Shown: one piece after another, positions 1-64,000 of the stretch | Layout of the letters: each line of letters starts with the position of its first letter | How positions within the stretch are numbered: position 1 is the first letter of the stretch | Assembly (NCBI GenBank): GCA_905221615.1 | Contig: CAJNDT010000958.1 | Span: 45,303-109,302 of the forward strand | Source of the DNA: Symbiodinium sp. CCMP2592 | Lineage: Eukaryota; Sar; Dinophyceae; Suessiales; Symbiodiniaceae | Length of the DNA: 64,000 nucleotides | Direction: 5' to 3' | Made by a program: the position numbers and the translations under genes | The notes under the pieces: model-generated | What the model was told of the DNA's origin: nothing | Database searches by the model: none | Seen by the model: only the letters and a program-made list of their open reading frames with translations

Positions 1-3000
1 CCTGCTTAACTCGACGGGATTGGCGACCTTCCTGCTTCCTGGCCGGATCCTAGCGCAAGAAATCTCTAGCGACTCTACAGAGGGGTTTCTCAGCTTCGCT
101 CCTCGGGCTCCGAGTAAATCAACCTCGCCCACGAACTGCGTTTCTCTCAACTACAATGCAGTATATCGCTCAGCAAGAAAGACTGGCAAGCAAAAATCCA
201 CACGCGTTTTCAAAGGATTACGCTAAAGAAGGCAGAAGTCCCAAGCGGACACACACGAAAAACCATCGGGATCTGTGAAAGTTTTGCAACTTGCCTCAAC
301 AAGAGGCCCCTTTCCACGCCCACATCATGTGGTCGGAATCTCAGCCATTCCACGCCCACGGAGCCTCGACATGAACTTGGGGGACCTCGACCATCTGCTC
401 AGCAACCATTGCAGTAGGAACCTGCGAAAACGCTTGGCTCGTGCCACGCATCCACATGTGCCGGATCCAGCATTGTGCAGCGTTTGCTACTGCCTCGACC
501 ACTCGTTCCCGGCACTGGTAGACCGGCACACCGACCTGATTCTGAAATACACCCTGCCAGTCGCCGATCACTTCTACCTTCTACCTCTGTGCATTGTGAA
601 GCCCACCTGCTTTTGCACCTCCCTTACCTGAGTTTTGGGGATCTGCTTCACCAGGTTCACATACTCGATCTTTGGAACCTATGCACTTTTCAGACAGCTA
701 AGCCGTTAAGAGTCAAGAACCATCTGCCTCCTCGATCCGCTCCTGGATCAAGACGTGGGGTACTTCTACGATCTTCTCAGTCACCTGAGCCACGGAATGT
801 CAAAAAGCAGAGACAGAAAGAGAAGGGGAGAAAGAGATAGGGTTGCGTAGCCTCGTAGACTGGTCTCGCCACTTCTTTGGTCACTTCCTGCACCTGTCGC
901 GGCTTGCACATCGCTGTCTGCAAGGCTAACTGGCGAAGTGCATCCAGTATCAAAAACTTTTCACTGTATCACGAAGCTGCAAGATCAGGCCAGGAAGAGC
1001 GCATACCTTGCTTCGCACACAGCATCTGCCGCAAGCTCCCGAGTGCTGTCAAACTGGGAACGATGAATTGTCCAGGCTGCAGCAAGGACGAGTGCTTCTC
1101 TCTCCCGGCACCTGCATAGCAGTCTGGCTCCTCCTCTGCACACAAGAAGCGCAAGCAAATGCGCTGCATAATAGCACTAGGACATGCACTCTGAAGGATC
1201 CTTCAGCAGCTCGAACCCAGCACGTTCGTAGCAAGCTCGAGCCACACCTCATAGCAAGTGTGATTTGTTCCACTCAAGTTGCAAAACCGTGTGCCATGCA
1301 CTAATACCATAACTTACATGGAAGGTCATCCGAAGGGCGGTTGTAGCCTGCGAGGTGCAGGGCCTCAGCTCCAGCAACTGTTGGAAAATGATTTGGAAGG
1401 TACAAGATGGCAATTTTGCTGATGGTGCCGAGACAAGTCCAACAGTTCTCAGTCGCATTCCACAGCTCTGAGTGATGTGTCTTTTGGACCACCCGCGCCT
1501 GAAAGACACTGCAGATCAAAAGCGGGAGCTCCCTGCGACCGCATGACCCAACAAGAGCTCCCCATCCTCCGAAGAGCTCCTCTCTGGGCTTGGCCGCAGT
1601 GCGCAGGGCACTCATCGCCCGGCGGAGCAGCGCAGATGCGAGGCCACGGCGCCGGAGCTGCGAGCGCAACAGGCCCAACACAGCCGAAGCAATTCAACAC
1701 AACAGAGCGCAGAAAGAAACGTAAAAAAACAGTGATAGTAGTCGGCTTCATCACACATCCACACAGCATGGCATGTGAAACAAGTTGGGGCTATATGTAC
1801 TGAAACGCTCATGCGGTGGCTCATGCCTTCGAGTTTGCTTGCGGCATGCGGAAGGGTGCTTGTGCGCGTGTGTGCGTGTAGCGCACATATACGCCAAGGG
1901 GAGACCCTTTGCTTTTTGAAGCAGGGGAGGGAAAGGAGGGGGCAAGCCCCGTCCAATGAAACGCCCGCGCCCTCGCCAGGCAAACGTACCTGCCTTTGCT
2001 TGCTCATGGATCGCCGCGGGGATAGCTTGGCAAGCCTCGTCTCATTTTCATGTCAATCTGTACCTCGTGCGACATCGTTCCCCTTTGGCATCCGTCGCAC
2101 AAAAACATTCCATGCAATGTTCATTGTCATCTTCAACATCATCTCGTTTCATGTTCATGAGTTGCCAGACATCTGTCAACCTGTTGAGAAAGCGTGTGCA
2201 TGTGCTTGTATCTGTGTCGGCATCTGTGTCTGTGTGTGTGAAGGGGTTTCTTTTAAACTATGTCGACTCGGAAGCGCCATGAATATGAGTGTGTTGAATC
2301 GAATCGAATCTGCTTGGAGTCGGACTGGTGCTGTCTTGAAGGAGCCCGGACAAGGAAGGTGTTGGTCAAGGTCACCTCTTAACAAGGCTGCATCTGGAAA
2401 GCGGAGGTTTGCCGTCTCGACCTTCGCCGTAAGAAACGCCACAACGATGGTATTTTCATTGAGAACTGCCGAACCAGCAAGGTCGTCGATGTGCGAAATT
2501 TCGCTCATGTTAACGTCGTGCTGCCGAAAGGGGAAAAGCTGTCTTGGTGGCATGGAGAAAACTTCAAACTACAAGAGGGGGTGTGACATCCGATGATAGT
2601 GTGCACCCATCTCGCCTGACCTGGCCTATGGAGTTTCAACCCAGATCCCCTTCTGATCTTTTTTCCTCCGCTCGCCACATGCTCTCCAAGCACTCCGGGC
2701 CTCATCTTCACATTTAGCCGAGTCCCCTCCTGTCCTTTCTCGGATCGTCAGGAAAATCCTGCAATGTACAGTCTTCACCTCCCCTTCAAAACTACTCCAC
2801 TCCCGCCAGCATCCTCCACATGTACTCAAAACCCCCCTTCCGTCTGCTGTCGTTGTGTTAAGCAATTGTCTTCACATTCACTTCGAGATTACTCAAGCCT
2901 GCATTCGTCTCTGAGCGGGCTTCCAGATGCTACGTGACTATACTGGGGGTACAGGTGCTGTCGGAACGCGGCAGAACACACTCGGGGCTTGCACAGAGAA

Positions 3001-3962
3001 ACATGGTCAGATTTGCAAGAAGTTCACGCCGAGCATTGTCGGGACTTGAGCAAATTGCGCACTCGCCTGTCTCAATAAAGAACACGAGCAAAAAGCCAAC
3101 GGTTAAAGCTTCCAAAACATAATATGCCACCCCCCCCCTCCGCCTCGCAGTTCATGACACGATCAGACGTCAACATGTTCTTTCGCTGTGGCATTTCGTG
3201 ATGTTACAACAGCTACGCCTCAATGACTCAGCATGCAAGAAAAGGCAGTTATTGCCCAAGCCTCTCCCAGGCTGCCTAGACTCAGCACGTAGCCAAGCTC
3301 TCTGCCACCGGCACCTGCCGCTCCGAAGGGTGTCACAAAGCTGACGGTGGGAATGCTCAAGCCGACTTCTTGGGCAAGGGCTGTCCCACGCAATGTACTT
3401 GGGACGTGCCACGTCCACTCGCAGCATGTCTGCGGTATCTTTACCAGCAAACTCCTTCAAGCATTCTTCAAAGGAAGCATGATTAGAGGCTAGGTCCAAG
3501 AAACATTATGATCGAAGGCATGGGTATCCCAGAAGGCTCCCACCTCTATAGCCTCGCGGCTTGCAAGGGCCACAACAATGCCAACTGGAGCAGCTGTTTC
3601 ATCCTGCAAGTTGCGTTGGGCATGGGTATTTGTTTCCTGGTCCCAGCACTTCTTGGAGTCTGTTGCTAGTGCACCCCTTCTGGCGCTAAGTGGCATTGCT
3701 GCAATGAGGAAACTGAATTCATCTCTTTGGCTGAGCCGCTGTCGTTCTAGGAGGATCCACCGTGCCGCAGATGCTTAGAGGTTATCATATTCATCGGCAT
3801 CTCGGTTTCTTCAATCGGTTGAGCTTAGCCCTGAACTGTCCTGAGGGATCGTGGCTTTAAAAGCAATTACGCCAGGATGACGCAGCAGCTGAGCACACCA
3901 AGGCTCACCTCCTTGTCGCACAGAGATTTGAAAAACCTTCCGCTCAACGTGGATAGTACACA

Positions 3963-3998
3963 TGCTGCACTGTTGCTGCACTGTTGCTGCACTGTTGC
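3963..3998. repeat. Three tandem copies of an 11-bp unit
   Basis: TGCTGCACTGT is repeated three times head to tail and followed by a partial fourth copy. It is a short minisatellite with no coding context that I can support. Confidence 0.85.
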
Positions 3999-4761
3999 AT
4001 CTGCCATCCTCTGCAGGATTCCTTTGGAAACCATTCTTCCTGTGTCGAAATAACGTAGCAGAACATGTCATCGAGCGGTGCATTGCCCTGTGTCCTGCAG
4101 ATCTGCCAAGTCTTGAGCATCCTCTGGCTGCATGGGCACGAGAAGGAAGTCCTGCATGGATGCTTCTCACGGATTCAAGTACTCCATCATGTCGATTCAA
4201 CCACAAACTCCGGACAGTCCGATGACTTCGTCACCGTGTCAAGAAGGTCTGGCTGGCCCTCGATCCTGTCTGCAGATGCATGCCATATACGTCTTGACCC
4301 ACTGTCGAAGAACAGGATCGTGTCAGAAAAATTCCAGTGGGTCCAAGATGCAAACGATGTGCGCGTGCTCGCAACTCAGGTGCTGTGGAACCTGCCATTC
4401 CAACCTACAACAGCTAAAGTCGTAGTCCACTAACCCCCCTGAAAATACGAGAAATCTGCAGCAGAATCGACCTGGCGGCAGTGCCGACGACAGTGGAACG
4501 GGTCCATCCACCTTTGCACAAGGTGTATCCTCCTTCTGGCTGCTGCTGCTAGATGCACACCGCTCGAACACATGAGCAGAAAGCGATTAACCCTAAACCT
4601 GCGTCACGACTCTAATTCTAAACCTCTATGTAGCTGCTGCATCGACAACCAGCTCAAGACGAACTATCGATGCCTGGCGGAGCTGCGGTTTAGCCCGCTT
4701 GCCTTTTGCACCTACAGCTGATGCCAACTCGGAGAACAACAATCGCCAGTTAGTGATTAGT

Positions 4762-4787
4762 GTCAGCACTATGATCATTGTGCTGAC
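4762..4787. repeat. 26-bp near-perfect palindrome
   Basis: GTCAGCAC and GTGCTGAC form 8-bp perfect arms around the inner palindrome ATGATCAT, with one mismatched pair between them. It could form a small cruciform or bind a dimeric protein. No gene is adjacent to give it a role. Confidence 0.7.
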
Positions 4788-7136
4788 ATTGTCACTGTCA
4801 CAACTGTTTTTGCCGTCTCTCAGAGCAGATCCGGTCGCGAACACTGATGACGGTGAGTGCCTTCTATTCACTAGTGGAGAAACGCAAACTGCAGCTTGGG
4901 CTGTGGCGAAGCTTGTCGACCAAGCCATACCGTGCAACTTTCGGCTCTCGTACGGGCCACCACAAGAAAGCCCTCACATCGTCGAAGACGCATCCAGAAG
5001 TTCAAAATACTCTACAGCAAGCACGATTACACATCAATGTGGAGCTTCGCAAATGTTCAAGTTCCGCGACGTCAGTTCGAACCCCGGCTACACAAACTAT
5101 CTTCTCTCATCCATGGGGCTGCCAACCTCTAATTGAAAACTTCCTGCACCGATGATATTGTCAAACTGTCCCGTACAGGTACATAAGGCAACTGCAATAC
5201 TTCCCCGCGGACCTGCTCGCCCAACATAACATCAGCAAGGCTGCCATCGGCTCAAACACGCGCAATGTGCCCATGATTGGAGACAAGTGAACCTAGTCTA
5301 GAATTTAAGCATCGCTGAAGCACTTTGTCACGCACACGGTAGGAGCTGCGATACACACGAGCACGGATAGCCGTCCCGTCCAAATTCTGTAGCAATCTAC
5401 GACAATGTTGGGGCAAGCAAGACCTACATAGCTTTGCTTTGCCTCGCTCAAATCAGAAGCGTCAATTGGTTTGGCGTTGTGCGACTCGCACATCTACATA
5501 CCTCCGGCTCAAACAACACTCCAAGCCGAACGGCCCGCAAGCAGGTCACTGCGAATGCTACTGCTGGGGAATGATATCTCCGGAAGCAGGTTGGTGCCTC
5601 AACCCGCGGAACTTGCTTTAGAAGGATCGTCTCCTGTATCTTGGGCACCTTCATACGCACGCGGCTAGCACATAAATGTGGCGGTATGCAAACAAGCTCC
5701 AGCAAGTTCAAGACGATCCAATTCGAGTACTCAATTTCAGCCTCGACCACTTTCTCCTGGTACAACACCGTGGGAACCTGAGGCAAATACACCTTTCAGC
5801 TCTTCGGCCCGGACGTCTGAAACTTTCCTTCCTCAGCTCCTCACCTCCACGATCTGCTCTTCGATTTGCACCTATTGACAGAGCGTCACTGATCTTGTTG
5901 TGGGCATGGGCTTGACCCGAACCTCTTGCATTGGAGGATTCGCACAAGGCTCGACACAAGGGCCCGAAGCCATTGCCTGGTCGCACTACACACGGCAGTT
6001 CCAAATCCAACATGACACTTGCACGTCAATACTCAAGCTTAAGCTTTCGGAACTGCCGATGCCATTAACCTGTGCCTGTGCACGAAGCGCACCGGCGGCA
6101 AGTACTCCATGACCCTGGAGTACATGTTAGACTTGACAATGAAAGGTCGGAACATAAACCATCACTCCTCGCGGTTTGGGCCAGGTCGGCCGGGTCGGCA
6201 CGACCCCCACATGGCTCGGGTCTCGGGTTGGACCAAAAGCTAATCGTGGATCGGCTGGCACCTGGGTCTGGACCAACGGGCCTTTTTGCAAGGCTACACG
6301 GCAGCGCTCCCTGTGAAGACTAGGACGGAAACTACATCGCTTTCCAAACTGCATCAATGCATCGCCTGGCTAAAATGCTCATGAGAAGCTCGGAGCCACA
6401 ACTTTTATAACAAAAAACGACTGACAATATCCCTACGGTGCCTCACCCCCGGAAAAAAAACACTAGTGTCCAACTTTTGGGTTTTATTCCATAGTGACCA
6501 GTTTGCATGTTCAACCCCATTGCTGCATCGGCCATCAACATCAGCCATCCATGACGTCCATTGACTTGCAATTTGGGCTTGTGTTAACGGACGATTATAT
6601 GGAATCATGGCAAGCCGGCATACGTGGTGACATTGAATGAAGCGTTGTGGTAATAACGGCAACAACATTGACATTAAAAACTGCAAGTTTTCGTTGCAGC
6701 TGGCGGCACCCTGCGCCCCGACATCACTAAGCAGCTGCAAAATATCGCAGGAATCGATCTTTAGTTCCCGTGAAACTGGAATCGTAACAACTTGTGGCAA
6801 GTAACCCCGGCAAGTTCTGGCAAGTTTCGGCCAAAAGACTTGTCTGATTGATGCGGAAACTTTCTGATCAGGAGCGTGAGGTCGCAGCGAACAACCGATA
6901 GTGAACAGAGGGCGGCAACCAAAAAAGCCTCGACCGCTAGCACGTGGAGACAGAGGCTCAAGTGTCGCATCCAAGCAATGACGTTCAAATGCACAAGATC
7001 ATCCAAACACACAAACAATATTCAGCATGTGTAAGCGTTGCGAACTACGCTAGCATTAGTAAATTAAGCATGGAAACAATCCTTTAAAAAATAGAAAACA
7101 TTGCTCATTTCAACACCACATTCGATGTCATGTCGC

Positions 7137-7447
7137 GTGTGTGTGTGTGTGTGGATATATTATTTTGTATATCATATATGATATATAACATGAGAAATAT
7201 ATTATTTAATATATAACATTTAAGGTACAATATGAAATACATGATATGTAGTTATTATTGTATAAATGAAGGATAATACGCAATATCTAATATTTAGTAT
7301 TTGATATCTGGTATAAAACATAACATATACAACACATAATACGTAATAGAATATATATAGCATATGTGATAAATATATACATTTTTGAAAATTGTAAAAT
7401 GAATCCTTTGAAATTGTACATATATATATAGTATATGCAATAAACAT
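7137..7447. repeat. GT microsatellite and AT-rich block
   Basis: A (GT)n run at about 7137-7152 is followed by roughly 290 bp of strongly AT-rich sequence rich in TATA and ATAT words. It matches in character the AT-rich DNA at 26811-26979. E1 therefore appears to have inserted into one continuous AT-rich block, now split. Confidence 0.85.
7443..7447. repeat. E1 target-site duplication, left copy
   Basis: AACAT lies immediately outside the left LTR and is repeated immediately outside the right LTR at 26811-26815. Five-base duplications are normal for Ty1/copia integrases. Confidence 0.85.
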
Positions 7448-7878
7448 TGCGTGGGGGATTGATCTCGACTAGGTTGCTGCTCTCCCCACCAGAGCTGTAA
7501 TGAATATAGGTGTGGCTGGCTTGCACTCTCCACAGACTGGACCCTGTCTCTCTTACGCTTCCACACGCGCAATCCTATGCAGGCAGAACCGGCGGCCGTT
7601 CCTTTTGCACTCACTGCCGGCGGCGGTTCGTCTGTGCAACGGGATAGCTCTGATTGCTCAGGATAGAAGACACTTATAGCACTTAGCTATGGGCATTGAC
7701 TTGAGCCAAACGTTGCGTGGGCGGTCACATAGAAAGGTAAAGATGAGGGACGCGTAGCGTGCCCCCTTAGAGTCGAGGGACGCGTAGCGTGCCCCCTTCT
7801 CTTGCACTTTACACGGTCTTGCTCACAGCTCTTATAGTGACACCTTAGAACTTGACAAGGCATCGCAGTCCGTTCGCA
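7448..7878 (-). repeat. E1 3' LTR
   Basis: 431 bp, beginning TGCGTGGGGG and ending GTTCGCA on the plus strand. It is identical to 26380-26810 apart from about six transitions. It contains a direct repeat of a 24-bp unit at 7745-7768 and 7775-7798 (key word GACGCGTAGCGTG). On the element's sense strand it also contains TTTGGCTCAAG, discussed separately. Confidence 0.93.
7700..7710 (-). other. Spliced-leader-like 11-mer in the E1 LTR
   Basis: The minus strand reads TTTGGCTCAAG, identical to the last 11 bases of the conserved dinoflagellate spliced leader. The same string is at 26632-26642 in the other E1 LTR. It may be a relic of a trans-spliced transcript that was reverse transcribed, or a mimic of the leader. 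The match is short, so the interpretation is inference. Confidence 0.5.
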
Positions 7879-7884
7879 CCCCCC
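7879..7884 (-). promoter_or_regulatory. E1 polypurine tract
   Basis: On the sense strand six G residues abut the 5' end of the 3' LTR. This is the position expected of the polypurine primer for plus-strand DNA synthesis. The tract is short but exactly placed. Confidence 0.7.
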
Positions 7885-8142
7885 ATGAGTTGCGTCTCCG
7901 ACGCTGCTCACCCGGAAGATGGCACGATAGGACAACAGAAAATGTTCCGCCGCAACGTTGGCATTGAAAATCAGAGCTTTGCATCCCAATTAGAAACGTT
8001 GTGACACTCATCTACGTCAGTAACGATCCCCTGAAATGGCAAACGAATCAGGCGTCACCGAAGAAAGAAGCATTCGCGATGGCATTCCATGGGCGAAGCT
8101 CAGAGGTCACGAACTGATAGGCGAGGAAGACCAAGCGTTGAT

Positions 8143-11100
8143 TCATCTCCATCTTCGCGTGGTCGCAGGATCGCGGTCCCAGGGCCGGAGGTTTTCCTCT
8201 GGATACTGTTCCCTTTGCTTTCCTTTGTCCTTGCCTTTGTTTCGGCCTTTGCCGGCGGTGTAGTCATAGTAGGTGTTGGCGTTCCAGCCTCCATGCTGTT
8301 CACCTCCGGTTCTCTCACGCCCTTTTGAAGGTCCCTTGGCCGAAGAAGCGCTTGCACGTTCCTCCGTAGTGACAGGCGTGTCCAGGATGGAAGTACCACC
8401 TGGAGGGAGATAGTCAGCGGCCGAAATGTGGTGTAGGGCTTCAGTACGCTTGGTCGTCGGGTTTTGCTGTCTCTCAGCCTTGGATCTGTTCAATCTGTCC
8501 ATGAAATGCGCAGGCATTTGCACATTGTGGTCCACCAGCAATCCGATGGTCTGGACTGAATGATCGGAATGAGTCAGCAGGATACCGACGGGGTCGATGT
8601 ACAAGAAGTCCACCGGTCCAGTTGGCGTTGGTCGTAGCACTGAGAATTGTTGGTGTCCCGTCACCATCGGAATCACCTCGCACAGGACGTTCAGGCAACA
8701 AAAATGCATAGCCTTCACATCTTCATCCCTGTTGCTCTTCAAGTACGTAGTAGGGTTGAAGTTGTCCCTGCCAATTCCCATCATGTTGGCTCCCCGTGTA
8801 ATCAACGAAAGCATCTGATTCGTCCGGAAGCGCTTCAAAGTGTAAGTCCCGTTGGGATCATACTGCTTGAAGTTCTCAGGTTCCTTGGCAAAGCGAATGA
8901 TCTCCTCATCAGTCACATCCCTGCTCACACCAGTCTCTCTGTCCACTACAGCCAATGATCCCCATTTTCCAAGCACATCATAACGTTGGCCAAGTGCGAA
9001 ATTCTCCTTCATCTGAAACAACGGCATAGTAGCCCACTTCGCGAAGCCTGACCAAGCCTTGTAGATGGTCCTGCATACCACGAAAGCCATATACGAAAGA
9101 GCGACCATGTTGGCGTCGATGCAATGGGCATTTCGCTTCCCTGAGTAGTAGGATGGCTGCATGGCGGTACGTGCGAGTTGTAGCTCAGGATCGATGTTCA
9201 AAGACTGGCCGGTGATGAAGACGGGACGGCGTTCCTGTGCAACTGCATCTGGTACTGCGTCATCAAAGTCCTCTCCTGGCTCTATGTCCATTTCTTCATC
9301 AGGTTCCTGTTCTGGATCGTCCTCCGCGATGACAGATGGTTCTGGGATTTCCTCAGGTTCCGCAACGGTCTCTACCTCCATGGCTTCCTGCTCCTCTTCG
9401 GGCGCCTCAGGCACTGCTGCTGCCGCGGCTTCCATTGTCTGAGCAATGAAGTCACTGGGGATCTCCGTAGGAGTCTCCCGTTGTGGAGAACCTTGGTAAT
9501 ATCCGCTAGAAACGAACTGTGACCAGCAAGACGTGCATCGGGAGAAGCATGCTGGAACGATGTTGTAGCATGCCGGGCACACCCTCATTCTCCTTCCATC
9601 CTCGTCTCTGCGTAGGTCTTCGGGTCGCCAATTCTTGATGACAAACTTGATCCCTTTGTCCATGTAGTGATGCCGAACCGTGTTCTCCCTGTGGGACTCC
9701 AGGACAGTCGTAAGGTCTCGAATGATCTGCTCCTTGCTGGTGTCGTGGGGTCCAGGAGGCATTTCGCAAAGCAATTCCATGATCTTGCTCGGCGTTCGGT
9801 ATCTCTCGAACTCAGGGAGCAACGGTGATGCATTGTAGTCCAACACCAGCTCTTTCTCCAACCGTTCATCGTAGATCTTTTCCACCAGAGCGAAAGAGTG
9901 TGTATCTTGAGGATCCGGGACGCAAAACCATACCTCCTTGACGAACTGGAACGGTATCGTTCGGCCAACGATCATGATGCCGCTGTCTGTGATACGTCCA
10001 TCTTCTCGTGCAAGGTCCTGCGATGGGACATGAAGGACCGCCAGTGGCATGTGCTTGGCATCTCGTCCATGTACCCGCATCTTGGTCGTCGCATTCCGGT
10101 GATCGAACGGTGCAAACACCCCCCAATAGCTGTGGAGTCTGCCGCCTTGGTTGCCTCGAAATTGGCGCCTATGGTCGAAGTCCCCGTCGGGGTCCTCCGA
10201 ACCAGGCATGATGCCTTGCGTGACAATGGAATCCAAGTTGCGGCATGCCGTAGCGTGGAACGCGCCTCCAAGACGTTGCAAGAGGGTCATAGATGGAGAT
10301 ATTGCGAACCTGTTCTTGTCCAACTGAAGCAAATTGTTCTGGGGATCTGAGTGCGCAGAGTGACCACTTGTAGCCCGAACTGCCCATGGCTTCACCCAGC
10401 CGTTGCAAACGTTCAGGTACCTCTGGCTGTGCCGGCAACGATCATTGTTCTGGATCTCCGTGATCTGGTCAGGAATCGATACCAACATGTTCGAACCTGC
10501 GGATCCAAGAGTTTCCACGCCGGGGTCCTTCACTCTCACTCCCAGGAACTGCAACCGAATCTTGGCCTTGTGGCGTTTCGTGGCTGCGAGCATGTTCCCT
10601 TGGAACAATAGCTGAAGTCTTTCATTGTACACTCTCTTCCTCTGTTGCTCATCGGACCATGAGACCGCTTCGGTGATGCGTCTGCTTTCATGGGTCCATA
10701 GTTGCTCATGCCTCACCAAGTCTTCGATCAGCACCCACCCTCCTTCATCACATCGAATGACGCTGCTGAACGCTACCTGGCACCTGTTGTCAAGCCATTC
10801 CGAGCCTGGGCGCCTGGCGATTCTGTGACGCAGGTCAGATTGGATGCATGATAGCGCCCAATCCGCGTTTATTCTGCGCTGACGGGTGATGTTGCGAAGG
10901 ACAACTTCGTTCACGATGTCCCATCGATTGTTGATGAAGCTTGCACCCTTGGTTGGGATCAGGTCGAGAATTCCGCACCGGATTGGCCTTCCGCCGCCGA
11001 TGCATTCATAGCCTGCATTGGTGTATCCCTGAGTGGTATCGTCAAAAGCAAAGCTAGGACGGTCTCCTCGTTGAGGTAGGCGTCGGTCGCGATGGTCCGA

Positions 11101-11181
11101 AAGCTGCTCAATGAGGTCCACCACCCGCTGGCTATTCTCTGGTCCTGATTCCTGCAGTGGTAAGATTGTGTTTGTTCTCAT
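8143..11181 (-). CDS. KptA/Tpt1-like RNA 2'-phosphotransferase domain protein carried by E1
   Basis: 1012 aa, starting at an ATG that overlaps the end of the upstream Cys-rich ORF by 50 bp in another frame. Residues about 85-420 follow the KptA/Tpt1 plan in order: LRH at about 117-119, GGWVLIEDL at about 147-155, VRATSGHS at about 268-275 (family RAxQGHS), then FHATACRNLDSIVTQGI at about 308-324 (family HGT motif). GRLHS follows near 347-351, in the place of the family R-x-H-V-H. Tpt1 removes splice-junction 2'-phosphate from RNA using NAD+, and related enzymes ADP-ribosylate RNA ends. The Arg-His pair and the later Arg residues that the mechanism uses are present. After this come a Cys4 ribbon (CPAC...CTSC, about 530-560), a long acidic segment, an unrecognised 250-aa domain and a Gly/Lys-rich tail. 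It is the last gene before the 3' LTR. Confidence 0.75.
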   Translation of the reverse strand: MRTNTILPLQESGPENSQRVVDLIEQLSDHRDRRLPQRGDRPSFAFDDTTQGYTNAGYECIGGGRPIRCGILDLIPTKGASFINNRWDIVNEVVLRNITRQRRINADWALSCIQSDLRHRIARRPGSEWLDNRCQVAFSSVIRCDEGGWVLIEDLVRHEQLWTHESRRITEAVSWSDEQQRKRVYNERLQLLFQGNMLAATKRHKAKIRLQFLGVRVKDPGVETLGSAGSNMLVSIPDQITEIQNNDRCRHSQRYLNVCNGWVKPWAVRATSGHSAHSDPQNNLLQLDKNRFAISPSMTLLQRLGGAFHATACRNLDSIVTQGIMPGSEDPDGDFDHRRQFRGNQGGRLHSYWGVFAPFDHRNATTKMRVHGRDAKHMPLAVLHVPSQDLAREDGRITDSGIMIVGRTIPFQFVKEVWFCVPDPQDTHSFALVEKIYDERLEKELVLDYNASPLLPEFERYRTPSKIMELLCEMPPGPHDTSKEQIIRDLTTVLESHRENTVRHHYMDKGIKFVIKNWRPEDLRRDEDGRRMRVCPACYNIVPACFSRCTSCWSQFVSSGYYQGSPQRETPTEIPSDFIAQTMEAAAAAVPEAPEEEQEAMEVETVAEPEEIPEPSVIAEDDPEQEPDEEMDIEPGEDFDDAVPDAVAQERRPVFITGQSLNIDPELQLARTAMQPSYYSGKRNAHCIDANMVALSYMAFVVCRTIYKAWSGFAKWATMPLFQMKENFALGQRYDVLGKWGSLAVVDRETGVSRDVTDEEIIRFAKEPENFKQYDPNGTYTLKRFRTNQMLSLITRGANMMGIGRDNFNPTTYLKSNRDEDVKAMHFCCLNVLCEVIPMVTGHQQFSVLRPTPTGPVDFLYIDPVGILLTHSDHSVQTIGLLVDHNVQMPAHFMDRLNRSKAERQQNPTTKRTEALHHISAADYLPPGGTSILDTPVTTEERASASSAKGPSKGRERTGGEQHGGWNANTYYDYTAGKGRNKGKDKGKQREQYPEENLRPWDRDPATTRRWR

Positions 11182-12961
11182 AACGGATCAAGACCACATC
11201 ACCCCGTACGGCTTCGCCTCCGCGTCGCGGTCGGGCTTTGGCCTTGGGTCGTCGGTCCGAGGATGCAACACTCACATGGTCTGTGGTGTCAACGTCCATT
11301 GGCTCAGCCTCTTGTGGAGGTACTCGACGTGGATATCGAAGAAGGCTTTCCTTGATGATCTGGATGCCTCGAAGTACCAGATCCCGGGTTGCAGAATTTT
11401 CCGTGCAATTGGACAGAGTGTGTAGATCACTGCCACAAGCGATACAGAACGTGAGGCGGTCACTTCCGACCGACATTTCGCCTTGAGCGAGCACTCCCAC
11501 ATAGTCCTGAAGCTGTGCGACAAATCCTTCACGAATCGCCTGCCTGGGATCAGGGCCTTCTGCACCTTGTTCTTCTTCGGGTTGCGCATCCACATCTACA
11601 TCCTGTGCAGGTATTGGTGGAGCAACGGAGAACCCTGGATCGTCCGTGACGTTGTCAGCGGCCTGTGTCTCGTCGGTTCTCGCAATCTCTACGGGGTAGA
11701 TATCACCATCGACGATCACTGTGAAATCAATCACGAGGTCAGCGGACATGTTGTTGACGATCTCAGCGACTGCTTCATTCTTCTTGGGCGGTGTCCTTTT
11801 GCGTGGGGAGTCAACCGTGATCAGCTCGATAGCTTCGGCCGACGCGTAGCGGAAGAATGATCTTTCGATTCCCCTCACGCACGCATTTGCTCCCTCAAGG
11901 CCACCCCAATTCGGAAAATGACTTGGGTGTCTCATTGCAATTGTAAGAAGCCCGAGCGCCAGCTCCACCGTGTCACCCAGGAGTTCCTCCTTGGGCAAGG
12001 CTGACCCTCTGTAGCATTCTTGGCGCTCTTCCGGAGTCAAAAGCATTCTCATGAAACCAGCATAAGCGCAGTTCCCGGCATCGTAGTAGCAGATGTAGCA
12101 TGTCTTGCCTTCGGAGTCGTATCCTCTGTCCCATGCCAACTGTTTGGCCTTTCCCCATGCCGCGTACTCGATGGCCTGACTGGCTGTGATTCGGAGACCA
12201 CCGTAGTGAGAAACCGTCTTGCCAATGTCTTCGTAGACCACTTCCGCACAAGCTTTGAGGAACTCCTTGATGTCCATGCGAGGGTCCACAAATTGAAGCC
12301 TCAGGTCATAAAGGTGCTTTGCGCAAGCCAAGGTGTACTTCTGGGACGCGACCAAGTCATTGAAGGAGCCGATTTGATGCTGCATCTTCAAGGCTGAAGT
12401 ATGCGCGCACCCAACGCAGTGTCCAGGATACCCGTTTCCGGTCGGCTTGAAGAAGGCCTGTGCGTAGCACTCAGCCAACTTCATTGCGTCACATCCAGAG
12501 CAATAGAACGTTCTCCCTTTGACATAACCGGTGTTCGGGGTCGCATAGGTGTCGATCCGGAACCAGTAGTGCCTGTTGTCGTAGTAGGCTTCGGGAACGG
12601 TCATGGCGATGTCAAAATCCTGCCAGGTGACTGTGGACGATTCAGCGACCGTGTCACCCTGGGCACCCGACCTGATCTGTTGCTGCTGTTCTCCCGTAAA
12701 CCATGTCTGCGAAATCCTGGTGGACGTCTTGACTTCACTCTTGTCCTCCCAAATCTCGACAAGCGACGGGTGAGCGACTGAGTCGGCGCGGACAGTTTCG
12801 TCCCATGAGCGAACTTTCGATGCCTCAACAAAGCACGTGGATACCATCTTCTCGCAGAACAGCTGCTTCTCGTAGATAGCGAAGCCCAATTTGAACCTGC
12901 ACCCGATTGTCCGGTGCTGGCACCTTTTCGGCTGACAGTGTATGCACGCCTGACGACGCAT
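11132..12961 (-). CDS. Cys-rich accessory ORF of E1, function unknown
   Basis: 609 aa from an ATG with an in-frame TGA two codons upstream, so the start is well defined unless it is a splice acceptor. Cys/His clusters are visible near residues 5-15 (CIHCQPKRCQH), about 150-185 (CSGCD...HCVGCAH), about 290 (CYICYYDAGNC) and about 510 (CIACGSDLHTLSNC), suggesting several zinc-binding folds. The middle is alpha-helical in character. A Pro/Glu-rich acidic linker precedes the last cluster, and the C-terminus is basic (KAKARPRRGG). I do not recognise the family. Its end overlaps the KptA-like ORF by 50 bp, which suggests coupled translation or frameshifting between them. Nucleic-acid binding is a guess from the zinc clusters and basic tail. 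Confidence 0.6.
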   Translation of the reverse strand: MRRQACIHCQPKRCQHRTIGCRFKLGFAIYEKQLFCEKMVSTCFVEASKVRSWDETVRADSVAHPSLVEIWEDKSEVKTSTRISQTWFTGEQQQQIRSGAQGDTVAESSTVTWQDFDIAMTVPEAYYDNRHYWFRIDTYATPNTGYVKGRTFYCSGCDAMKLAECYAQAFFKPTGNGYPGHCVGCAHTSALKMQHQIGSFNDLVASQKYTLACAKHLYDLRLQFVDPRMDIKEFLKACAEVVYEDIGKTVSHYGGLRITASQAIEYAAWGKAKQLAWDRGYDSEGKTCYICYYDAGNCAYAGFMRMLLTPEERQECYRGSALPKEELLGDTVELALGLLTIAMRHPSHFPNWGGLEGANACVRGIERSFFRYASAEAIELITVDSPRKRTPPKKNEAVAEIVNNMSADLVIDFTVIVDGDIYPVEIARTDETQAADNVTDDPGFSVAPPIPAQDVDVDAQPEEEQGAEGPDPRQAIREGFVAQLQDYVGVLAQGEMSVGSDRLTFCIACGSDLHTLSNCTENSATRDLVLRGIQIIKESLLRYPRRVPPQEAEPMDVDTTDHVSVASSDRRPKAKARPRRGGEAVRGDVVLIRYENKHNLTTAGIRTRE

Positions 12962-13092
12962 GTTTCATCTGGCTGTACATTCTTGACCAAAACGAAGATC
13001 CATGAATCACCACGCATGCTCGGGCCCGCAACTCCAGTTCAATATACATTCCCAGCGCGTGGAAACCGTTGAACAGAGCATTGCCTCAAGGC

Positions 13093-13743
13093 ATGGGACA
13101 TCCGCTCGCCTTTGCGATGAACTCACTCCAGGCGTTCAGTGTCTGTCTCCACGTGCTTCACTCCTACGTGTCATGGGTCGATCCACAAACTGGACTCCCG
13201 CATTACAGATGGTCTAACGACGTGCTCCCTGATTCCGACTACACCACGTATACTTTCCTCAAGCACCATGTGGATGCAGTATGCGCAGCTCAGGACAAGA
13301 ACGGTTTCCAATTGCCGGATGCGTTCCGTGGCTACACCTGGAATCAATGCGGAGTTGAATCTGGGTACGTGGTCGACTGCTCTACCAAACGCGCCACATT
13401 GGGCATATGGGAAGCGGAATTCCAACAGATGAGGGCACCAAATCCGCTTATGCAAGATGATGGCCTATTTCCGCCCAACCTTCAACGGCATCCTAGCTGG
13501 GTATACTCAACGGGGAGAGTTGCGATGCCTACGGCAAGCAACCTCGAACCGGAAGGAATCGTGCACCCTGAGCATGGAAGAACGCCGGAACAATCGCAAG
13601 GATCCGCTGCCGGACCTCGAGCCACCCCTAGCCACGGACCAAAGAGGGCAAGGACGGACGAGGCAACGGCATCGGCGTCGTCATCTTCTGCGGCACCTCC
13701 TCCACAACAACACCGATTCAGCATTACGTCAGAAGACTGGTGA
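13093..13743 (+). CDS. Antisense ORF inside E1, function unknown
   Basis: 216 aa from the ATG at 13093; the frame is open from 13069. It runs opposite to every other E1 gene. Composition looks like a real protein: a globular N-terminal 150 aa rich in aromatic residues (GYTWNQCGV, WVDPQTGLPHYRW), then a low-complexity Pro/Ser/Ala tail with a KRAR nuclear-localisation-like motif. The minus strand offers only two short open frames here. Large plant LTR elements are known to carry additional antisense ORFs, so the arrangement has precedent. No homology is recognised. Confidence 0.4.
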   Translation: MGHPLAFAMNSLQAFSVCLHVLHSYVSWVDPQTGLPHYRWSNDVLPDSDYTTYTFLKHHVDAVCAAQDKNGFQLPDAFRGYTWNQCGVESGYVVDCSTKRATLGIWEAEFQQMRAPNPLMQDDGLFPPNLQRHPSWVYSTGRVAMPTASNLEPEGIVHPEHGRTPEQSQGSAAGPRATPSHGPKRARTDEATASASSSSAAPPPQQHRFSITSEDW

Positions 13744-14115
13744 CCTATTTGGCAAGGATCCGTTCCGTCTCTCAAAATGATGACAAGGGTCTCAACCTGA
13801 AGGTCTACGTGAAGCTGAGTACAAAGGTGTGGTTACGAATGTATTCACGGCTGTACCATGCATTGGCATTGGTATCATGCGTGCATCTTCCTTCTCCTCC
13901 AATGCTTACCTCGGCAGTGATGATCGAGGCAGACAGCGATCTTGTCGACAACGATAAGATTCCGGAAGAAGCAAGGATCAACACCATGAACACGCTGAAC
14001 GGATTTCGCAATAGTATGGTTGCAAGGACCAGGGGATCAACGCACACGGTAAGAGAGAACCTCGGCATGCATGGATGGAGCGAGGTCTACGTTGTGAGCC
14101 CGTCGATCACCGCAG
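13744..14115. other. Gap between antisense ORFs
   Basis: A plus-strand frame at 13740-14189 is open but shows no recognisable domain. The sequence may be an intron between two antisense exons, because the frame of the 13093-13743 ORF is also the frame of the one starting at 14116. No splice pair could be fixed with confidence. Confidence 0.3.
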
Positions 14116-14553
14116 GTGCCAACTACAACTTCCAAGTCACAAAAAGGGTCGTTGGAATCTGTGAATGCGACATTGGATGGCTTGACTGAAGAGCAGCTTG
14201 CAACCGTCACATTGCATTACCATCTGTCTCTCCAGGCGATCCTCATCGAGAACATGTCCTTTCCGATGAGTGAGGTTGGAGACGGAGCAGCAATTCGCAC
14301 TGACTTGCAGCGACAGCTCAAGATCACGAACGTTGACCCTATCATTGCGGCAGGGAAGCGTACCACGCGCCAATTGTCAACATCAATCACGACTTACGGT
14401 TCGTTGGAGCAGCTAGCAATTACCTTCAGCACGAAGCTTCTTGATTGGCGTAGCGCCATCGTTGCTCGCTGCGCATTCCTGGTTGTAGGTCCGAAGTCCA
14501 TACCCAGTGTGCTTTGCTGGTCAGGTGCTCTGCCTGACATGGGCAACTTGTGA
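14116..14553 (+). CDS. Possible second antisense exon or ORF in E1
   Basis: 145 codons in the same frame as the antisense ORF that ends at 13743. The segment around LTEEQLATVTLHYHLSLQ and MSEVGDGAAIRTDLQRQL looks coding. The last 50 residues overlap the minus-strand ORF at 14394-14696 and may not be real. It could be the 3' exon of the antisense gene or an independent fragment. Confidence 0.3.
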   Translation: MPTTTSKSQKGSLESVNATLDGLTEEQLATVTLHYHLSLQAILIENMSFPMSEVGDGAAIRTDLQRQLKITNVDPIIAAGKRTTRQLSTSITTYGSLEQLAITFSTKLLDWRSAIVARCAFLVVGPKSIPSVLCWSGALPDMGNL

Positions 14554-14696
14554 TAGTAGTCCTGATTCACCGTATACCATTGTTGAATTCTCGTGTCTGT
14601 CACGGTCTGGTAGGGCGTCTCCACGGAGTTGATGAGAACGGCAAGATTGTAGGACACTTCGAAGGCCAGCTCGTAGGCATTGTAGCTTTCAGCCAT
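14394..14696 (-). CDS. Short E1 ORF or first exon, function unknown
   Basis: 100 aa from a good ATG, rich in Tyr, Gln and Asn in its first half (YNAYELAFEVSYNLAVL), ending at TAA. Four bases before the stop, GTAAGT at 14397-14392 is a strong 5' splice donor, so this may be a first exon that continues elsewhere. It lies 113 bp downstream of the methyltransferase-like block. No family recognised. Confidence 0.35.
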   Translation of the reverse strand: MAESYNAYELAFEVSYNLAVLINSVETPYQTVTDTRIQQWYTVNQDYYHKLPMSGRAPDQQSTLGMDFGPTTRNAQRATMALRQSRSFVLKVIASCSNEP

Positions 14697-14808
14697 GGCT
14701 CGGGGTTCGGTCCCTCCTCCGTAGGAGAGAAGTCCCTACACCCTACTCGACTTCACGGTTCCGGGTTCTCCGTAAGAGGCACCCTTCCCCGATCCGTCCG
14801 GTCAGACC

Positions 14809-16373
14809 TTAGTTGTTCCTTAGTTGGGGCTGTCTAATAGCCCCTTCATCAGCGTCTACACACTGATGTTGCTGCCATGCAATGTGCTCAGATTCATGTG
14901 CATCGTGACTGACACCGACATGAGCTCGAACAAGGCTGCGAACATTCCTCGCAATCGACCGCCATGAAACATCAATGCGCTGCAACAAACTGCTCTTCGA
15001 TTCATGGTCCAAGCAATCATCCAGTCTCACCATCAAACGATCCGCTTCAGGCATGTTAGAGAACATGATCCTGCGTCCACCACCATCGCCACCAGCACCA
15101 ACATGGTCATCAATCTTAACCTTCGTCACTTTGCCACTTGAAACAAGAGCATGCAACTCTGGCCAAGACCAACATGAACATGAAGAAGGCATGTCAAGCG
15201 AAAAATAGACGTCGGAAAATTCCGCACACTTCTTCAGCAGGCGTTTGAGAGATTTCAAGATACTTCTGAAAACCTTGTACTTCCCACCGGAACGTTTCTC
15301 ACCCCCACGCAAGCCCCTTCACTACTTCCAGGACCAGCACCTGATCGCAAAAGCGATGCCACGAATAGCACAGGTGTGCGCAGGTCATTCCGGCACGCAT
15401 CCTTCATTGCACCGATAAGGCTGTCCTCATCGGCCTTAGAGCCAATCAGCTCCTTGCAAGTTATGCGAGCGCATCCCTTAGTGGGCTTAGGCACGGCGTA
15501 GCCATTGCCCAAGCCACATAGGTCAACGATCATGCGGTCAGGCTTTCGTCCACCAGCCTTCGACGGCATGGCTACCAATCTCCCATCGCCCGTTGCCTGA
15601 AATTTCAAGGCTTTAAGCAATCTCCTGGAGATTTGGCTAGTCAACTCGCATTTATCAGATCGATCCTTAGCGTCCGAATCGGTCATGTGCAAATGTTTGG
15701 ACGAGCACACGTCAGACGACTTAGGATGCAACGCGACGTTTGCGGCAATGTACTCCCATTCATCCTTGCAGTAGCCGAGCTCGACGGCGGTTCCGGGAGA
15801 TACAGGATCCCGAAAGGTATAACGTTGCCCGTGAGTGCATCCTTGGATCTTGATGCTCTTCCACATGGCATCTTCCTGAAGTCCCTTGTACTGCTTGGTT
15901 TCCTGAACTGGTACTCGAGGAGGTACTTCGATGATGATTTGGAACCCCCATGATGCCGCTCTGCGCGCAATTCTTTGGACGACCTCCCCCCATGGGTAGT
16001 CTGTCCGCAATTTGGCCCTTTCAGGGTTGTCAGCGATTTTCCGACTCAGCCACGAATTCTTGCCTAACACCCCTGCACCAATGAAGATCACGGAGTTAGG
16101 GTTGATTTTCCTTGCTTCCACCACATCGAAGAGGTAGGCGCACATGGCGTCGTCAACTTCTCGCCCCATACTCAGAACATTTACTTGCAGCCCAGGGTCA
16201 TAGTGAGAATCGGGAGCATGCTGTGCAATGCAATCCTTGCCTGGAGCATACTCATTCCACCAGTTCTCCTCATCGACCCCTACCAATGTCCACACCGTCA
16301 CTGCTTTTGGAGCATCTTTGATAGTGATACGGTACTTCCACCGGCTGTAAGGATTCTTGTAGGTATGGACCAA
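14809..16373 (-). pseudogene. Tandem methyltransferase-like domains of E1, frameshifted
   Basis: Two overlapping minus-strand frames (16373-15255 and 15312-14809) together match the C-terminal domain of the E2 polyprotein twice. First module: IIEVPPR and SSKHLHM align with VIEWPQR and VLIHCMD of E2. Second module: MIVDLCGLG aligns with IVMVEFCTSG, VLFVASL with VVVWAST, and SLDMPSSCSCW with VIEWPQRCAYW. The alternation of beta-strand motifs with a D/E-x-C-x-x-G glycine loop resembles a SAM-dependent methyltransferase Rossmann fold. The E2 catalytic-like PCTGGSPW loop is degraded to SGAGP in the second E1 module, next to the frameshift. The first frame overlaps the end of the RT-RNase H ORF by 76 bp, so it was probably once fused to pol. 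The enzyme assignment is tentative. Confidence 0.45.
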
Positions 16374-18580
16374 CCTCCATCGTGGTCGAGGAATTGGATC
16401 ACCAGGCCCTCCTTGGGTTTGTTTTCGGCGAAATTGACCACGTGAGGCACAATTGCTCCATCATATCCTTGATATTCCCTTTTCTGTTCAGCCGCATCAT
16501 GCCATACATCCTCGTACACTGACGACCATTGGTCATAACCGAATTGAGAGGCTTGACTTTTGGACTGGCCGTTGAAACAAAGAGGCAATGTAAAGCCCTG
16601 GTACCCCCCATGGATGGCACGCGCCAGTGTGACAACCACCGCTCGCCATTTGGCGGGCAGGGCGCGCACATAAGACTGGCCCAAAGGCGGTTCAGGAGGA
16701 GGCAAAAACGGCGGCGCAAGGACGTCCGCAATAGCGGCTGGGCGCAAATGCCCCCGTACCGGATGGTACTGAAACACAGCACGCTCCACATAGCGGTCGA
16801 ACTTGCCCGGTTGATCAAGGATAGCAGCACGGTCCTCCATTTGGTGCCACTGCCCTTCACGAAGAATCCAAGTCGACCGAAGGTAACGACCAGGCGGCAA
16901 CGCGGAAGGCGGCCCCCGCAACATGCGCGGGAACTTGACAACGAGGATGGGGTCCACACTGTCATGTTCTTGCAAGCCTTCCTTACTCGACAATCCAGCC
17001 CGATACAACACCTGAGGGAGGATCGGCGTCTGCGTGTAAGGAAAACAAGGCACCTCGCTCTTGAACGAGTAATGCTGTTGCCCCTTCTCATCCGTACTTT
17101 GGGAATGAGTAGGGCGCATCAGATCCATAATCTCTTGGGAGCCAAGGAGAGCCGGCGGAAAAATGTTGATGAGCTGACACACATGTGTCCAGGACACAGA
17201 ATCCTTGAACGACTTGGTGTGTATATCCGCGGACATCTTGGCAGTGACCTCATAGGCAAGAGAAACGTAACCTTCCTGAAAGATAGAATGCATCCAACCA
17301 ATGCAGATGCCGTGGGTACGTTCCAAGTGACGCATAGTCGGATTCTTGCCCGTGCGAATAACCCCGATCATGGTCTGGTTGTCGTCGTAAAAGACGAAGT
17401 TGGGGTCTTGCCCCCCAAGCTGCTGCCACAACGTGATAGCAGGCAATCCAAGACGTGACATGGCAAAGTCGGCCGCGACAATCTCGGCCTCAGGTGTGGA
17501 ATGACTCAAGCACCCCTGCCTTTTGCTAAGTCCCGCCAAGGGAAATCTTGTGTGAGAACCTTGAATGTGCAAATGAGCACCGGAGGTAGATTTCAAACTT
17601 TCTCCACAACCTGCATAGTCCGCATCTGCAAACAGCCCGATGGACGAGTCCTCCAAGGAGTTCCCGACCCATCCAATCATCATGTGATGTTTGGACTGGT
17701 GCACATAGGCCATGAGATGATGAAGAAGAGCATCCTCCTTCTTGGTCCATTTCGTGATCTTGCGTGCGAGATTGTTGATACTGCGCAGAAGATCAAAGCG
17801 GCAAATGCGCGCGGCATAAAGCAATTTCATGAGAATGCTTGCTGCCTGCGGAGCAAGTGCGCCGCGATTAGCCTCGTTGATCTCCTCTTCCTCTGGCGCC
17901 TTGGGAATAGGTGGAGGCGGAACAAGCCGACCGTCCTTATCAACAGGCATGGTGTGTCCACACCACGTGCATCGATGGCTTTTACCTGACTGTGCCGGAG
18001 CGCGAGCTGGATGATTCTTAGTCTCCTCAGCCGGACTCGGCGATGGTACCGTCTTGAATTTTGTCGGATCGAACCCAGTCACGTCGCAGTACTTCTTGAC
18101 TGTCATGTCCAGGTACGTGTCCATGTCGTAGGTAACGGTCTGCACCTTCGTTTTGTCATGCAACGTTGCCTCGCCCTTGGAGATGCGACAACCCAGATAC
18201 AAACCTAGTGGCGTTTCTTCTTCCAATCGGAGTTCTTGGCGCAGCATGTCCCAACCCTTGGGTAGATTCTCTTTGGGCCCTGCCCTCTTGAGATCATCCA
18301 CGTAGATGACAAGTAAGAGCTTCATCTGCGGGTGGAAATACAATGATGGCCATTCGTCGCCAATCGGCTTGAATCCTACTTTCTGTACCGCGGTATGGCA
18401 ATGTTGTTCCCACATGGTTCCTGCGTCAGGATGTCCGTACAGAGCTTTGATCAGGCGGCACACAGGCCTACGGAATTTATGCCGTTTCGCAGATGGATGC
18501 CATGCTTCATCAGGCAGTTCAACCCAACATGGAGTTCCCGATAATCTCGCCTGAATGTATGCTTGAATAGCATCCGCCAT
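16298..18580 (-). CDS. E1 pol: reverse transcriptase C-terminal part and RNase H
   Basis: 760 codons. It opens in the RT fingers/palm (CRLIKALYGHPDAG), with the catalytic IYVDD at 18309-18295. RNase H follows: FADADYAGC with STSGAHLHI, then STPEAEIVAA, then YDDNQTMIGV, the Asp/Glu/Asp pattern of copia RNase H. The SADIHTKSF segment marks the normal copia end. About 270 further residues of unknown function follow (for example LGQSYVRALPAKWRAV). The frame differs by one base from the upstream RT part at 19448-18519, with a 62-bp overlap, so a frameshift splits RT near 18520-18580. Confidence 0.85.
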   Translation of the reverse strand: MADAIQAYIQARLSGTPCWVELPDEAWHPSAKRHKFRRPVCRLIKALYGHPDAGTMWEQHCHTAVQKVGFKPIGDEWPSLYFHPQMKLLLVIYVDDLKRAGPKENLPKGWDMLRQELRLEEETPLGLYLGCRISKGEATLHDKTKVQTVTYDMDTYLDMTVKKYCDVTGFDPTKFKTVPSPSPAEETKNHPARAPAQSGKSHRCTWCGHTMPVDKDGRLVPPPPIPKAPEEEEINEANRGALAPQAASILMKLLYAARICRFDLLRSINNLARKITKWTKKEDALLHHLMAYVHQSKHHMMIGWVGNSLEDSSIGLFADADYAGCGESLKSTSGAHLHIQGSHTRFPLAGLSKRQGCLSHSTPEAEIVAADFAMSRLGLPAITLWQQLGGQDPNFVFYDDNQTMIGVIRTGKNPTMRHLERTHGICIGWMHSIFQEGYVSLAYEVTAKMSADIHTKSFKDSVSWTHVCQLINIFPPALLGSQEIMDLMRPTHSQSTDEKGQQHYSFKSEVPCFPYTQTPILPQVLYRAGLSSKEGLQEHDSVDPILVVKFPRMLRGPPSALPPGRYLRSTWILREGQWHQMEDRAAILDQPGKFDRYVERAVFQYHPVRGHLRPAAIADVLAPPFLPPPEPPLGQSYVRALPAKWRAVVVTLARAIHGGYQGFTLPLCFNGQSKSQASQFGYDQWSSVYEDVWHDAAEQKREYQGYDGAIVPHVVNFAENKPKEGLVIQFLDHDGGWSIPTRILTAGGSTVSLSKMLQKQ

Positions 18581-19448
18581 CTGGACATCGTTGCCAGGAA
18601 GGCATCCGTAATAGCCCTTTGAACTTCCTGGCAGGATCGTCCTCTTTGAGCTGATAGTTCTTCTCGTATATCAGTCCATGCACTCGCGCCATATGTACTT
18701 TCTCACCTTTCTTCTTTGCCTGAGCGACGACGTCGTCATATTCGCGCGTAGTTGAGAAATCAAACACCTCTTGGTCCCACAATCCCTTCCATTCTTTCAT
18801 GAAAGCTTCCATGGCCTTGGGGTTGTTGACCATCTCCTTGCGTGTGACGGGTCGAGTGACCATGGCATTGAAGCATGATCCTCCTGCATGATTCTTTTCC
18901 CGATGTACGTTTCTGTGAGAAGTCGTACACGGCATAGACGGAATCCAGTTGTCATCCATGACCATGTGTGCCGGAACAGCCGGCACGACGTCCGCCAAGA
19001 ATTGTTCTTGTGTGTATTGATCCACATAGGATTGTGCCCAGTACCATCCATCGTCGTCATCAATGGGCACGTTGAGTTGCAGATCGATTTCTTCACATGG
19101 AACAATCTTGGGAAAGATCATGTTGTCCAAAATCTTGGTGACTATCTTCTTTCCTATCACAGCCTTCTTCCGGTCTTTCTTGGCAACTCGAGCTTTGTCT
19201 CGCTTTTCTTTCTTGTATGCTGCCTTCTTCTCCGCTTCGCTCATTTTCTTCCATGCTTCCGGAGAATAGGAATGGATAGGTCGCCGTGTAGGAAGGGTTC
19301 GTCGACCGTCGCTTCGGATCTTATATGGAACTCCCCTTTTATCGATCTTGCAGGCTTCACCATCGTCAGTGAGGTATACAATGCCGTCCCCTTTCTTCCC
19401 CGTACTCCAATGTTCAATCTTCTCAGGAGCCAACTTCTTTTCTTTCAA
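18519..19448 (-). CDS. E1 pol: linker and N-terminal reverse transcriptase
   Basis: 309 codons continuing the gag-protease-integrase frame after the poly(T) tract: 19448 and 24680 are in the same phase. The first 100 residues are Lys-rich (KKMSEAEKKAAYKKEKRDK). Copia RT begins near NPKAMEAFMKEWKGLWDQ (family motif: ...AMxxEmxaLxxngtw). The frame stops just after RT motif residues, where the next frame takes over. It works with the downstream RT-RNase H part to copy element RNA in a virus-like particle. Confidence 0.8.
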   Translation of the reverse strand: MKEKKLAPEKIEHWSTGKKGDGIVYLTDDGEACKIDKRGVPYKIRSDGRRTLPTRRPIHSYSPEAWKKMSEAEKKAAYKKEKRDKARVAKKDRKKAVIGKKIVTKILDNMIFPKIVPCEEIDLQLNVPIDDDDGWYWAQSYVDQYTQEQFLADVVPAVPAHMVMDDNWIPSMPCTTSHRNVHREKNHAGGSCFNAMVTRPVTRKEMVNNPKAMEAFMKEWKGLWDQEVFDFSTTREYDDVVAQAKKKGEKVHMARVHGLIYEKNYQLKEDDPARKFKGLLRMPSWQRCPDGGCYSSIHSGEIIGNSMLG

Positions 19449-19636
19449 GATCTTGATGATCTCTCCAGGTTCTTCGATGTCTCCTTCGGGGATGAGTCTA
19501 CCGGTTGGACCGACTTCGCGGGGCGATCGTCGATCTTTCCCAGTGACCTTTGGTTCAGAAGGAGGCGGTGCTGCACGTAGACCTAGTTCTTCGTCTAGTT
19601 CTTCGAGTCTTTTGTCTCCTATAGCATCAATGAGAT

Positions 19637-19641
19637 TTTTT

Positions 19642-19731
<90 letters not shown>

Positions 19732-19754
19732 CTTTTTTTTCTCTTTTTTTTTTT

Positions 19755-19840
<86 letters not shown>

Positions 19841-19845
19841 CTTTT

Positions 19846-19918
<73 letters not shown>

Positions 19919-19934
19919 GTCTTTTTTTTTTTTT

Positions 19935-20028
<94 letters not shown>

Positions 20029-20045
20029 TTTTTTTTTTTTATTTT

Positions 20046-20134
<89 letters not shown>

Positions 20135-20140
20135 TTTTTT

Positions 20141-20192
<52 letters not shown>

Positions 20193-20236
20193 GTCCTTCT
20201 TTTTTTTGTTTTTTGCTTTTTTTTTTTTTCATTTTT

Positions 20237-20276
<40 letters not shown>

Positions 20277-20358
20277 CTTTTTTTTTTTCTTTTTTTTTTT
20301 GTTTTTTCCTTTCTTTTTTTCATTTCGTTTTTTTTTTTGTTTTTTTTTCTTTTTTTTA
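19637..20358 (-). repeat. ~720-bp near-pure poly(T) tract within E1 pol
   Basis: On the plus strand almost every base is T, with scattered single C, A or G. On the sense strand it reads poly(A) and codes for lysine with rare Asn, Arg or Glu. It sits between integrase and RT, where the flanking protein is already Lys-rich (NIKKKKKKQKKKRNEKKK). It may be an expanded AAA/AAG codon repeat or an assembly or polymerase-slippage artefact. The nominal length places a TGA in frame at 20229-20231. Confidence 0.95.
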
Positions 20359-23300
20359 ATGTTGATGCTTGACTTGAAGACTTCGCCGGACGGCTCCGTC
20401 TCTATGTCAGCTGGATCTATGTCCTGTAAGTCGGGATCTTCTCCGGGATCCGGTGGAGGAAGAAGACCATCTTGATCATCATCATCCCCGTTACCACCAT
20501 TTCCTCCAGGCGGACCGTCATCCCCGTCATCGACGTCTTTTATCTCCTTGCCAGCGAGGTCAACGTTGTCCCTGAGTCCTTCAATGGTTGAGTTCATCCT
20601 CTCGTACTCGGCTTTCAGGGGAAACGTTATCTCCTCTGGGAAGTAGATAACTTCTGTCTCGTACGGTCTCATCAACTTTCTGGGAACAGATGCGTCCATC
20701 GACAAGTTCGCATTGGCAAATTCCTTCATGTCCCACACGCGATACTTCTTGGACCATCCGTGACCAGCAGTGATGATGTATCCGGCGAAAATGCCTGGGA
20801 TCCCCTTTGGATCGAACTTGTTGCCATATGTCTTCGGCCTTGTATCCGTAGGCTTGAAGAAGACTTTGGCCCCAAAGGGTATGGCTTTTCCCTCGAAGTC
20901 CTTTCCAGTCATACGTTTCCATGCTGAATCACCGTCGCCCTCCACATCTTCGATGTTGAGGTTCTGCATCACGCAGTTCAGCGCAAACGACCAGTATTGG
21001 GCGGGTAATCCGGCATGTAGCATGGATGCTGCGACCGTGTTGATCACTTCTTGATTTGATCGTTCAGCGAGTGAGTTGTTACTGGGTTTCCCTGGAAGGG
21101 AATGATCTATCACGATCTTCAACTGCGCCATAGCTGAATCGAACTCTGGTGCTTCATCACTATACGCCATATGAATCTTTCGTCTTCCCATTAGGCGTCT
21201 GATGGCCATGACGACCTCGTCAGTGCTCCTTGAAGCCGTGGGAATCGCTGCGATCATTTTGGTGGCGATGTCTCTGATGACTAGAACTTCACGTGCTCCA
21301 TCGTCGAGTCCGATACCTGCTTCGGCGGCCTTGCGCATATCGAGGAAGTCGAATGTCACAAGATCTCCCCAATGTTTGATCACACGTTGAAACGCACCTC
21401 GTTGTGTCCGCAAGTGCTTCATCTTCGCGCGTATGCACGATTCGCAATATGGGTTGCGGTAGCGATGAGTACACAGATGTGCCAACGTCTTAGCTTCGGC
21501 TTTCAGTGTTCCGACTCTGGCCTTGCGGCTCGGCGCACCGTCGCCTTCCACGTCAATGATCACCTCATCGCCACCATCCAATGGAATTTCACCCACTCCT
21601 TTTCCTTCGTCGTCGTCCGGAGGTCGTCCGGCCTCGGACTCTGGCACTTCTTCTATAGGAGGTTCTTGGGGTTCAGGATCAGGAGGCCGTTCATGATCGT
21701 CACCTTCTTCTTCTGCTTCAACCTCGCTCGGTGCAGCTTCGGCGGCAGCTGCGACGCTGACGTCAACGTCACCTGCGGTTAGCACGCTCTTGAAGATTTC
21801 GGTGATCGCTTTGGCCTCCGGATCATCATGAACAAGTGACTTGGAACTCCCGGCGCGAATGTACGGGATGTCACCGTTCACGAACAGAGATATCCTCTTG
21901 CCCTGCGGGTTGATCATGAATGGTTCCCTTCCGGGTGGCCACACAAACCCGTAGTTGAAGTTCATGCATCTCTTGCCTATGGAAAGCACCGATGGTGTGT
22001 CGTCCAACACGTAAGCGTTGATCGGTTCCTCGAACGACTCAGTCTGGAAGTTCGACACAAGATCGGTATCGGTGATTCCATTTGCTGTCTGAAATGATAT
22101 GGGCTCTGGAGTCACGAGTGTCTCAAGACTGTGCTTCTCGATCTTCTTCTGAGATATGAGGTCATGGCCACACCCAGTGTCCATGAGAAACTTGATCTTC
22201 TTCTTGAGGATGACTGGTTGAACCATGCATTTGCATACACCTTGATTGATGATCCGCTTGCTGTGCGCGGCATCGAGTTCACGTTCAACGATGGAATCCT
22301 CACCGTCGTAGAAGGAGACTTCTTCCACCCGAGACGTTCCTGGGATTCGCACGAATGAAACTCGATCTCCACATTGATCATCATCGTCGTCAACCATGTC
22401 TCTCATAATCTGTGCCCTCAATCTCGCTTTGTGCTTGGCGAATTCCAAATTCACTGCGCGATCCTCATCGTTGACAAGCGCTTCCATGTCGACGTACTTC
22501 ACCTTCCGCTCTTTGTCCTTCTTCGATCTTCTAGGACACGAAGAAATGAACTTCACGTCATCGGCGAATGTCACATTACGCTTGATCCCTTTTCGGGTCG
22601 ACGTAGTCGGTCCCGAGGATTCGGCGTCTGTTGAACAATCCGAATCAGCGTCGCTGTCAACGGATGGGCAATCTGACTCCTCCTCATCCTGTCTTGAAGA
22701 TCGCTTCCATATCGCCGGAGCTGATGGATTCCACCTTCGGCACAATCTGATGGCGGGTGCCGCAGGGAGCGCCTTGGCCTTGGCATTCGGCTTCGCTGGA
22801 GCTGCCTTCGCTTCGGACTTGGCTTTAGCCTTTGCCTTTGGTTCCGGAGCTGGGGTAGCCGCTGCCTCATGCTTGAAAGGACAATTCTCTCTTGAGCACG
22901 AGCCTGTGTTCTTGAACGAGTAGCATATCCTGTTTCCTACTCCTCCAGATGGACTTGGAGTTCTCGTCCTCGGCGTGAAGGGTCGCTCTGGAGTCTTCTT
23001 CGAGTGACTGAATGGACACTTATCCCCATTTCGACACCCTGCATCTGTGAAATGGAACTTGCAGCGGATTTGCTTCTTGCTTTTGTCACCTCTGTTGTCC
23101 GCTGACTCACTCCTCGTCTTCTTCTTGGGCTTTGGCTTGGTCTTCGCATGACTCTTCGCTATGCTTTGAGGTAGTACAGGTGTTGCTTTATCCGGCTTGG
23201 TCGGCGAAGCCTTGACCTTTGCGGATGGAGCTGCGTTAGGCGTTGGTTTCTCAGGTACCTTGGCCGGTGCAGCAAGCAAATCCTTGACCTCAAGCATCTG

Positions 23301-24680
23301 GCGCAAGCCAATTTGGGTCTGAGTGAGATTTGATTGTTCTCGTCTCCGCATGATGGTACGGTCAATGATCTTCATCAAATTGTCGTACGATCGGTCTTCA
23401 TGATTGTAGGGCAAGTGTTCGTAGTGCATGCCCAACTCCATTTTCATTGCGGGCGAGTCCTTGATCTTGCTGTACAAGCAATCACGGAGAGCTGTTTTGG
23501 ATGGTATGTCTTCTGGCCTCATCCGTCCCAGAACTTCCAACCACGTCTGCTTGAACGTATGAAGCTTGTTGTCGCCTTGGTACTGAAGCTTCACCAGATA
23601 CTCGAGAGTGATGATCATGTCGAGACGATCATGCGTTCGAAAGCTTTCATACATCATCGCAATGATTTGTCGTCCTTTGATGATCTTCCCTTCGGGCCTG
23701 CTGATGTAGTCGTTGGCCTTCCGGTTCACCTCCAGGTACAGGTCAGCAGATTTGTCACCACCAGCACGTAGCATTGCGACCATTGCGATCCCCAATTTGA
23801 CGTCTACGCTCTTAAACTTCTTGTGTCCTGGATCGTTCAGTGCTTCGACATCAGGGAATGGGTTGAATGCTGGTGCCAGCCATAACATCCAGTCCTCATG
23901 ATTTGGATCGGCTGATGCTCCTAAGACATTCGCCGTGCATACGGATCGCCAGTTGTTGAGGTGAGTGAGAGTAGGCCATGGAGGTACGGTCACTTTGTCG
24001 GCCTCCCTCCTGGAAATTCTCAATTCCGTGACTTCAGGATCTGCGTCTCCATCAGGATCACGCGCATGAGATCCAGGATCCGATTCAGGTTTGCCTCCAC
24101 CGCTTCTCTTCTTGTCATCATCATCATCAGGCGGGTCTGGAGGATCATACCCCGTGCCGGTTCCTTCATCACGCTCTCCATCTTCATTCTCGTCGCCAGC
24201 TTCGTCACCGTCATCGTCTCCATTATCCTCCTGAATCGTTTCAGCGAATAATCTCCACTCATCACGATCAGCTCTGAGACGTTGCTCGGCTTTCTGGGCC
24301 TTGAGTACTTCGCTTCGCAGATCGGCAATCTTCTCCTCGTACCGTTCCGCGACCTCTTTCTCGATCTGACGTCTCCTTGCTTCATGAATGGAATCGGCAT
24401 AGGCAATAGGGGGACCGATGAGGTCGTTGCCCTTCGTAGATGCGGTGATACCGTCGACACCAACAGGTCTTGAGGAGCTGGCAGATGCTGTGGACTTCGA
24501 TCCCAACATCCCGCGATCCTCCAAGAGTTCGCGTAGCTGTCGATCACGCACGGCTGCCGCATCACTTTTCCCATGAAATCCGCTTGGTATGCCAAACAAA
24601 GTGGCTGCACTAGGCGTGGAACGCGCAAGTGCTGGGCTGCTAATACCTGGCACGTAGTGCTCGGGCATTGCATCCGCCAC
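20229..24680 (-). CDS. E1 gag C-terminus, protease and integrase
   Basis: 1483 codons in the gag frame, after an in-frame TGA at 24716-24714. In order: a coiled-coil/gag core; two CCCH zinc fingers at about 23060-22990 (CKFHFTDAGCRNGDKCPFSH) and about 22935-22870 (CYSFKNTGSCSRENCPFKH); an aspartic protease with FLMDTG at about 22190-22173; a pre-integrase H2C2 finger (HLCTHR...CESCIRAK); and integrase with DLVTFDFLD, YSDEAPEFDSA and NSLAERSNQEV supplying the D,D,E residues (about 21380-21040). CCCH fingers in place of the usual CCHC knuckle are unusual for copia gag. It ends inside the poly-lysine tract. Confidence 0.88.
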
Positions 24681-24713
24681 GATTGGCGTTGAATTGCGGC
24701 CAGTGAAGAAGTT

Positions 24714-25316
24714 TCAACCGGTAAATGGAATTCCATCCATCACAAGGTTCTTGTCCTTGTCCGATTCCGAGAATGCGAACTTCTCTTTGGCGACTGGACT
24801 AACTTGACTCGGGGACCGTATTTCAGGGGATCGTACCTCACCTCCTACGGAAAATGCAGGCACTACTTCCTTTCCTACGTGCTCCCAGCCAGACTCAGTA
24901 GTCCTCGAAGACATGGGCATGCTTGAAGGCCGTGTCGCTCCTCCGTAATTGGAGTTTCGCGCTGCCTCCAATTCGCTGAGTGTCCTCGCTTGAAGATCTT
25001 CTTGTGCTTTGAGCGTTTTCCTGAGTTCACTCAGCTCGTCGTGCAAGGTAGGCAATGATCGCCTTGCATGATCTTCATTCTGATGAAGTCGGTCCTCTGC
25101 ATCTTGCATCCTCTTCACAGCCATTTTGCGGTACTCTTCCTCTTCACCAAGACGTTCGCGGAGCCGAAATCGTTCTTGATCAATGGCTGCGCTGTTTCCA
25201 GCTAGCCCTTGGATCTCGTTCACGGCCCGCAACTCCTGGTTCTTGACCAAGTGGAATCGTTCCTGCATTGCTTGTAAGGCTTGTTCCGAACTTGCTGTGT
25301 TTGACCGGAGGACCAA
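24714..25316 (-). CDS. E1 gag middle segment, coiled coil
   Basis: About 200 codons between two in-frame stops and in phase with both neighbouring gag ORFs. It is strongly helical (RFRLRERLGEEEEYRKMA, HDELSELRKTLKAQEDLQ) and predicted to form a coiled coil for particle assembly. The true reading frame enters from upstream across a TAG at 25364-25362, so the apparent start here is not a real initiation site. It leaves across a TGA at 24716-24714. Confidence 0.7.
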   Translation of the reverse strand: MVLRSNTASSEQALQAMQERFHLVKNQELRAVNEIQGLAGNSAAIDQERFRLRERLGEEEEYRKMAVKRMQDAEDRLHQNEDHARRSLPTLHDELSELRKTLKAQEDLQARTLSELEAARNSNYGGATRPSSMPMSSRTTESGWEHVGKEVVPAFSVGGEVRSPEIRSPSQVSPVAKEKFAFSESDKDKNLVMDGIPFTG

Positions 25317-25361
25317 GTTCTCTCTGGCATGTTCATGAAGTTCATGAGTCAGACGCTCATA

Positions 25362-26315
25362 CTAACGTGCCATAAGCTCACCATCGCCTTGCGCTCTTGC
25401 CTCCAACTGCACAAAGTTAGTGGCTGCCTCCGTGCGGAACACGTGTAGCTGTTGAGCTAACTCCTCGGCAACGGCATGTGCTTGACGTTGTTGAGCAGAG
25501 TTCTGTTCATCCATGCGAAAAAAAGCTGTTTCATAGTCTCGCTTCATCTCCTGATTGACATTGTTGATGTGCCTCATGGCTAAGCATGCATGGTCGCGTT
25601 GTCGTTCCAATTCTTCAATGCGAATTCCAGATCCTTCATCTTCTTGTTGCATCTCCTTGATCTTGTCCATCAGGGTCTGAACAACTCCTTCGTACTCTTG
25701 CATCTGACTGCGATAGTACATCTGCTGCGCAAGGTTAGATGCTTCGAGCTGTTGCGAAATTGTCAGTTCCTGATAGGCATTCGGACCATCGGCTATGGCT
25801 GGCGTGGTCACCGATGACGCATCACCACGTGCTGGAATAGTGTCCAGAGTCATATCCAGATCGTCAGCATCGCGTGGTTGATTGGTAACCATCCGATTCC
25901 AAGTCATGGACTTGTCCCGCCCACGAGTAGCCGAAGTCCTCGATCGTGCTGAAGAGCTTCTCGAAGACGATGGTCTTGACTTCTTTTCCAAGGTCTTGAC
26001 TCCTTTGTCCTTGGCCCTGGACGTAGTCCGAGGTGCCTGAAAACCAGACGCTTCGGCCCGTCGTTCTGAAGCCTTGCCCGTCCTCGAACCTGTTGATGTC
26101 GGACGCGAAGGCGTAGATGCTCTTGGTAGACTCTTTGCTTTCCCCTTGGGAACTGCCTTTGCAATGGCAAGCGCAGAAGATTGACCTTTGTCATCTTCCG
26201 TGGAGATATCAACGGATTGCACCACTGTGTCATCAGCTGTTGACTCACCAACGGCTGGCGCTGCCACATCGGCACCGAAAGTCATTGTCGTATCTTGGCT
26301 TGATCCCGAGTTCAT
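25362..26315 (-). CDS. E1 gag N-terminal segment
   Basis: 317 aa from an ATG 65 bp inside the 5' LTR, the only good start in this frame. The N-terminal half is Ser/Thr/Lys-rich and basic (AKAVPKGKAKSLPRAST, RPSSSRSSSARSRTSATR), suited to RNA binding. The second half is a Gln/Glu/Met-rich coiled coil (QQLEASNLAQQMYYRSQ). It ends at TAG, but the same frame continues immediately, so the stop interrupts gag rather than ending it. TAG could derive from CAG (Gln) by one transition. Confidence 0.75.
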   Translation of the reverse strand: MNSGSSQDTTMTFGADVAAPAVGESTADDTVVQSVDISTEDDKGQSSALAIAKAVPKGKAKSLPRASTPSRPTSTGSRTGKASERRAEASGFQAPRTTSRAKDKGVKTLEKKSRPSSSRSSSARSRTSATRGRDKSMTWNRMVTNQPRDADDLDMTLDTIPARGDASSVTTPAIADGPNAYQELTISQQLEASNLAQQMYYRSQMQEYEGVVQTLMDKIKEMQQEDEGSGIRIEELERQRDHACLAMRHINNVNQEMKRDYETAFFRMDEQNSAQQRQAHAVAEELAQQLHVFRTEAATNFVQLEARAQGDGELMAR

Positions 26316-26368
26316 TGTGGTCGTAGTAGATCAAGTAGTCGTTGCTGTAGACAGGCAGAGCCGCGTAC

Positions 26369-26379
26369 GGCTGATAACC
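26369..26379 (-). promoter_or_regulatory. E1 candidate primer-binding site
   Basis: GGTTATCAGCC directly follows the 3' end of the 5' LTR on the sense strand. It resembles, with a shift, the TGGTATCAGAGC primer site for initiator methionine tRNA used by many copia elements, but lacks the initial TGG. The location is right; the tRNA assignment is weak. Confidence 0.35.
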
Positions 26380-26810
26380 TGCGTGGGGGATTGATCTCGA
26401 CTAGGTTGCTGCTCTCCCCACCAGAGCTGTAATGAATGTAGGTGTGGCTGGCTTACACTCTCCACAGACTGGACCCTGTCTCTCTCACACTTCCACACGT
26501 GCAATCCTATGCAGGCAGAACCGGCGGCCGTTCCTTTTGCACTCACTGCCGGCGGCGGTTCGTTTGTGCAACGGGATAGCTCTGATTGCTCAGGATAGAA
26601 GACACTTATAGCACTTAGCTATGGGCATTGACTTGAGCCAAACGTTGCGTGGGCGGTCACATAGAAAGGTAAAGATGAGGGACGCGTAGCGTGCCCCCTT
26701 AGAGTCGAGGGACGCGTAGCGTGCCCCCTTCTCTTGCACTTTACACGGTCTTGCTCACAGCTCTTATAGTGACACCTTAGAACTTGACAAGGCATCGCAG
26801 TCCGTTCGCA
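26380..26810 (-). repeat. E1 5' LTR
   Basis: 431 bp, matching 7448-7878 except for about six transitions, two of them at CpG in one copy. On the sense strand it runs TGCGAACGG...CCCCCACGCA. It carries the same 24-bp internal tandem repeat (about 26685-26738) and the spliced-leader-like 11-mer at 26642-26632. It should hold the element promoter. Confidence 0.93.
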
Positions 26811-26979
26811 AACATCCTATTATATACAAAATATACAATATGAATAATATAACATATTTCTACGAACTTTTTATACAAAGAATATGTATATATATATATA
26901 TCATAAATATAACATACTAAAATCTGTATATATGTTATATATGTGATATAAAGACATATATATATATATATATATGGCA
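26811..26979. repeat. AT-rich block, with the right E1 target duplication at its start
   Basis: AACAT at 26811-26815 is the right target-site duplication of E1. The rest is AT-rich DNA with TATATA runs, the right half of the block that E1 interrupted. No gene seen. Confidence 0.85.
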
Positions 26980-27006
26980 CCCCCCCCCCCCCCCAGGACC
27001 TACCTC
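26980..27006. repeat. C15 tract followed by AGGACCTACCTC
   Basis: A run of 15 C sits between a TA microsatellite and AGGACCTACCTC. The same arrangement occurs in inverted orientation at about 31536-31560. It may mark the end of a mobile or structural unit. Confidence 0.7.
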
Positions 27007-27050
27007 CAAACCCGTCTGTCTACATATGATACCACACTTCATTACCCATG

Positions 27051-27051
27051 C

Positions 27052-27084
<33 letters not shown>

Positions 27085-27087
27085 TGC
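27051..27087. repeat. CA microsatellite
   Basis: An interrupted (CA)n run. It is low-complexity sequence with no associated gene. Confidence 0.9.
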
Positions 27088-27134
27088 AACATGGAATAGG
27101 GTATACGAAGAGTCGTGTATACGAACATGACTAT

Positions 27135-27800
27135 ACCAGAGGCCTGGCTGCATTAAAACCCGCATTAAAAAATTAAATTTTAATGCAGCCCGGCCCGTGG
27201 AACCAAGAACCAAGAACCAAGATTCCCAGGAGTCTTGAATCCTGAATCTTGGTTCCACGGGCACCGGCCGGGCTGCATTAAAACCTGCATTTAAAAATTA
27301 AATTTTAATGCACCCTGGCCCGTGGAACCAAGAACCAAGATGTCCAGGAGTCTTGATTCTTGGATCTTGGTTCCGTGGGCACTTGTCGGGCTGCATTAAA
27401 TCTGCATTAAAAATTAAATTTTAATGCACCCAGGCCCGTGGAACCAAGATTCAGGATTCAAGACTCCTGGGAATCTTGGTTCTTGGTTCCACGGGCCTGG
27501 GTGCATTAAAATTTAATTTTTTAATGCAAATTTTAATGCAACCCGGCCGATGCCCGTGGAACCAAGATTCAGGATTCAAGACTCCTGGGAATCTTGGTTC
27601 TTGGTTCTTGGTTCCACGGGCCTGGGTGCATTAAAATTTAATTTTTTAATGCAAATTTTAATGCAACCCGGCCGATGCCCGTGGAACCAAGATTCAGGAT
27701 TCAAGACTCCTGGGAATCTTGGTTCTTGGTTCTTGGTTCCACGGGCCTGGGTGCATTAAAATTTAATTTTTTAATGCAAATTTTAATGCAGCCAGGTCGC
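27135..27800. repeat. Foldback tandem array of hairpin units (~125 bp)
   Basis: Each unit has a GC-rich hairpin (CCCGTGGAACCAAGA ... TCTTGGTTCCACGGG) and an AT-rich hairpin (TGCATTAAAA...TTTTAATGCA). Units between about 27140 and 27430 run in one orientation; those from about 27430 to 27800 run in the other, so the array is itself a large inverted repeat. The best-conserved units are 125 bp apart (27550 and 27675). Reading frames across it are by-products of the repeat. Confidence 0.9.
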
Positions 27801-28316
27801 TGGAAACCATATAAATATTCACTAAATATATCGGCTTGCTCTTTTATGTGCCACATGGCCAGTCCTGCAGTGAAGATTAGCGAGCGGATTGCTGTACTTG
27901 ACAGTTTGATCGCATGGCAACAAATGTGTGATGACTCAAGCTGCAGTTAATCAAAATCAAGTGATCTTGTACATATGATATTTTTGAAATAGTGATAATA
28001 TCGTCATATTCAGTTTCCGTCTACCTTATGATAATACAATCAGCATATACATACATGCAATATGAACATACATCACACTGTTAAGTTATATTCCACATTG
28101 TTATATGATACAGCAACATGCATATGCACAGTAAAGCATGTATACACATAACCCAGGGGGGTACATAATCGCATAGAGATGATACTCAAATCCGAAACCA
28201 TAAACGCCACGAGTACCGTGCAGGTGCAAAGGGTGTGCTCCCGCATCGTCATCGGCATCATGAGCGGCAGACTTCCACTTGCCTGCAAGTTCGGCTCAAA
28301 CACCTGCGCACACCGT
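27801..28316. other. Intergenic, no gene seen
   Basis: AT-leaning unique sequence. Short frames only, with no recognisable motif. Confidence 0.5.
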
Positions 28317-28337
28317 CCCTAAACCCTAAACCCTAAA
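28317..28337. repeat. Interstitial telomere-type repeat (CCCTAAA)3
   Basis: Three perfect copies of the TTTAGGG-type telomere unit, the type reported for dinoflagellates and plants. A single partial copy also occurs near 4590. Being internal, it may be a relic of end repair or telomere capture. Confidence 0.8.
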
Positions 28338-28440
28338 CTACACACTTTGCAGTTTGTAGGAGGAGCCTATAGTTTTGAGAACTCTTTCTGTTTCAACAGC
28401 CGGTATGTAGGAGCTTGAAGTTTTGTAAGTTGTGTCCGCA

Positions 28441-29669
28441 ATGGCGTTGTCAACACTGCGCCACCCTCCTCGTGTGAAACCTCTTCCTGTGGGACGCCTT
28501 CGGAGTGAAACTCTAGTACAGCTACTTGGTCCTCAACCTTTAGGAGAGCCGACACCACCGCCGCCGCTACCAGCGCAGTACAGCCACCACCACCACCCAC
28601 GCCCCCGCTACCACCACCAACACCACCACCACCACCACCACCACCACCGCTACCACCCACGCCAGCGACACTACAGCCACCACCACAACCCACGCCCCCG
28701 CTACCACTACCACCACCACCACCACCACCACCAGCAAAAGCACAAGGCTTGCAGAGAACGGCGACACCTTTACGAGGTGTCATACTACCACCGCCAGAGA
28801 AAGTTGCTCGAAGACACGGAGTTGTAGTACCACCACCACGAAGAGGGAGTGTTCCAAGTACGGCTGCTGTTCTACCGCCGGATCTTAACCTACAACACAA
28901 AGCCGCAGTACCCGCTAAAGCACTTCCAGTACGTCGGGCTGAAGATGATCCTGGGAAGCAAGATCATCCAGTGACCTCTCCTGCTTGTACTACCTCAGCT
29001 ATAAGTCCCAAAGTGAAGGAACCAGCTTTTCCGCCTTCTACCTCAGAACGTGAGCGCGCAAGAAGTCCCAGAGTGAAGGAACCAGCCTTTCCGCCTTCTA
29101 CTTCAAGAAGTCCCAGAGTGGAGGAACCAGCCTTTCCGCCTTCTACCTCAGGAAGTCACAGCGTGAAGGAACCAGCCTTTCCGCCTTTGACGGTAGTTCA
29201 ACTGTATCTTTCTGCTTCGGCAGCTGTAGTCATCCTGGATCTGAAAGAATTTGCCGATCCAGGAAAGGACCCGACTACGTTGTCTCACATAGGCTGGAAC
29301 GCACGAATAGTGAATCGTTTACTGTCGCTAAATAAATTTCGCTGCCTGATGGCACGGGTCATTACCTTGGCCTGGTCACGACGTGAAATCGATGTGCTTT
29401 GTAAATGTAGAGCAGGCAAGCACAGGAGCGTCGCGGCAACCACAATACTTGCCATGCTTTTCTATACTTTTCTAAATCCCAAAGCAGTTATCCAGGTGGA
29501 GCACCTGGAAAGCAGCACTGGGTGGAATCGGACGTGTAAAAGCGAATGCAATGAGTGCCAAAGTGGCAGTCCTGCTACTTTGGATGTTTATAGCCTCAAC
29601 CAGATATGGAAGATGTGTCCGTATCATGCAGAGCATGACGAAGTACGTCTGGTGCTGACAAAGCACTGA
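28441..29669 (+). CDS. Pro-rich protein with a CRAGKHRS loop (RapZ-C or PTP-like), probable frame switch in the repeat
   Basis: Two plus-strand frames fit together. ATG at 28441 opens a Pro-rich N-terminus (frame 1). After the CCA repeat, coding moves to the frame that is open from 28509 to the stop at 29669, starting with long poly-Pro. Four tandem units with the core KEPAFPPSTS lie at about 29010-29190. The C-terminal domain, about 150 aa, contains CKCRAGKHRSVA at about 29399-29434, followed by a hydrophobic helix and VEHLE. This loop resembles both the GCTGGxHRSV of RapZ C-terminal domains and the CX5R(S) loop of tyrosine/dual-specificity phosphatases. The spacing of flanking motifs seems closer to RapZ, but I cannot settle this. 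The frame change may be a sequencing or repeat-length error or a small intron. Confidence 0.5.
28549..28742 (+). repeat. CCA/CAC trinucleotide repeat in coding sequence
   Basis: Imperfect CCA repeats encode poly-proline in the likely frame and poly-histidine in the neighbouring frame. All three frames stay open, so a length change would switch the protein rather than end it at once. Confidence 0.9.
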
Positions 29670-29842
29670 AGGATGTTTCACACGTGACGATGTTGTTAGG
29701 AGGAGGAAAAGCGGTATGCGCAGGTGTTTCCCTAATTGATTTGTGCGTGTCATCCTTGCAGTATGTAATATGTATAATACAAGCTCCCTCCCATTCCAGG
29801 TGCCTTGGCTGGTCGCAACACGGACATATTTCAGTTTTCCTC
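29670..29842. other. Spacer between gene and satellite
   Basis: 173 bp with no recognised feature. It may contain the 3' untranslated region of the upstream gene. Confidence 0.4.
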
Positions 29843-31548
29843 TAGACGTTTGGAAATACTTAGTATGACCATCCGGAATTAAACGGGTTCTAGTTCTTTG
29901 TAGCCCAGAAGGCTTAGGCAATACTTAGCATGATTATTCTAATGTTGCAGGGTTTATGTCGTTGTAGACAAGGGGTATTGGGCAATACTTGACATGATTA
30001 TTCTGGTTTCAATGGGTTTATATCGTTGTAGATCCCTGTAGACAAGGGTTATTAGGCAATACGTAACATAATTATTTCACTTCTGGTGTGTTTATGTCGT
30101 TGTAAAGAAGGAGTACTAGGCAATACTTAACATGTCTATTCTGGTTTTGATGTGTTCAGGGTAGGATCGCAGGAGGCTTCGAGGTAGGACCCGTTGTAGA
30201 CAAGGGGTATTGGGCAAGACTTAGCATGATTATTATGGTTTCAATGGGTTTATATCGTCGATATTTCGTTGTAGACACGGGGTATTCGGCAATACTTAAC
30301 ATAATTATTTCGCTTCTTATGTGTTTATGTCGTTGTAGGGAAGGAGTATTAGGCAATACTTAATACTTAACATGTATATTCTGGTTTGATGTGTCTCGTT
30401 TTAAGTCTAGACGTTTTGGAGATACTTAGTATGACTATCCGGAATTAAACGGGTTCTAGTTCTTTGTAGCCCAGAAGGCTTAGGCAATACTTAGCATGAT
30501 TATTCTAATGTTGCAGGGTTTATGTCGTTGTAGACAAGGGGTATTGGGCAATACTTGACATGATTATTCTGGTTTCAATGGGTTTATATCGTTGTAGATC
30601 GTTGTAGACAAGGGTTATTAGGCAATACTTAACATAATTATTTCACTTCTGATGTGTTTATGTCGTCGTAGAGAAGGAGTACTAGGCAATACTTAACATG
30701 TCTATTCTGGTTTGGATGTGTTCAGGGTAGGATCGCAGGAGGCTTCGAGGTAGGACCCGTTGTAGACAAGGGGTATTGGGCAAGACTTAGCATGATTATT
30801 ATGGTTTCAATGGATTTATATCGTCGATATTTCGTTGTAGACACGGGGTATTCGGCAATACTTAACATAATTATTTCGCTTCTTATGCGTTTATGTCGTT
30901 GTAGGGAAGGAGTATTAGGCAATACTCAACATGTCTATTCTGGTTTGATGTGTCTCGTTTTAAGTCTAAACGTTTGGAGATACTTAGTATGACTATCCGG
31001 AGTTAAACGGGTTTTATTTCTTTGTAGCCAAGAAGGCTTAGGCAATACTTAGCATGATTATTCTAATGTTGCAGGGTTTATGTCGTTGTAGACAAGGGGT
31101 ATTAGGCAATACTTGACATGATTATTCTGGTTTCAATGGGTTTATATCGTTGTAGATCGTTGTAGACAAGGGTTATTAGGCAATACTTAACAAAATTATT
31201 TCGCTTCTGATGTGTTTATGTTGTTGTAGAGAAGGAGTACTAGGCAATACTTAACATGTCTATTCTGGTTTGGATGTGTTCAGGGTAGGATCGCAGGAGG
31301 CTTCGAGGTAGGACCCGTTGTAGACAAGGGGTATTGGGCAATACTTAGCATGATTATTATGGTTTCAATGGGTTTATATCGTGATATTTCGTTGTAGACA
31401 CGGGGTATTCGGCAAAAATTAACATAATTATTTCGCTTCTGATGTGTCTATGTCGTTGTAGGGAAGGAGTATTAGGCAATACTCAACATGTCTATTCTGG
31501 TTTTGATGTGTTCAGGGTATGATCGCAGGAGGCTTCGAGGTAGGTCCT
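29843..31548. repeat. Higher-order satellite: ~68-bp monomers in ~560-bp units
   Basis: Monomers share the words GGCAATACTTA, CATGATTATT, GGTTTATATCGTTGTAGAC and AAGGGGTATT. Three higher-order units begin at 29843, about 30411 and about 30969, each starting with GACGTTTGGAGATACTTAG or a close variant. A GATCGCAGGAGGCTTCGAGG block recurs at about 30166, 30732 and 31288 and, displaced, near 31522. Copies at the same place in successive higher-order units are more alike than adjacent monomers. Reading frames in it are artefacts. Confidence 0.92.
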
Positions 31549-31912
31549 GGGGGGGGGGGGTAGCATATATATATATATATGTATATATTTGTCTATGAAT
31601 AAACAACATATACGTGATAAATCAATATAACCAATGTTAATTATATAAATATATATGTATATATCTGTAGAACAACATGAGGTATGTAAAATATACATAT
31701 AAGATGCATATAATATAGTATTTCTAACATGTAAAATACATATATGTAGTCATATTTTATGTTATATACATATGAAATAAAACAAGTATGTGTATATATA
31801 ATGTAAAATATACTTAATATGTGTAATATATTTGATAATATATATATATATACACATATATATATATAATATTCAATATGTATAAACGATACAAACCATA
31901 TATAAAAGTATA

Positions 31913-31953
<41 letters not shown>

Positions 31954-34165
31954 GATATATAATATATACAAAATAAATAAAACATATATGTAACATATGT
32001 ATTATATACATATATATATAACATATATATATAACATATATTAAACATTTTCTGTATAACATATAGAAACATATATACAATAAATAGTACATATAACATG
32101 CATAATTCCAAACAATGAATTTTCTATATAAAATAACATCTCATATACACAATATGATTATTGATATATATATATATATCTATATAAAGGAAAATGTCTA
32201 TAATATGTCCATGGTTTATATGTATTATAGGTTATGTAATATGTATAATACTGTAATATACAGTACTGACAAAAATAAAATGATATGTATCACTAATATA
32301 ATATGTAGATGAAAACCATACATATTATTATAAACGACATATTACATATAACATGGGCATATTATATATTATTTTTGGATGACATGTACAATACATACAG
32401 GAATTTCAAAAAATGATATAAGTAAATCTATATATATTATATAATAGCAATAATGAAAATAAAAATTGAATAAAATGTATAACAAAAAATCTAATGTATA
32501 TATATATACATATCAGGATTATATAAATATAGATACTGAAATCAATACATAAAACACATAATTACATGTGATATGCAATACTATAGTATTCATTGTTTGT
32601 ATGATTATAACATATTGAAGAGTATAAATAAACAGTACGATATACAGAATACTGAATTTAAATACAATACATAATACATGTACAATATTTCGAATAGGTA
32701 TATATCAATAACATAAACATATAATAATATATATATATATCATATACATATATTATTATATATATATATATGATATATGATATATGTAATATAACACCAT
32801 GATACAATAATATCTAGTAAAAAAACATATATAATATAATGCAGTAGATATATATATATATATATATATTGTGTATATGATATATATATAATATGAATAT
32901 TAAAAAAAGACTGAATATATACCATACACATTTTTTATATTATATAATGTACAGTATATAATAAACAATATTATAAAAATTACATAGATATAATATATGC
33001 ACATTATTATTAGTTTAATATTTTATCGAAAAAAAAAGAAAATACAATGTATTCATAATATATGAAATTATATAAAATATATATATATAATGAATATATT
33101 ATGTATAAGACACATTTAAAATATATATCCATATAAATAACATATATAATAAAACTGAAAGACATATTCTATATATATACATATATAAATAATATCCAAT
33201 CGATATTAATCTATATATATATACCATACATTATATATACAATATATATAAATGTGTACATATAATATATACATGTAATATATGATGTATAGTATATTCT
33301 TATAATATTGACTTTATAAAAAACATAATATATATAAAAAATATATTGCATATATATATATATATATACAATATACAAATGAATTGATCTAGACTAAAAT
33401 CTTTATATATAACAAAAAAAATAAATTAATATAACATATAAAAATAATATAATAAATAAATAATATATAATAATATATAATATAATATAATTAAATATAA
33501 TATAATATAACATAATATACTATAATATAACTATAATACTTAATATAATATATATAATATAATATAATACCATATATATAATATATATAATTAATATAAT
33601 AATAATATAATTTATAATAATATATATAATATAATGTAATATAATATAAATATAATATATAATAGTATTTATAAAATATAAATATATAATAATAATATAA
33701 TATACAATGCTAAAATATATAATATAATATAATATAATATAATATAATATAATATAATACAATACAATATAATATAATATAATATAATATAATACATTAC
33801 AATACAATACAATATAATATAATATAATGTATATGTCTAGTCTATATCAAAAACACGATATATATATATATATACATACATACACAATATATCTAATAGA
33901 CAATATGTACATATATATATATATGAAAATATATATATGATATATTAATATAATGTACGTAATATGTTCTATAATAAAATGAATATATACACATAATTTT
34001 GTTTTTGCACAATTTATATCTAATATACATTTTATATTTTTAATTGACTATACAAAGACACATAAATACAAGACATAATATTGAAAAAAATACAATACAA
34101 TATAATAGAATCTTATATATATATATATATATATAATGTATGTATGTATGTATATATATATATAT
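31549..34165. repeat. G12 tract then 2.6 kb of extremely AT-rich sequence
   Basis: A run of 12 G at 31549-31560, preceded by GAGGTAGGTCCT, mirrors 26980-27006 in inverse. It is followed by DNA built almost only of A and T, with many (TA)n, (ATA)n and TATAA-type repeats. All frames here are Ile/Tyr/Asn-rich artefacts. I see no organellar gene, rRNA or tRNA in it. Confidence 0.92.
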
Positions 34166-34430
34166 AACTGTTTAACAATTTAATCCGTGAGGTTTTGGTA
34201 CTGGCTGTTGCCTGTATCCCTTTGCTCACCAAGAGCTGACATAGATATTGAGATATGTATACCTCTTGCAAGTTACCGCCACATCGCACTCCGCGTCTCA
34301 GATAGTGCATGGATGTGGAGAATCGATTGGTTGACTCTGGCCCCGGAGGTGCTTACTTCCAAGAAACTGCAAAGTGAGGAACTTGAAGAAACAGATGCAC
34401 TTTTCCACTATACTTTGGCCTTGCGATCAA
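34166..34430. other. Left flank of the candidate DNA transposon
   Basis: Composition returns to normal. A plus-strand frame (34187-34465) looks weakly exon-like (SDSAWMWRIDWLTLAPEVL) but runs into the transposon end and has no identified family. Confidence 0.3.
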
Positions 34431-34541
34431 CCCAGAGCTTCCAAAGATGCTTAAATAATTTTTAGATATCTTTAATCATCTTGATTAAACACTATAGTGT
34501 CTATTTAAGCATGGTATGTAAATGGCAAAAACAATGCTTAA

Positions 34542-36481
34542 TTAAGAAATGTTATTTTCTGTATATGCATCCCAATTATATACATGCATGCGGACGATCT
34601 CGATTCGAGGAACTTTATTAGCTGCCAGGAATCGTCTGAGAACTTGACAAGAAACAGCATTCATCGAAAACTTGCCACCACGCCGTCTGCCCAGCAATGC
34701 TAGGGTATGCCCATAGCTCTCATCCCTGTAGGTCCAGGTCTTGCTAGGGTTCACCTCGCCCCTGGCCAATTCGAACAGCTGATGGGCTTTAGGTTTAACC
34801 CTGAAGAGCTTGTCCACCTCGAAGTAAGTCTCGAGGCTGCCCCAGAGTAAAAGAAACTTCTGAGAAGAAACTCTGAAGACTTCCTTGTCCCAAGCTGCAG
34901 TGCTGAGACAGGCATATATGGACTGCAAAGCTTCTGTGCCATGCAACATCGCCTGTTCAGCAGGCTTTGCTGGCGACAAATACTTTGTAGCCAATTCCAT
35001 GGCAGCACCGACGAGTGCTCGAGCTTCCCCTGCTTTGGCTCTCAACTTGGGGGATTTGATCTTGCCTCGATCCTCTTCACGAAGCATGGTGGGAAGGAGC
35101 TTCGGCAATCGATCTTGGACCCCAGTTCTGTCGTAGTATGCCTTGATGTCTTGGTACAGCTTGGCACATCGGATGAGTTTGCTCAGGCCTCGGATCTTCT
35201 CACTCTGTAAGTAAAACAGCAAAGACCCAAGCCAGTCGGATGTTACTCCGAGGTCGCAAGCGTGTAAAAAGTCCATCTTGCAGCAAGCCGTATTGAATCC
35301 TGGGCAAGAAAATAATCTCGACACCAATTTATTCTGCTGCCTCTGGCGCATGAAGAAGTCCATGCTGGAAATGAGAGGGTACCTGAGGCAAAGGCAACTG
35401 CCAGGAATAAGCGATCGACTTCAACTGTCTAGCATGCCTCACACGTCGAAATTAAAAGACAATTCTTTCCTGGTGGCGATATTTCGAGCCGGTTAATTGA
35501 CTCCTTAAGTCGACTGTATCATGCTAGGGTATGCCAAAAGATATAAAACTTTGAATCTATCAATCCCAGATGCTTGGCGAAAGTCTGAGTATCAAATTTT
35601 TTCAAATCAGCTCGGGGGCACATACACCGCCAACAGATAAACCCCTTCGAACTCCAAGAAGGGAAGCTCAAAACGTCCTTGTAACAGCTCCAATCAGCTC
35701 GAAATTCAGCCAGAGCAGCTCTCAGTGGAAGCTTTCTGCCTGCCAAACGTTGTCGATAACTATCGGTTCGATTGAAGGGCATGCCATCGTGTCGGCAGCT
35801 TGGCATGCTCCCCGTCGCCAGCTGCTTAAAGGACCACTGGATGATTTCGAATACATCCTCAAAAGTTTGCGATTTGGATACAAATTCTTTTGGAAAGGCC
35901 GCAACAGGCAGGCGAAGATTCTGCTGGCCAAAGATGTTCAAAGAAATCGTCTCCAAAGTCATGGATCGGTCGCTGTTGAAAGGCACACCATCGCACCACA
36001 TCCCCATGAGGAGAGTGGATTCAGAATCCAAGCCCAACTCATCCTCCAAAAAATGCAAGTGGTTCTCCAGGTCAGGCCTGTCAGGCAAGATCTCGGCTTG
36101 CTGCTGAAGCAAGGCCTCTGGCGTGTTCACTTTGAGCAGTGAGTGCAAGGATTCGTGAGGCAGCAAAATTGCCAAGGAATACTCTTCAGACGTATTCTTC
36201 GCCTGATTCCAGCCACGAACCTTTGCATGATATAACGAAGGCCATTTCGTGTTTCTGAAACATTTGCGCAAAAGATCCCGATGGGTGTTGCGAGTCTCTG
36301 GGCGGACCTGTAAATCTTCCACATGCAGTGCCCCGGCTTGCTGTGCTGACCGCAGTACTCGAGCGCTTCGCTCAGAACTGAGCTCATTGTTTAAAAATAT
36401 GTCGACCATCTCGGACCTGAATCGTTTTGCAGGAGCAACGGCCTGGACATCTTCTGTTGTCAAAGATCTTTTGTTGAACAT
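34542..36481 (-). CDS. DDE-transposase-like protein, two exons
   Basis: ATG at 36481. Exon 1 is 36481-35550, intron 35549-35383 (167 bp, GT-AG), exon 2 is 35382-34542, giving 590 aa with the frame preserved across the junction. Motifs in order: MGMWCDGVPF (first Asp candidate), a WRCMCP zinc-like segment before the junction, then KMDFLHACDLGV (second Asp), KPKAHQLFELA and TYRDESYGHTLALLGRR (Glu candidate). The spacing and the K-x-H...DE signature resemble Tnp2/KDZ-type transposases, where D, D and E hold the metal ions for strand cleavage. Exon 2 begins with G after CAG, as is common in dinoflagellates. It would cut and join the 28-bp ends. The name is inference from motifs. Confidence 0.55.
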
Positions 36482-36575
36482 TGCCGGCAAGTCTCGAAGC
36501 GAAGCGAACCCTACAGAACAATGTCTGGACAATCAAAAATTAATCCAAAGTACATGCGGTTTTCACATATATACA

Positions 36576-36614
<39 letters not shown>

Positions 36615-36912
36615 AACATACACTGTCTTAGCATATGAATTTACTTAGATCGAAGTAGCTATGCGCACGTGCCTGTGCGACATGGGGCCGAGCCTGCAGA
36701 ATGTAAGAAGCAACAGAAAGTCTGCAAGCACTCACGGGTCTCATAGCTGCAAACATGCGAGAAGAAGCATTGCATGCACGCATTTTCTACCACTGCGAGG
36801 TCAGTGCAGCCTCTCCTGCCAAGGAGCTCCGTCTCAAGGCGAACTTGGAACAACACCTGTACTCCTACCGGATAATATCATCGAGGGTGATGAATCTCAA
36901 GCCTAGGGCCGA
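36482..36912. other. Intergenic with TA microsatellite
   Basis: A (TA)n run at about 36575-36607 and one copy of the CTCCT...AGGAG motif at 36813-36826. No gene supported. Confidence 0.5.
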
Positions 36913-38258
36913 TCACTCCATCAGGCCATTGACTTTCTTGAGCAAGGCCTTGCTGCCTTTGTCGTGGTTGGCAGCCTGGTCGACGACAGTGTGAAAGGTG
37001 GCCACAAGCTCGGTGCAATCGGAAGTAACATCCGCCGGCACACTCTCGGCCTCGTGCTGGCGAAGAACACCCAAGAAGTCCTCGAGAGCTGCGATCGCCT
37101 GATCGACGTCGTCCTTGCGATTATCCCATGTTTTGTCCCCGCTGTACTTCGTGGAAATCTTGGTCTTCAAAGACTTCAGCTCCTCGTTGTTTTGGGTCAG
37201 CTTTCTCTTCTCGGCCACGATCTTCTTCATAAGATCTTTTGCCAGGGTATGGCTCTGGCTCAGCTGCAAAGCCGGATCCTTGGAACTGGAGCTTGCCGCA
37301 CTCTTGCCCAACATGATGTCGAGGGACCTCTTGTCCTTCAACTGCAAGTTCTTCATGCCGGAACAATGGCTTCCCAGGGACTCCTCCGTCTTAGTGGCCT
37401 GGCGGGCCACCTGGCCTTTCGAGTGCATGTAGAAGTACTTGCTGAGCACCTCGAACTTGGGGTGAATTTTCGTCGATCTCTCATAGCCGTACCGCTTTTC
37501 GGCTTCGGACATCAGCTCTTCCAGCAGATCCTTCTTCATATCTTCCTCCAAGCCGCTTTCATCGATGCCCTCCAGCTTGAAAATTGCCGTCCTGCATGCA
37601 GTGTGCATGCATGCTCAATATAATCATCCGTTCCATAATCGAAGCCTAGAGAATATAATCATAGAAAAGACAATCAAACAAGAGCAAAAATCTGACAAAA
37701 CTGCCACCGAAAATCCGAGTGTACCAGTTCTTGACGGTATCTTCGTGCTCACTGTTGGTATTCACGGTCGTCTTGACCAAATCGTGTACCCAATTACACT
37801 GACGGACGCCGAACTGTGAGACCTTGCTCAATATCTCTCTCTTGGTGGCAATGTCCCCCGCCTCGTACTCCTGCCAAGGAGCACGAGTGGAACGAAAACA
37901 AGAATCAAAACAACTGGCACGGAAGTGCCGGAAGTGCAAGATGCAGGCGGTCCTCGAGTACTTTTTGGGCGTTTTGTTTCTCTTCGTCCGTAGTTTTTTT
38001 AGCTTTGAGCTGATAGCGAAGCCCGGTCAAAGCAGCTGAAATTGTGCCCCGAGCATACCCCAAGCCGCTCGGTGCCGTTGAATCATCGTCTTCCTCGGCC
38101 GCATCACCGAGCTCCACCTTGGCAGCCTTGGCTTTCCTCTTGGGGGTCACCTTTTCGTGCTTAACCTTAGCCTTGGCGGCCTTGCTCTTTGCAGCCATGG
38201 CCTTGGCCATCTTGCTGTTCTGCGGACCTTTGCCGCCCTTGCTCTGGGCCGGCGCCAT
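36913..38258 (-). CDS. Three-exon accessory gene, function unknown
   Basis: ATG at 38258. Exon 1 38258-37962, intron 37961-37871 (91 bp), exon 2 37870-37725, intron 37724-37592 (133 bp), exon 3 37591-36913. Both introns are GT-AG, acceptors are followed by G, and the total of 1122 bp gives 373 aa with no frame break. The N-terminus is highly basic (KAMAAKSKAAKAKVKHEKV), with an acidic patch after it. Exon 2 has KREILSKVSQFGVRQCNWVH. Exon 3 carries EAEKRYGYERSTKIHPKFE and a Lys/Glu helix near residues 270-300. A DNA-binding accessory role, like TnpA of CACTA elements, is possible but unproven. Confidence 0.6.
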
Positions 38259-38934
38259 CAATCCGGGGAGGCTACAGGAATGCTACCCGATCATATATCG
38301 TGAGCTGAGCTCGATCTAAACATTGATTCAGCAGAAAATTCATGCGAAGAGTCGAGAACGGTGGCACACGAGTGCCATGACATGTTCACTGTTGCACACA
38401 GCATGCATAAGTTATTTCATTTTGCAAGACACCATCGCCTTCGCCGGCAGGTCAGAGCTCGTCCAAATCATAATCGTTTTGCCACCAATGCATGTCAGCA
38501 CCTAATCTCCTAGCCAAGGAGATGGCACTTCCAGAGACCGAGCGACACTTCAGGAAGTATCTATCATTCCAATAGCCAACATAACGAGTATACCATTCAT
38601 ACAAGAACTTTTGGAAGCACTGCTCGGAGCAATCAAATGTATCGTACAGAAACCACAGAGCGAATGCACTCAACCGGGTCGTGAAAAGCCTTCTCATCAG
38701 TTGCAAAGCGAACAACGGCAAATGAAGCACAGGTCGCTGCCTCATGCCTCCCATGTGCCAGCTCAGTTGCTGTTTCATCCACAATCGAGCCTTTGCATGG
38801 CAGGGCTGGCCTGCAGAAAGTCAAAACTCTGCTGCCGAACTTGAATCCAAGAACCTGGCTGGGTACAGCTGCCGATGCCAATGCGGTGGAGAATGGTCGC
38901 TCTGCGGATCCGCACCTGGGTCTAGGAAGACCCC
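38259..38934. other. Spacer, with a possible last exon at 38452-38784 (minus)
   Basis: The minus frame ending at 38452 contains CFQKFLYEWYTRYVGYWNDR and an acidic C-terminus. It looks exon-like but has no start or family. One CTCCT...AGGAG copy at 38507-38521 falls in the same stretch. Treat it as unassigned. Confidence 0.25.
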
Positions 38935-39066
38935 GAAAATTTTTAACAAGCTTTTTTTTAACAAATTTTTAACTGTTAAAAAAATGGCTTATGAAAGGAT
39001 TCCTTTCATAAGCCATTTTTTTTAACAGTTAAAAATTTGTCAAAAAAAAGCTTGTTAAAAATTTTC
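38935..39066. repeat. 132-bp near-perfect palindrome (foldback or MITE-like)
   Basis: Arms of about 64 bp, beginning GAAAATTTTTAACAAGC and ending with its reverse complement, meet at GAAAGGATTCCTTTC. Only a few bases differ between arms. It lies between accessory genes of the candidate transposon. It could be a small nested foldback element or a strong transcription or replication barrier. Confidence 0.9.
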
Positions 39067-39246
39067 CGTCGCTTACCAGAATCTATCTTCACCCATCACT
39101 CCCCACAACAGACCTCAGAGAGAATTGGACACGAATCACAAATGGAAGTGGCCTGGGTTCTGATCCTCCATGCTGCGAAGACCTGGCAATCGCTAGACGA
39201 CATGCATGTGTACACGTGAACAAACTCCTACCCAGGAGCAGGACCA

Positions 39247-39260
39247 CTCCTACCAAGGAG
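39247..39260. repeat. Copy of a dispersed 14-bp palindromic motif CTCCTACCAAGGAG
   Basis: One of about ten exact or near copies between 36.8 and 41.4 kb. Others are at 36813, 37868, 38507, 39225, 39297 (imperfect), 39363, 39819, 41159, 41251 and 41403. CTCCT and AGGAG form the arms. The copy at 37868-37881 spans a 3' splice site (minus strand CTCCTTGGCAG|GAG) and the copy at 39819-39832 lies 8 bp after a 5' splice site. Confidence 0.75.
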
Positions 39261-39448
39261 CAACAAACTGCAAACGTGATGCACACCAGCTGCCGACTCC
39301 TACCAACAAGCTGCAACCTACGAGCACTGCCGACCCAAACACAGATGCACACTAGCTGGCGACTCCTGCCAAGGAGTCCTTGTTTTTATCGTCTCGTTGC
39401 GGGAAGATCAATCCGGCGGAAGACACCTATGCTACAGCAGACACTGCC

Positions 39449-41081
39449 TCAACGCAGTTCATCAGAATCCTCAGGGTCTTCCTGGGTTTCATCTGCAGCC
39501 GCCTGCTCTGCCTGTGTTTCCGCTTGGTTATTCTTCAGGCGCTTGTAGGCTTCATCAAGACCAATCACGTGTTCAATGGTCTCGGCGCCTTCCACCATGG
39601 ATCGGAAGCTCTGCCAGGTATGCACCGAGCCGGGCTCCTCCTGAGCCTCGTCAGGACCCGCATCCACTGCAGCTGGCTCCTCAGCTGCACCACCGCCCTC
39701 CTGACGGGCTCCTTGGCCTGCAATCTGCTTCGCCTCGGCCTGCAAACAGAATGAACATGTGCTTCATACTGATGTGACTTAAGTTATAACAGATGCACTG
39801 AGCATCTGCAGAAGCTGGCTCCTACCTAGGAGCATATACCCTGATACCACAGAATTTAACCCAGGCCTCACGGATCAAACGAAGCTTCTTGGAGGATTCC
39901 GACGGAGCTCCTCCGACCCATCTGCCCTCCTGCTTCAGAGTCTCAATCTGGCTGGCGAGCCACAATTTTCTTTTCTTGCCTTTGCTCTTCTTGAAAGACT
40001 GCTGTTGCTCCTGAGAGGCATAGTCCCGCTGCCATCGATCCGAGCCCCAATATTTCTGGGATTTTTTATCCATAAACTCTTCCCATTCATTGTACTTCTG
40101 CATGGCATCCTGGCTTCTGCCACTCTGCGGGCCGGGCCTCTCCCAGCTGGAGCTCGACTGCTGCTTGCGACCGCCGCTCTTCCAACCACGGCCATAGCTG
40201 CTTGAATAATCGCCATAGCCCCAAGTATCCTCACGGGTACTTTGCTCATTCGCAGCCGTGCTTTGTTCAGCAGTGTCACCTTGCTCCGTGGCCCCGGTGC
40301 TTTCCATCGCCGGCTCCTCCCCAGGAGCTTGCATGTAGGGGTCATCCTGCACCAGCGGCTCCGCTTTCACAGGCACAAAGCGCCGTTTTTGCACTGCAGC
40401 CTGATATTTTTCGGAGGCGGCACCCTTTGCCTGAAGCCTCTGCCACTTTTGGCCCTCCTCAAGGGCCACTTGGGCTGCCGACGCAGCCTTCTCCGAGCCA
40501 TAGCTATGCTCCTTCTCCATCTTTATGGCTGACCTCAGAGCATGCCCCGCCTTGTGCTCCTGGGAAGTGCTTTCCCATGCATGGCGGGCGTCCTCATACT
40601 CGGAAAAAGAGCTCACTTGGTTTTTCTCCTCCAAACCGAAGATGAAGGCATTCGCCTCTTCGTCGCTGGACACGACCTCCTCGATCCGTGGCCCGTCGCC
40701 TTCCCGAGCAGCCACAACCTGAACCTCCGGCTCCTCCGGCTCCTCCGGCTCCTCCGGGTCCGATTCCTCCTCCTCGAGGACGTCTTGGAGTTGTTGCTCA
40801 AGCTTGTTCTGATATACGCCGTCAGCGTAGCCGCTGTTCTTCCACGAGGTCCAGCTCCAGGATCGTTTGCTCGAAGAGCCCAGGGACCCCGAGGATGCAG
40901 TCTGGGGATCTGAACTCTGAATGGGGCCACGTGCCCAAAGATTGGTATTGGGCTCCTGACGCATGTAATACCACTGGCATAAGATGTTGATGCACACCCG
41001 CTTCCTGAGATAGCTCCGGGTCCCGCATTTCGGACACATACGAATGTCCTGCAGGGCTTCCGGTGCATAGCGCTGCGACAT
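39449..41081 (-). CDS. Two-exon accessory gene with an N-terminal zinc motif, function unknown
   Basis: ATG at 41081. Exon 1 is 41081-39840, intron 39839-39740 (100 bp, GT-AG), exon 2 is 39739-39449, giving 510 aa. Near the start RMCPKCGTRSYL...CINILCQW forms a likely Cys4 zinc ribbon. The middle has an acidic EEPEEPEE stretch, a Gln/Ala helical region and a Ser/Gly/Trp/Tyr low-complexity part (GYGDYSSSYGRGWK). A basic KKSKGKKRK motif before the junction may direct nuclear import. Exon 2 is acidic and helical. It shares strand and setting with the transposase-like gene. No family recognised. Confidence 0.55.
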
Positions 41082-41828
41082 AGCTGAATTAACAGCTAAG
41101 CTCAAAAAAACTGCTCGGAGCAATCGCAGCTGCGCAATACTCGAATCCTGACTGCTACCTCCTACCAAGGAGTTTTCAGCACATGTATGCCCTGCAAACA
41201 GCGATCGCCAGCAGATCTAGATCTCACATGCATCTCAAAACATGCACATGCTCCTACCAAGGAGCTAGCATGCACTGCAATTAAGACTGCTGCACAGAAA
41301 TGCAAACACAAGCCGTCGCACCTCGATCTGAATTTGAAGATCGACCGGGATCGCAGCTGCTGCCGCCAGACCTGCAAGCACAGCCAAGATTCTTTAACCT
41401 AGCTCCTCCCAAGGAGCTCATGCTTGGACTTCTGAACTGCTGGCATGCAGTCAGCAAAAAACAACCTAACACCTGCACTGCCAGAGCACATGTCCAGATC
41501 TCAACATGTGTCTTCGGAACTTAAGCTAGCACTCTGAGGCCCGGACTTGACAAAGCAACAACGAAAACACTCATGCAAAAACGGCTGCAGCAACATCAAG
41601 TCAAGCATGTGTGTGCACCAGCAACATGATTCGTCAAAATCTCTGCACTTGCTTGCACTAGTGACTTAAGCAAACTAAGCGAAACTGCAAAACTTCTGAC
41701 AAAAATATTTTTCGTCCAATCCTGCATGCATGCAGCATGTCGATCTTTGCAATTCCATCCACCTGTACAATCGCTGATATACACAATCCTATAGCTCGAT
41801 CGCGAGGGATCCCCGCCACCCGCACGAT
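41082..41828. other. Intergenic within the candidate transposon
   Basis: Three copies of the CTCCT...AGGAG motif (41159, 41251, 41403) and no supported gene. Confidence 0.5.
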
Positions 41829-43220
41829 TCAGGTCAGGGTTTTAACCGACTCAGCCTTATTCTGCTTGTCTGCCAAAGAATCCCGGCAAATTCTAAGGCA
41901 GGCACTCCAAGCATCTGCTAAATTGTCGTACTGCGACCAGGAGTACTGGGATCGGCATTCTGTTGGCTTCTTGATCCAGAAAGCCTTGTTCCTCACAAGG
42001 ACGTCAATGGCGATCCCGTCCGGCAGTCGAACAGTGTAAGAGTGCTTGCCCGAAGCATCGGCCGGTGGCTGAGCCTCCTCTGGCATTCCTGTGATATCAT
42101 AGCCTTGGAACAGGAGTGCATCACTAGCTGCAGAATTTTCAGGCCTCGCCGCCTCGAGCTTTTTGTCAGGACCAGAATCGCTTGCTGCATCAGGAGACTC
42201 CTCAGCAGGAGCTGCTTCGGAATCCGGTGCTTCCTGCTCCTCCGGGGCGGACGACTGCTTACACTTGCCCTTCGCTTTGGCTTTAGCTTTCCCACGAGCT
42301 CGTTTCAGCTTCGGGCCTTTTTTGCCTTCATTCATCTGAGCAAGCCATAAATTCGGCACCTCCGATTGGAATGGCATTTCAGATGGAAAGCGAACCATGC
42401 AGAACCCCTCAGGTCCCTCTGAAAGTTCTCCTCTCACTTCTTGGCCATCTGGATTGAGTCTGATGTAGCATCCAGCCGCAGGGTCAAAATAAGCCTTCTT
42501 TGCTCGTCCTTTGGTCTTCGCTGCGGCCGGCTCCTCATTTTCCGACGAGCAGATTTCAATTTCGCTTTGGCTGTCATGAATAACACCAAAGTCATCAACA
42601 TCGCCAGCTTCGTCTGCAAGCTCGACGTCTGCATCTTTAACCTCCTCCTCTGCATCTGTCCGATTAAGTCCATAAACCGACAAAATCTCTTTGGCGGACT
42701 CGGGACGTGCAGCCGTCTTGCGTCTCACTCTCCTCTCAGGAGAGAACAACAACCTCTTCTTCAAGTTGGAAGCCCGGGATGTCGATGGAACTTCGTGAGA
42801 ACTGGCCTTCGAACTAGGTGCTTTCGGCGAAGAATTGCAAGTGTCGGACAAACTCTTAAGCCTCTGCACAAGCCTCCAGAGCGCTGGCTCCAATTTCTTG
42901 CCAGTGGAGGTGCTCTGCATCTTGCTTCGAGCAAGAACGAAGCAGGAGCAGATCTTCTTGGCAATTTCCTGTGCATCGTCTTTGCTTATCTCAAAGGCCT
43001 GCATAATGCCATCCCTCAGGACATTCACTGTCGGCCTCAAAGTTTTTTCCACGATTTCTTGGATCAAGGCCTCATGCTCTTGCACGACTTTTGTATCTGC
43101 CTCTCTGAAAGATGCTATATCGATAGGTCGGTTCTTGAAATGAATCACGAAGCAGGCGCAAATGTCCTTCGCTGTAGCCGTGTTCTTCGCCCTCGGACTG
43201 CTTTTCAAATCGAACTCCAT
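41829..43220 (-). CDS. Accessory gene with repeated FxxCF helices, function unknown
   Basis: 463 aa from ATG 43220. Two similar segments, DICACFVIHFKN near residue 20 and KICSCFVLARSKM near residue 100, suggest an internal duplication. A basic KKRLLFSPERRVRRK stretch and acidic linkers follow. GCYIRLNPDGQEV and a Lys/Ala-rich KRARGKAKAKAKGK lie in the middle. The C-terminal 60 residues (KHSYTVRLPDG...AWSACLRIC) look like a small folded domain. It may be a DNA- or RNA-binding accessory protein. A frame open 33 bases upstream of the ATG, with CAG acceptors, suggests that an upstream exon is possible. Confidence 0.5.
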   Translation of the reverse strand: MEFDLKSSPRAKNTATAKDICACFVIHFKNRPIDIASFREADTKVVQEHEALIQEIVEKTLRPTVNVLRDGIMQAFEISKDDAQEIAKKICSCFVLARSKMQSTSTGKKLEPALWRLVQRLKSLSDTCNSSPKAPSSKASSHEVPSTSRASNLKKRLLFSPERRVRRKTAARPESAKEILSVYGLNRTDAEEEVKDADVELADEAGDVDDFGVIHDSQSEIEICSSENEEPAAAKTKGRAKKAYFDPAAGCYIRLNPDGQEVRGELSEGPEGFCMVRFPSEMPFQSEVPNLWLAQMNEGKKGPKLKRARGKAKAKAKGKCKQSSAPEEQEAPDSEAAPAEESPDAASDSGPDKKLEAARPENSAASDALLFQGYDITGMPEEAQPPADASGKHSYTVRLPDGIAIDVLVRNKAFWIKKPTECRSQYSWSQYDNLADAWSACLRICRDSLADKQNKAESVKTLT

Positions 43221-43498
43221 GCTGCCCGGATCTAAACTCTGTATATACTGCAAAACTGGTTAAAATTTAGGGAAGCTGCAACATGGATCATTATAATCTG
43301 CTGCTGCATGTTCCACGCACACTGCACTGCAAGCTGCTTACGATGATCACCTGCAAGCATGCATGCACACACCGCACAATTGTTCGGTTCTCGCAAAAAA
43401 CATTGCCGCAACTCCCAAAAAATCCATGACAAACATTACATCATGCTCAACGATTCATCGATCGGCCCATGTAGCAAAAATGATCGATCTTGCAAGAA
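43221..43498. other. Spacer upstream of the accessory gene
   Basis: No coding signal. It presumably holds the 5' region of the gene ending at 41829. Confidence 0.35.
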
Positions 43499-43726
43499 GA
43501 AATACCATGCTTAATTAAGATGTGTTATTTTCAACAACATTTAAGCAATGATTGTTTAATTAAGCATTGTATTGCTTAATTAAACAAGTAAAAGTGTTTA
43601 TTTAAACAATTTTAACAAGAAACATTGTTTAATTAAGGTTTTACAGCTTAATTAAACAATTTTTATGTTGATTAATTATATACTTAAGCATGGTTTCCTT
43701 ATTTAAACATCTTTGGAAGCTCTGGG
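43499..43726. repeat. Right subterminal region and TIR
   Basis: At least eight TTTAATTAA, GCTTAATTAA or TTTAAACA-type words in both orientations, ending with the inverted copy of the 34431 terminus. CATGCTTAATTAAGA at about 43507 is also matched near the left end at about 34533, supporting a common terminal structure. Confidence 0.7.
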
Positions 43727-43756
43727 AACCGTGCAAACGACATCACACATGTTTTT

Positions 43757-46700
43757 ATGCCTCCACGGAAACGTTCAAAAGCACTACGATGCGGGGTTAC
43801 AAAAAAGGACGTTGGAGCGCAAAGTTTGTTACCACCCAAGAAACCAATGTGCAAAGGACGGCACACTTCAAGGTACTTGATAGTTCCTGACCGGCTCAAA
43901 GGAAAAACCCGCGAACAACGCAAGATCGAACGGCGTCAAAACCGCCTTAACCCCACGGCCGCGCTCTTGCTCATCCGGCAGTGGCCATCTTTTCTCGGGG
44001 CCGCCCCTCAACCTGGCCAGGACTGCAGCTGGGGCCTTTCCCTCCAAAGTCTGTCTTGCATTAAGGTTGGTGGCGCTCTCGATGTATTCCTGCAAGTACT
44101 CAAAATGCCTGAGGCACGTGTCCCACTGGCCATTGGCATGCCCGTGCGCCCGTGCACCTTACCTGCGCCACGGCCTCGGAGCCACTTCGCCTCGGAAGTG
44201 CATCTCGCGCTGTCCTTCTTGCAGGCAGTGGAGTCGGCTGCCAGAGCCCCTCAATTCCCACCTGCCCCTGACCTCACGCCGGCCGACTTTGTGCGGCTCA
44301 AACAGCGCATCATTGCCCTCCACCCAGTAGCCAGGCGCTGCAACCCTCGGGAGCCGTTCTGCAGCAATTGGCGTCTCCCGGCATCGCTGATCCCAGAAGA
44401 GCTGCACGCGCTGGCTGCCCTGATGGGACAGTCCTTTTGTCGCCACATTGCTGAGCTTCTGAACAGCCCGGATGGCCTCCTGAGCGGACACATCACAGCC
44501 ATTCTAGCCGCTCGGGCACAAGGACGCAGCTCTCTCAGCATCCTGGGCTGTGCTGGCTCATCCAAAACTTTCTCTCTGTGGTGCGCCCTGGTCTGTCTGG
44601 ATGCTGTTCTGGAGCAAACGGTATTCTGGACGGCGCAGCAGCATTCTGCGCTCATTGCTGTTGTCCGTATTGCCTCCAACCTGTCGGTCGATGCCCCACA
44701 ATGGCTGCGCCCACTTGTCGTTGTGCGTAGGCTGTCTGGCGATGCCGAAATGATCGACCCTTTATTTGATCATGTGCCTTTCACCGACGCTGCTGAACAC
44801 AAAGCGGCCGACTTAGGAGAGATTGCCACTCAGCCAGGATCCACGAGGCGCAACACCCGTCTCACATCCCCCTCAGTTGGCAGTGCTCACATGTTGCTGC
44901 TCACGCAGGGCTCTGCCGCGCTGCAACTTCGTTATGCCTCCTAGACTAGAGCGAGGTGAAAACCTACCTAGCCAGTGCACATGTCATTGTTATTGACGAG
45001 GGGCAACAGGAGGGACAGCCCGCCTCGGCGGCCATCCTTGCGAACACTGCCGGCCAGCTCGTCATCCGCACCGGGGACCCACGCCAACCCGCTGGTGGCG
45101 GTGAAGGCGAGGTCCAAGTCCGCACCCTGGCACGACTCATTGCCAAGCCAGTCGGCATCCGCGGCGTCGCCCAACTAGCCCCGCAGCCAGTCTCCCCGGG
45201 GTTTGGTTCAGTCTACACCGCAGGGGCCGCTTCACACCATCCGGTGGACTAGCTTAGGACACCGGCATGACGGCCATCAGGGCGCCGAGCCGCCGACGGG
45301 AGCCACCATAACCGTGTGTCGTGAGTTGTCCGAGTGCCTCTTTGGCATTGAGGATCGATGAGGATCTGCAGGAGCTACGAGGGTGTCGGGTCACCCGACA
45401 AGGGATGAAATACTTCATCCCTTATTCAGGCATCACCAGCATAGGTGACCGAGTGTGCCCTCACCCCGACCGGCTCACGCCAGCGGCTATTGCGGTGGAC
45501 TTCCTCCACCAGTCGGAGTCCCATAGCGAGGCGATGTTGTGCTATCTCAATCGTCTGTCAGCTGTCGGCGCAATACTGGCGCCGGCCAATACCGCTATGC
45601 AAGCTGAAGGCTTGGCCCCTATCAATGGGGTTTGCCTGAATCTAGCCCTGGTCGCCTCCACCAGGCTGCTGGCTGACCTTTATCTACTAATCACGGCCGT
45701 TCGTTACCCTCAATCCATCAGTATGCACAGGGTTTCCGATGCCACTCCGTGCCCGATCACCATCGGTGAGCTAGCTGCGGACACCGCGGCGAGGCGGCTT
45801 CAACGGGTAGCGGCGGACGGCACTCACCAGCCAGGAGTGTACTTCGTCCGATTACCGCGGCATACATCCTCGGACATGCACCCAGAGGGCTTGATGGAAT
45901 TGCTTTGTGTCCTCCTGGTATTCGCTTACAACGTCTGCGGGCATCGTTTCGCAGTGCAGGCTGGACGGAAAGTCACGGTAGTCACACCCACCACCCGGGT
46001 TTTTGACGCCCTCAAGCATGGTCTTGGCCTCAGCAATGCTCGCCCCGCCAACGCGGACACGGGTAACGCGCACCGAGTGGTGGCGGAAGGTACATCCCTC
46101 GCGGAGTTTATCTCGGGTTGGCTGCCAGAGCTTCCCCGCCGGGACACCTTACCACGGAGGCGCAGGCTGCATCCCTCTTCTCCTTCTTCTATGACCATCA
46201 CAATGAATTGGGTGCATTTGTGGACCTCTTCACCACTACAGTCTGCGCTGGCACTACAGGTGCAGTCGACATCTGCATTATCGACAGGGCTGGCCGCTTT
46301 ACCATGACCGGAGAGGATGCTCACCAGCGGCTTACGGCGGGCAGCACGCGACCCACGGGCCCATTGATCATCGCCTCCCCCACTCATTGGTGGGGTTTCC
46401 GGCGGCATTGGAACTCCACTCTGTCCTTCATCACACCCACGTGCGATGGGAGGAGCTGTACAGTGCCTTTGGACTGGCCAAGCTTGGGATATCAAGCCCT
46501 CCCCCACGAGGACAACAGACTGCCCAGGAGTTTTACGAACGATGGTCCGTGAATCGCGTTCCCTCGCTCTGTAAGGCTTCAGCGGTCGCAGCTCACAGTG
46601 GCATAGAGGGCTACCCGGTTCAGCTCCTCCTTCAAGTGTCCTCGTTAAAAAAAATCCAAGCTTCAACACTTCCGGCACCAAGACAACTAAGAGTGGAAAC

Positions 46701-46761
46701 AGTGCTTCAGTCTGAGAAGAAAGTATTCCTGCTGCGCAAGAACCCTCATTCAAGCTTCTAG
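43757..46761 (+). pseudogene. Frameshifted SF1 helicase
   Basis: ATG at 43757 opens 395 codons with a basic N-terminus (MPPRKRSK) and a Walker A-like GCAGSSKTF near residue 270. After a TAG at 44942, a second frame (44956-45252) gives Walker B VIVIDEGQQ and the SF1 motif TGDPRQPAGG. Further coding-like pieces follow in other frames at 45321-46150, about 46140-46385 (FFYDHHNELGAFVDLF, DICIIDRAGRFTM) and 46387-46761 (WEELYSAFGLAKLG). Order and motifs fit a UPF1/DNA2-like SF1 helicase of about 950 aa. At least four frame changes make it a pseudogene, unless small introns account for them. Walker A has SS in place of the usual TG. Confidence 0.6.
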
Positions 46762-47994
46762 TGCCGCGACCACTCACAGCCTGTGTCCGACAACAGTGCG
46801 ATGATCGGGACTACAGGAACGAGTGCTGCATGAAGTTACACATTTGTTTTTTGCTGCGTGGCCCACATTGCATCAGCTAGATAGAAGGACTGAAAATGCA
46901 AGCACACCAAATCGAAACAAACAAAGCAAAAGTTGACAAAAGAACGTGAACGCCTTCAACACAAAAGCAGATGCCACACGAAATTACTTAAGGGGACGAA
47001 ACATGAATTTAGGGACAGATTCAAGATTTTTGACAGATTTGAAAACTGCCAATGCAGGTTTAACGCAGTTAATTTAGGTTTCCAATCCAGTTTCAACGCA
47101 GGTTCACCCAGGTTTTAATCTAGGTTCTGACCAAATCCAGGTTCCAAATCCAAGCGTTGGTTTGAAGAAAGGTGCAAAAGAGCTGTAGAAACCTTCTACC
47201 AAAGATCAAGCGAAGTTAGGCACCAAGACGCAAAATCATTCTGCGCTAATTGCGTTGAACAACCGTGGCCTGCTCAACAACGCTGGAAGAGGGAGCAGAG
47301 CTTGCCGTTCCCTTCACAAGCAAACCTCTGCACTTGCAAACACCAGAATCGCAGCTCTTGAAGTTACACATTTGCTTTTTTGCTGCGTAGTGCCCACATT
47401 GCATCAGCAGGATGGAATGGAAGTGAAGTCATCCATACTTCAAACTATTGGCCTAAGAGCTGCCAACCATCGTTCGAAATCCTACTATCGAAGTCCACTC
47501 CTCGAATCGAGGAGAGAGGAAGCGGTGGATATTTCCAAGTGGCTAAACACCATGATGAGCATGGTTCGGAAGCGGATCGGCGTGGACTTTTTGGCGTTGA
47601 TCATCCTATTTTCGCGAAGTCTTTGTTCATGTTGGGTGGATCGTAAACCGTGGAAGGACTCACTTCGCAGCCTCGAGGTTTCGTATCTGTTTAGGGCACA
47701 TGTGAGAAATAGTATGTGTGCATATTCATGGACTTATATTTCAATTGATGCGCCACAAAACAGAAAGGTGACACTATTTAAAGCGGTCATTTTTTTGTTG
47801 TTATGATGTTGCCCAAGCATAACTGTAATTCAACTCAGTGGACTTATTACAAGTCAGGCAAGTTAGAATAGCAACTTTATTTTGCATTCATATGGTTCGA
47901 CATTGCTGCTCATGTCAACATATTCCTTGCTCGCTGGCCTCGTTGTCGAAGCAGAGTAAAGGAAATGCATGCAGATCATGGATGCCTCGCACCG
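46762..47994. other. Intergenic left flank of E2, with a 48-bp direct repeat
   Basis: No gene supported; a plus frame at 47255-47806 (183 codons) lacks recognisable motifs. Positions 46832-46877 and 47360-47408 are direct repeats (GAAGTTACACATTTG...CCACATTGCATCAGC) differing by a few bases. The repeated word CAGGTT is frequent at 47050-47150. CACCG at 47990-47994 is the left target duplication of E2. Confidence 0.5.
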
Positions 47995-48162
47995 CGTTAA
48001 AACCCAAACGCGCCTTGAGGCACACTTCTAGGTTTAGTAAAAGGAGGTGCAAGCCGACTGACTGACTACGTCACGCAAGGCTACAGCAGTGAAAGCTAAC
48101 AGCACTTTTACACCTTTCGTTGCAACCAACTGTTCACCACGCGCTTGTCACGCAGTGCAAGT

Positions 48163-48173
48163 CTTGAGCCAAA
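48163..48173 (-). other. Spliced-leader-like 11-mer in the E2 LTR
   Basis: The minus strand reads TTTGGCTCAAG, the same string as in the unrelated E1 LTR and the 3' end of the dinoflagellate spliced leader. The other E2 LTR keeps 10 of the bases (62790-62781). Interpretation as a trans-splicing relic or mimic is inference. Confidence 0.5.
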
Positions 48174-48585
48174 GTGAAACGGGGCGCGGACAGAGACTTC
48201 AGCACACTCACTTCCGAGGTAAGTCCTAAGGACTCCTAACGGCTTCTCTGCACTGGCAACTCTGCTACACGGCCCAGGTGTTCCCCGGACTTCGTCTAGA
48301 AGTCCGCTCTCACAGCAAACAAACTGAAAACACTCTGATGTTCATCATGCTTCAGGGAAACACCGTTCTTCGTGAAAACTCGTGAGGAAAACTCCGGTTG
48401 GACACGCTTCTGGTAATGATCACTTTCACCGCAAGGTGAGACAGGAAGCGTGAGCGCAGCGACCGACAGACAGACAACTTTTCCCTACTCCTACCGTTCA
48501 CAACTACACCTAAGGTTCTCTAAAACTCACAAAGGAGAAAACAGAAAGTGTTCCTGACCTTGGCGAGACACAGGGGCACCATTAT

Positions 48586-48599
48586 AGGATTGAAAATCA
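48586..48599. repeat. LINE target-site duplication, left copy
   Basis: AGGATTGAAAATCA is repeated exactly at 53552-53565 and brackets the LINE. A 14-bp duplication is typical of target-primed reverse transcription and unlike the 5-bp duplications of the LTR elements here. Confidence 0.88.
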
Positions 48600-49074
48600 C
48601 GCTCGAGCGGTCGGTCCGCTGGGCTGAGCCCAGTTCGAGTCAGGGTGAGACGAAGTTTGAGGGGAGTCACCTCACCCTGAGTTCTGAGCCTAGTCCACTT
48701 TGGGAGCGGCGAGTTTCTCTAGACCAGTCTGACATCAGGTGATGTCCTTAAACAGCACCCTCGGCACAGACTGGTCGAGCTCACCTGCCTACTGCGGTTG
48801 CCCTCAGCCTACCTTCCAAGGAGTCTCCTCACTTTGAGCTAGGCGGCAACAAAAGGGGCAAGGGAGGTATCTCAACCTTGTAGCTTCTCCAAGTCCACGG
48901 AGTCTCCTCACGTTGTTGGCTTGTAGAGCAAGGGAGTAACCTCACCTTGAGCAGACTTAGGCTTGTGACCAAATTGGCTCGTTGAATTAAAGCTGGAAAG
49001 GGGAGTCTCCTCACCCTGGAGCGGCTTGCAAGCTTAAGGGAGTCACCTCACCTTAAGACCCTTCAAGGGGTTTC
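48600..49074 (-). repeat. LINE 3' region with degenerate tandem repeats and terminal hairpin
   Basis: About seven degenerate copies of GGGAGTCACCTCACCTTGAG (plus strand) at about 48659, 48818, 48898, 48930, 48998, 49029 and 49066. A 15-bp perfect hairpin lies near the end. No reading frame. The repeats resemble units that recur inside the neighbouring coding repeat at 50.1-50.6 kb. Confidence 0.75.
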
Positions 49075-50981
49075 TCAACTCGTTGGGGTGTCCAAACTTG
49101 GGATCGGAACGAGCTGCCAGGTTGTATCATCCGGATTGCTCCAAGGGTTGCTCAGGGGAATGACCATACAAACCTTGTAGCACAAAGGGAGGTAGGTTAA
49201 GAACCCCGAGTCCTTTAAACCCTCGAAGTGGTGCGGGAAGTCCTGGAGGCGGTGGAGGAAGACCTTGGCCAAAACCTCGGGGGAGCCATAGAGATGGATT
49301 TGTTCTTCCACCCATGGCCCAAACATTTCATGTTTGGCACATAGGCCAAGAAGCCCCTTGGTTGCCGCCTTTCCAGGCCAGCGCTTGTGCTGCGCTTCTC
49401 TCCAGCGGCCCCCATCGTACAAACAAACCTGCACGTAGTCGGCCGAGCGCAGCTTTGCACTTTGGAGCGCCATGTTCTCGGCGCGTGTGCGCGCCAAGGT
49501 CGGGAGGGCCCAACCTACGTTGTGCTCCCCAAGATCCGACAAGCGGATATGGCAGGCACACAAAAACGCGACCACACTTAACAAGGCCAGGAGGTCCGGG
49601 ACATCAAGTGTCCTAAGCCTTCCCTGCGGAGAAGCCACAGGGATGACCCGCCTGTAGAAAACCGCGCGGGCACGAAGGGAGAAACCTCGGCCATGGCCAT
49701 TCTCTGACAGGGTGAGCAGGACTTCACCAGAGGACCCCGGTCGAGGAATAAAGGTGAAATCTCTGGATAGTCCCTCCAGAAAAATCTGCTCCTGGTCCAT
49801 GGCCTCGGCGAGCCCCAGCTTGAGGACCTGAACTTCGGCTCCAAGTCCCCATTGAGCCGGGGGCTCCAAGGTGACACGACTGCCACCTACCCCCAATACG
49901 GCCCATACCCCTCCAAACTCGTCCTCCAGCTCCGCCGGAGTGTAAGTAGTCCAAGGCGTGCCAGACGTGCCTTTTTTGTTTAGGGACACACCTCGGAGGG
50001 ATCTCGGGATCTTCAGGGGCTGCTTGAAAAGAAGCTCCAAGGGAACCTCCGGATCTGGTTCCCCTCTGATGTCCTCGCCCTTGATTCCCGGATCTGGGCC
50101 TGAATGGGACTGCGCTGGGGATGGAGCTTCGGTGGTGGCCGGTGAGTTTGTCTCAACCTGGGCACTGGGGACAGGATCTGGGTGAGGTGAGGGTTCCTCA
50201 ACCTGCTCAGGCACCAAAGAAGAGGCTGGCTCAGGTGAGATCTTCTCAACCTGTGTTTTGGAAGCCGGGCATTCTGTATCCGGCTTGGGCGCCGGTGAGG
50301 TAACCTCAACCTGGGAGCTTTGGGCAGGCTCCTGCTTAGGAGAGGTCAGTACCTCTTCCTGCTCAGGCTCCAAGGGAGAGGCCGGTTCAGGCGAGACCTT
50401 CTCAAGCTGGGTTGTGGCGGCCGGGCCTGGATCACCAGCTTCTGTATCCGGCTTGGTTGCCGGTGAAGGAACCTCAATCTGAGAACTCTGGGCAGGTTCC
50501 TGCTTAGGAGAGGTCAGCACCTCATCCTGCTCAGGCCCCAAAGGAGAGGTTGGTGCAGGCGAGACCTGCTCAACCTGGGTTGTGGAGGCTAGGCTTGGTT
50601 CATCAGCATTGGAAGGCGAGGGCACCTCAGCCTGCAGATTGGAACCGGAGGCTCTGGCGAGGCCTCCTCAGCCTGGGCCTCTGTGCGTTGCCGCTTTGGC
50701 GGTGGTGGTGGTGGGGTTCGGGCTACCCCCGTCTTGGGTGCGGCTTTTGGCCTCGTGATAGGGGCCTCCACCGACCTTGACAAGTTGGGACCAGAAGCCG
50801 GAGGTTCCCGGTCGGTACCTGAATGCTGGCTTTGCCTGGAGTACCTTGATCTCGAAATAGCAGGTTTGCCCTCACTAAAACGATGCTGCAAGAGGGCCTG
50901 GTACCGCTGTTCCGTTACCGGGTCCTCGAAAGGGGCATTCTGCCCCTTCCCTGGCTTGTTCTTCCCTTTTCCTTTACCCAT
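49075..50981 (-). CDS. Last LINE ORF: basic, Pro/Glu-repeat protein, function unknown
   Basis: ATG at 50981, 27 bp after the protease ORF stops. The start MGKGKGKNKPGKGQ is strongly basic; a PPPPPPKRQR motif follows. Coding then changes frame near 50625-50650, so there is an indel or a shift. Three tandem repeats of about 50 aa follow (cores TQVEQVSPAP, SPLGPEQ, SPKQEPAQSSQ). The C-terminal 300 residues look globular (PAELEDEFGGVWAVLG, RLRTLDVPDLLALLSVV) with one hydrophobic stretch. It could serve as the nucleic-acid-binding protein of the element, although LINE ORF1 proteins usually precede RT. No family recognised. Confidence 0.5.
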
Positions 50982-51007
50982 CTTGGAGCCAAAAGCTGCG
51001 AGAAGGC

Positions 51008-53544
51008 TCAGACATGGAGGGTTAGCAAAACCAGGTACGAGTAGCACTTAGACCAGGCTACATCTGCAGGCTTGGCGCAAACAGCACCTACCCCATCATC
51101 AGTAATAAGCTTGGAGGGGAGAAGTAATGTACGATAATGTCCAGAGGTCGGGGAGTTGCCAAAATGCGAGACCACGGCCTTGGGGTAGTAACGAAGAAGT
51201 TCCCCATCCAATCCCTCAAGCACACAAGGATCCTCAAAACCAACTGGGTTCTCGAGCCTCCGAAAACCCCCCCCGTCCCCAACAAACCTCAAAAGCTGCA
51301 ATGCAATCAAAGGCAGGTGAGTGAGGATTTTCACTTCTCCACCTTGTTGCCATCTTGCCAGGAGTTCCCTCATAGAGACTTCGTGCTCCGGGAGGTGAAG
51401 AGGAAGTGGGAAAAAGTTACCCTCGTGGTGAGGTGCATTAGGAGCATGAGCTCTCCATGAAACGCAAGAGAGGTCACGGGGAAACCCCGAAGAAAGGTGT
51501 ATGAGAAGTTGACAAACATCATGCTGGCTGTTTGGGGATTCCCATCGACCCTGGCCTGCAACTAATCTCTTCCAAACCAGGGACTGCCACAGCTCGACTT
51601 TGCGTTGATCTTTCAACCATCGCAAATGCCCTGGATGGGGGATCCAGCAAAAGGGCTGGAGGCATAAAGGAGCAGATCAATCCAAAAGAAACCAACCACC
51701 AAAGAATTGGTATAACAATGATTGGATGGATTTTGGAACTTCACCTTGCGAACAATGGAGCCAGCAGCCCTTAAGTCTCCAAGCTCCGGGCTACAAGAGT
51801 CCCGGTGATCGCGGACAGCAGGAGAGGGAGGCTCAATCCTGACCATGTTCTGCAGGGGAGGGTCGTCGGAAGTGAGGGTTTGCAGGGGAGTGGCCTCAAC
51901 CCTGTTAAGTGGTGTTGCAAAGAAGTTGCTAAGGTTTCGGGCTTTTGGGAGGGTCTCCTTAGAAAGCTTGCTAGCCTTCTTGGAAGCAGGTAGTGACTCC
52001 GGAACCCCTACACCACTTAACAGACTCTTGGTGAACTTAGTCAGTTTGTTAGTGTGTTTACGGGTCACACACAGGGACTGGAGGAGCCCCGGGACTTTCT
52101 TTGCCCGCGCTGGCAAAATGCCTTCACACACTTTACACTGCCAAGCTTTGCCAATGGAAACAAGCTGATGGGAGGAGTGACAAACCAGGTGCTCCGGGGG
52201 ACGTCCTTCCCCTCCTAGGCACGGCTGTGCAAGGACCTGCTGGAACAGTGACGGAGGGTCGACTTGCTGCAGGTAAAGGCCACATTTCCCACACATGGCT
52301 GTGAGGTTCGTCGGGTGCTGACTCCGAATTTCCCACTGGTGTCCCTGCGGAGATACGGTTTGGCTGACGAGTTGCTCAATCTGCTGCCTTTTGTTAAGGG
52401 TTGGAGGTTTTGGCTGGCGCTTGCAGAAAATAGTCTTCTTATCCTGCGTAGTAATCAAAATCTCCGCCCTCTGACTAAGTAGCTGGGAAAGGGTGGAAAC
52501 CAGCGTGTCAACTTGCCGGACTTGCTTTCTGGCATCAGGGTGCAAAGCTTGGTCAGCCCTGGACCCGGCAAGCTGGTCAGCTTCCTGATTCAAATGCCAA
52601 CGCCAAACCTCATCTTTTCCAAACTTTTCAGCAAATTTTCCTACATCCAAGTGGGCCTTGACCCAATGAAGGTGTTGTGGGGAGATGCTCTGCCATTGGG
52701 GTTTCCAAAACATGGAATGCTTGGATGTAACCGCCTTAGCTGCGGCCTGCTTGCAAGCTACCCGAGAATCTGTAGTAAGATCCGTCAGGCCCGGGCAAAG
52801 CTCATGGGCCTTGACAATGGCATGGACCTCCCCATCTAGAACCGTGGCCGGCCGAGGCAAAACCCCGCTCGCAGTTGCGATGACTGTGATGCTTTGGCCC
52901 GTTTTACGTGCTAGAATCACAGCCCATCCAATGGTCCTCAATCTGGGATCGGAAGAGAATTTGCCACCACTGGCATCGGTGCCAATGACAAAATCCGAGT
53001 CCCAGGTCTGTGACGGCCAGGTGCCCTCATACCTATCCTCAGCATTCTGAAGTGGCGAGGAGACGTAGGCAAGAGGGGGAAGGGCTCGCAACCAAAGGCA
53101 GGGCGCAGGATGGGACTGACGCATTTGTTCAAGATGCCGGGGAAGCTTTGGCTGTCTAGCCCATCTAGGGCAGTCCCACAGCACATGTTGTAGTGTGTTG
53201 TCTGACTCAATGCCCCGATCCTTGCAGTAAGGGCACTTGGGGTGGCCACCACTTCCCGCATGCACAACTGCTCCTTGCCAGATTGACCGGTAGAAGGTCA
53301 GACGTTTGGTCTTCTTTAAAGCAATGCGGCGATGAATTGTAAAATCTACACCATCCTGAGCTCCTTGACCGCCATGTTGGCAAGAGATGGCTCGCAATCT
53401 TTCGCCCTTGATGGTAGACCGAATCTTGCGCCGCAGCTCCTGAAAAAGAAAGGGGCTGAAGTCAACGGGCCAGGGGTGGCCATCAATATGCCAGACTTCC
53501 GGGGACTGGACATCCCATCCCATGTCCCTGGCATACTGAATCAT
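51008..53544 (-). CDS. LINE ORF2 C-terminus: zinc finger, RNase H and USP-like deubiquitinase
   Basis: Frame 53544-51613, continued in the next frame 51625-51008. CPYCKDRG...HVLWDCPRW near residue 100 is a zf-RVT finger. RNase H spans about residues 180-350 (FVIGTDASGG, TVLDGEVHAI, TTDSRVACKQ, WVKAHLDV, NQEADQLAG). Two Cys-rich motifs follow (CGKCGLYL, CKVCEGIL). Then NPSNHCYTNSLVV at about 51733-51690 matches the Cys box of peptidase C19 (USP), SQHDVCQLLIHL matches the QxDAxEFL helix, LIALQLLRF matches the strand before the His box, and FGNSPTSGHYRTLL at about 51160-51115 matches the His box. Catalytic Cys and His are both present. The frame change lies inside the USP domain at 51613-51625. 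Confidence 0.7.
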
Positions 53545-53551
53545 GGCCGAA

Positions 53552-53576
53552 AGGATTGAAAATCAACTCCCCCTCA
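53552..53576 (-). promoter_or_regulatory. Start of E2 3' LTR with polypurine tract and right LINE duplication
   Basis: 53552-53565 is the second copy of the 14-bp LINE target duplication. 53566-53568 completes the first 17 bases of the E2 LTR. 53569-53576 is TGAGGGGG on the sense strand, the polypurine tract abutting the LTR. Confidence 0.8.
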
Positions 53577-53710
53577 TGAACCTGTCGTCGAGAAAAGGTA
53601 CCGGTCCAGTGGCTGCTGTTGCGTATTGGGCTCGTAGATCTTCTCACGGTCCACGATAGTCTTATGGCTCTTCCAAAAACGGCTGCGGCTGTACAAAGAG
53701 GCGTCAGCAC

Positions 53711-55138
53711 CTACCAAGCACTCAAAGCCCTAAGAGCTGTGTGAGCAAAAGCTTCGGGGTAGTGCTGGGTGTTCTTCAGAACGAACATCTTACTATGCTC
53801 GTGGTTTCCAGGGCACTTTAATTTATCCATGCAGTGAATGAGAACATGACTGTTCGAGCACAACCTCCAAACCTTCTTCACAGGAAGTGCGTCCATTCCA
53901 ACCATACCGCAGGCACAACCATGCACAAGAGCGGTCTCATGCGGATTGATCTTAAGGAATGACTTCGTAGCGGACCATCCCCAGTAAGCACAACGTTGCG
54001 GCCACTCAATGACCCAAGTTGCCGAATCAGATGTGTTGACTAGCTTCAAGAAGCTCTTCCAGAGCTTTCGGTGGACTGTGAAAAGTCCTTTCATCCTTTC
54101 ATCATAGTGATCTGCAGATCGGGCTTGGTGATACCGCTGCCAAGGCGAACCACCGGTACAGGGCGTCGAAGCCCACACAACAACATGCATGTTCCGACGG
54201 TGCGCCGAACGAAGCGCATGCTCAATGAGCTCGATGGTCTCCGGAAGAGTCCCATCCGTTTCTTCCGTCACGGGAATAGCATGGATGCCATAGTGGCTAG
54301 CAAGCTTAGTCAACCAGGCTTCTCCAGAGGTGCAGAACTCGACCATCACAATGTAATGCGGTGTCTGCAACCGACAACGACCAACCAACACACTCCAAGG
54401 ATCATCGACGCTTGCAGAAAACAGACCTTTGAACGCGGCAAACACAAGGCAACGGACCGGGGGCGCATCACCTCGAAGATAGTCACTACGGGTGAGACGT
54501 TCCTCAAGACACAACTGTCCTATATGATACCAAGTTTGCGCGACACTCAAGTTCTTTGTTTGCAAGTCGGCGACGTTATCCGTTCCTGGGACGTGTGTAA
54601 CCAGGATCTCGCCGTTCTCAACCTTATCCTGCAAGTAGCAAAGACGAAGGTCCACATGACGCATCCTTCTCAGGAAGCCGGACATCATACTGACTTTGCG
54701 AGCGGAAGAGCTGTCCGTAGGCAGGTATAGGGGTTGCGCAACGCTTTCGAAAAGGTGGCCCAAAAGCTGCCCCAATCCTACAAGCTCGCGCGCCATCTCA
54801 ACCATAGCGAAAAGCTCAGACTCCGCACTGGAGAGTGCTACGATAGGCTGGAGCCTCGAGTAAGTCTTGATACAATTCCCATTCAGGTAAATCACTCCTC
54901 CGCTGGTGCTCTTCCGTCCAGTAGAGCGCTCAGAGGCCCAATTAGCGTCGCTGAATCCAACGAGGGTTGCAATCCCAGGTTGAGCTTTGGAGTCCTTCTG
55001 AGACCTGAACAAGATCGGGAACCTCCAAAAGCCAACGAAGCACTTTACGCATACAATCCTCATGCACAGCGCGCGGACAGGCTTGACCTCTAGACAGCAT
55101 GGAGTGAAAATAACACAAATCCCCCCTGGTTTGCACAA
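53711..55138 (-). CDS. E2 pol: RNase H and methyltransferase-like C-terminal domain
   Basis: 475 codons. RNase H: GFSDANWASERSTGRKSTSG, ALSSAESELFAM, PTDSSSARKV and the HVPGTDNVADLQTK end typical of copia. About 200 further residues form a domain not found in standard copia: MVEFCTSGEAWL (glycine-loop-like), VVVWASTPCTGGSPWQ at about 54180-54136, WVIEWPQRCAYWGW and VHGCACGM. Alternating strands, a PC loop and an IE-P motif recall motifs I, IV and VI of SAM-dependent methyltransferases. E1 carries two copies of the same domain. RNase H degrades the RNA template; the added domain's activity is unknown. The frame differs by one base from the RT ORF. Confidence 0.8.
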   Translation of the reverse strand: MCKPGGICVIFTPCCLEVKPVRALCMRIVCVKCFVGFWRFPILFRSQKDSKAQPGIATLVGFSDANWASERSTGRKSTSGGVIYLNGNCIKTYSRLQPIVALSSAESELFAMVEMARELVGLGQLLGHLFESVAQPLYLPTDSSSARKVSMMSGFLRRMRHVDLRLCYLQDKVENGEILVTHVPGTDNVADLQTKNLSVAQTWYHIGQLCLEERLTRSDYLRGDAPPVRCLVFAAFKGLFSASVDDPWSVLVGRCRLQTPHYIVMVEFCTSGEAWLTKLASHYGIHAIPVTEETDGTLPETIELIEHALRSAHRRNMHVVVWASTPCTGGSPWQRYHQARSADHYDERMKGLFTVHRKLWKSFLKLVNTSDSATWVIEWPQRCAYWGWSATKSFLKINPHETALVHGCACGMVGMDALPVKKVWRLCSNSHVLIHCMDKLKCPGNHEHSKMFVLKNTQHYPEAFAHTALRALSAW

Positions 55139-56060
55139 GCCAGCCTAGTTTCCCTAGGGTGCTTCTAAAGCGGCTCGCGGCTTCAGGGGAGAGCTCTTCG
55201 GAGGGCTTCTCGGGGTCTTCCTTGTCAAGGATCGATCGGAGGTCTGGTGGTGCAGTGCAGGGCTTCATCTTCCTGCTGTTCTCCTGGCTCCACCCAAAAG
55301 CCTCGAAGATCGAATCGACGTATTCTTTCTTCACAGCCAACAAGATCTCATGGCCACGCTTGATTATCTCACGGCCTAGGAATCCGATCCTGCCGTCCTC
55401 ATCCAAGCGTCCAGTCAACTTGACCTTAAGACGGCCCATGAGGAAGTCTAGAAGCTGTTGGTTTGCCTCTTTCGTTCTTGTGGCTAGCAAGATGTCGTCG
55501 ACGTACACAAGACAAAGCACAAGGATGTCTCCCCAATACCCTTTGTACAACGTAGGTTCAATAAGAGAAGGAAACAATCCCAACTCAGCAAGAAGTCCAG
55601 CAAGATGCTTCTGCCACGAAAGGCCTGCCGATCTCAAGCCATATATGGCTTTCTCCAGGATGACGTAAACCTTAGAGCCATCAAGGTTCTGAAAGCATCC
55701 CGGCAACTCAAGCACGGTATCAAGAACCAACTTGGCATACAAGAAGGCAGTCGAAACGTCAAGTCCCCAAAGGACAAGCGTATCCTGGACAACACGACAG
55801 ATGAAAGCCTTGAAGGCCTCCACAGAAGCAGTCTGGCTCGCAATGCCCAAGTCAAGCGCCGAAGGTTGATTGAAAGCAAAGTCTTTTGCAACAAGGCGCG
55901 CACGCACAATGTGCTGATCGTCAACATCAACCTTGTCAGTGAAGACAAAACGCGACTTAATGATCTTGGCACCTGTCTCCTGGCAGTGGGTCTTAATCTC
56001 ATCATAGGTGCGGGCGTTGCCGACACCCAAGTTGTGCATAGCAGACACCTCTTTCTGCAT
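54942..56060 (-). CDS. E2 pol: reverse transcriptase
   Basis: 372 codons beginning MQKEVSAMHNLGV, the usual copia RT start. KSRFVFTDKV...RARLVAKDF, WGLDVSTAFLYA (first catalytic Asp) and LVYVDDILLA at about 55510-55480 (catalytic DD) are intact. The frame enters by a shift near 56075-56085, where GAGAAACGTGGG has apparently lost one base relative to pol, and leaves by another near 55000. It copies element RNA from the tRNA primer. Confidence 0.88.
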   Translation of the reverse strand: MQKEVSAMHNLGVGNARTYDEIKTHCQETGAKIIKSRFVFTDKVDVDDQHIVRARLVAKDFAFNQPSALDLGIASQTASVEAFKAFICRVVQDTLVLWGLDVSTAFLYAKLVLDTVLELPGCFQNLDGSKVYVILEKAIYGLRSAGLSWQKHLAGLLAELGLFPSLIEPTLYKGYWGDILVLCLVYVDDILLATRTKEANQQLLDFLMGRLKVKLTGRLDEDGRIGFLGREIIKRGHEILLAVKKEYVDSIFEAFGWSQENSRKMKPCTAPPDLRSILDKEDPEKPSEELSPEAASRFRSTLGKLGWLVQTRGDLCYFHSMLSRGQACPRAVHEDCMRKVLRWLLEVPDLVQVSEGLQSSTWDCNPRWIQRR

Positions 56061-59000
56061 GCCAACCCACGTTTCTCAGGATCCAAAGGCAAGCCACTGA
56101 CATCATCAACCACAGAAGTGGGCTTGATGACCCACACCTCCCGATCACCGAAAGGCATGGCTACCCCCTCATCGGGGTTACTGTGCTGAGCGGGTGCTTT
56201 TCTCTTAAGCTGAGCAGCAAACAAGCCGACCTCACCGTAATCAACAGGACTCAGGTGATGCTTCTGGTCCGGAATCACTGAGAACATGAACTGAGGCATG
56301 CTCGCACTGTCAAGGACATCCGGGACCTGAGCAACATCCATGGGCACAGTGTAGTCATCCATATCAACCTGATCCATCTCAACGTCCCCACCAGGGAGAT
56401 ACTCCTGAGGGAGCTCAGAGTCTTGGGCTGCTTGTGAGGGTTCGGGCACCAGGTGCTGCAGATCCTCAGGAACAGGAGACCCAGGAAGACTGGGCTCGTA
56501 GTCCAAGCTCTCTTCTTCAAACTCCACAACTTCAGGGTTCGGGTTGATTTTTACTTGAGGCTTGTCAGGGGCTTGTTGCTGTTCAGGATTGTCAAGATCA
56601 CCGAGCGTATCCCTGATGTAATCACGAAAGCGAACTTTGCAACGCCTAGAGTGGAAGCGCGATCTACCTAAGCATCCCGGACAACGTGCCGTTTTGTTGT
56701 TTTCAAGCCATTCAGGGGCCGGTTGCGGCAACGGGATTGCTTTCCTCGGTAGGGCCACCCCTGGTAGGCTTTCATAATCAGGCTCATCAGGATTAGCCTC
56801 GGCGATAGTGGGTAACAAGTTCGACGAGAACGTCACTGGGTAGGCCATCTTGAGAGCCCGGGCGACGCATCTTTTCATAGACCCATTTGAGAGTCTGATC
56901 ATGCAGTGATGCCCTTGCCCACCAATCACGGGGCCGAGATAGGCACCAATGTCGTATCGACCATCAACTTGTGATGCAAGGTGTTCTGGGGGCTGAATGT
57001 ACATGATGCAAGCGAAAGGAAACAACAAGTGAGGCGTGTGACTCTCACCCAAAGCTCGCTGCAAAGGACTCAACAGTTGACCTTGTGACGTTCCAAACCG
57101 GTTGTGTGAAGCAGCCGCATGGCTGTGAAGCAATTCCATCGCTTCCTCATTTGCCAACAATTTCAAGCCACTCACACCCTTAGCATGAAGCTCGTTGGCC
57201 AAAGCTGTTTCTTTAAGCGTTCGGATCGCTCTCTCAGCTACCGGGGCGTGTCTGTTAGGCGAGGTTTTCGTAGAAACTGAACTCCCACCTGTAACCTCAA
57301 CGACCTCGGCTGCCATAGCTGCTAAAAGCGGTTCCCCGTCGTGCACAACATGAACCTCTTTAAGGCCGAATGATCTGAGGAATCTGACTAGCTTACCCAC
57401 CGTGACCTTTCGGTTATCTCCCACACAAGTCGCAGCTGTCCCTATACAATATGTCGGCACGTGGACCACAGCGATCAATCGGATGCCTCGATACCAGTAT
57501 TGATCCATCTGCACCTCAAGTGGGTCGACACTTTTGCGTGTTCGGGCGGGTGAGAGCCCTTTAGATCTTACACAGCTAGGACAGCCACCCCAGTAGGGGG
57601 TATGACCCTGACGTTGGTGGCGCAATCTAGCGTCGGCACCGATGTTTTCGGGGAGAGCTTCTTCAGGGTCTACCGGGGGTTTGGTGTTGTTCGGGGTGGT
57701 TCTCTCTAACCCTTCACGGTCATCACCATCATCATCAAAAAGCTGCTCTATCTCTTCAACACCAATGGCACCACCCACATCACCTGAATCAAGCAATGGG
57801 CGACCGACCGACATGCACGCTGAACTACCTACTGGCACACAGGCTGCACGACCTACCTGCAAGCAAGCTAGACTACCTACCGGAACACAAGCTGGGCAAC
57901 CTACCTGCACGCAAGCTAGACTACCTACCGGAACACAAGCTGGGCAACCTACCTGCACGCAAGCTGGACTACCTAGCTGAACACACGCTGGGCAACCTAC
58001 CTGCACGCAAGCTGGACTACCTAGCTGAACACACGCTGGGCAACCTACCTGCACGCAAGCTGGACTACCTAGCTGAACACACGCTGGGCAACCTACCTGC
58101 AGCACTTCTCTGACAGCGGCACTCTGCAAGAGAACTTCACGAGCTCTCTCTTTTGGCTGCTGCTCAAGAGCGGCTAAAGTTACAGGTCGCTGTCGCTGCT
58201 GATTGCCTCGACCTCTTCGAGGTCTATAAGCGGAGGAGGCAAAGGTGCCGGTTTCACTGCCGTTGCCAAACTGGTCGGCGGCGCCACAAATCGTTCCTCT
58301 TCCGTGGGCATCTCGATGGTGTAGTGAACGCCCACCAGAGCCCGTGGCTTTGGCGCATGCTTGGATGCCGGCATCAGCTTCTTTGTTATAGGCCTTGGTG
58401 TGGCTGCCGGCGGCATGAACGACGGCCTTGATGTTGGAACTGGCGCCCGGAGAGAAGGCGCTGCTGTGGGCGTTGGCATCGGCGCTGAACTCGGCGCCAC
58501 TGGTACTGTACTCGGCCTCGGTGTTGTGGTCGGTCGGGCCGGATAGGGCCTGTAGCGGTAATCCATGGGGATCTGCGGGGGCACGTGCATCTGCATGGGC
58601 ACCGGAATCTGCATAGGAACATGCATCTGCATTGTTGCTGGCACCGACCTTTGAGCTGGAACTCGAGGAGGCTCCGGCGTATTCTCCACCTTGGGCGCCG
58701 GAGGAGGGCTCGGCATCCTTGTCGAAGCGGCCTTTGCTTGAGCACTGGCCTTTGCTCGAGCCGCGGCCTGTGTCACTTCTCTCTGGCCCAAGAACCCCAT
58801 CCGGGCACCTTCCATGGCCGAGAAGGGCATATGCCTCGTCGGCACCACAGGATCCACCGTCGCCACCGGAGGTGTTGTTGTTGCCACCGGCTTTGCCACA
58901 GGGGCCGGCGATGTCAAAGGAGCCGGGGTTGTCACAGGAGCCGGCGATGTCACAGGAGCCGGCGTTGCCACAGGAGCCGGCGTTGTTGTAGTTGCGCCCT

Positions 59001-61057
59001 TCGGCGGCTTTGGAATCGCTGCCTTCGGACCCTTCGGCGGCTTTGGAACCGCTGCTTTTGGAACCTTTGGAGCGGCAGCCTTCGGAGCGGCCCCCGGTGG
59101 AGGTGGTGCTGTCCAGATGTTGGGCGGCGCTGGCGCGGCCTTTGGCGGACTCTTTGGCGGACTCTTTGGCGGTGTGGTTGGCCCCTTTGGTGGTGTAATC
59201 GGAGACTTCGGTGGTGTGGCTGGCCCCTTTGGGGGCGTACTTGGCACCATAGCTGTTGATCCTGGGGCCTTCGGTGGAGTCACAGGCTGCTGTGCCCCAC
59301 GTATCGCGGATAACACCCCCTGCCTCCTTTCGCTGGCTCGCTGCCTGAACTGGGCTAGATCCGCAATCTTCTCCTGCATAACGGCGCCCTGGGAGCTGGC
59401 TGCGGGCGCACCCGAGCCAGGAGCAATGTTGGAGGCTGTGGTGCTCGACGTTGGTCTCCACTTGCCCCAACACTCGTCCTCGTCCGTCTCCTCCTCCAGT
59501 GCTTCCACGCTCATAGGGGCCGTGCTCGGCTCCGGCACGGGAGGCATAGGAGTTGTATCCGGCTCTGGCATGGGTGGCTTGAGAGGAGCCACCTTCCCAC
59601 ACCACGCGTACACAGGAGTAGTCACGACCGGGCTGTCTGGAGAGTCTTGCCTGGCCAGTGCCTTGGCACCAGCCTTCGTAAGAGCGCCGCGGGGAGAAGT
59701 CTCCGATCCTGGCAGAATCAACGGACTCGGCGGCTCCACCGGGCTGTCTTCGAAAAGGCTCGCAAAACTCATCGGCGGACTCTCTTCCACCTCTGCTGTC
59801 GGCAAGTCCGGCTCCGTAAGTTGAGGAGACAATTCCGGGGAAGAGACCGGAGTCGGCAGCGCCACGTCGTTGGAGAGCTCCGTCTGCTCCGCCGGCAACC
59901 TTTGAACCCGGAAGATCGAGTCCTCCATGTCCTGGTCCATCTCGTGGTCGGACCCAGCCATCGTCCCTTACAGGTTCTACTGGGCCTTCAGAGCAAGAGT
60001 GGGCTAGGTGAGACGAAGCGACCGACCGACCAACACGCGCTCCTACGGTTTCAAGCCCTACTCCTACACCTACAGGGTGAGACGGGACAACAGAACTCAC
60101 GCTTCCCTTCTCAACCGACTGCACGGAACCATTAGTAGAATCAGGCTCAACGTAGGTACAAGCTTTCAGCCACGACGTGTTGGCATACAATTCTGTCTCA
60201 AAGCGCAGACCACCCGGAGGATAGGCAACATGTAACTGAGGATCATAGTCATAATGAAAGATCCTAAAGCCTAAAGACTGCAAGATGCCTGAGCTAAGGA
60301 TGCTTATCGAATTGGGTGCAATATACGCTTCCAGCTGCACTCGAATCTCTCTGTAAGCTTGGGTTCCAGAGGGCCCCGCTTCGAAACAAGGGAACCAAAG
60401 CTCTAGCAACCCATACCTAGTTATCTCCATAGTCTGGTCGTTGGCAACACTTACAAAGAGAGGCTCAACCTCAAGCTCTCGGATCAGCTTCGCAGTCACT
60501 CCAAGCATGTCTTGCGAAACAAGGTGAACACTCCCACCGCTATCAATCAAAAGATACGAGGGGTCGTCCCTAGTGACTGCAGGAAGTGCCAAGGTTGGAA
60601 AAGCAAGGCACTCTGAAGACCGATCCCGAAGCTGAGGCTGCGGCGCGGAAGCAAGGCTCAAAGCAATCACTGCTACGGCTACGCAAGCATACGTGAAACA
60701 TGACTGCCGTGGGCTACTCACGCATGCAACCAACCGACAAATCAAGCATCCTACCATGCAAAACATGAAAAACGTGAAAATCAAGGCAGTCATGGTGAAA
60801 AACTGTCCCCTCTCAGGCATTGCTTCAGAAATCTGCCCTGCCGCGGGCAACAATGACGACATAAGGAGGGCCGCCTTGCCAATCTTCCCGGCACCCTTTG
60901 GAGCAGTGGGGGCTGGCGCCGCAGTCGAGGAAGGCGCAGGAGGGGCCACCTTGGGAGTGGCACTCTCTGTTGCCGCCGCTGCTGTCGCAGCAGCCTTCTC
61001 ATCGGCAATCCTCTTCCTGCACTCGTTGGCCCAATGGCCCGGCTTGTGGCAGTAATT
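55634..61057 (-). CDS. E2 pol: zinc knuckle, membrane segments, protease, integrase
   Basis: In the gag frame, continuing after TGA at 61060-61058. NYCHKPGHWANEC directly follows the stop. Two hydrophobic segments (about 60815-60735 and 60705-60655) precede the protease, whose active site is LLIDSGGSVHLVS at about 60555-60515. A long Gly/Ser/Ala-rich stretch, overprinted by another ORF, and a 16-aa Cys repeat separate protease from integrase. Integrase has H-x..H..CPSC (about 57630-57560), QMDQYWYRG, VVHDGEP and VAERAIRTLKE (D,D,E). The frame runs out after EVWVIKPTSVV, just before RT. Membrane-spanning segments are unusual in copia pol. Confidence 0.82.
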   Translation of the reverse strand, partial: NYCHKPGHWANECRKRIADEKAAATAAAATESATPKVAPPAPSSTAAPAPTAPKGAGKIGKAALLMSSLLPAAGQISEAMPERGQFFTMTALIFTFFMFCMVGCLICRLVACVSSPRQSCFTYACVAVAVIALSLASAPQPQLRDRSSECLAFPTLALPAVTRDDPSYLLIDSGGSVHLVSQDMLGVTAKLIRELEVEPLFVSVANDQTMEITRYGLLELWFPCFEAGPSGTQAYREIRVQLEAYIAPNSISILSSGILQSLGFRIFHYDYDPQLHVAYPPGGLRFETELYANTSWLKACTYVEPDSTNGSVQSVEKGSVSSVVPSHPVGVGVGLETVGARVGRSVASSHLAHSCSEGPVEPVRDDGWVRPRDGPGHGGLDLPGSKVAGGADGALQRRGAADSGLFPGIVSSTYGAGLADSRGGRESADEFCEPFRRQPGGAAESVDSARIGDFSPRRSYEGWCQGTGQARLSRQPGRDYSCVRVVWEGGSSQATHARAGYNSYASRAGAEHGPYERGSTGGGDGRGRVLGQVETNVEHHSLQHCSWLGCARSQLPGRRYAGEDCGSSPVQAASQRKEAGGVIRDTWGTAACDSTEGPRINSYGAKYAPKGASHTTEVSDYTTKGANHTAKESAKESAKGRASAAQHLDSTTSTGGRSEGCRSKGSKSSGSKAAEGSEGSDSKAAEGRNYNNAGSCGNAGSCDIAGSCDNPGSFDIAGPCGKAGGNNNTSGGDGGSCGADEAYALLGHGRCPDGVLGPERSDTGRGSSKGQCSSKGRFDKDAEPSSGAQGGEYAGASSSSSSKVGASNNADACSYADSGAHADARAPADPHGLPLQALSGPTDHNTEAEYSTSGAEFSADANAHSSAFSPGASSNIKAVVHAAGSHTKAYNKEADAGIQACAKATGSGGRSLHHRDAHGRGTICGAADQFGNGSETGTFASSAYRPRRGRGNQQRQRPVTLAALEQQPKERAREVLLQSAAVREVLQVGCPACVQLGSPACVQVGCPACVQLGSPACVQVGCPACVQLGSPACVQVGCPACVPVGSLACVQVGCPACVPVGSLACLQVGRAACVPVGSSACMSVGRPLLDSGDVGGAIGVEEIEQLFDDDGDDREGLERTTPNNTKPPVDPEEALPENIGADARLRHQRQGHTPYWGGCPSCVRSKGLSPARTRKSVDPLEVQMDQYWYRGIRLIAVVHVPTYCIGTAATCVGDNRKVTVGKLVRFLRSFGLKEVHVVHDGEPLLAAMAAEVVEVTGGSSVSTKTSPNRHAPVAERAIRTLKETALANELHAKGVSGLKLLANEEAMELLHSHAAASHNRFGTSQGQLLSPLQRALGESHTPHLLFPFACIMYIQPPEHLASQVDGRYDIGAYLGPVIGGQGHHCMIRLSNGSMKRCVARALKMAYPVTFSSNLLPTIAEANPDEPDYESLPGVALPRKAIPLPQPAPEWLENNKTARCPGCLGRSRFHSRRCKVRFRDYIRDTLGDLDNPEQQQAPDKPQVKINPNPEVVEFEEESLDYEPSLPGSPVPEDLQHLVPEPSQAAQDSELPQEYLPGGDVEMDQVDMDDYTVPMDVAQVPDVLDSASMPQFMFSVIPDQKHHLSPVDYGEVGLFAAQLKRKAPAQHSNPDEGVAMPFGDREVWVIKPTSVVDDVSGLPLDPEKRGLACRKRCLLCTTWVSATPAPMMRLRPTARRQVPRSLSRVLSSLTRLMLTISTLCVRALLQKTLLSINLRRLTWALRARLLLWRPSRLSSVVLSRIRLSFGDLTFRLPSCMPSWFLIPCLSCRDAFRTLMALRFTSSWRKPYMA
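57830..58110 (-). repeat. 48-bp tandem repeat in E2 pol
   Basis: Units repeat every 48 bp (for example at 57963, 58011 and 58059) and encode a 16-aa unit VGCPACVQLGSPACVQ. Each unit adds a CPAC motif, so the protein has a row of Cys pairs between the protease and integrase domains. The copies are nearly identical, so the array expanded recently. Confidence 0.9.
58180..59961 (-). CDS. Overprinted Pro-rich ORF inside E2 pol
   Basis: 593 aa from a true ATG at 59961, wholly inside the pol frame but in another frame on the same strand. It starts MAGSDHEMDQDMEDSIF, continues acidic (EALEEETDEDECWGKW), then has long Pro/Lys/Thr repeats (TPPKGPATPPKSP, PKPPKGPKAAIPKPPKG), alternating APVTTPAPV units and a Met/Pro-rich part (MQMHVPMQIPVPMQM). 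It ends with an acidic PPPLIDLEEVEAISSDSDL. Its composition is more like a natural disordered protein than the Gly/Ser/Asp-rich pol frame it overlaps. Either both frames are used, or the block was inserted and happens to stay open in pol. Confidence 0.55.
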   Translation of the reverse strand: MAGSDHEMDQDMEDSIFRVQRLPAEQTELSNDVALPTPVSSPELSPQLTEPDLPTAEVEESPPMSFASLFEDSPVEPPSPLILPGSETSPRGALTKAGAKALARQDSPDSPVVTTPVYAWCGKVAPLKPPMPEPDTTPMPPVPEPSTAPMSVEALEEETDEDECWGKWRPTSSTTASNIAPGSGAPAASSQGAVMQEKIADLAQFRQRASERRQGVLSAIRGAQQPVTPPKAPGSTAMVPSTPPKGPATPPKSPITPPKGPTTPPKSPPKSPPKAAPAPPNIWTAPPPPGAAPKAAAPKVPKAAVPKPPKGPKAAIPKPPKGATTTTPAPVATPAPVTSPAPVTTPAPLTSPAPVAKPVATTTPPVATVDPVVPTRHMPFSAMEGARMGFLGQREVTQAAARAKASAQAKAASTRMPSPPPAPKVENTPEPPRVPAQRSVPATMQMHVPMQIPVPMQMHVPPQIPMDYRYRPYPARPTTTPRPSTVPVAPSSAPMPTPTAAPSLRAPVPTSRPSFMPPAATPRPITKKLMPASKHAPKPRALVGVHYTIEMPTEEERFVAPPTSLATAVKPAPLPPPLIDLEEVEAISSDSDL

Positions 61058-62527
61058 TCAGGTGCCCGGCTTCTTCTTCCCAGGAGCCGGCGTCGAAGAT
61101 CGGGCCCTTCCGCCCTTCTTGCCACCCTTGCCTTTGTCCTTTCCCTTTCCTCCTTTGTCCTTGCCTTTGCCTTTATCACCATGCTTGCCTTGGTCCTTCC
61201 CGTGACCTTTTCCTTTGGGCTCGCCACCCTTGGGCTCACCCTTTTCAGAACGGTCACCACCAAAAGCTGCAAAGCCCTTGGCGTTCGAGGCTTCCTTGTG
61301 AAAGTTCAAAACACGAAGCTGCTCATCGTAGAAAACCAAACCGCGCTCAAGCTGCTCCAACGTTGTCAAAGACCCATGCAACAAAAGGTACTTCTTGCAA
61401 TCATCATGAAGGTGCTTCAAGATGCAGCTGATAACATCATCCTGCTGCAGTTCAAGGTCTGGGTACTTGTTGGCAACGAGCGTGCGGTAGCGAGCAAAAT
61501 CAGAAATCATATGGCGAAAAATATCCAATGGCCGTCTCAAGTGCTTTGGTGGCGCGATCAAGAGAGCCTGCTCTCTGAGCGCCTGTCCCTCCACACGATA
61601 CCTAACAGACAGTTCTTTGTTCAACTCACGCCAGAGGTCGTACCCTGCAGCGGCACCGCCTTGACTCCACTCGACAAGCTTGGCTATGTCAACTCCTCGC
61701 TGAAAACCAGCGAGAGCCTGCTTCAAGAGGTACCACAGCTTAGTGGAACGAGCGGCCTTCCCCTTTGAGAGGCTGATCTGCTGAACTTGAACACCGCTCT
61801 CCACAGCCTCTTGCAGTTCCTCCGCGTAGCGGTCGTCTAAAAGACACAGCCAGGAGGTCAGTTCTTCGCGGTAAGCGGTCCACGTGGATATTTCCTCATG
61901 GCGCGATCTCATCTTGTCTGCTGCCAACTTTGGCAGGGACGGAATGTAGTTTTCCGCCCTGTTGCTGCGCAAGCCTGTGTCCACATCCATCTTCACAACA
62001 CCATCAGAGTCAACTCTGAAGGAGCCCAGAGCTGCAGCAGGCGTCTCTTGGGACGAACTCGCAGCAACAAGAGCTGCACTTGCGGCCGAACTTGCAGCGT
62101 TTGCACTCGCAACGGCGAGCGTCTTCACCATCTCGGTGAGCTGCGAAATCTGGCCCTGCTGAGCTCGGATCTGTTCATCCTGGGCTTGCAACATCTGCCT
62201 GAAAAGGTTGACAGTGTTGTCTTCTGGACTAGGCACAGTTGCCTGCTGCGGATTCCCTCCTCCGTGAGGGAAAGTCGGTTGCGTTCCAAACTGAGGCTGC
62301 TGCTGCTGCTGAAAACCCTGCTGCAAAGGAACCTGTTGAGGCACCTGTGGAAAAGGCACCTGTGGCACTTGACCTGCACTCACAAGAGGTCTGGGTCTAC
62401 TCACAGGCCGGTGTGCTGTCGGACTGTTCCGAGCAGGGAGGGACCTTCCACGAGTCCGCGAGCCAGGTGCACTCAACTCTCGAGGGGTTGGGAAAGCCAG
62501 AAGAAACTCCACTGGCACGACTAGCAC
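61058..62527 (-). CDS. E2 gag
   Basis: 489 codons. A Gln/Pro-rich N-terminus (QVPLQQGFQQQQQPQF), a short coiled coil (DEQIRAQQGQISQLTEMVK), a central helical copia-gag core (STKLWYLLKQALAGFQRG, YRVEGQALREQALL, LLLHGSLTTLEQLERGLVFY) and a Gly/Lys-rich RNA-binding tail are present. It forms the particle and binds RNA. The in-frame start would be GTG. The only upstream ATG, at 62579, is in another frame, so initiation probably involves a lost base or a frameshift. TGA at 61060-61058 lies inside the zinc knuckle and the frame continues into pol. Confidence 0.85.
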   Translation of the reverse strand: MLVVPVEFLLAFPTPRELSAPGSRTRGRSLPARNSPTAHRPVSRPRPLVSAGQVPQVPFPQVPQQVPLQQGFQQQQQPQFGTQPTFPHGGGNPQQATVPSPEDNTVNLFRQMLQAQDEQIRAQQGQISQLTEMVKTLAVASANAASSAASAALVAASSSQETPAAALGSFRVDSDGVVKMDVDTGLRSNRAENYIPSLPKLAADKMRSRHEEISTWTAYREELTSWLCLLDDRYAEELQEAVESGVQVQQISLSKGKAARSTKLWYLLKQALAGFQRGVDIAKLVEWSQGGAAAGYDLWRELNKELSVRYRVEGQALREQALLIAPPKHLRRPLDIFRHMISDFARYRTLVANKYPDLELQQDDVISCILKHLHDDCKKYLLLHGSLTTLEQLERGLVFYDEQLRVLNFHKEASNAKGFAAFGGDRSEKGEPKGGEPKGKGHGKDQGKHGDKGKGKDKGGKGKDKGKGGKKGGRARSSTPAPGKKKPGT

Positions 62528-62598
62528 TTCGCCCTGAACTCCGTCCTCTTGGGGAACAAGGCTCGGCTCGTGGGTCCATGGCTCTGAGGAGCAACCTT

Positions 62599-62612
62599 GA
62601 GCTCCGCTACCA
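62599..62612 (-). promoter_or_regulatory. E2 primer-binding site
   Basis: The sense strand reads TGGTAGCGGAGCTC immediately after the 5' LTR. TGG pairs with the CCA end of a tRNA, and the following bases closely resemble the TGGTAGCAGAGC or TGGTATCAGAGC sites used with initiator methionine tRNA. The exact abutment supports the LTR boundary. Confidence 0.75.
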
Positions 62613-63219
62613 CGTTAAAACCCAAACGCGCCTTGAGGCACACTTCTAGGTTTAGTAAAAGGAGGTACAAGCCGACTGACTGACTACGTCACGCAAGGCT
62701 ACAGCAGTGAAAGCTAACAGCACTTTTACACCTTTCGTCGCAACCAACTGTTCACCACGCGCTTGTCACGCAGTGCAAGTCTTGAGCCAAGTGAAACGGG
62801 GCGCGGACAGAGACTTCAGCACACTCACTTCCGCGGTAAGTCCTAAGGACTCCTAACGGCTTCTCTGCACTGGTAACTCTGTTCTATGGCCCAGGTGCTC
62901 CCCGGACTTCGTCTAGAAGTCCTTTCTCACAGCAAACAAACTGAAAACACTCTGATGTTCATCATGCTTCAGGGAAACACCGTTCTTCGTGAAAACTCGT
63001 GAGGAAAACTCCGGTTGGACACGCTTCTGGTAATGATCACTTTCACCGCAGGGTGAGACAGGAAGCGTGAGCGCAGCGACCAACAGACAGACAACTTTTC
63101 CCTACTCCTACCGTTCACAACTACACCTAAGGTTCTCTAAAACTCACAAAGGAGAAAACAGAAAGTGTTCCTGACCTTGGCGAGACACAGAGGCACCATT
63201 ATAGGATTGAAAATCAACT
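62613..63219 (-). repeat. E2 5' LTR
   Basis: 607 bp, about 15 differences from the left copy. The sense strand begins AGTTGATTTTCAATCC and ends GGTTTTAACG. It should contain the promoter and polyadenylation signals of E2. Confidence 0.9.
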
Positions 63220-63224
63220 CACCG

Positions 63225-64000
63225 CATATCTCGCAAAGTCGAGATTTCAAGACTTGCAGGTCTCAACCTCGAGGTTGGCGGTGATGTCGGTGCTTTCGCT
63301 CGATCTCATCGCCCAGATAGACAGCATGCGCCAAGCCGTTGAAGCTCAGCTCCATGCACGTGGAAGTGCATCCGATAAACTGCAATGGCGCCGGAATTAT
63401 CGCAGGCGACTGCTTGGAGTTGTGAGAGAACATGTTGTCTGTCAGATTTGTTTGCGACCGCCCTAGCTGTGGAGCTTACGGATGCATCCGTCCGTCGCTT
63501 CAACGAGAATCTCGTCCAAGGCTCCGGTTGTGAAAACACAGCAGCAGCGCGCTGAACCCTCTTTTTCTCACGGCTTGAGCCAAAGTCAGCAGCCGGAGGC
63601 TTTGTCTGTGCAACTGGCCACAGATATTCCATTTGCCATAGCACTGCAAGTGAAACACTGCTCAGCCACGTGTTCTCCACAACTGCAAAACAAACTCAAA
63701 CGTCAGTGGGAGTTCTCGGGACCTAATCAAAACTAGTGCAAGCAGAACTACAGCTACACAGTCACTCCAAACGTAGTTACACCAAGGAAAAACACTTCCC
63801 TACACTCTCAAGCACTTCAAAAGGCTTTCCACTGAAAGCAGGCTCGTCAGTCAAGCCTCCAAGGCAAAACTTTCAGCTAAAACGACTCACACCTGAGCAG
63901 GCATGCAGGACAACCAAAGTAACATGTCTTAAACATGAACTTTCACACCCCCGCTTGGACTGTAATGCCTCAGCGCAACAGTGTAAGCACAGCTCTTTAG
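63225..64000. other. Right flank of E2, no supported gene
   Basis: Short frames on both strands without recognised motifs. TTTGGCTCAAG occurs on the minus strand at 63583-63573, the third independent occurrence of the spliced-leader-like string in the window. Nothing else found. Confidence 0.45.

Follow-up and report, generated by a model that had tools for sequence, protein, structure and literature searches.

Does a long retrotransposon in the genome of the dinoflagellate Symbiodinium sp. CCMP2592 carry a Tpt1/KptA-type RNA 2'-phosphotransferase, and if so, what might the element gain from it? Tpt1 is widespread, and a section of PMC8131947 describes its substrate outside fungal tRNA splicing as unclear. 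We analyzed a window of 64,000 nucleotides (the whole stretch of DNA under analysis; contig C958, positions 45303-109302) and searched the genome to which it belongs (1.098 Gb, 5,383 contigs).

A Ty1/copia-type element with an accessory ORF

We confirmed that positions 7443-26815 of the window, on the minus strand, are a 19.4-kb LTR retrotransposon of the Ty1/copia type, here called E1 (Table 1). The paired LTRs and flanking duplication expected of such an element are both present: the LTRs are 431 bp each, start with TG, end with CA and differ at 6 positions (98.6% identity), and a 5-bp target duplication, AACAT, lies at both ends. The reverse transcriptase is of the RVT_2 type, scoring 32.6 bits against a cut-off of 31.6 (8.2e-8), and upstream of it Pfam gives a weak match to the integrase family rve_3 (0.045, under the cut-off). 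Read along the minus strand, gag-like ORFs are followed by the ORF at 20229-24713, the RVT_2 ORF, a long downstream part and the KptA ORF; the stretch between pol and the KptA ORF yielded no significant Pfam matches. Such a plan is that of a large element of the Ty1/copia type in which an accessory ORF sits between pol and the 3' LTR.

Table 1. Features of E1 and of its accessory ORF, in window coordinates
Feature	Position	Strand	Basis or remark
Target-site duplication AACAT, left	7443..7447	.	flanks E1
E1 3' LTR, TG...CA, 431 bp	7448..7878	-	98.6% identical to 26380-26810, 6 mismatches
ORF of 1,012 aa with KptA/Tpt1-like domain	8143..11181	-	C-terminal part of a longer frame
Putative zinc ribbon CPAC...CTSC, residues 535-552	9526..9579	-	two CxxC pairs (535, 549)
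KptA/Tpt1-like domain, about residues 105-428, long insertion ~190-262	9898..10869	-	Pfam PF01885 at 141-326, alignments, purifying selection
Arg369 (KMRVH), tetrad residue 4	10075..10077	-	aligns to GMR in eukaryotic-type Tpt1
His309-Ala-Thr311, corresponding to the NAD-binding HGT motif	10249..10257	-	alignment
Arg269 (VRATSGHS), tetrad residue 3	10375..10377	-	alignment
Arg118-His119 (LRH), tetrad residues 1 and 2	10825..10830	-	alignment
ORF of 609 aa without Pfam match	11132..12961	-	in frame with the KptA ORF in one long-frame copy read
pol ORF, RVT_2 (8.2e-8), Ty1/copia-type reverse transcriptase	16298..18670	-	Pfam; RNase H motif recognized by eye alone
gag-pol ORF with two stretches of CCCH zinc fingers and with aspartic protease and integrase matches	20229..24713	-	protease and integrase matches below cut-offs
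Primer-binding-site position, directly after the 5' LTR, GGTTATCAGCC...	26362..26379	-	complementary to an anticodon-arm-like sequence
E1 5' LTR	26380..26810	-	LTR pairing with 7448-7878
Target-site duplication AACAT, right	26811..26815	.	flanks E1

Homology of the accessory ORF to Tpt1/KptA

The original prediction had read five ordered Tpt1/KptA motifs in the accessory ORF, and all five are there in that order: LRH (residues 117-119), GGWVLIEDL, VRATSGHS (268-275), FHAT...IVTQGI (from 308) and GRLHS (347-351). The profile search against KptA that it proposed also succeeded, as Pfam PF01885 matched the window ORF at 26.7 bits (E 6.6e-6), just above the cut-off of 26; taken with the LTRs, AACAT and RVT_2, this match bears out the claim of an LTR retrotransposon with a Tpt1/KptA-like ORF. 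A 2,509-aa frame from another copy of E1 scored 25.3 bits, just below the cut-off, and PF01885 was its sole Pfam match up to E 0.5. Against a profile built from six Tpt1 sequences, the domain scored 23.3 bits and the whole ORF 19.4, where 1,000 shuffles of the domain reached 6.9 at most; hhalign gave a probability of 69% for the same comparison. Scores were lower against a profile of 59 bacterial and viral KptAs (domain 13.2, whole ORF 9.0, best shuffle 9.8), which, like the 49 sequences of another alignment, had been hand-picked for spread from 103 loci fetched.

Other searches marked the limits of this likeness. E1 scored 11.6 bits against the NCBIfam equivalog for RNA 2'-phosphotransferase (NF002014, cut-off 239) and is not filed there, and phmmer with the single E1 sequence against PDB sequences returned no Tpt1 up to E 1. 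A PHROGs search gave nothing of use, and no relative was found in scans of viral contigs with the E1 ORF, E. coli KptA and query A1, or in a scan of a genome-contig collection with query A1. A zinc ribbon had also been predicted; the two CxxC pairs (535, 549) fit one, but Pfam called no zinc family there.

By alignment, the catalytic Arg-His-Arg-Arg tetrad corresponds to R118, H119, R269 and R369, which are invariant where covered in the sampled copies; R369 was assigned from the eukaryotic-type alignment and is off by one column in the bacterial one. A first MAFFT alignment had offered KRH (203-205) as the active-site LRH, and we rejected it in favor of LRH at 117-119 because H204 varies among copies, while LRH 117-119 is constant. 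Around these residues the domain has diverged: NGV and the SK dyad that precedes LRH are both altered, and HAT stands in place of HGT. This strong divergence (SK, NGV, HAT) and the weak bacterial-profile scores are points against the role that we propose below.

We modeled residues 255-432, the NAD lobe, at a mean pLDDT of 65.9 (best blocks 79-93), and the 17 best Foldseek matches to this model in the PDB were all Tpt1/KptA; because an alignment of KptAs drove the model, the match is partly circular. The predicted fold is nonetheless an ART-type NAD lobe whose nearest PDB structures are Tpt1/KptA, and the tetrad aligns with theirs, as had been anticipated. A winged-helix RNA lobe is tentatively assigned from sequence alignment, and the AlphaFold single-sequence model was useless (pLDDT 29.6). 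Taken together, motifs, profiles and predicted fold support the presence of a divergent Tpt1/KptA domain in the accessory ORF of E1.

The domain belongs to the element

We searched the genome with the 1,012-aa ORF and scored 45 matches, the window included, of 1,917 first-look candidates. All 45 start at residue 1, 3 or 7, run to residue 1012 at 98-100% identity and lack internal stops. In 15 of the 45 copies the ORF is part of an open 2,509-aa frame, and the window ORF is therefore a C-terminal fragment; in one copy the long frame spans both the 609-aa ORF and the KptA ORF. The ORF of the original prediction is present at 8143-11181 on the minus strand with 1,012 aa, with the correction that a longer frame contains it. 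Compared with one other copy, the window copy has an inverted stretch (~13078-14441), lacks some stretches and is broken near 11163.

Among eight sampled copies, the E1 3' LTR followed the KptA ORF at a constant offset in all eight, and pol was found at the expected upstream offset in six, with other sequence there in the remaining two. The KptA domain belongs to E1. One could still suppose that the ORF is a separate insertion into this copy, an assembly artefact or no KptA at all, and nesting does occur in this genome, where a KptA-bearing LINE sits within another copia element (contig C1724). The 45 conserved scored matches and the constant offset to the LTR lead us to reject a one-off insertion, and with the Pfam and fold matches they already contradict this whole line of explanation, which we consider highly improbable.

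Purifying selection on the domain

We compared the domain among copies in two sets. The first comprised 20 copies taken from the best protein matches, a choice biased toward conserved protein; none has stops or gaps in the domain, and all have the five motifs, the tetrad and HxT. With the window added (21 sequences), there were 37 synonymous and 17 non-synonymous derived states, and pN/pS was 0.12 for singletons and 0.28 for shared changes. Because of the bias in this set, we picked a second by non-coding DNA, using a 264-bp stretch beside the LTR: 20 copies from 40 scored of 901 candidates, with already-used copies left out. These copies are young, and 19 were kept, L069 being dropped as it has no domain. 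They gave 82 synonymous and 54 non-synonymous changes and 1 stop, for a pN/pS of 0.27 (p 7e-14, a value that, like the other selection p-values, treats changes as independent and ignores shared ancestry, which is not fully true). Frameshift indels were absent from 14 of the 19 and present in 5, the stop falling in 1. The merged 40 sequences (both sets and the window) gave a domain pN/pS of 0.23. For comparison, the E1 pol region gave 0.13 in 7 sequences (6 copies and the window), with a sound frame over 1,431 of 1,461 bases.

Constraint is uneven along the domain. The core from VRA to HAT (residues 263-332) is the most constrained part, with 15 synonymous and 3 non-synonymous changes; it is weak in the insertion (181-262; 20 and 19) and in the stretch before the domain (9 and 9), and core and insertion differ at a Fisher p of 0.04, again taking changes as independent. 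The KptA-like domain of E1 is thus shown to be under purifying selection.

It is conceivable that selection preserves the fold for a non-catalytic use. The domain might be a dead enzyme whose fold persists because it binds RNA or has a structural part in the accessory protein, as the high divergence, the altered SK and NGV motifs and the weak score with the bacterial profile would allow. We regard this as rather improbable: across the 20 sequences of the second-set alignment, tetrad and HxT do not vary wherever they are covered, all 20 copies of the first set have them, and it is the VRA-HAT core that is held most tightly.

KptA domains in LINE-type elements of the same genome

A search of the genome with PF01885 yielded 1,550 candidates, of which 150 were scored, giving 152 matches; we inspected ten regions. 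KptA domains are carried by at least three further families in this genome, all LINE-type and bearing an APE endonuclease. The first (contigs C890, C13, C1724 and C190) has units of ~10.1 kb. In the C13 unit, one ORF encodes a BED finger, a weak APE endonuclease match (0.0026), RVT_1 (1.8e-22) and UCH, and a 665-aa ORF encodes KptA (1.4e-39) with a sub-threshold PARP match; the other three contigs were assigned to this family by DNA similarity. At C1724 the unit is nested inside a copia element other than the window E1, and we rejected the idea that this KptA is part of the local copia element, as it sits in the nested LINE-type unit. The second family is found on four contigs. On C2857 a single ORF encodes KptA together with APE endonuclease, and RVT_1 lies in the next; C4579 and C634 are about 90-97% similar over long matched stretches; and the C4962 copy has diverged (69-85%) and splits KptA and APE endonuclease between two ORFs. 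In the third (C1360), KptA, APE endonuclease and RVT_1 lie in successive ORFs. The tenth region, on C4512, has a Tpt1 exon outside any visible element, which is likely a host gene.

A profile from four of the LINE KptA domains matches human TRPT1 at 7.7e-44. In the two LINE families tested, pN/pS was 0.27 (11 sequences) and 0.29 (6 sequences), the sequences being drawn from the top profile matches, with one tandem array supplying three of the six from K665. In a tree of the NAD lobe (105 columns), the C4512 host exon falls beside the second (K1500) LINE family, inside the LINE KptAs, with support of 94-95, and E1, whose branch (length 2.96) comes out among sequences from bacteria and viruses, is not placeable. 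The placement of the host exon inside the LINE set suggests, in a tree of just 105 columns, that Tpt1/KptA was captured more than once.

A proposed role in element replication

What, then, would the domain do for E1? In our proposal, the element would have acquired a divergent Tpt1/KptA domain, sited in the long accessory ORF that separates pol from the 3' LTR, and would retain the protein for a benefit to its own replication; the same benefit would explain KptA in the LINEs of this genome. With NAD+, the domain would act on RNA phosphates. Host RNases would cut element RNA and host ligases reseal it, leaving 2'-phosphates behind, and the most likely act of the domain would be to remove these. 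Common to copia elements and LINEs are the RNA intermediate and the use of a reverse transcriptase (a tRNA primer and LTRs are not), so clearing marks from element RNA is the most economical role. We put at roughly 0.4 the probability that the E1 domain helps the element's own replication, most likely by removing RNA 2'-phosphates that hinder reverse transcription.

Removal of 2'-phosphates is proposed because such marks hinder reverse transcription: according to a passage of PMC10287922, the 2'-phosphate left by ligation "can interfere with reverse transcription", and it was removed there with Tpt1 and NAD. In an excerpt of PMC6333775, the Tpt1 tetrad contacts the junction phosphates. Sections of PMC6456296 report that Xrn1 fails at a 2'-phosphate and describe no stop at the mark in SuperScript primer extension on tpt1-delta RNA, so the block to reverse transcriptase may be partial. 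A Trl1-type ligase, looked for via PF09511, was not found in the host, and the same search had no match in any control genome either. The host genome has RtcB-like exons, which counts against removal of 2'-phosphates as the role; ligation by RtcB leaves no 2'-phosphate.

We also considered a half-tRNA primer as the explanation. The perfect-stem form of the anticodon-arm-like sequence was absent with up to 1 mismatch allowed, and the single relaxed match to the E1 primer-site complement was no tRNA according to ARAGORN. With no tRNA found, we set this candidate aside; besides, LINEs would have no need of one.

Two other activities would also fit a functional domain. It might cap ends: ADP-ribose added to 5'-monophosphate ends of RNA or cDNA would shield them from host nucleases or sensors. 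Capping would serve LINE and copia elements alike, and parts of PMC8131947 describe bacterial and archaeal Tpt1 and human TRPT1 as ADP-ribosylating 5'-phosphate RNA or DNA ends in vitro; we think it unlikely. We likewise doubt that the domain acts on host RNA or protein, either as an ADP-ribosyltransferase effector against host defence or as a tRNA-repair factor that sustains translation. In its favor, viral KptA and other ART domains are interpreted as RNA repair or conflict enzymes in portions of PMC9503650, and one LINE family also has the UCH (ubiquitin hydrolase) domain and the sub-threshold PARP match. Against it stands the retained tetrad, with which Tpt1 reads the phosphates of RNA junctions (PMC6333775).

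There is also a broader reading, which we hold tentatively: within one genome, retrotransposons of two orders (a single copia LTR family, and three or more LINE families with APE endonuclease) may have taken up a Tpt1/KptA-type enzyme several times and kept it working because of a host barrier at RNA phosphates or ends that faces any reverse-transcribing element, which would make RNA repair a general accessory function of retrotransposons. The presence of KptA in unrelated elements of one genome hints at a shared obstacle in element copying. A selfish element that keeps a Tpt1-like enzyme under selection would be a pointer to the substrates of that enzyme, for which dependence of retrotransposition on the domain is a natural assay.

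Comparison with known systems

E1 resembles Tpt1/KptA (PF01885; human TRPT1, 7yw3; CthTpt1, 6e3a) in motif order, in the Arg-His-Arg-Arg tetrad and HxT and in an ART-type NAD lobe. It differs in that its domain lies inside a 2,509-aa retroelement frame, has long insertions, has lost the SK dyad and NGV and scores far under the bacterial equivalog cut-off. KptA domains are known from other genetic parasites: excerpts of PMC9503650 list jumbo phages, sawfly baculoviruses, Bodo saltans virus and a few RNA viruses. That survey, in the text available, has no retroelement, and words beginning with retrotranspos or retroelement occur in it 0 times. A limited literature search by title or start of abstract found no retroelement with KptA, in agreement with the original remark that no described LTR element with such a gene was known.

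LTR elements with an ORF or domain added to gag-pol have been described in bdelloids (PMC5408684), in plants (PMC7264820) and in an orchid Gypsy element with an m6A demethylase (PMC9289625); these differ from E1 in both enzyme and host. The nearest precedent is the pair SymbioLINE-Dnmt and SymbioDIRS-Dnmt3 of Symbiodinium (PMC5890265), dinoflagellate retroelements that likewise captured an enzyme on which purifying selection acts. There the enzyme is a DNA methyltransferase and the carriers are LINE and DIRS elements; Copia elements are said in that paper to be without one. Enzyme capture by retrotransposons is thus a process already known, and what is new here is the enzyme, found in two orders of element. 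Among the functions acquired by retroelements, RNA-phosphate repair or ADP-ribosylation would then take its place beside the dinoflagellate DNA methyltransferases.

KptA-carrying elements and a Tpt1 exon elsewhere in the genome

Among the regions outside the window that a PF01885 profile search of the same genome returned, a LINE-type family of approximately 10.1 kb carries KptA together with a ubiquitin hydrolase (UCH) domain (L024/L025, L009-L011, L018/L019 and L028). Its PARP match was sub-threshold, and on contig C890 three units form a tandem array with a spacing of approximately 10.1 kb. KptA also occurs in a second LINE-type family (L014, L016/L017, L026 and L020), where contig C2857 has a single 1,501-aa ORF with KptA and, downstream of it, an APE endonuclease. 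In a third LINE-type unit (L022/L023), a KptA ORF of 757 aa is followed by an APE endonuclease ORF and an RVT_1 ORF. Finally, a Tpt1 exon in region L021, with no visible element around it, likely belongs to the host gene.

Features in the window and in region L021
Feature	Location	Strand	Remarks
Lysine-coding microsatellite	window 19485-20300		mid E1 coding region, between integrase and reverse-transcriptase ORFs
Nested direct and inverted repeat cluster	window 27136-27803		repeats ~75-240 bp; just outside E1 5' LTR
Second LTR-type element	window 47991-63216		609-bp repeats at both ends
Tpt1 exon	L021:5721-6191	-	NAD-lobe motifs present

Putative primer sites of E1 and the second LTR-type element

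After the 5' LTR of E1, the Ty1/copia-type retrotransposon with the KptA/Tpt1-like domain, window 26362-26379 reads GGTTATCAGCC, the complement of which is an anticodon-arm-like sequence; two search patterns found no tRNA matching this stretch. The terminal repeats of the second LTR-type element (47991-48599 and 62609-63216) are 97.4% identical. Judged by eye, the stretch that follows the inner end of its repeat resembles an ordinary tRNA-3'-end primer site, in contrast to E1.
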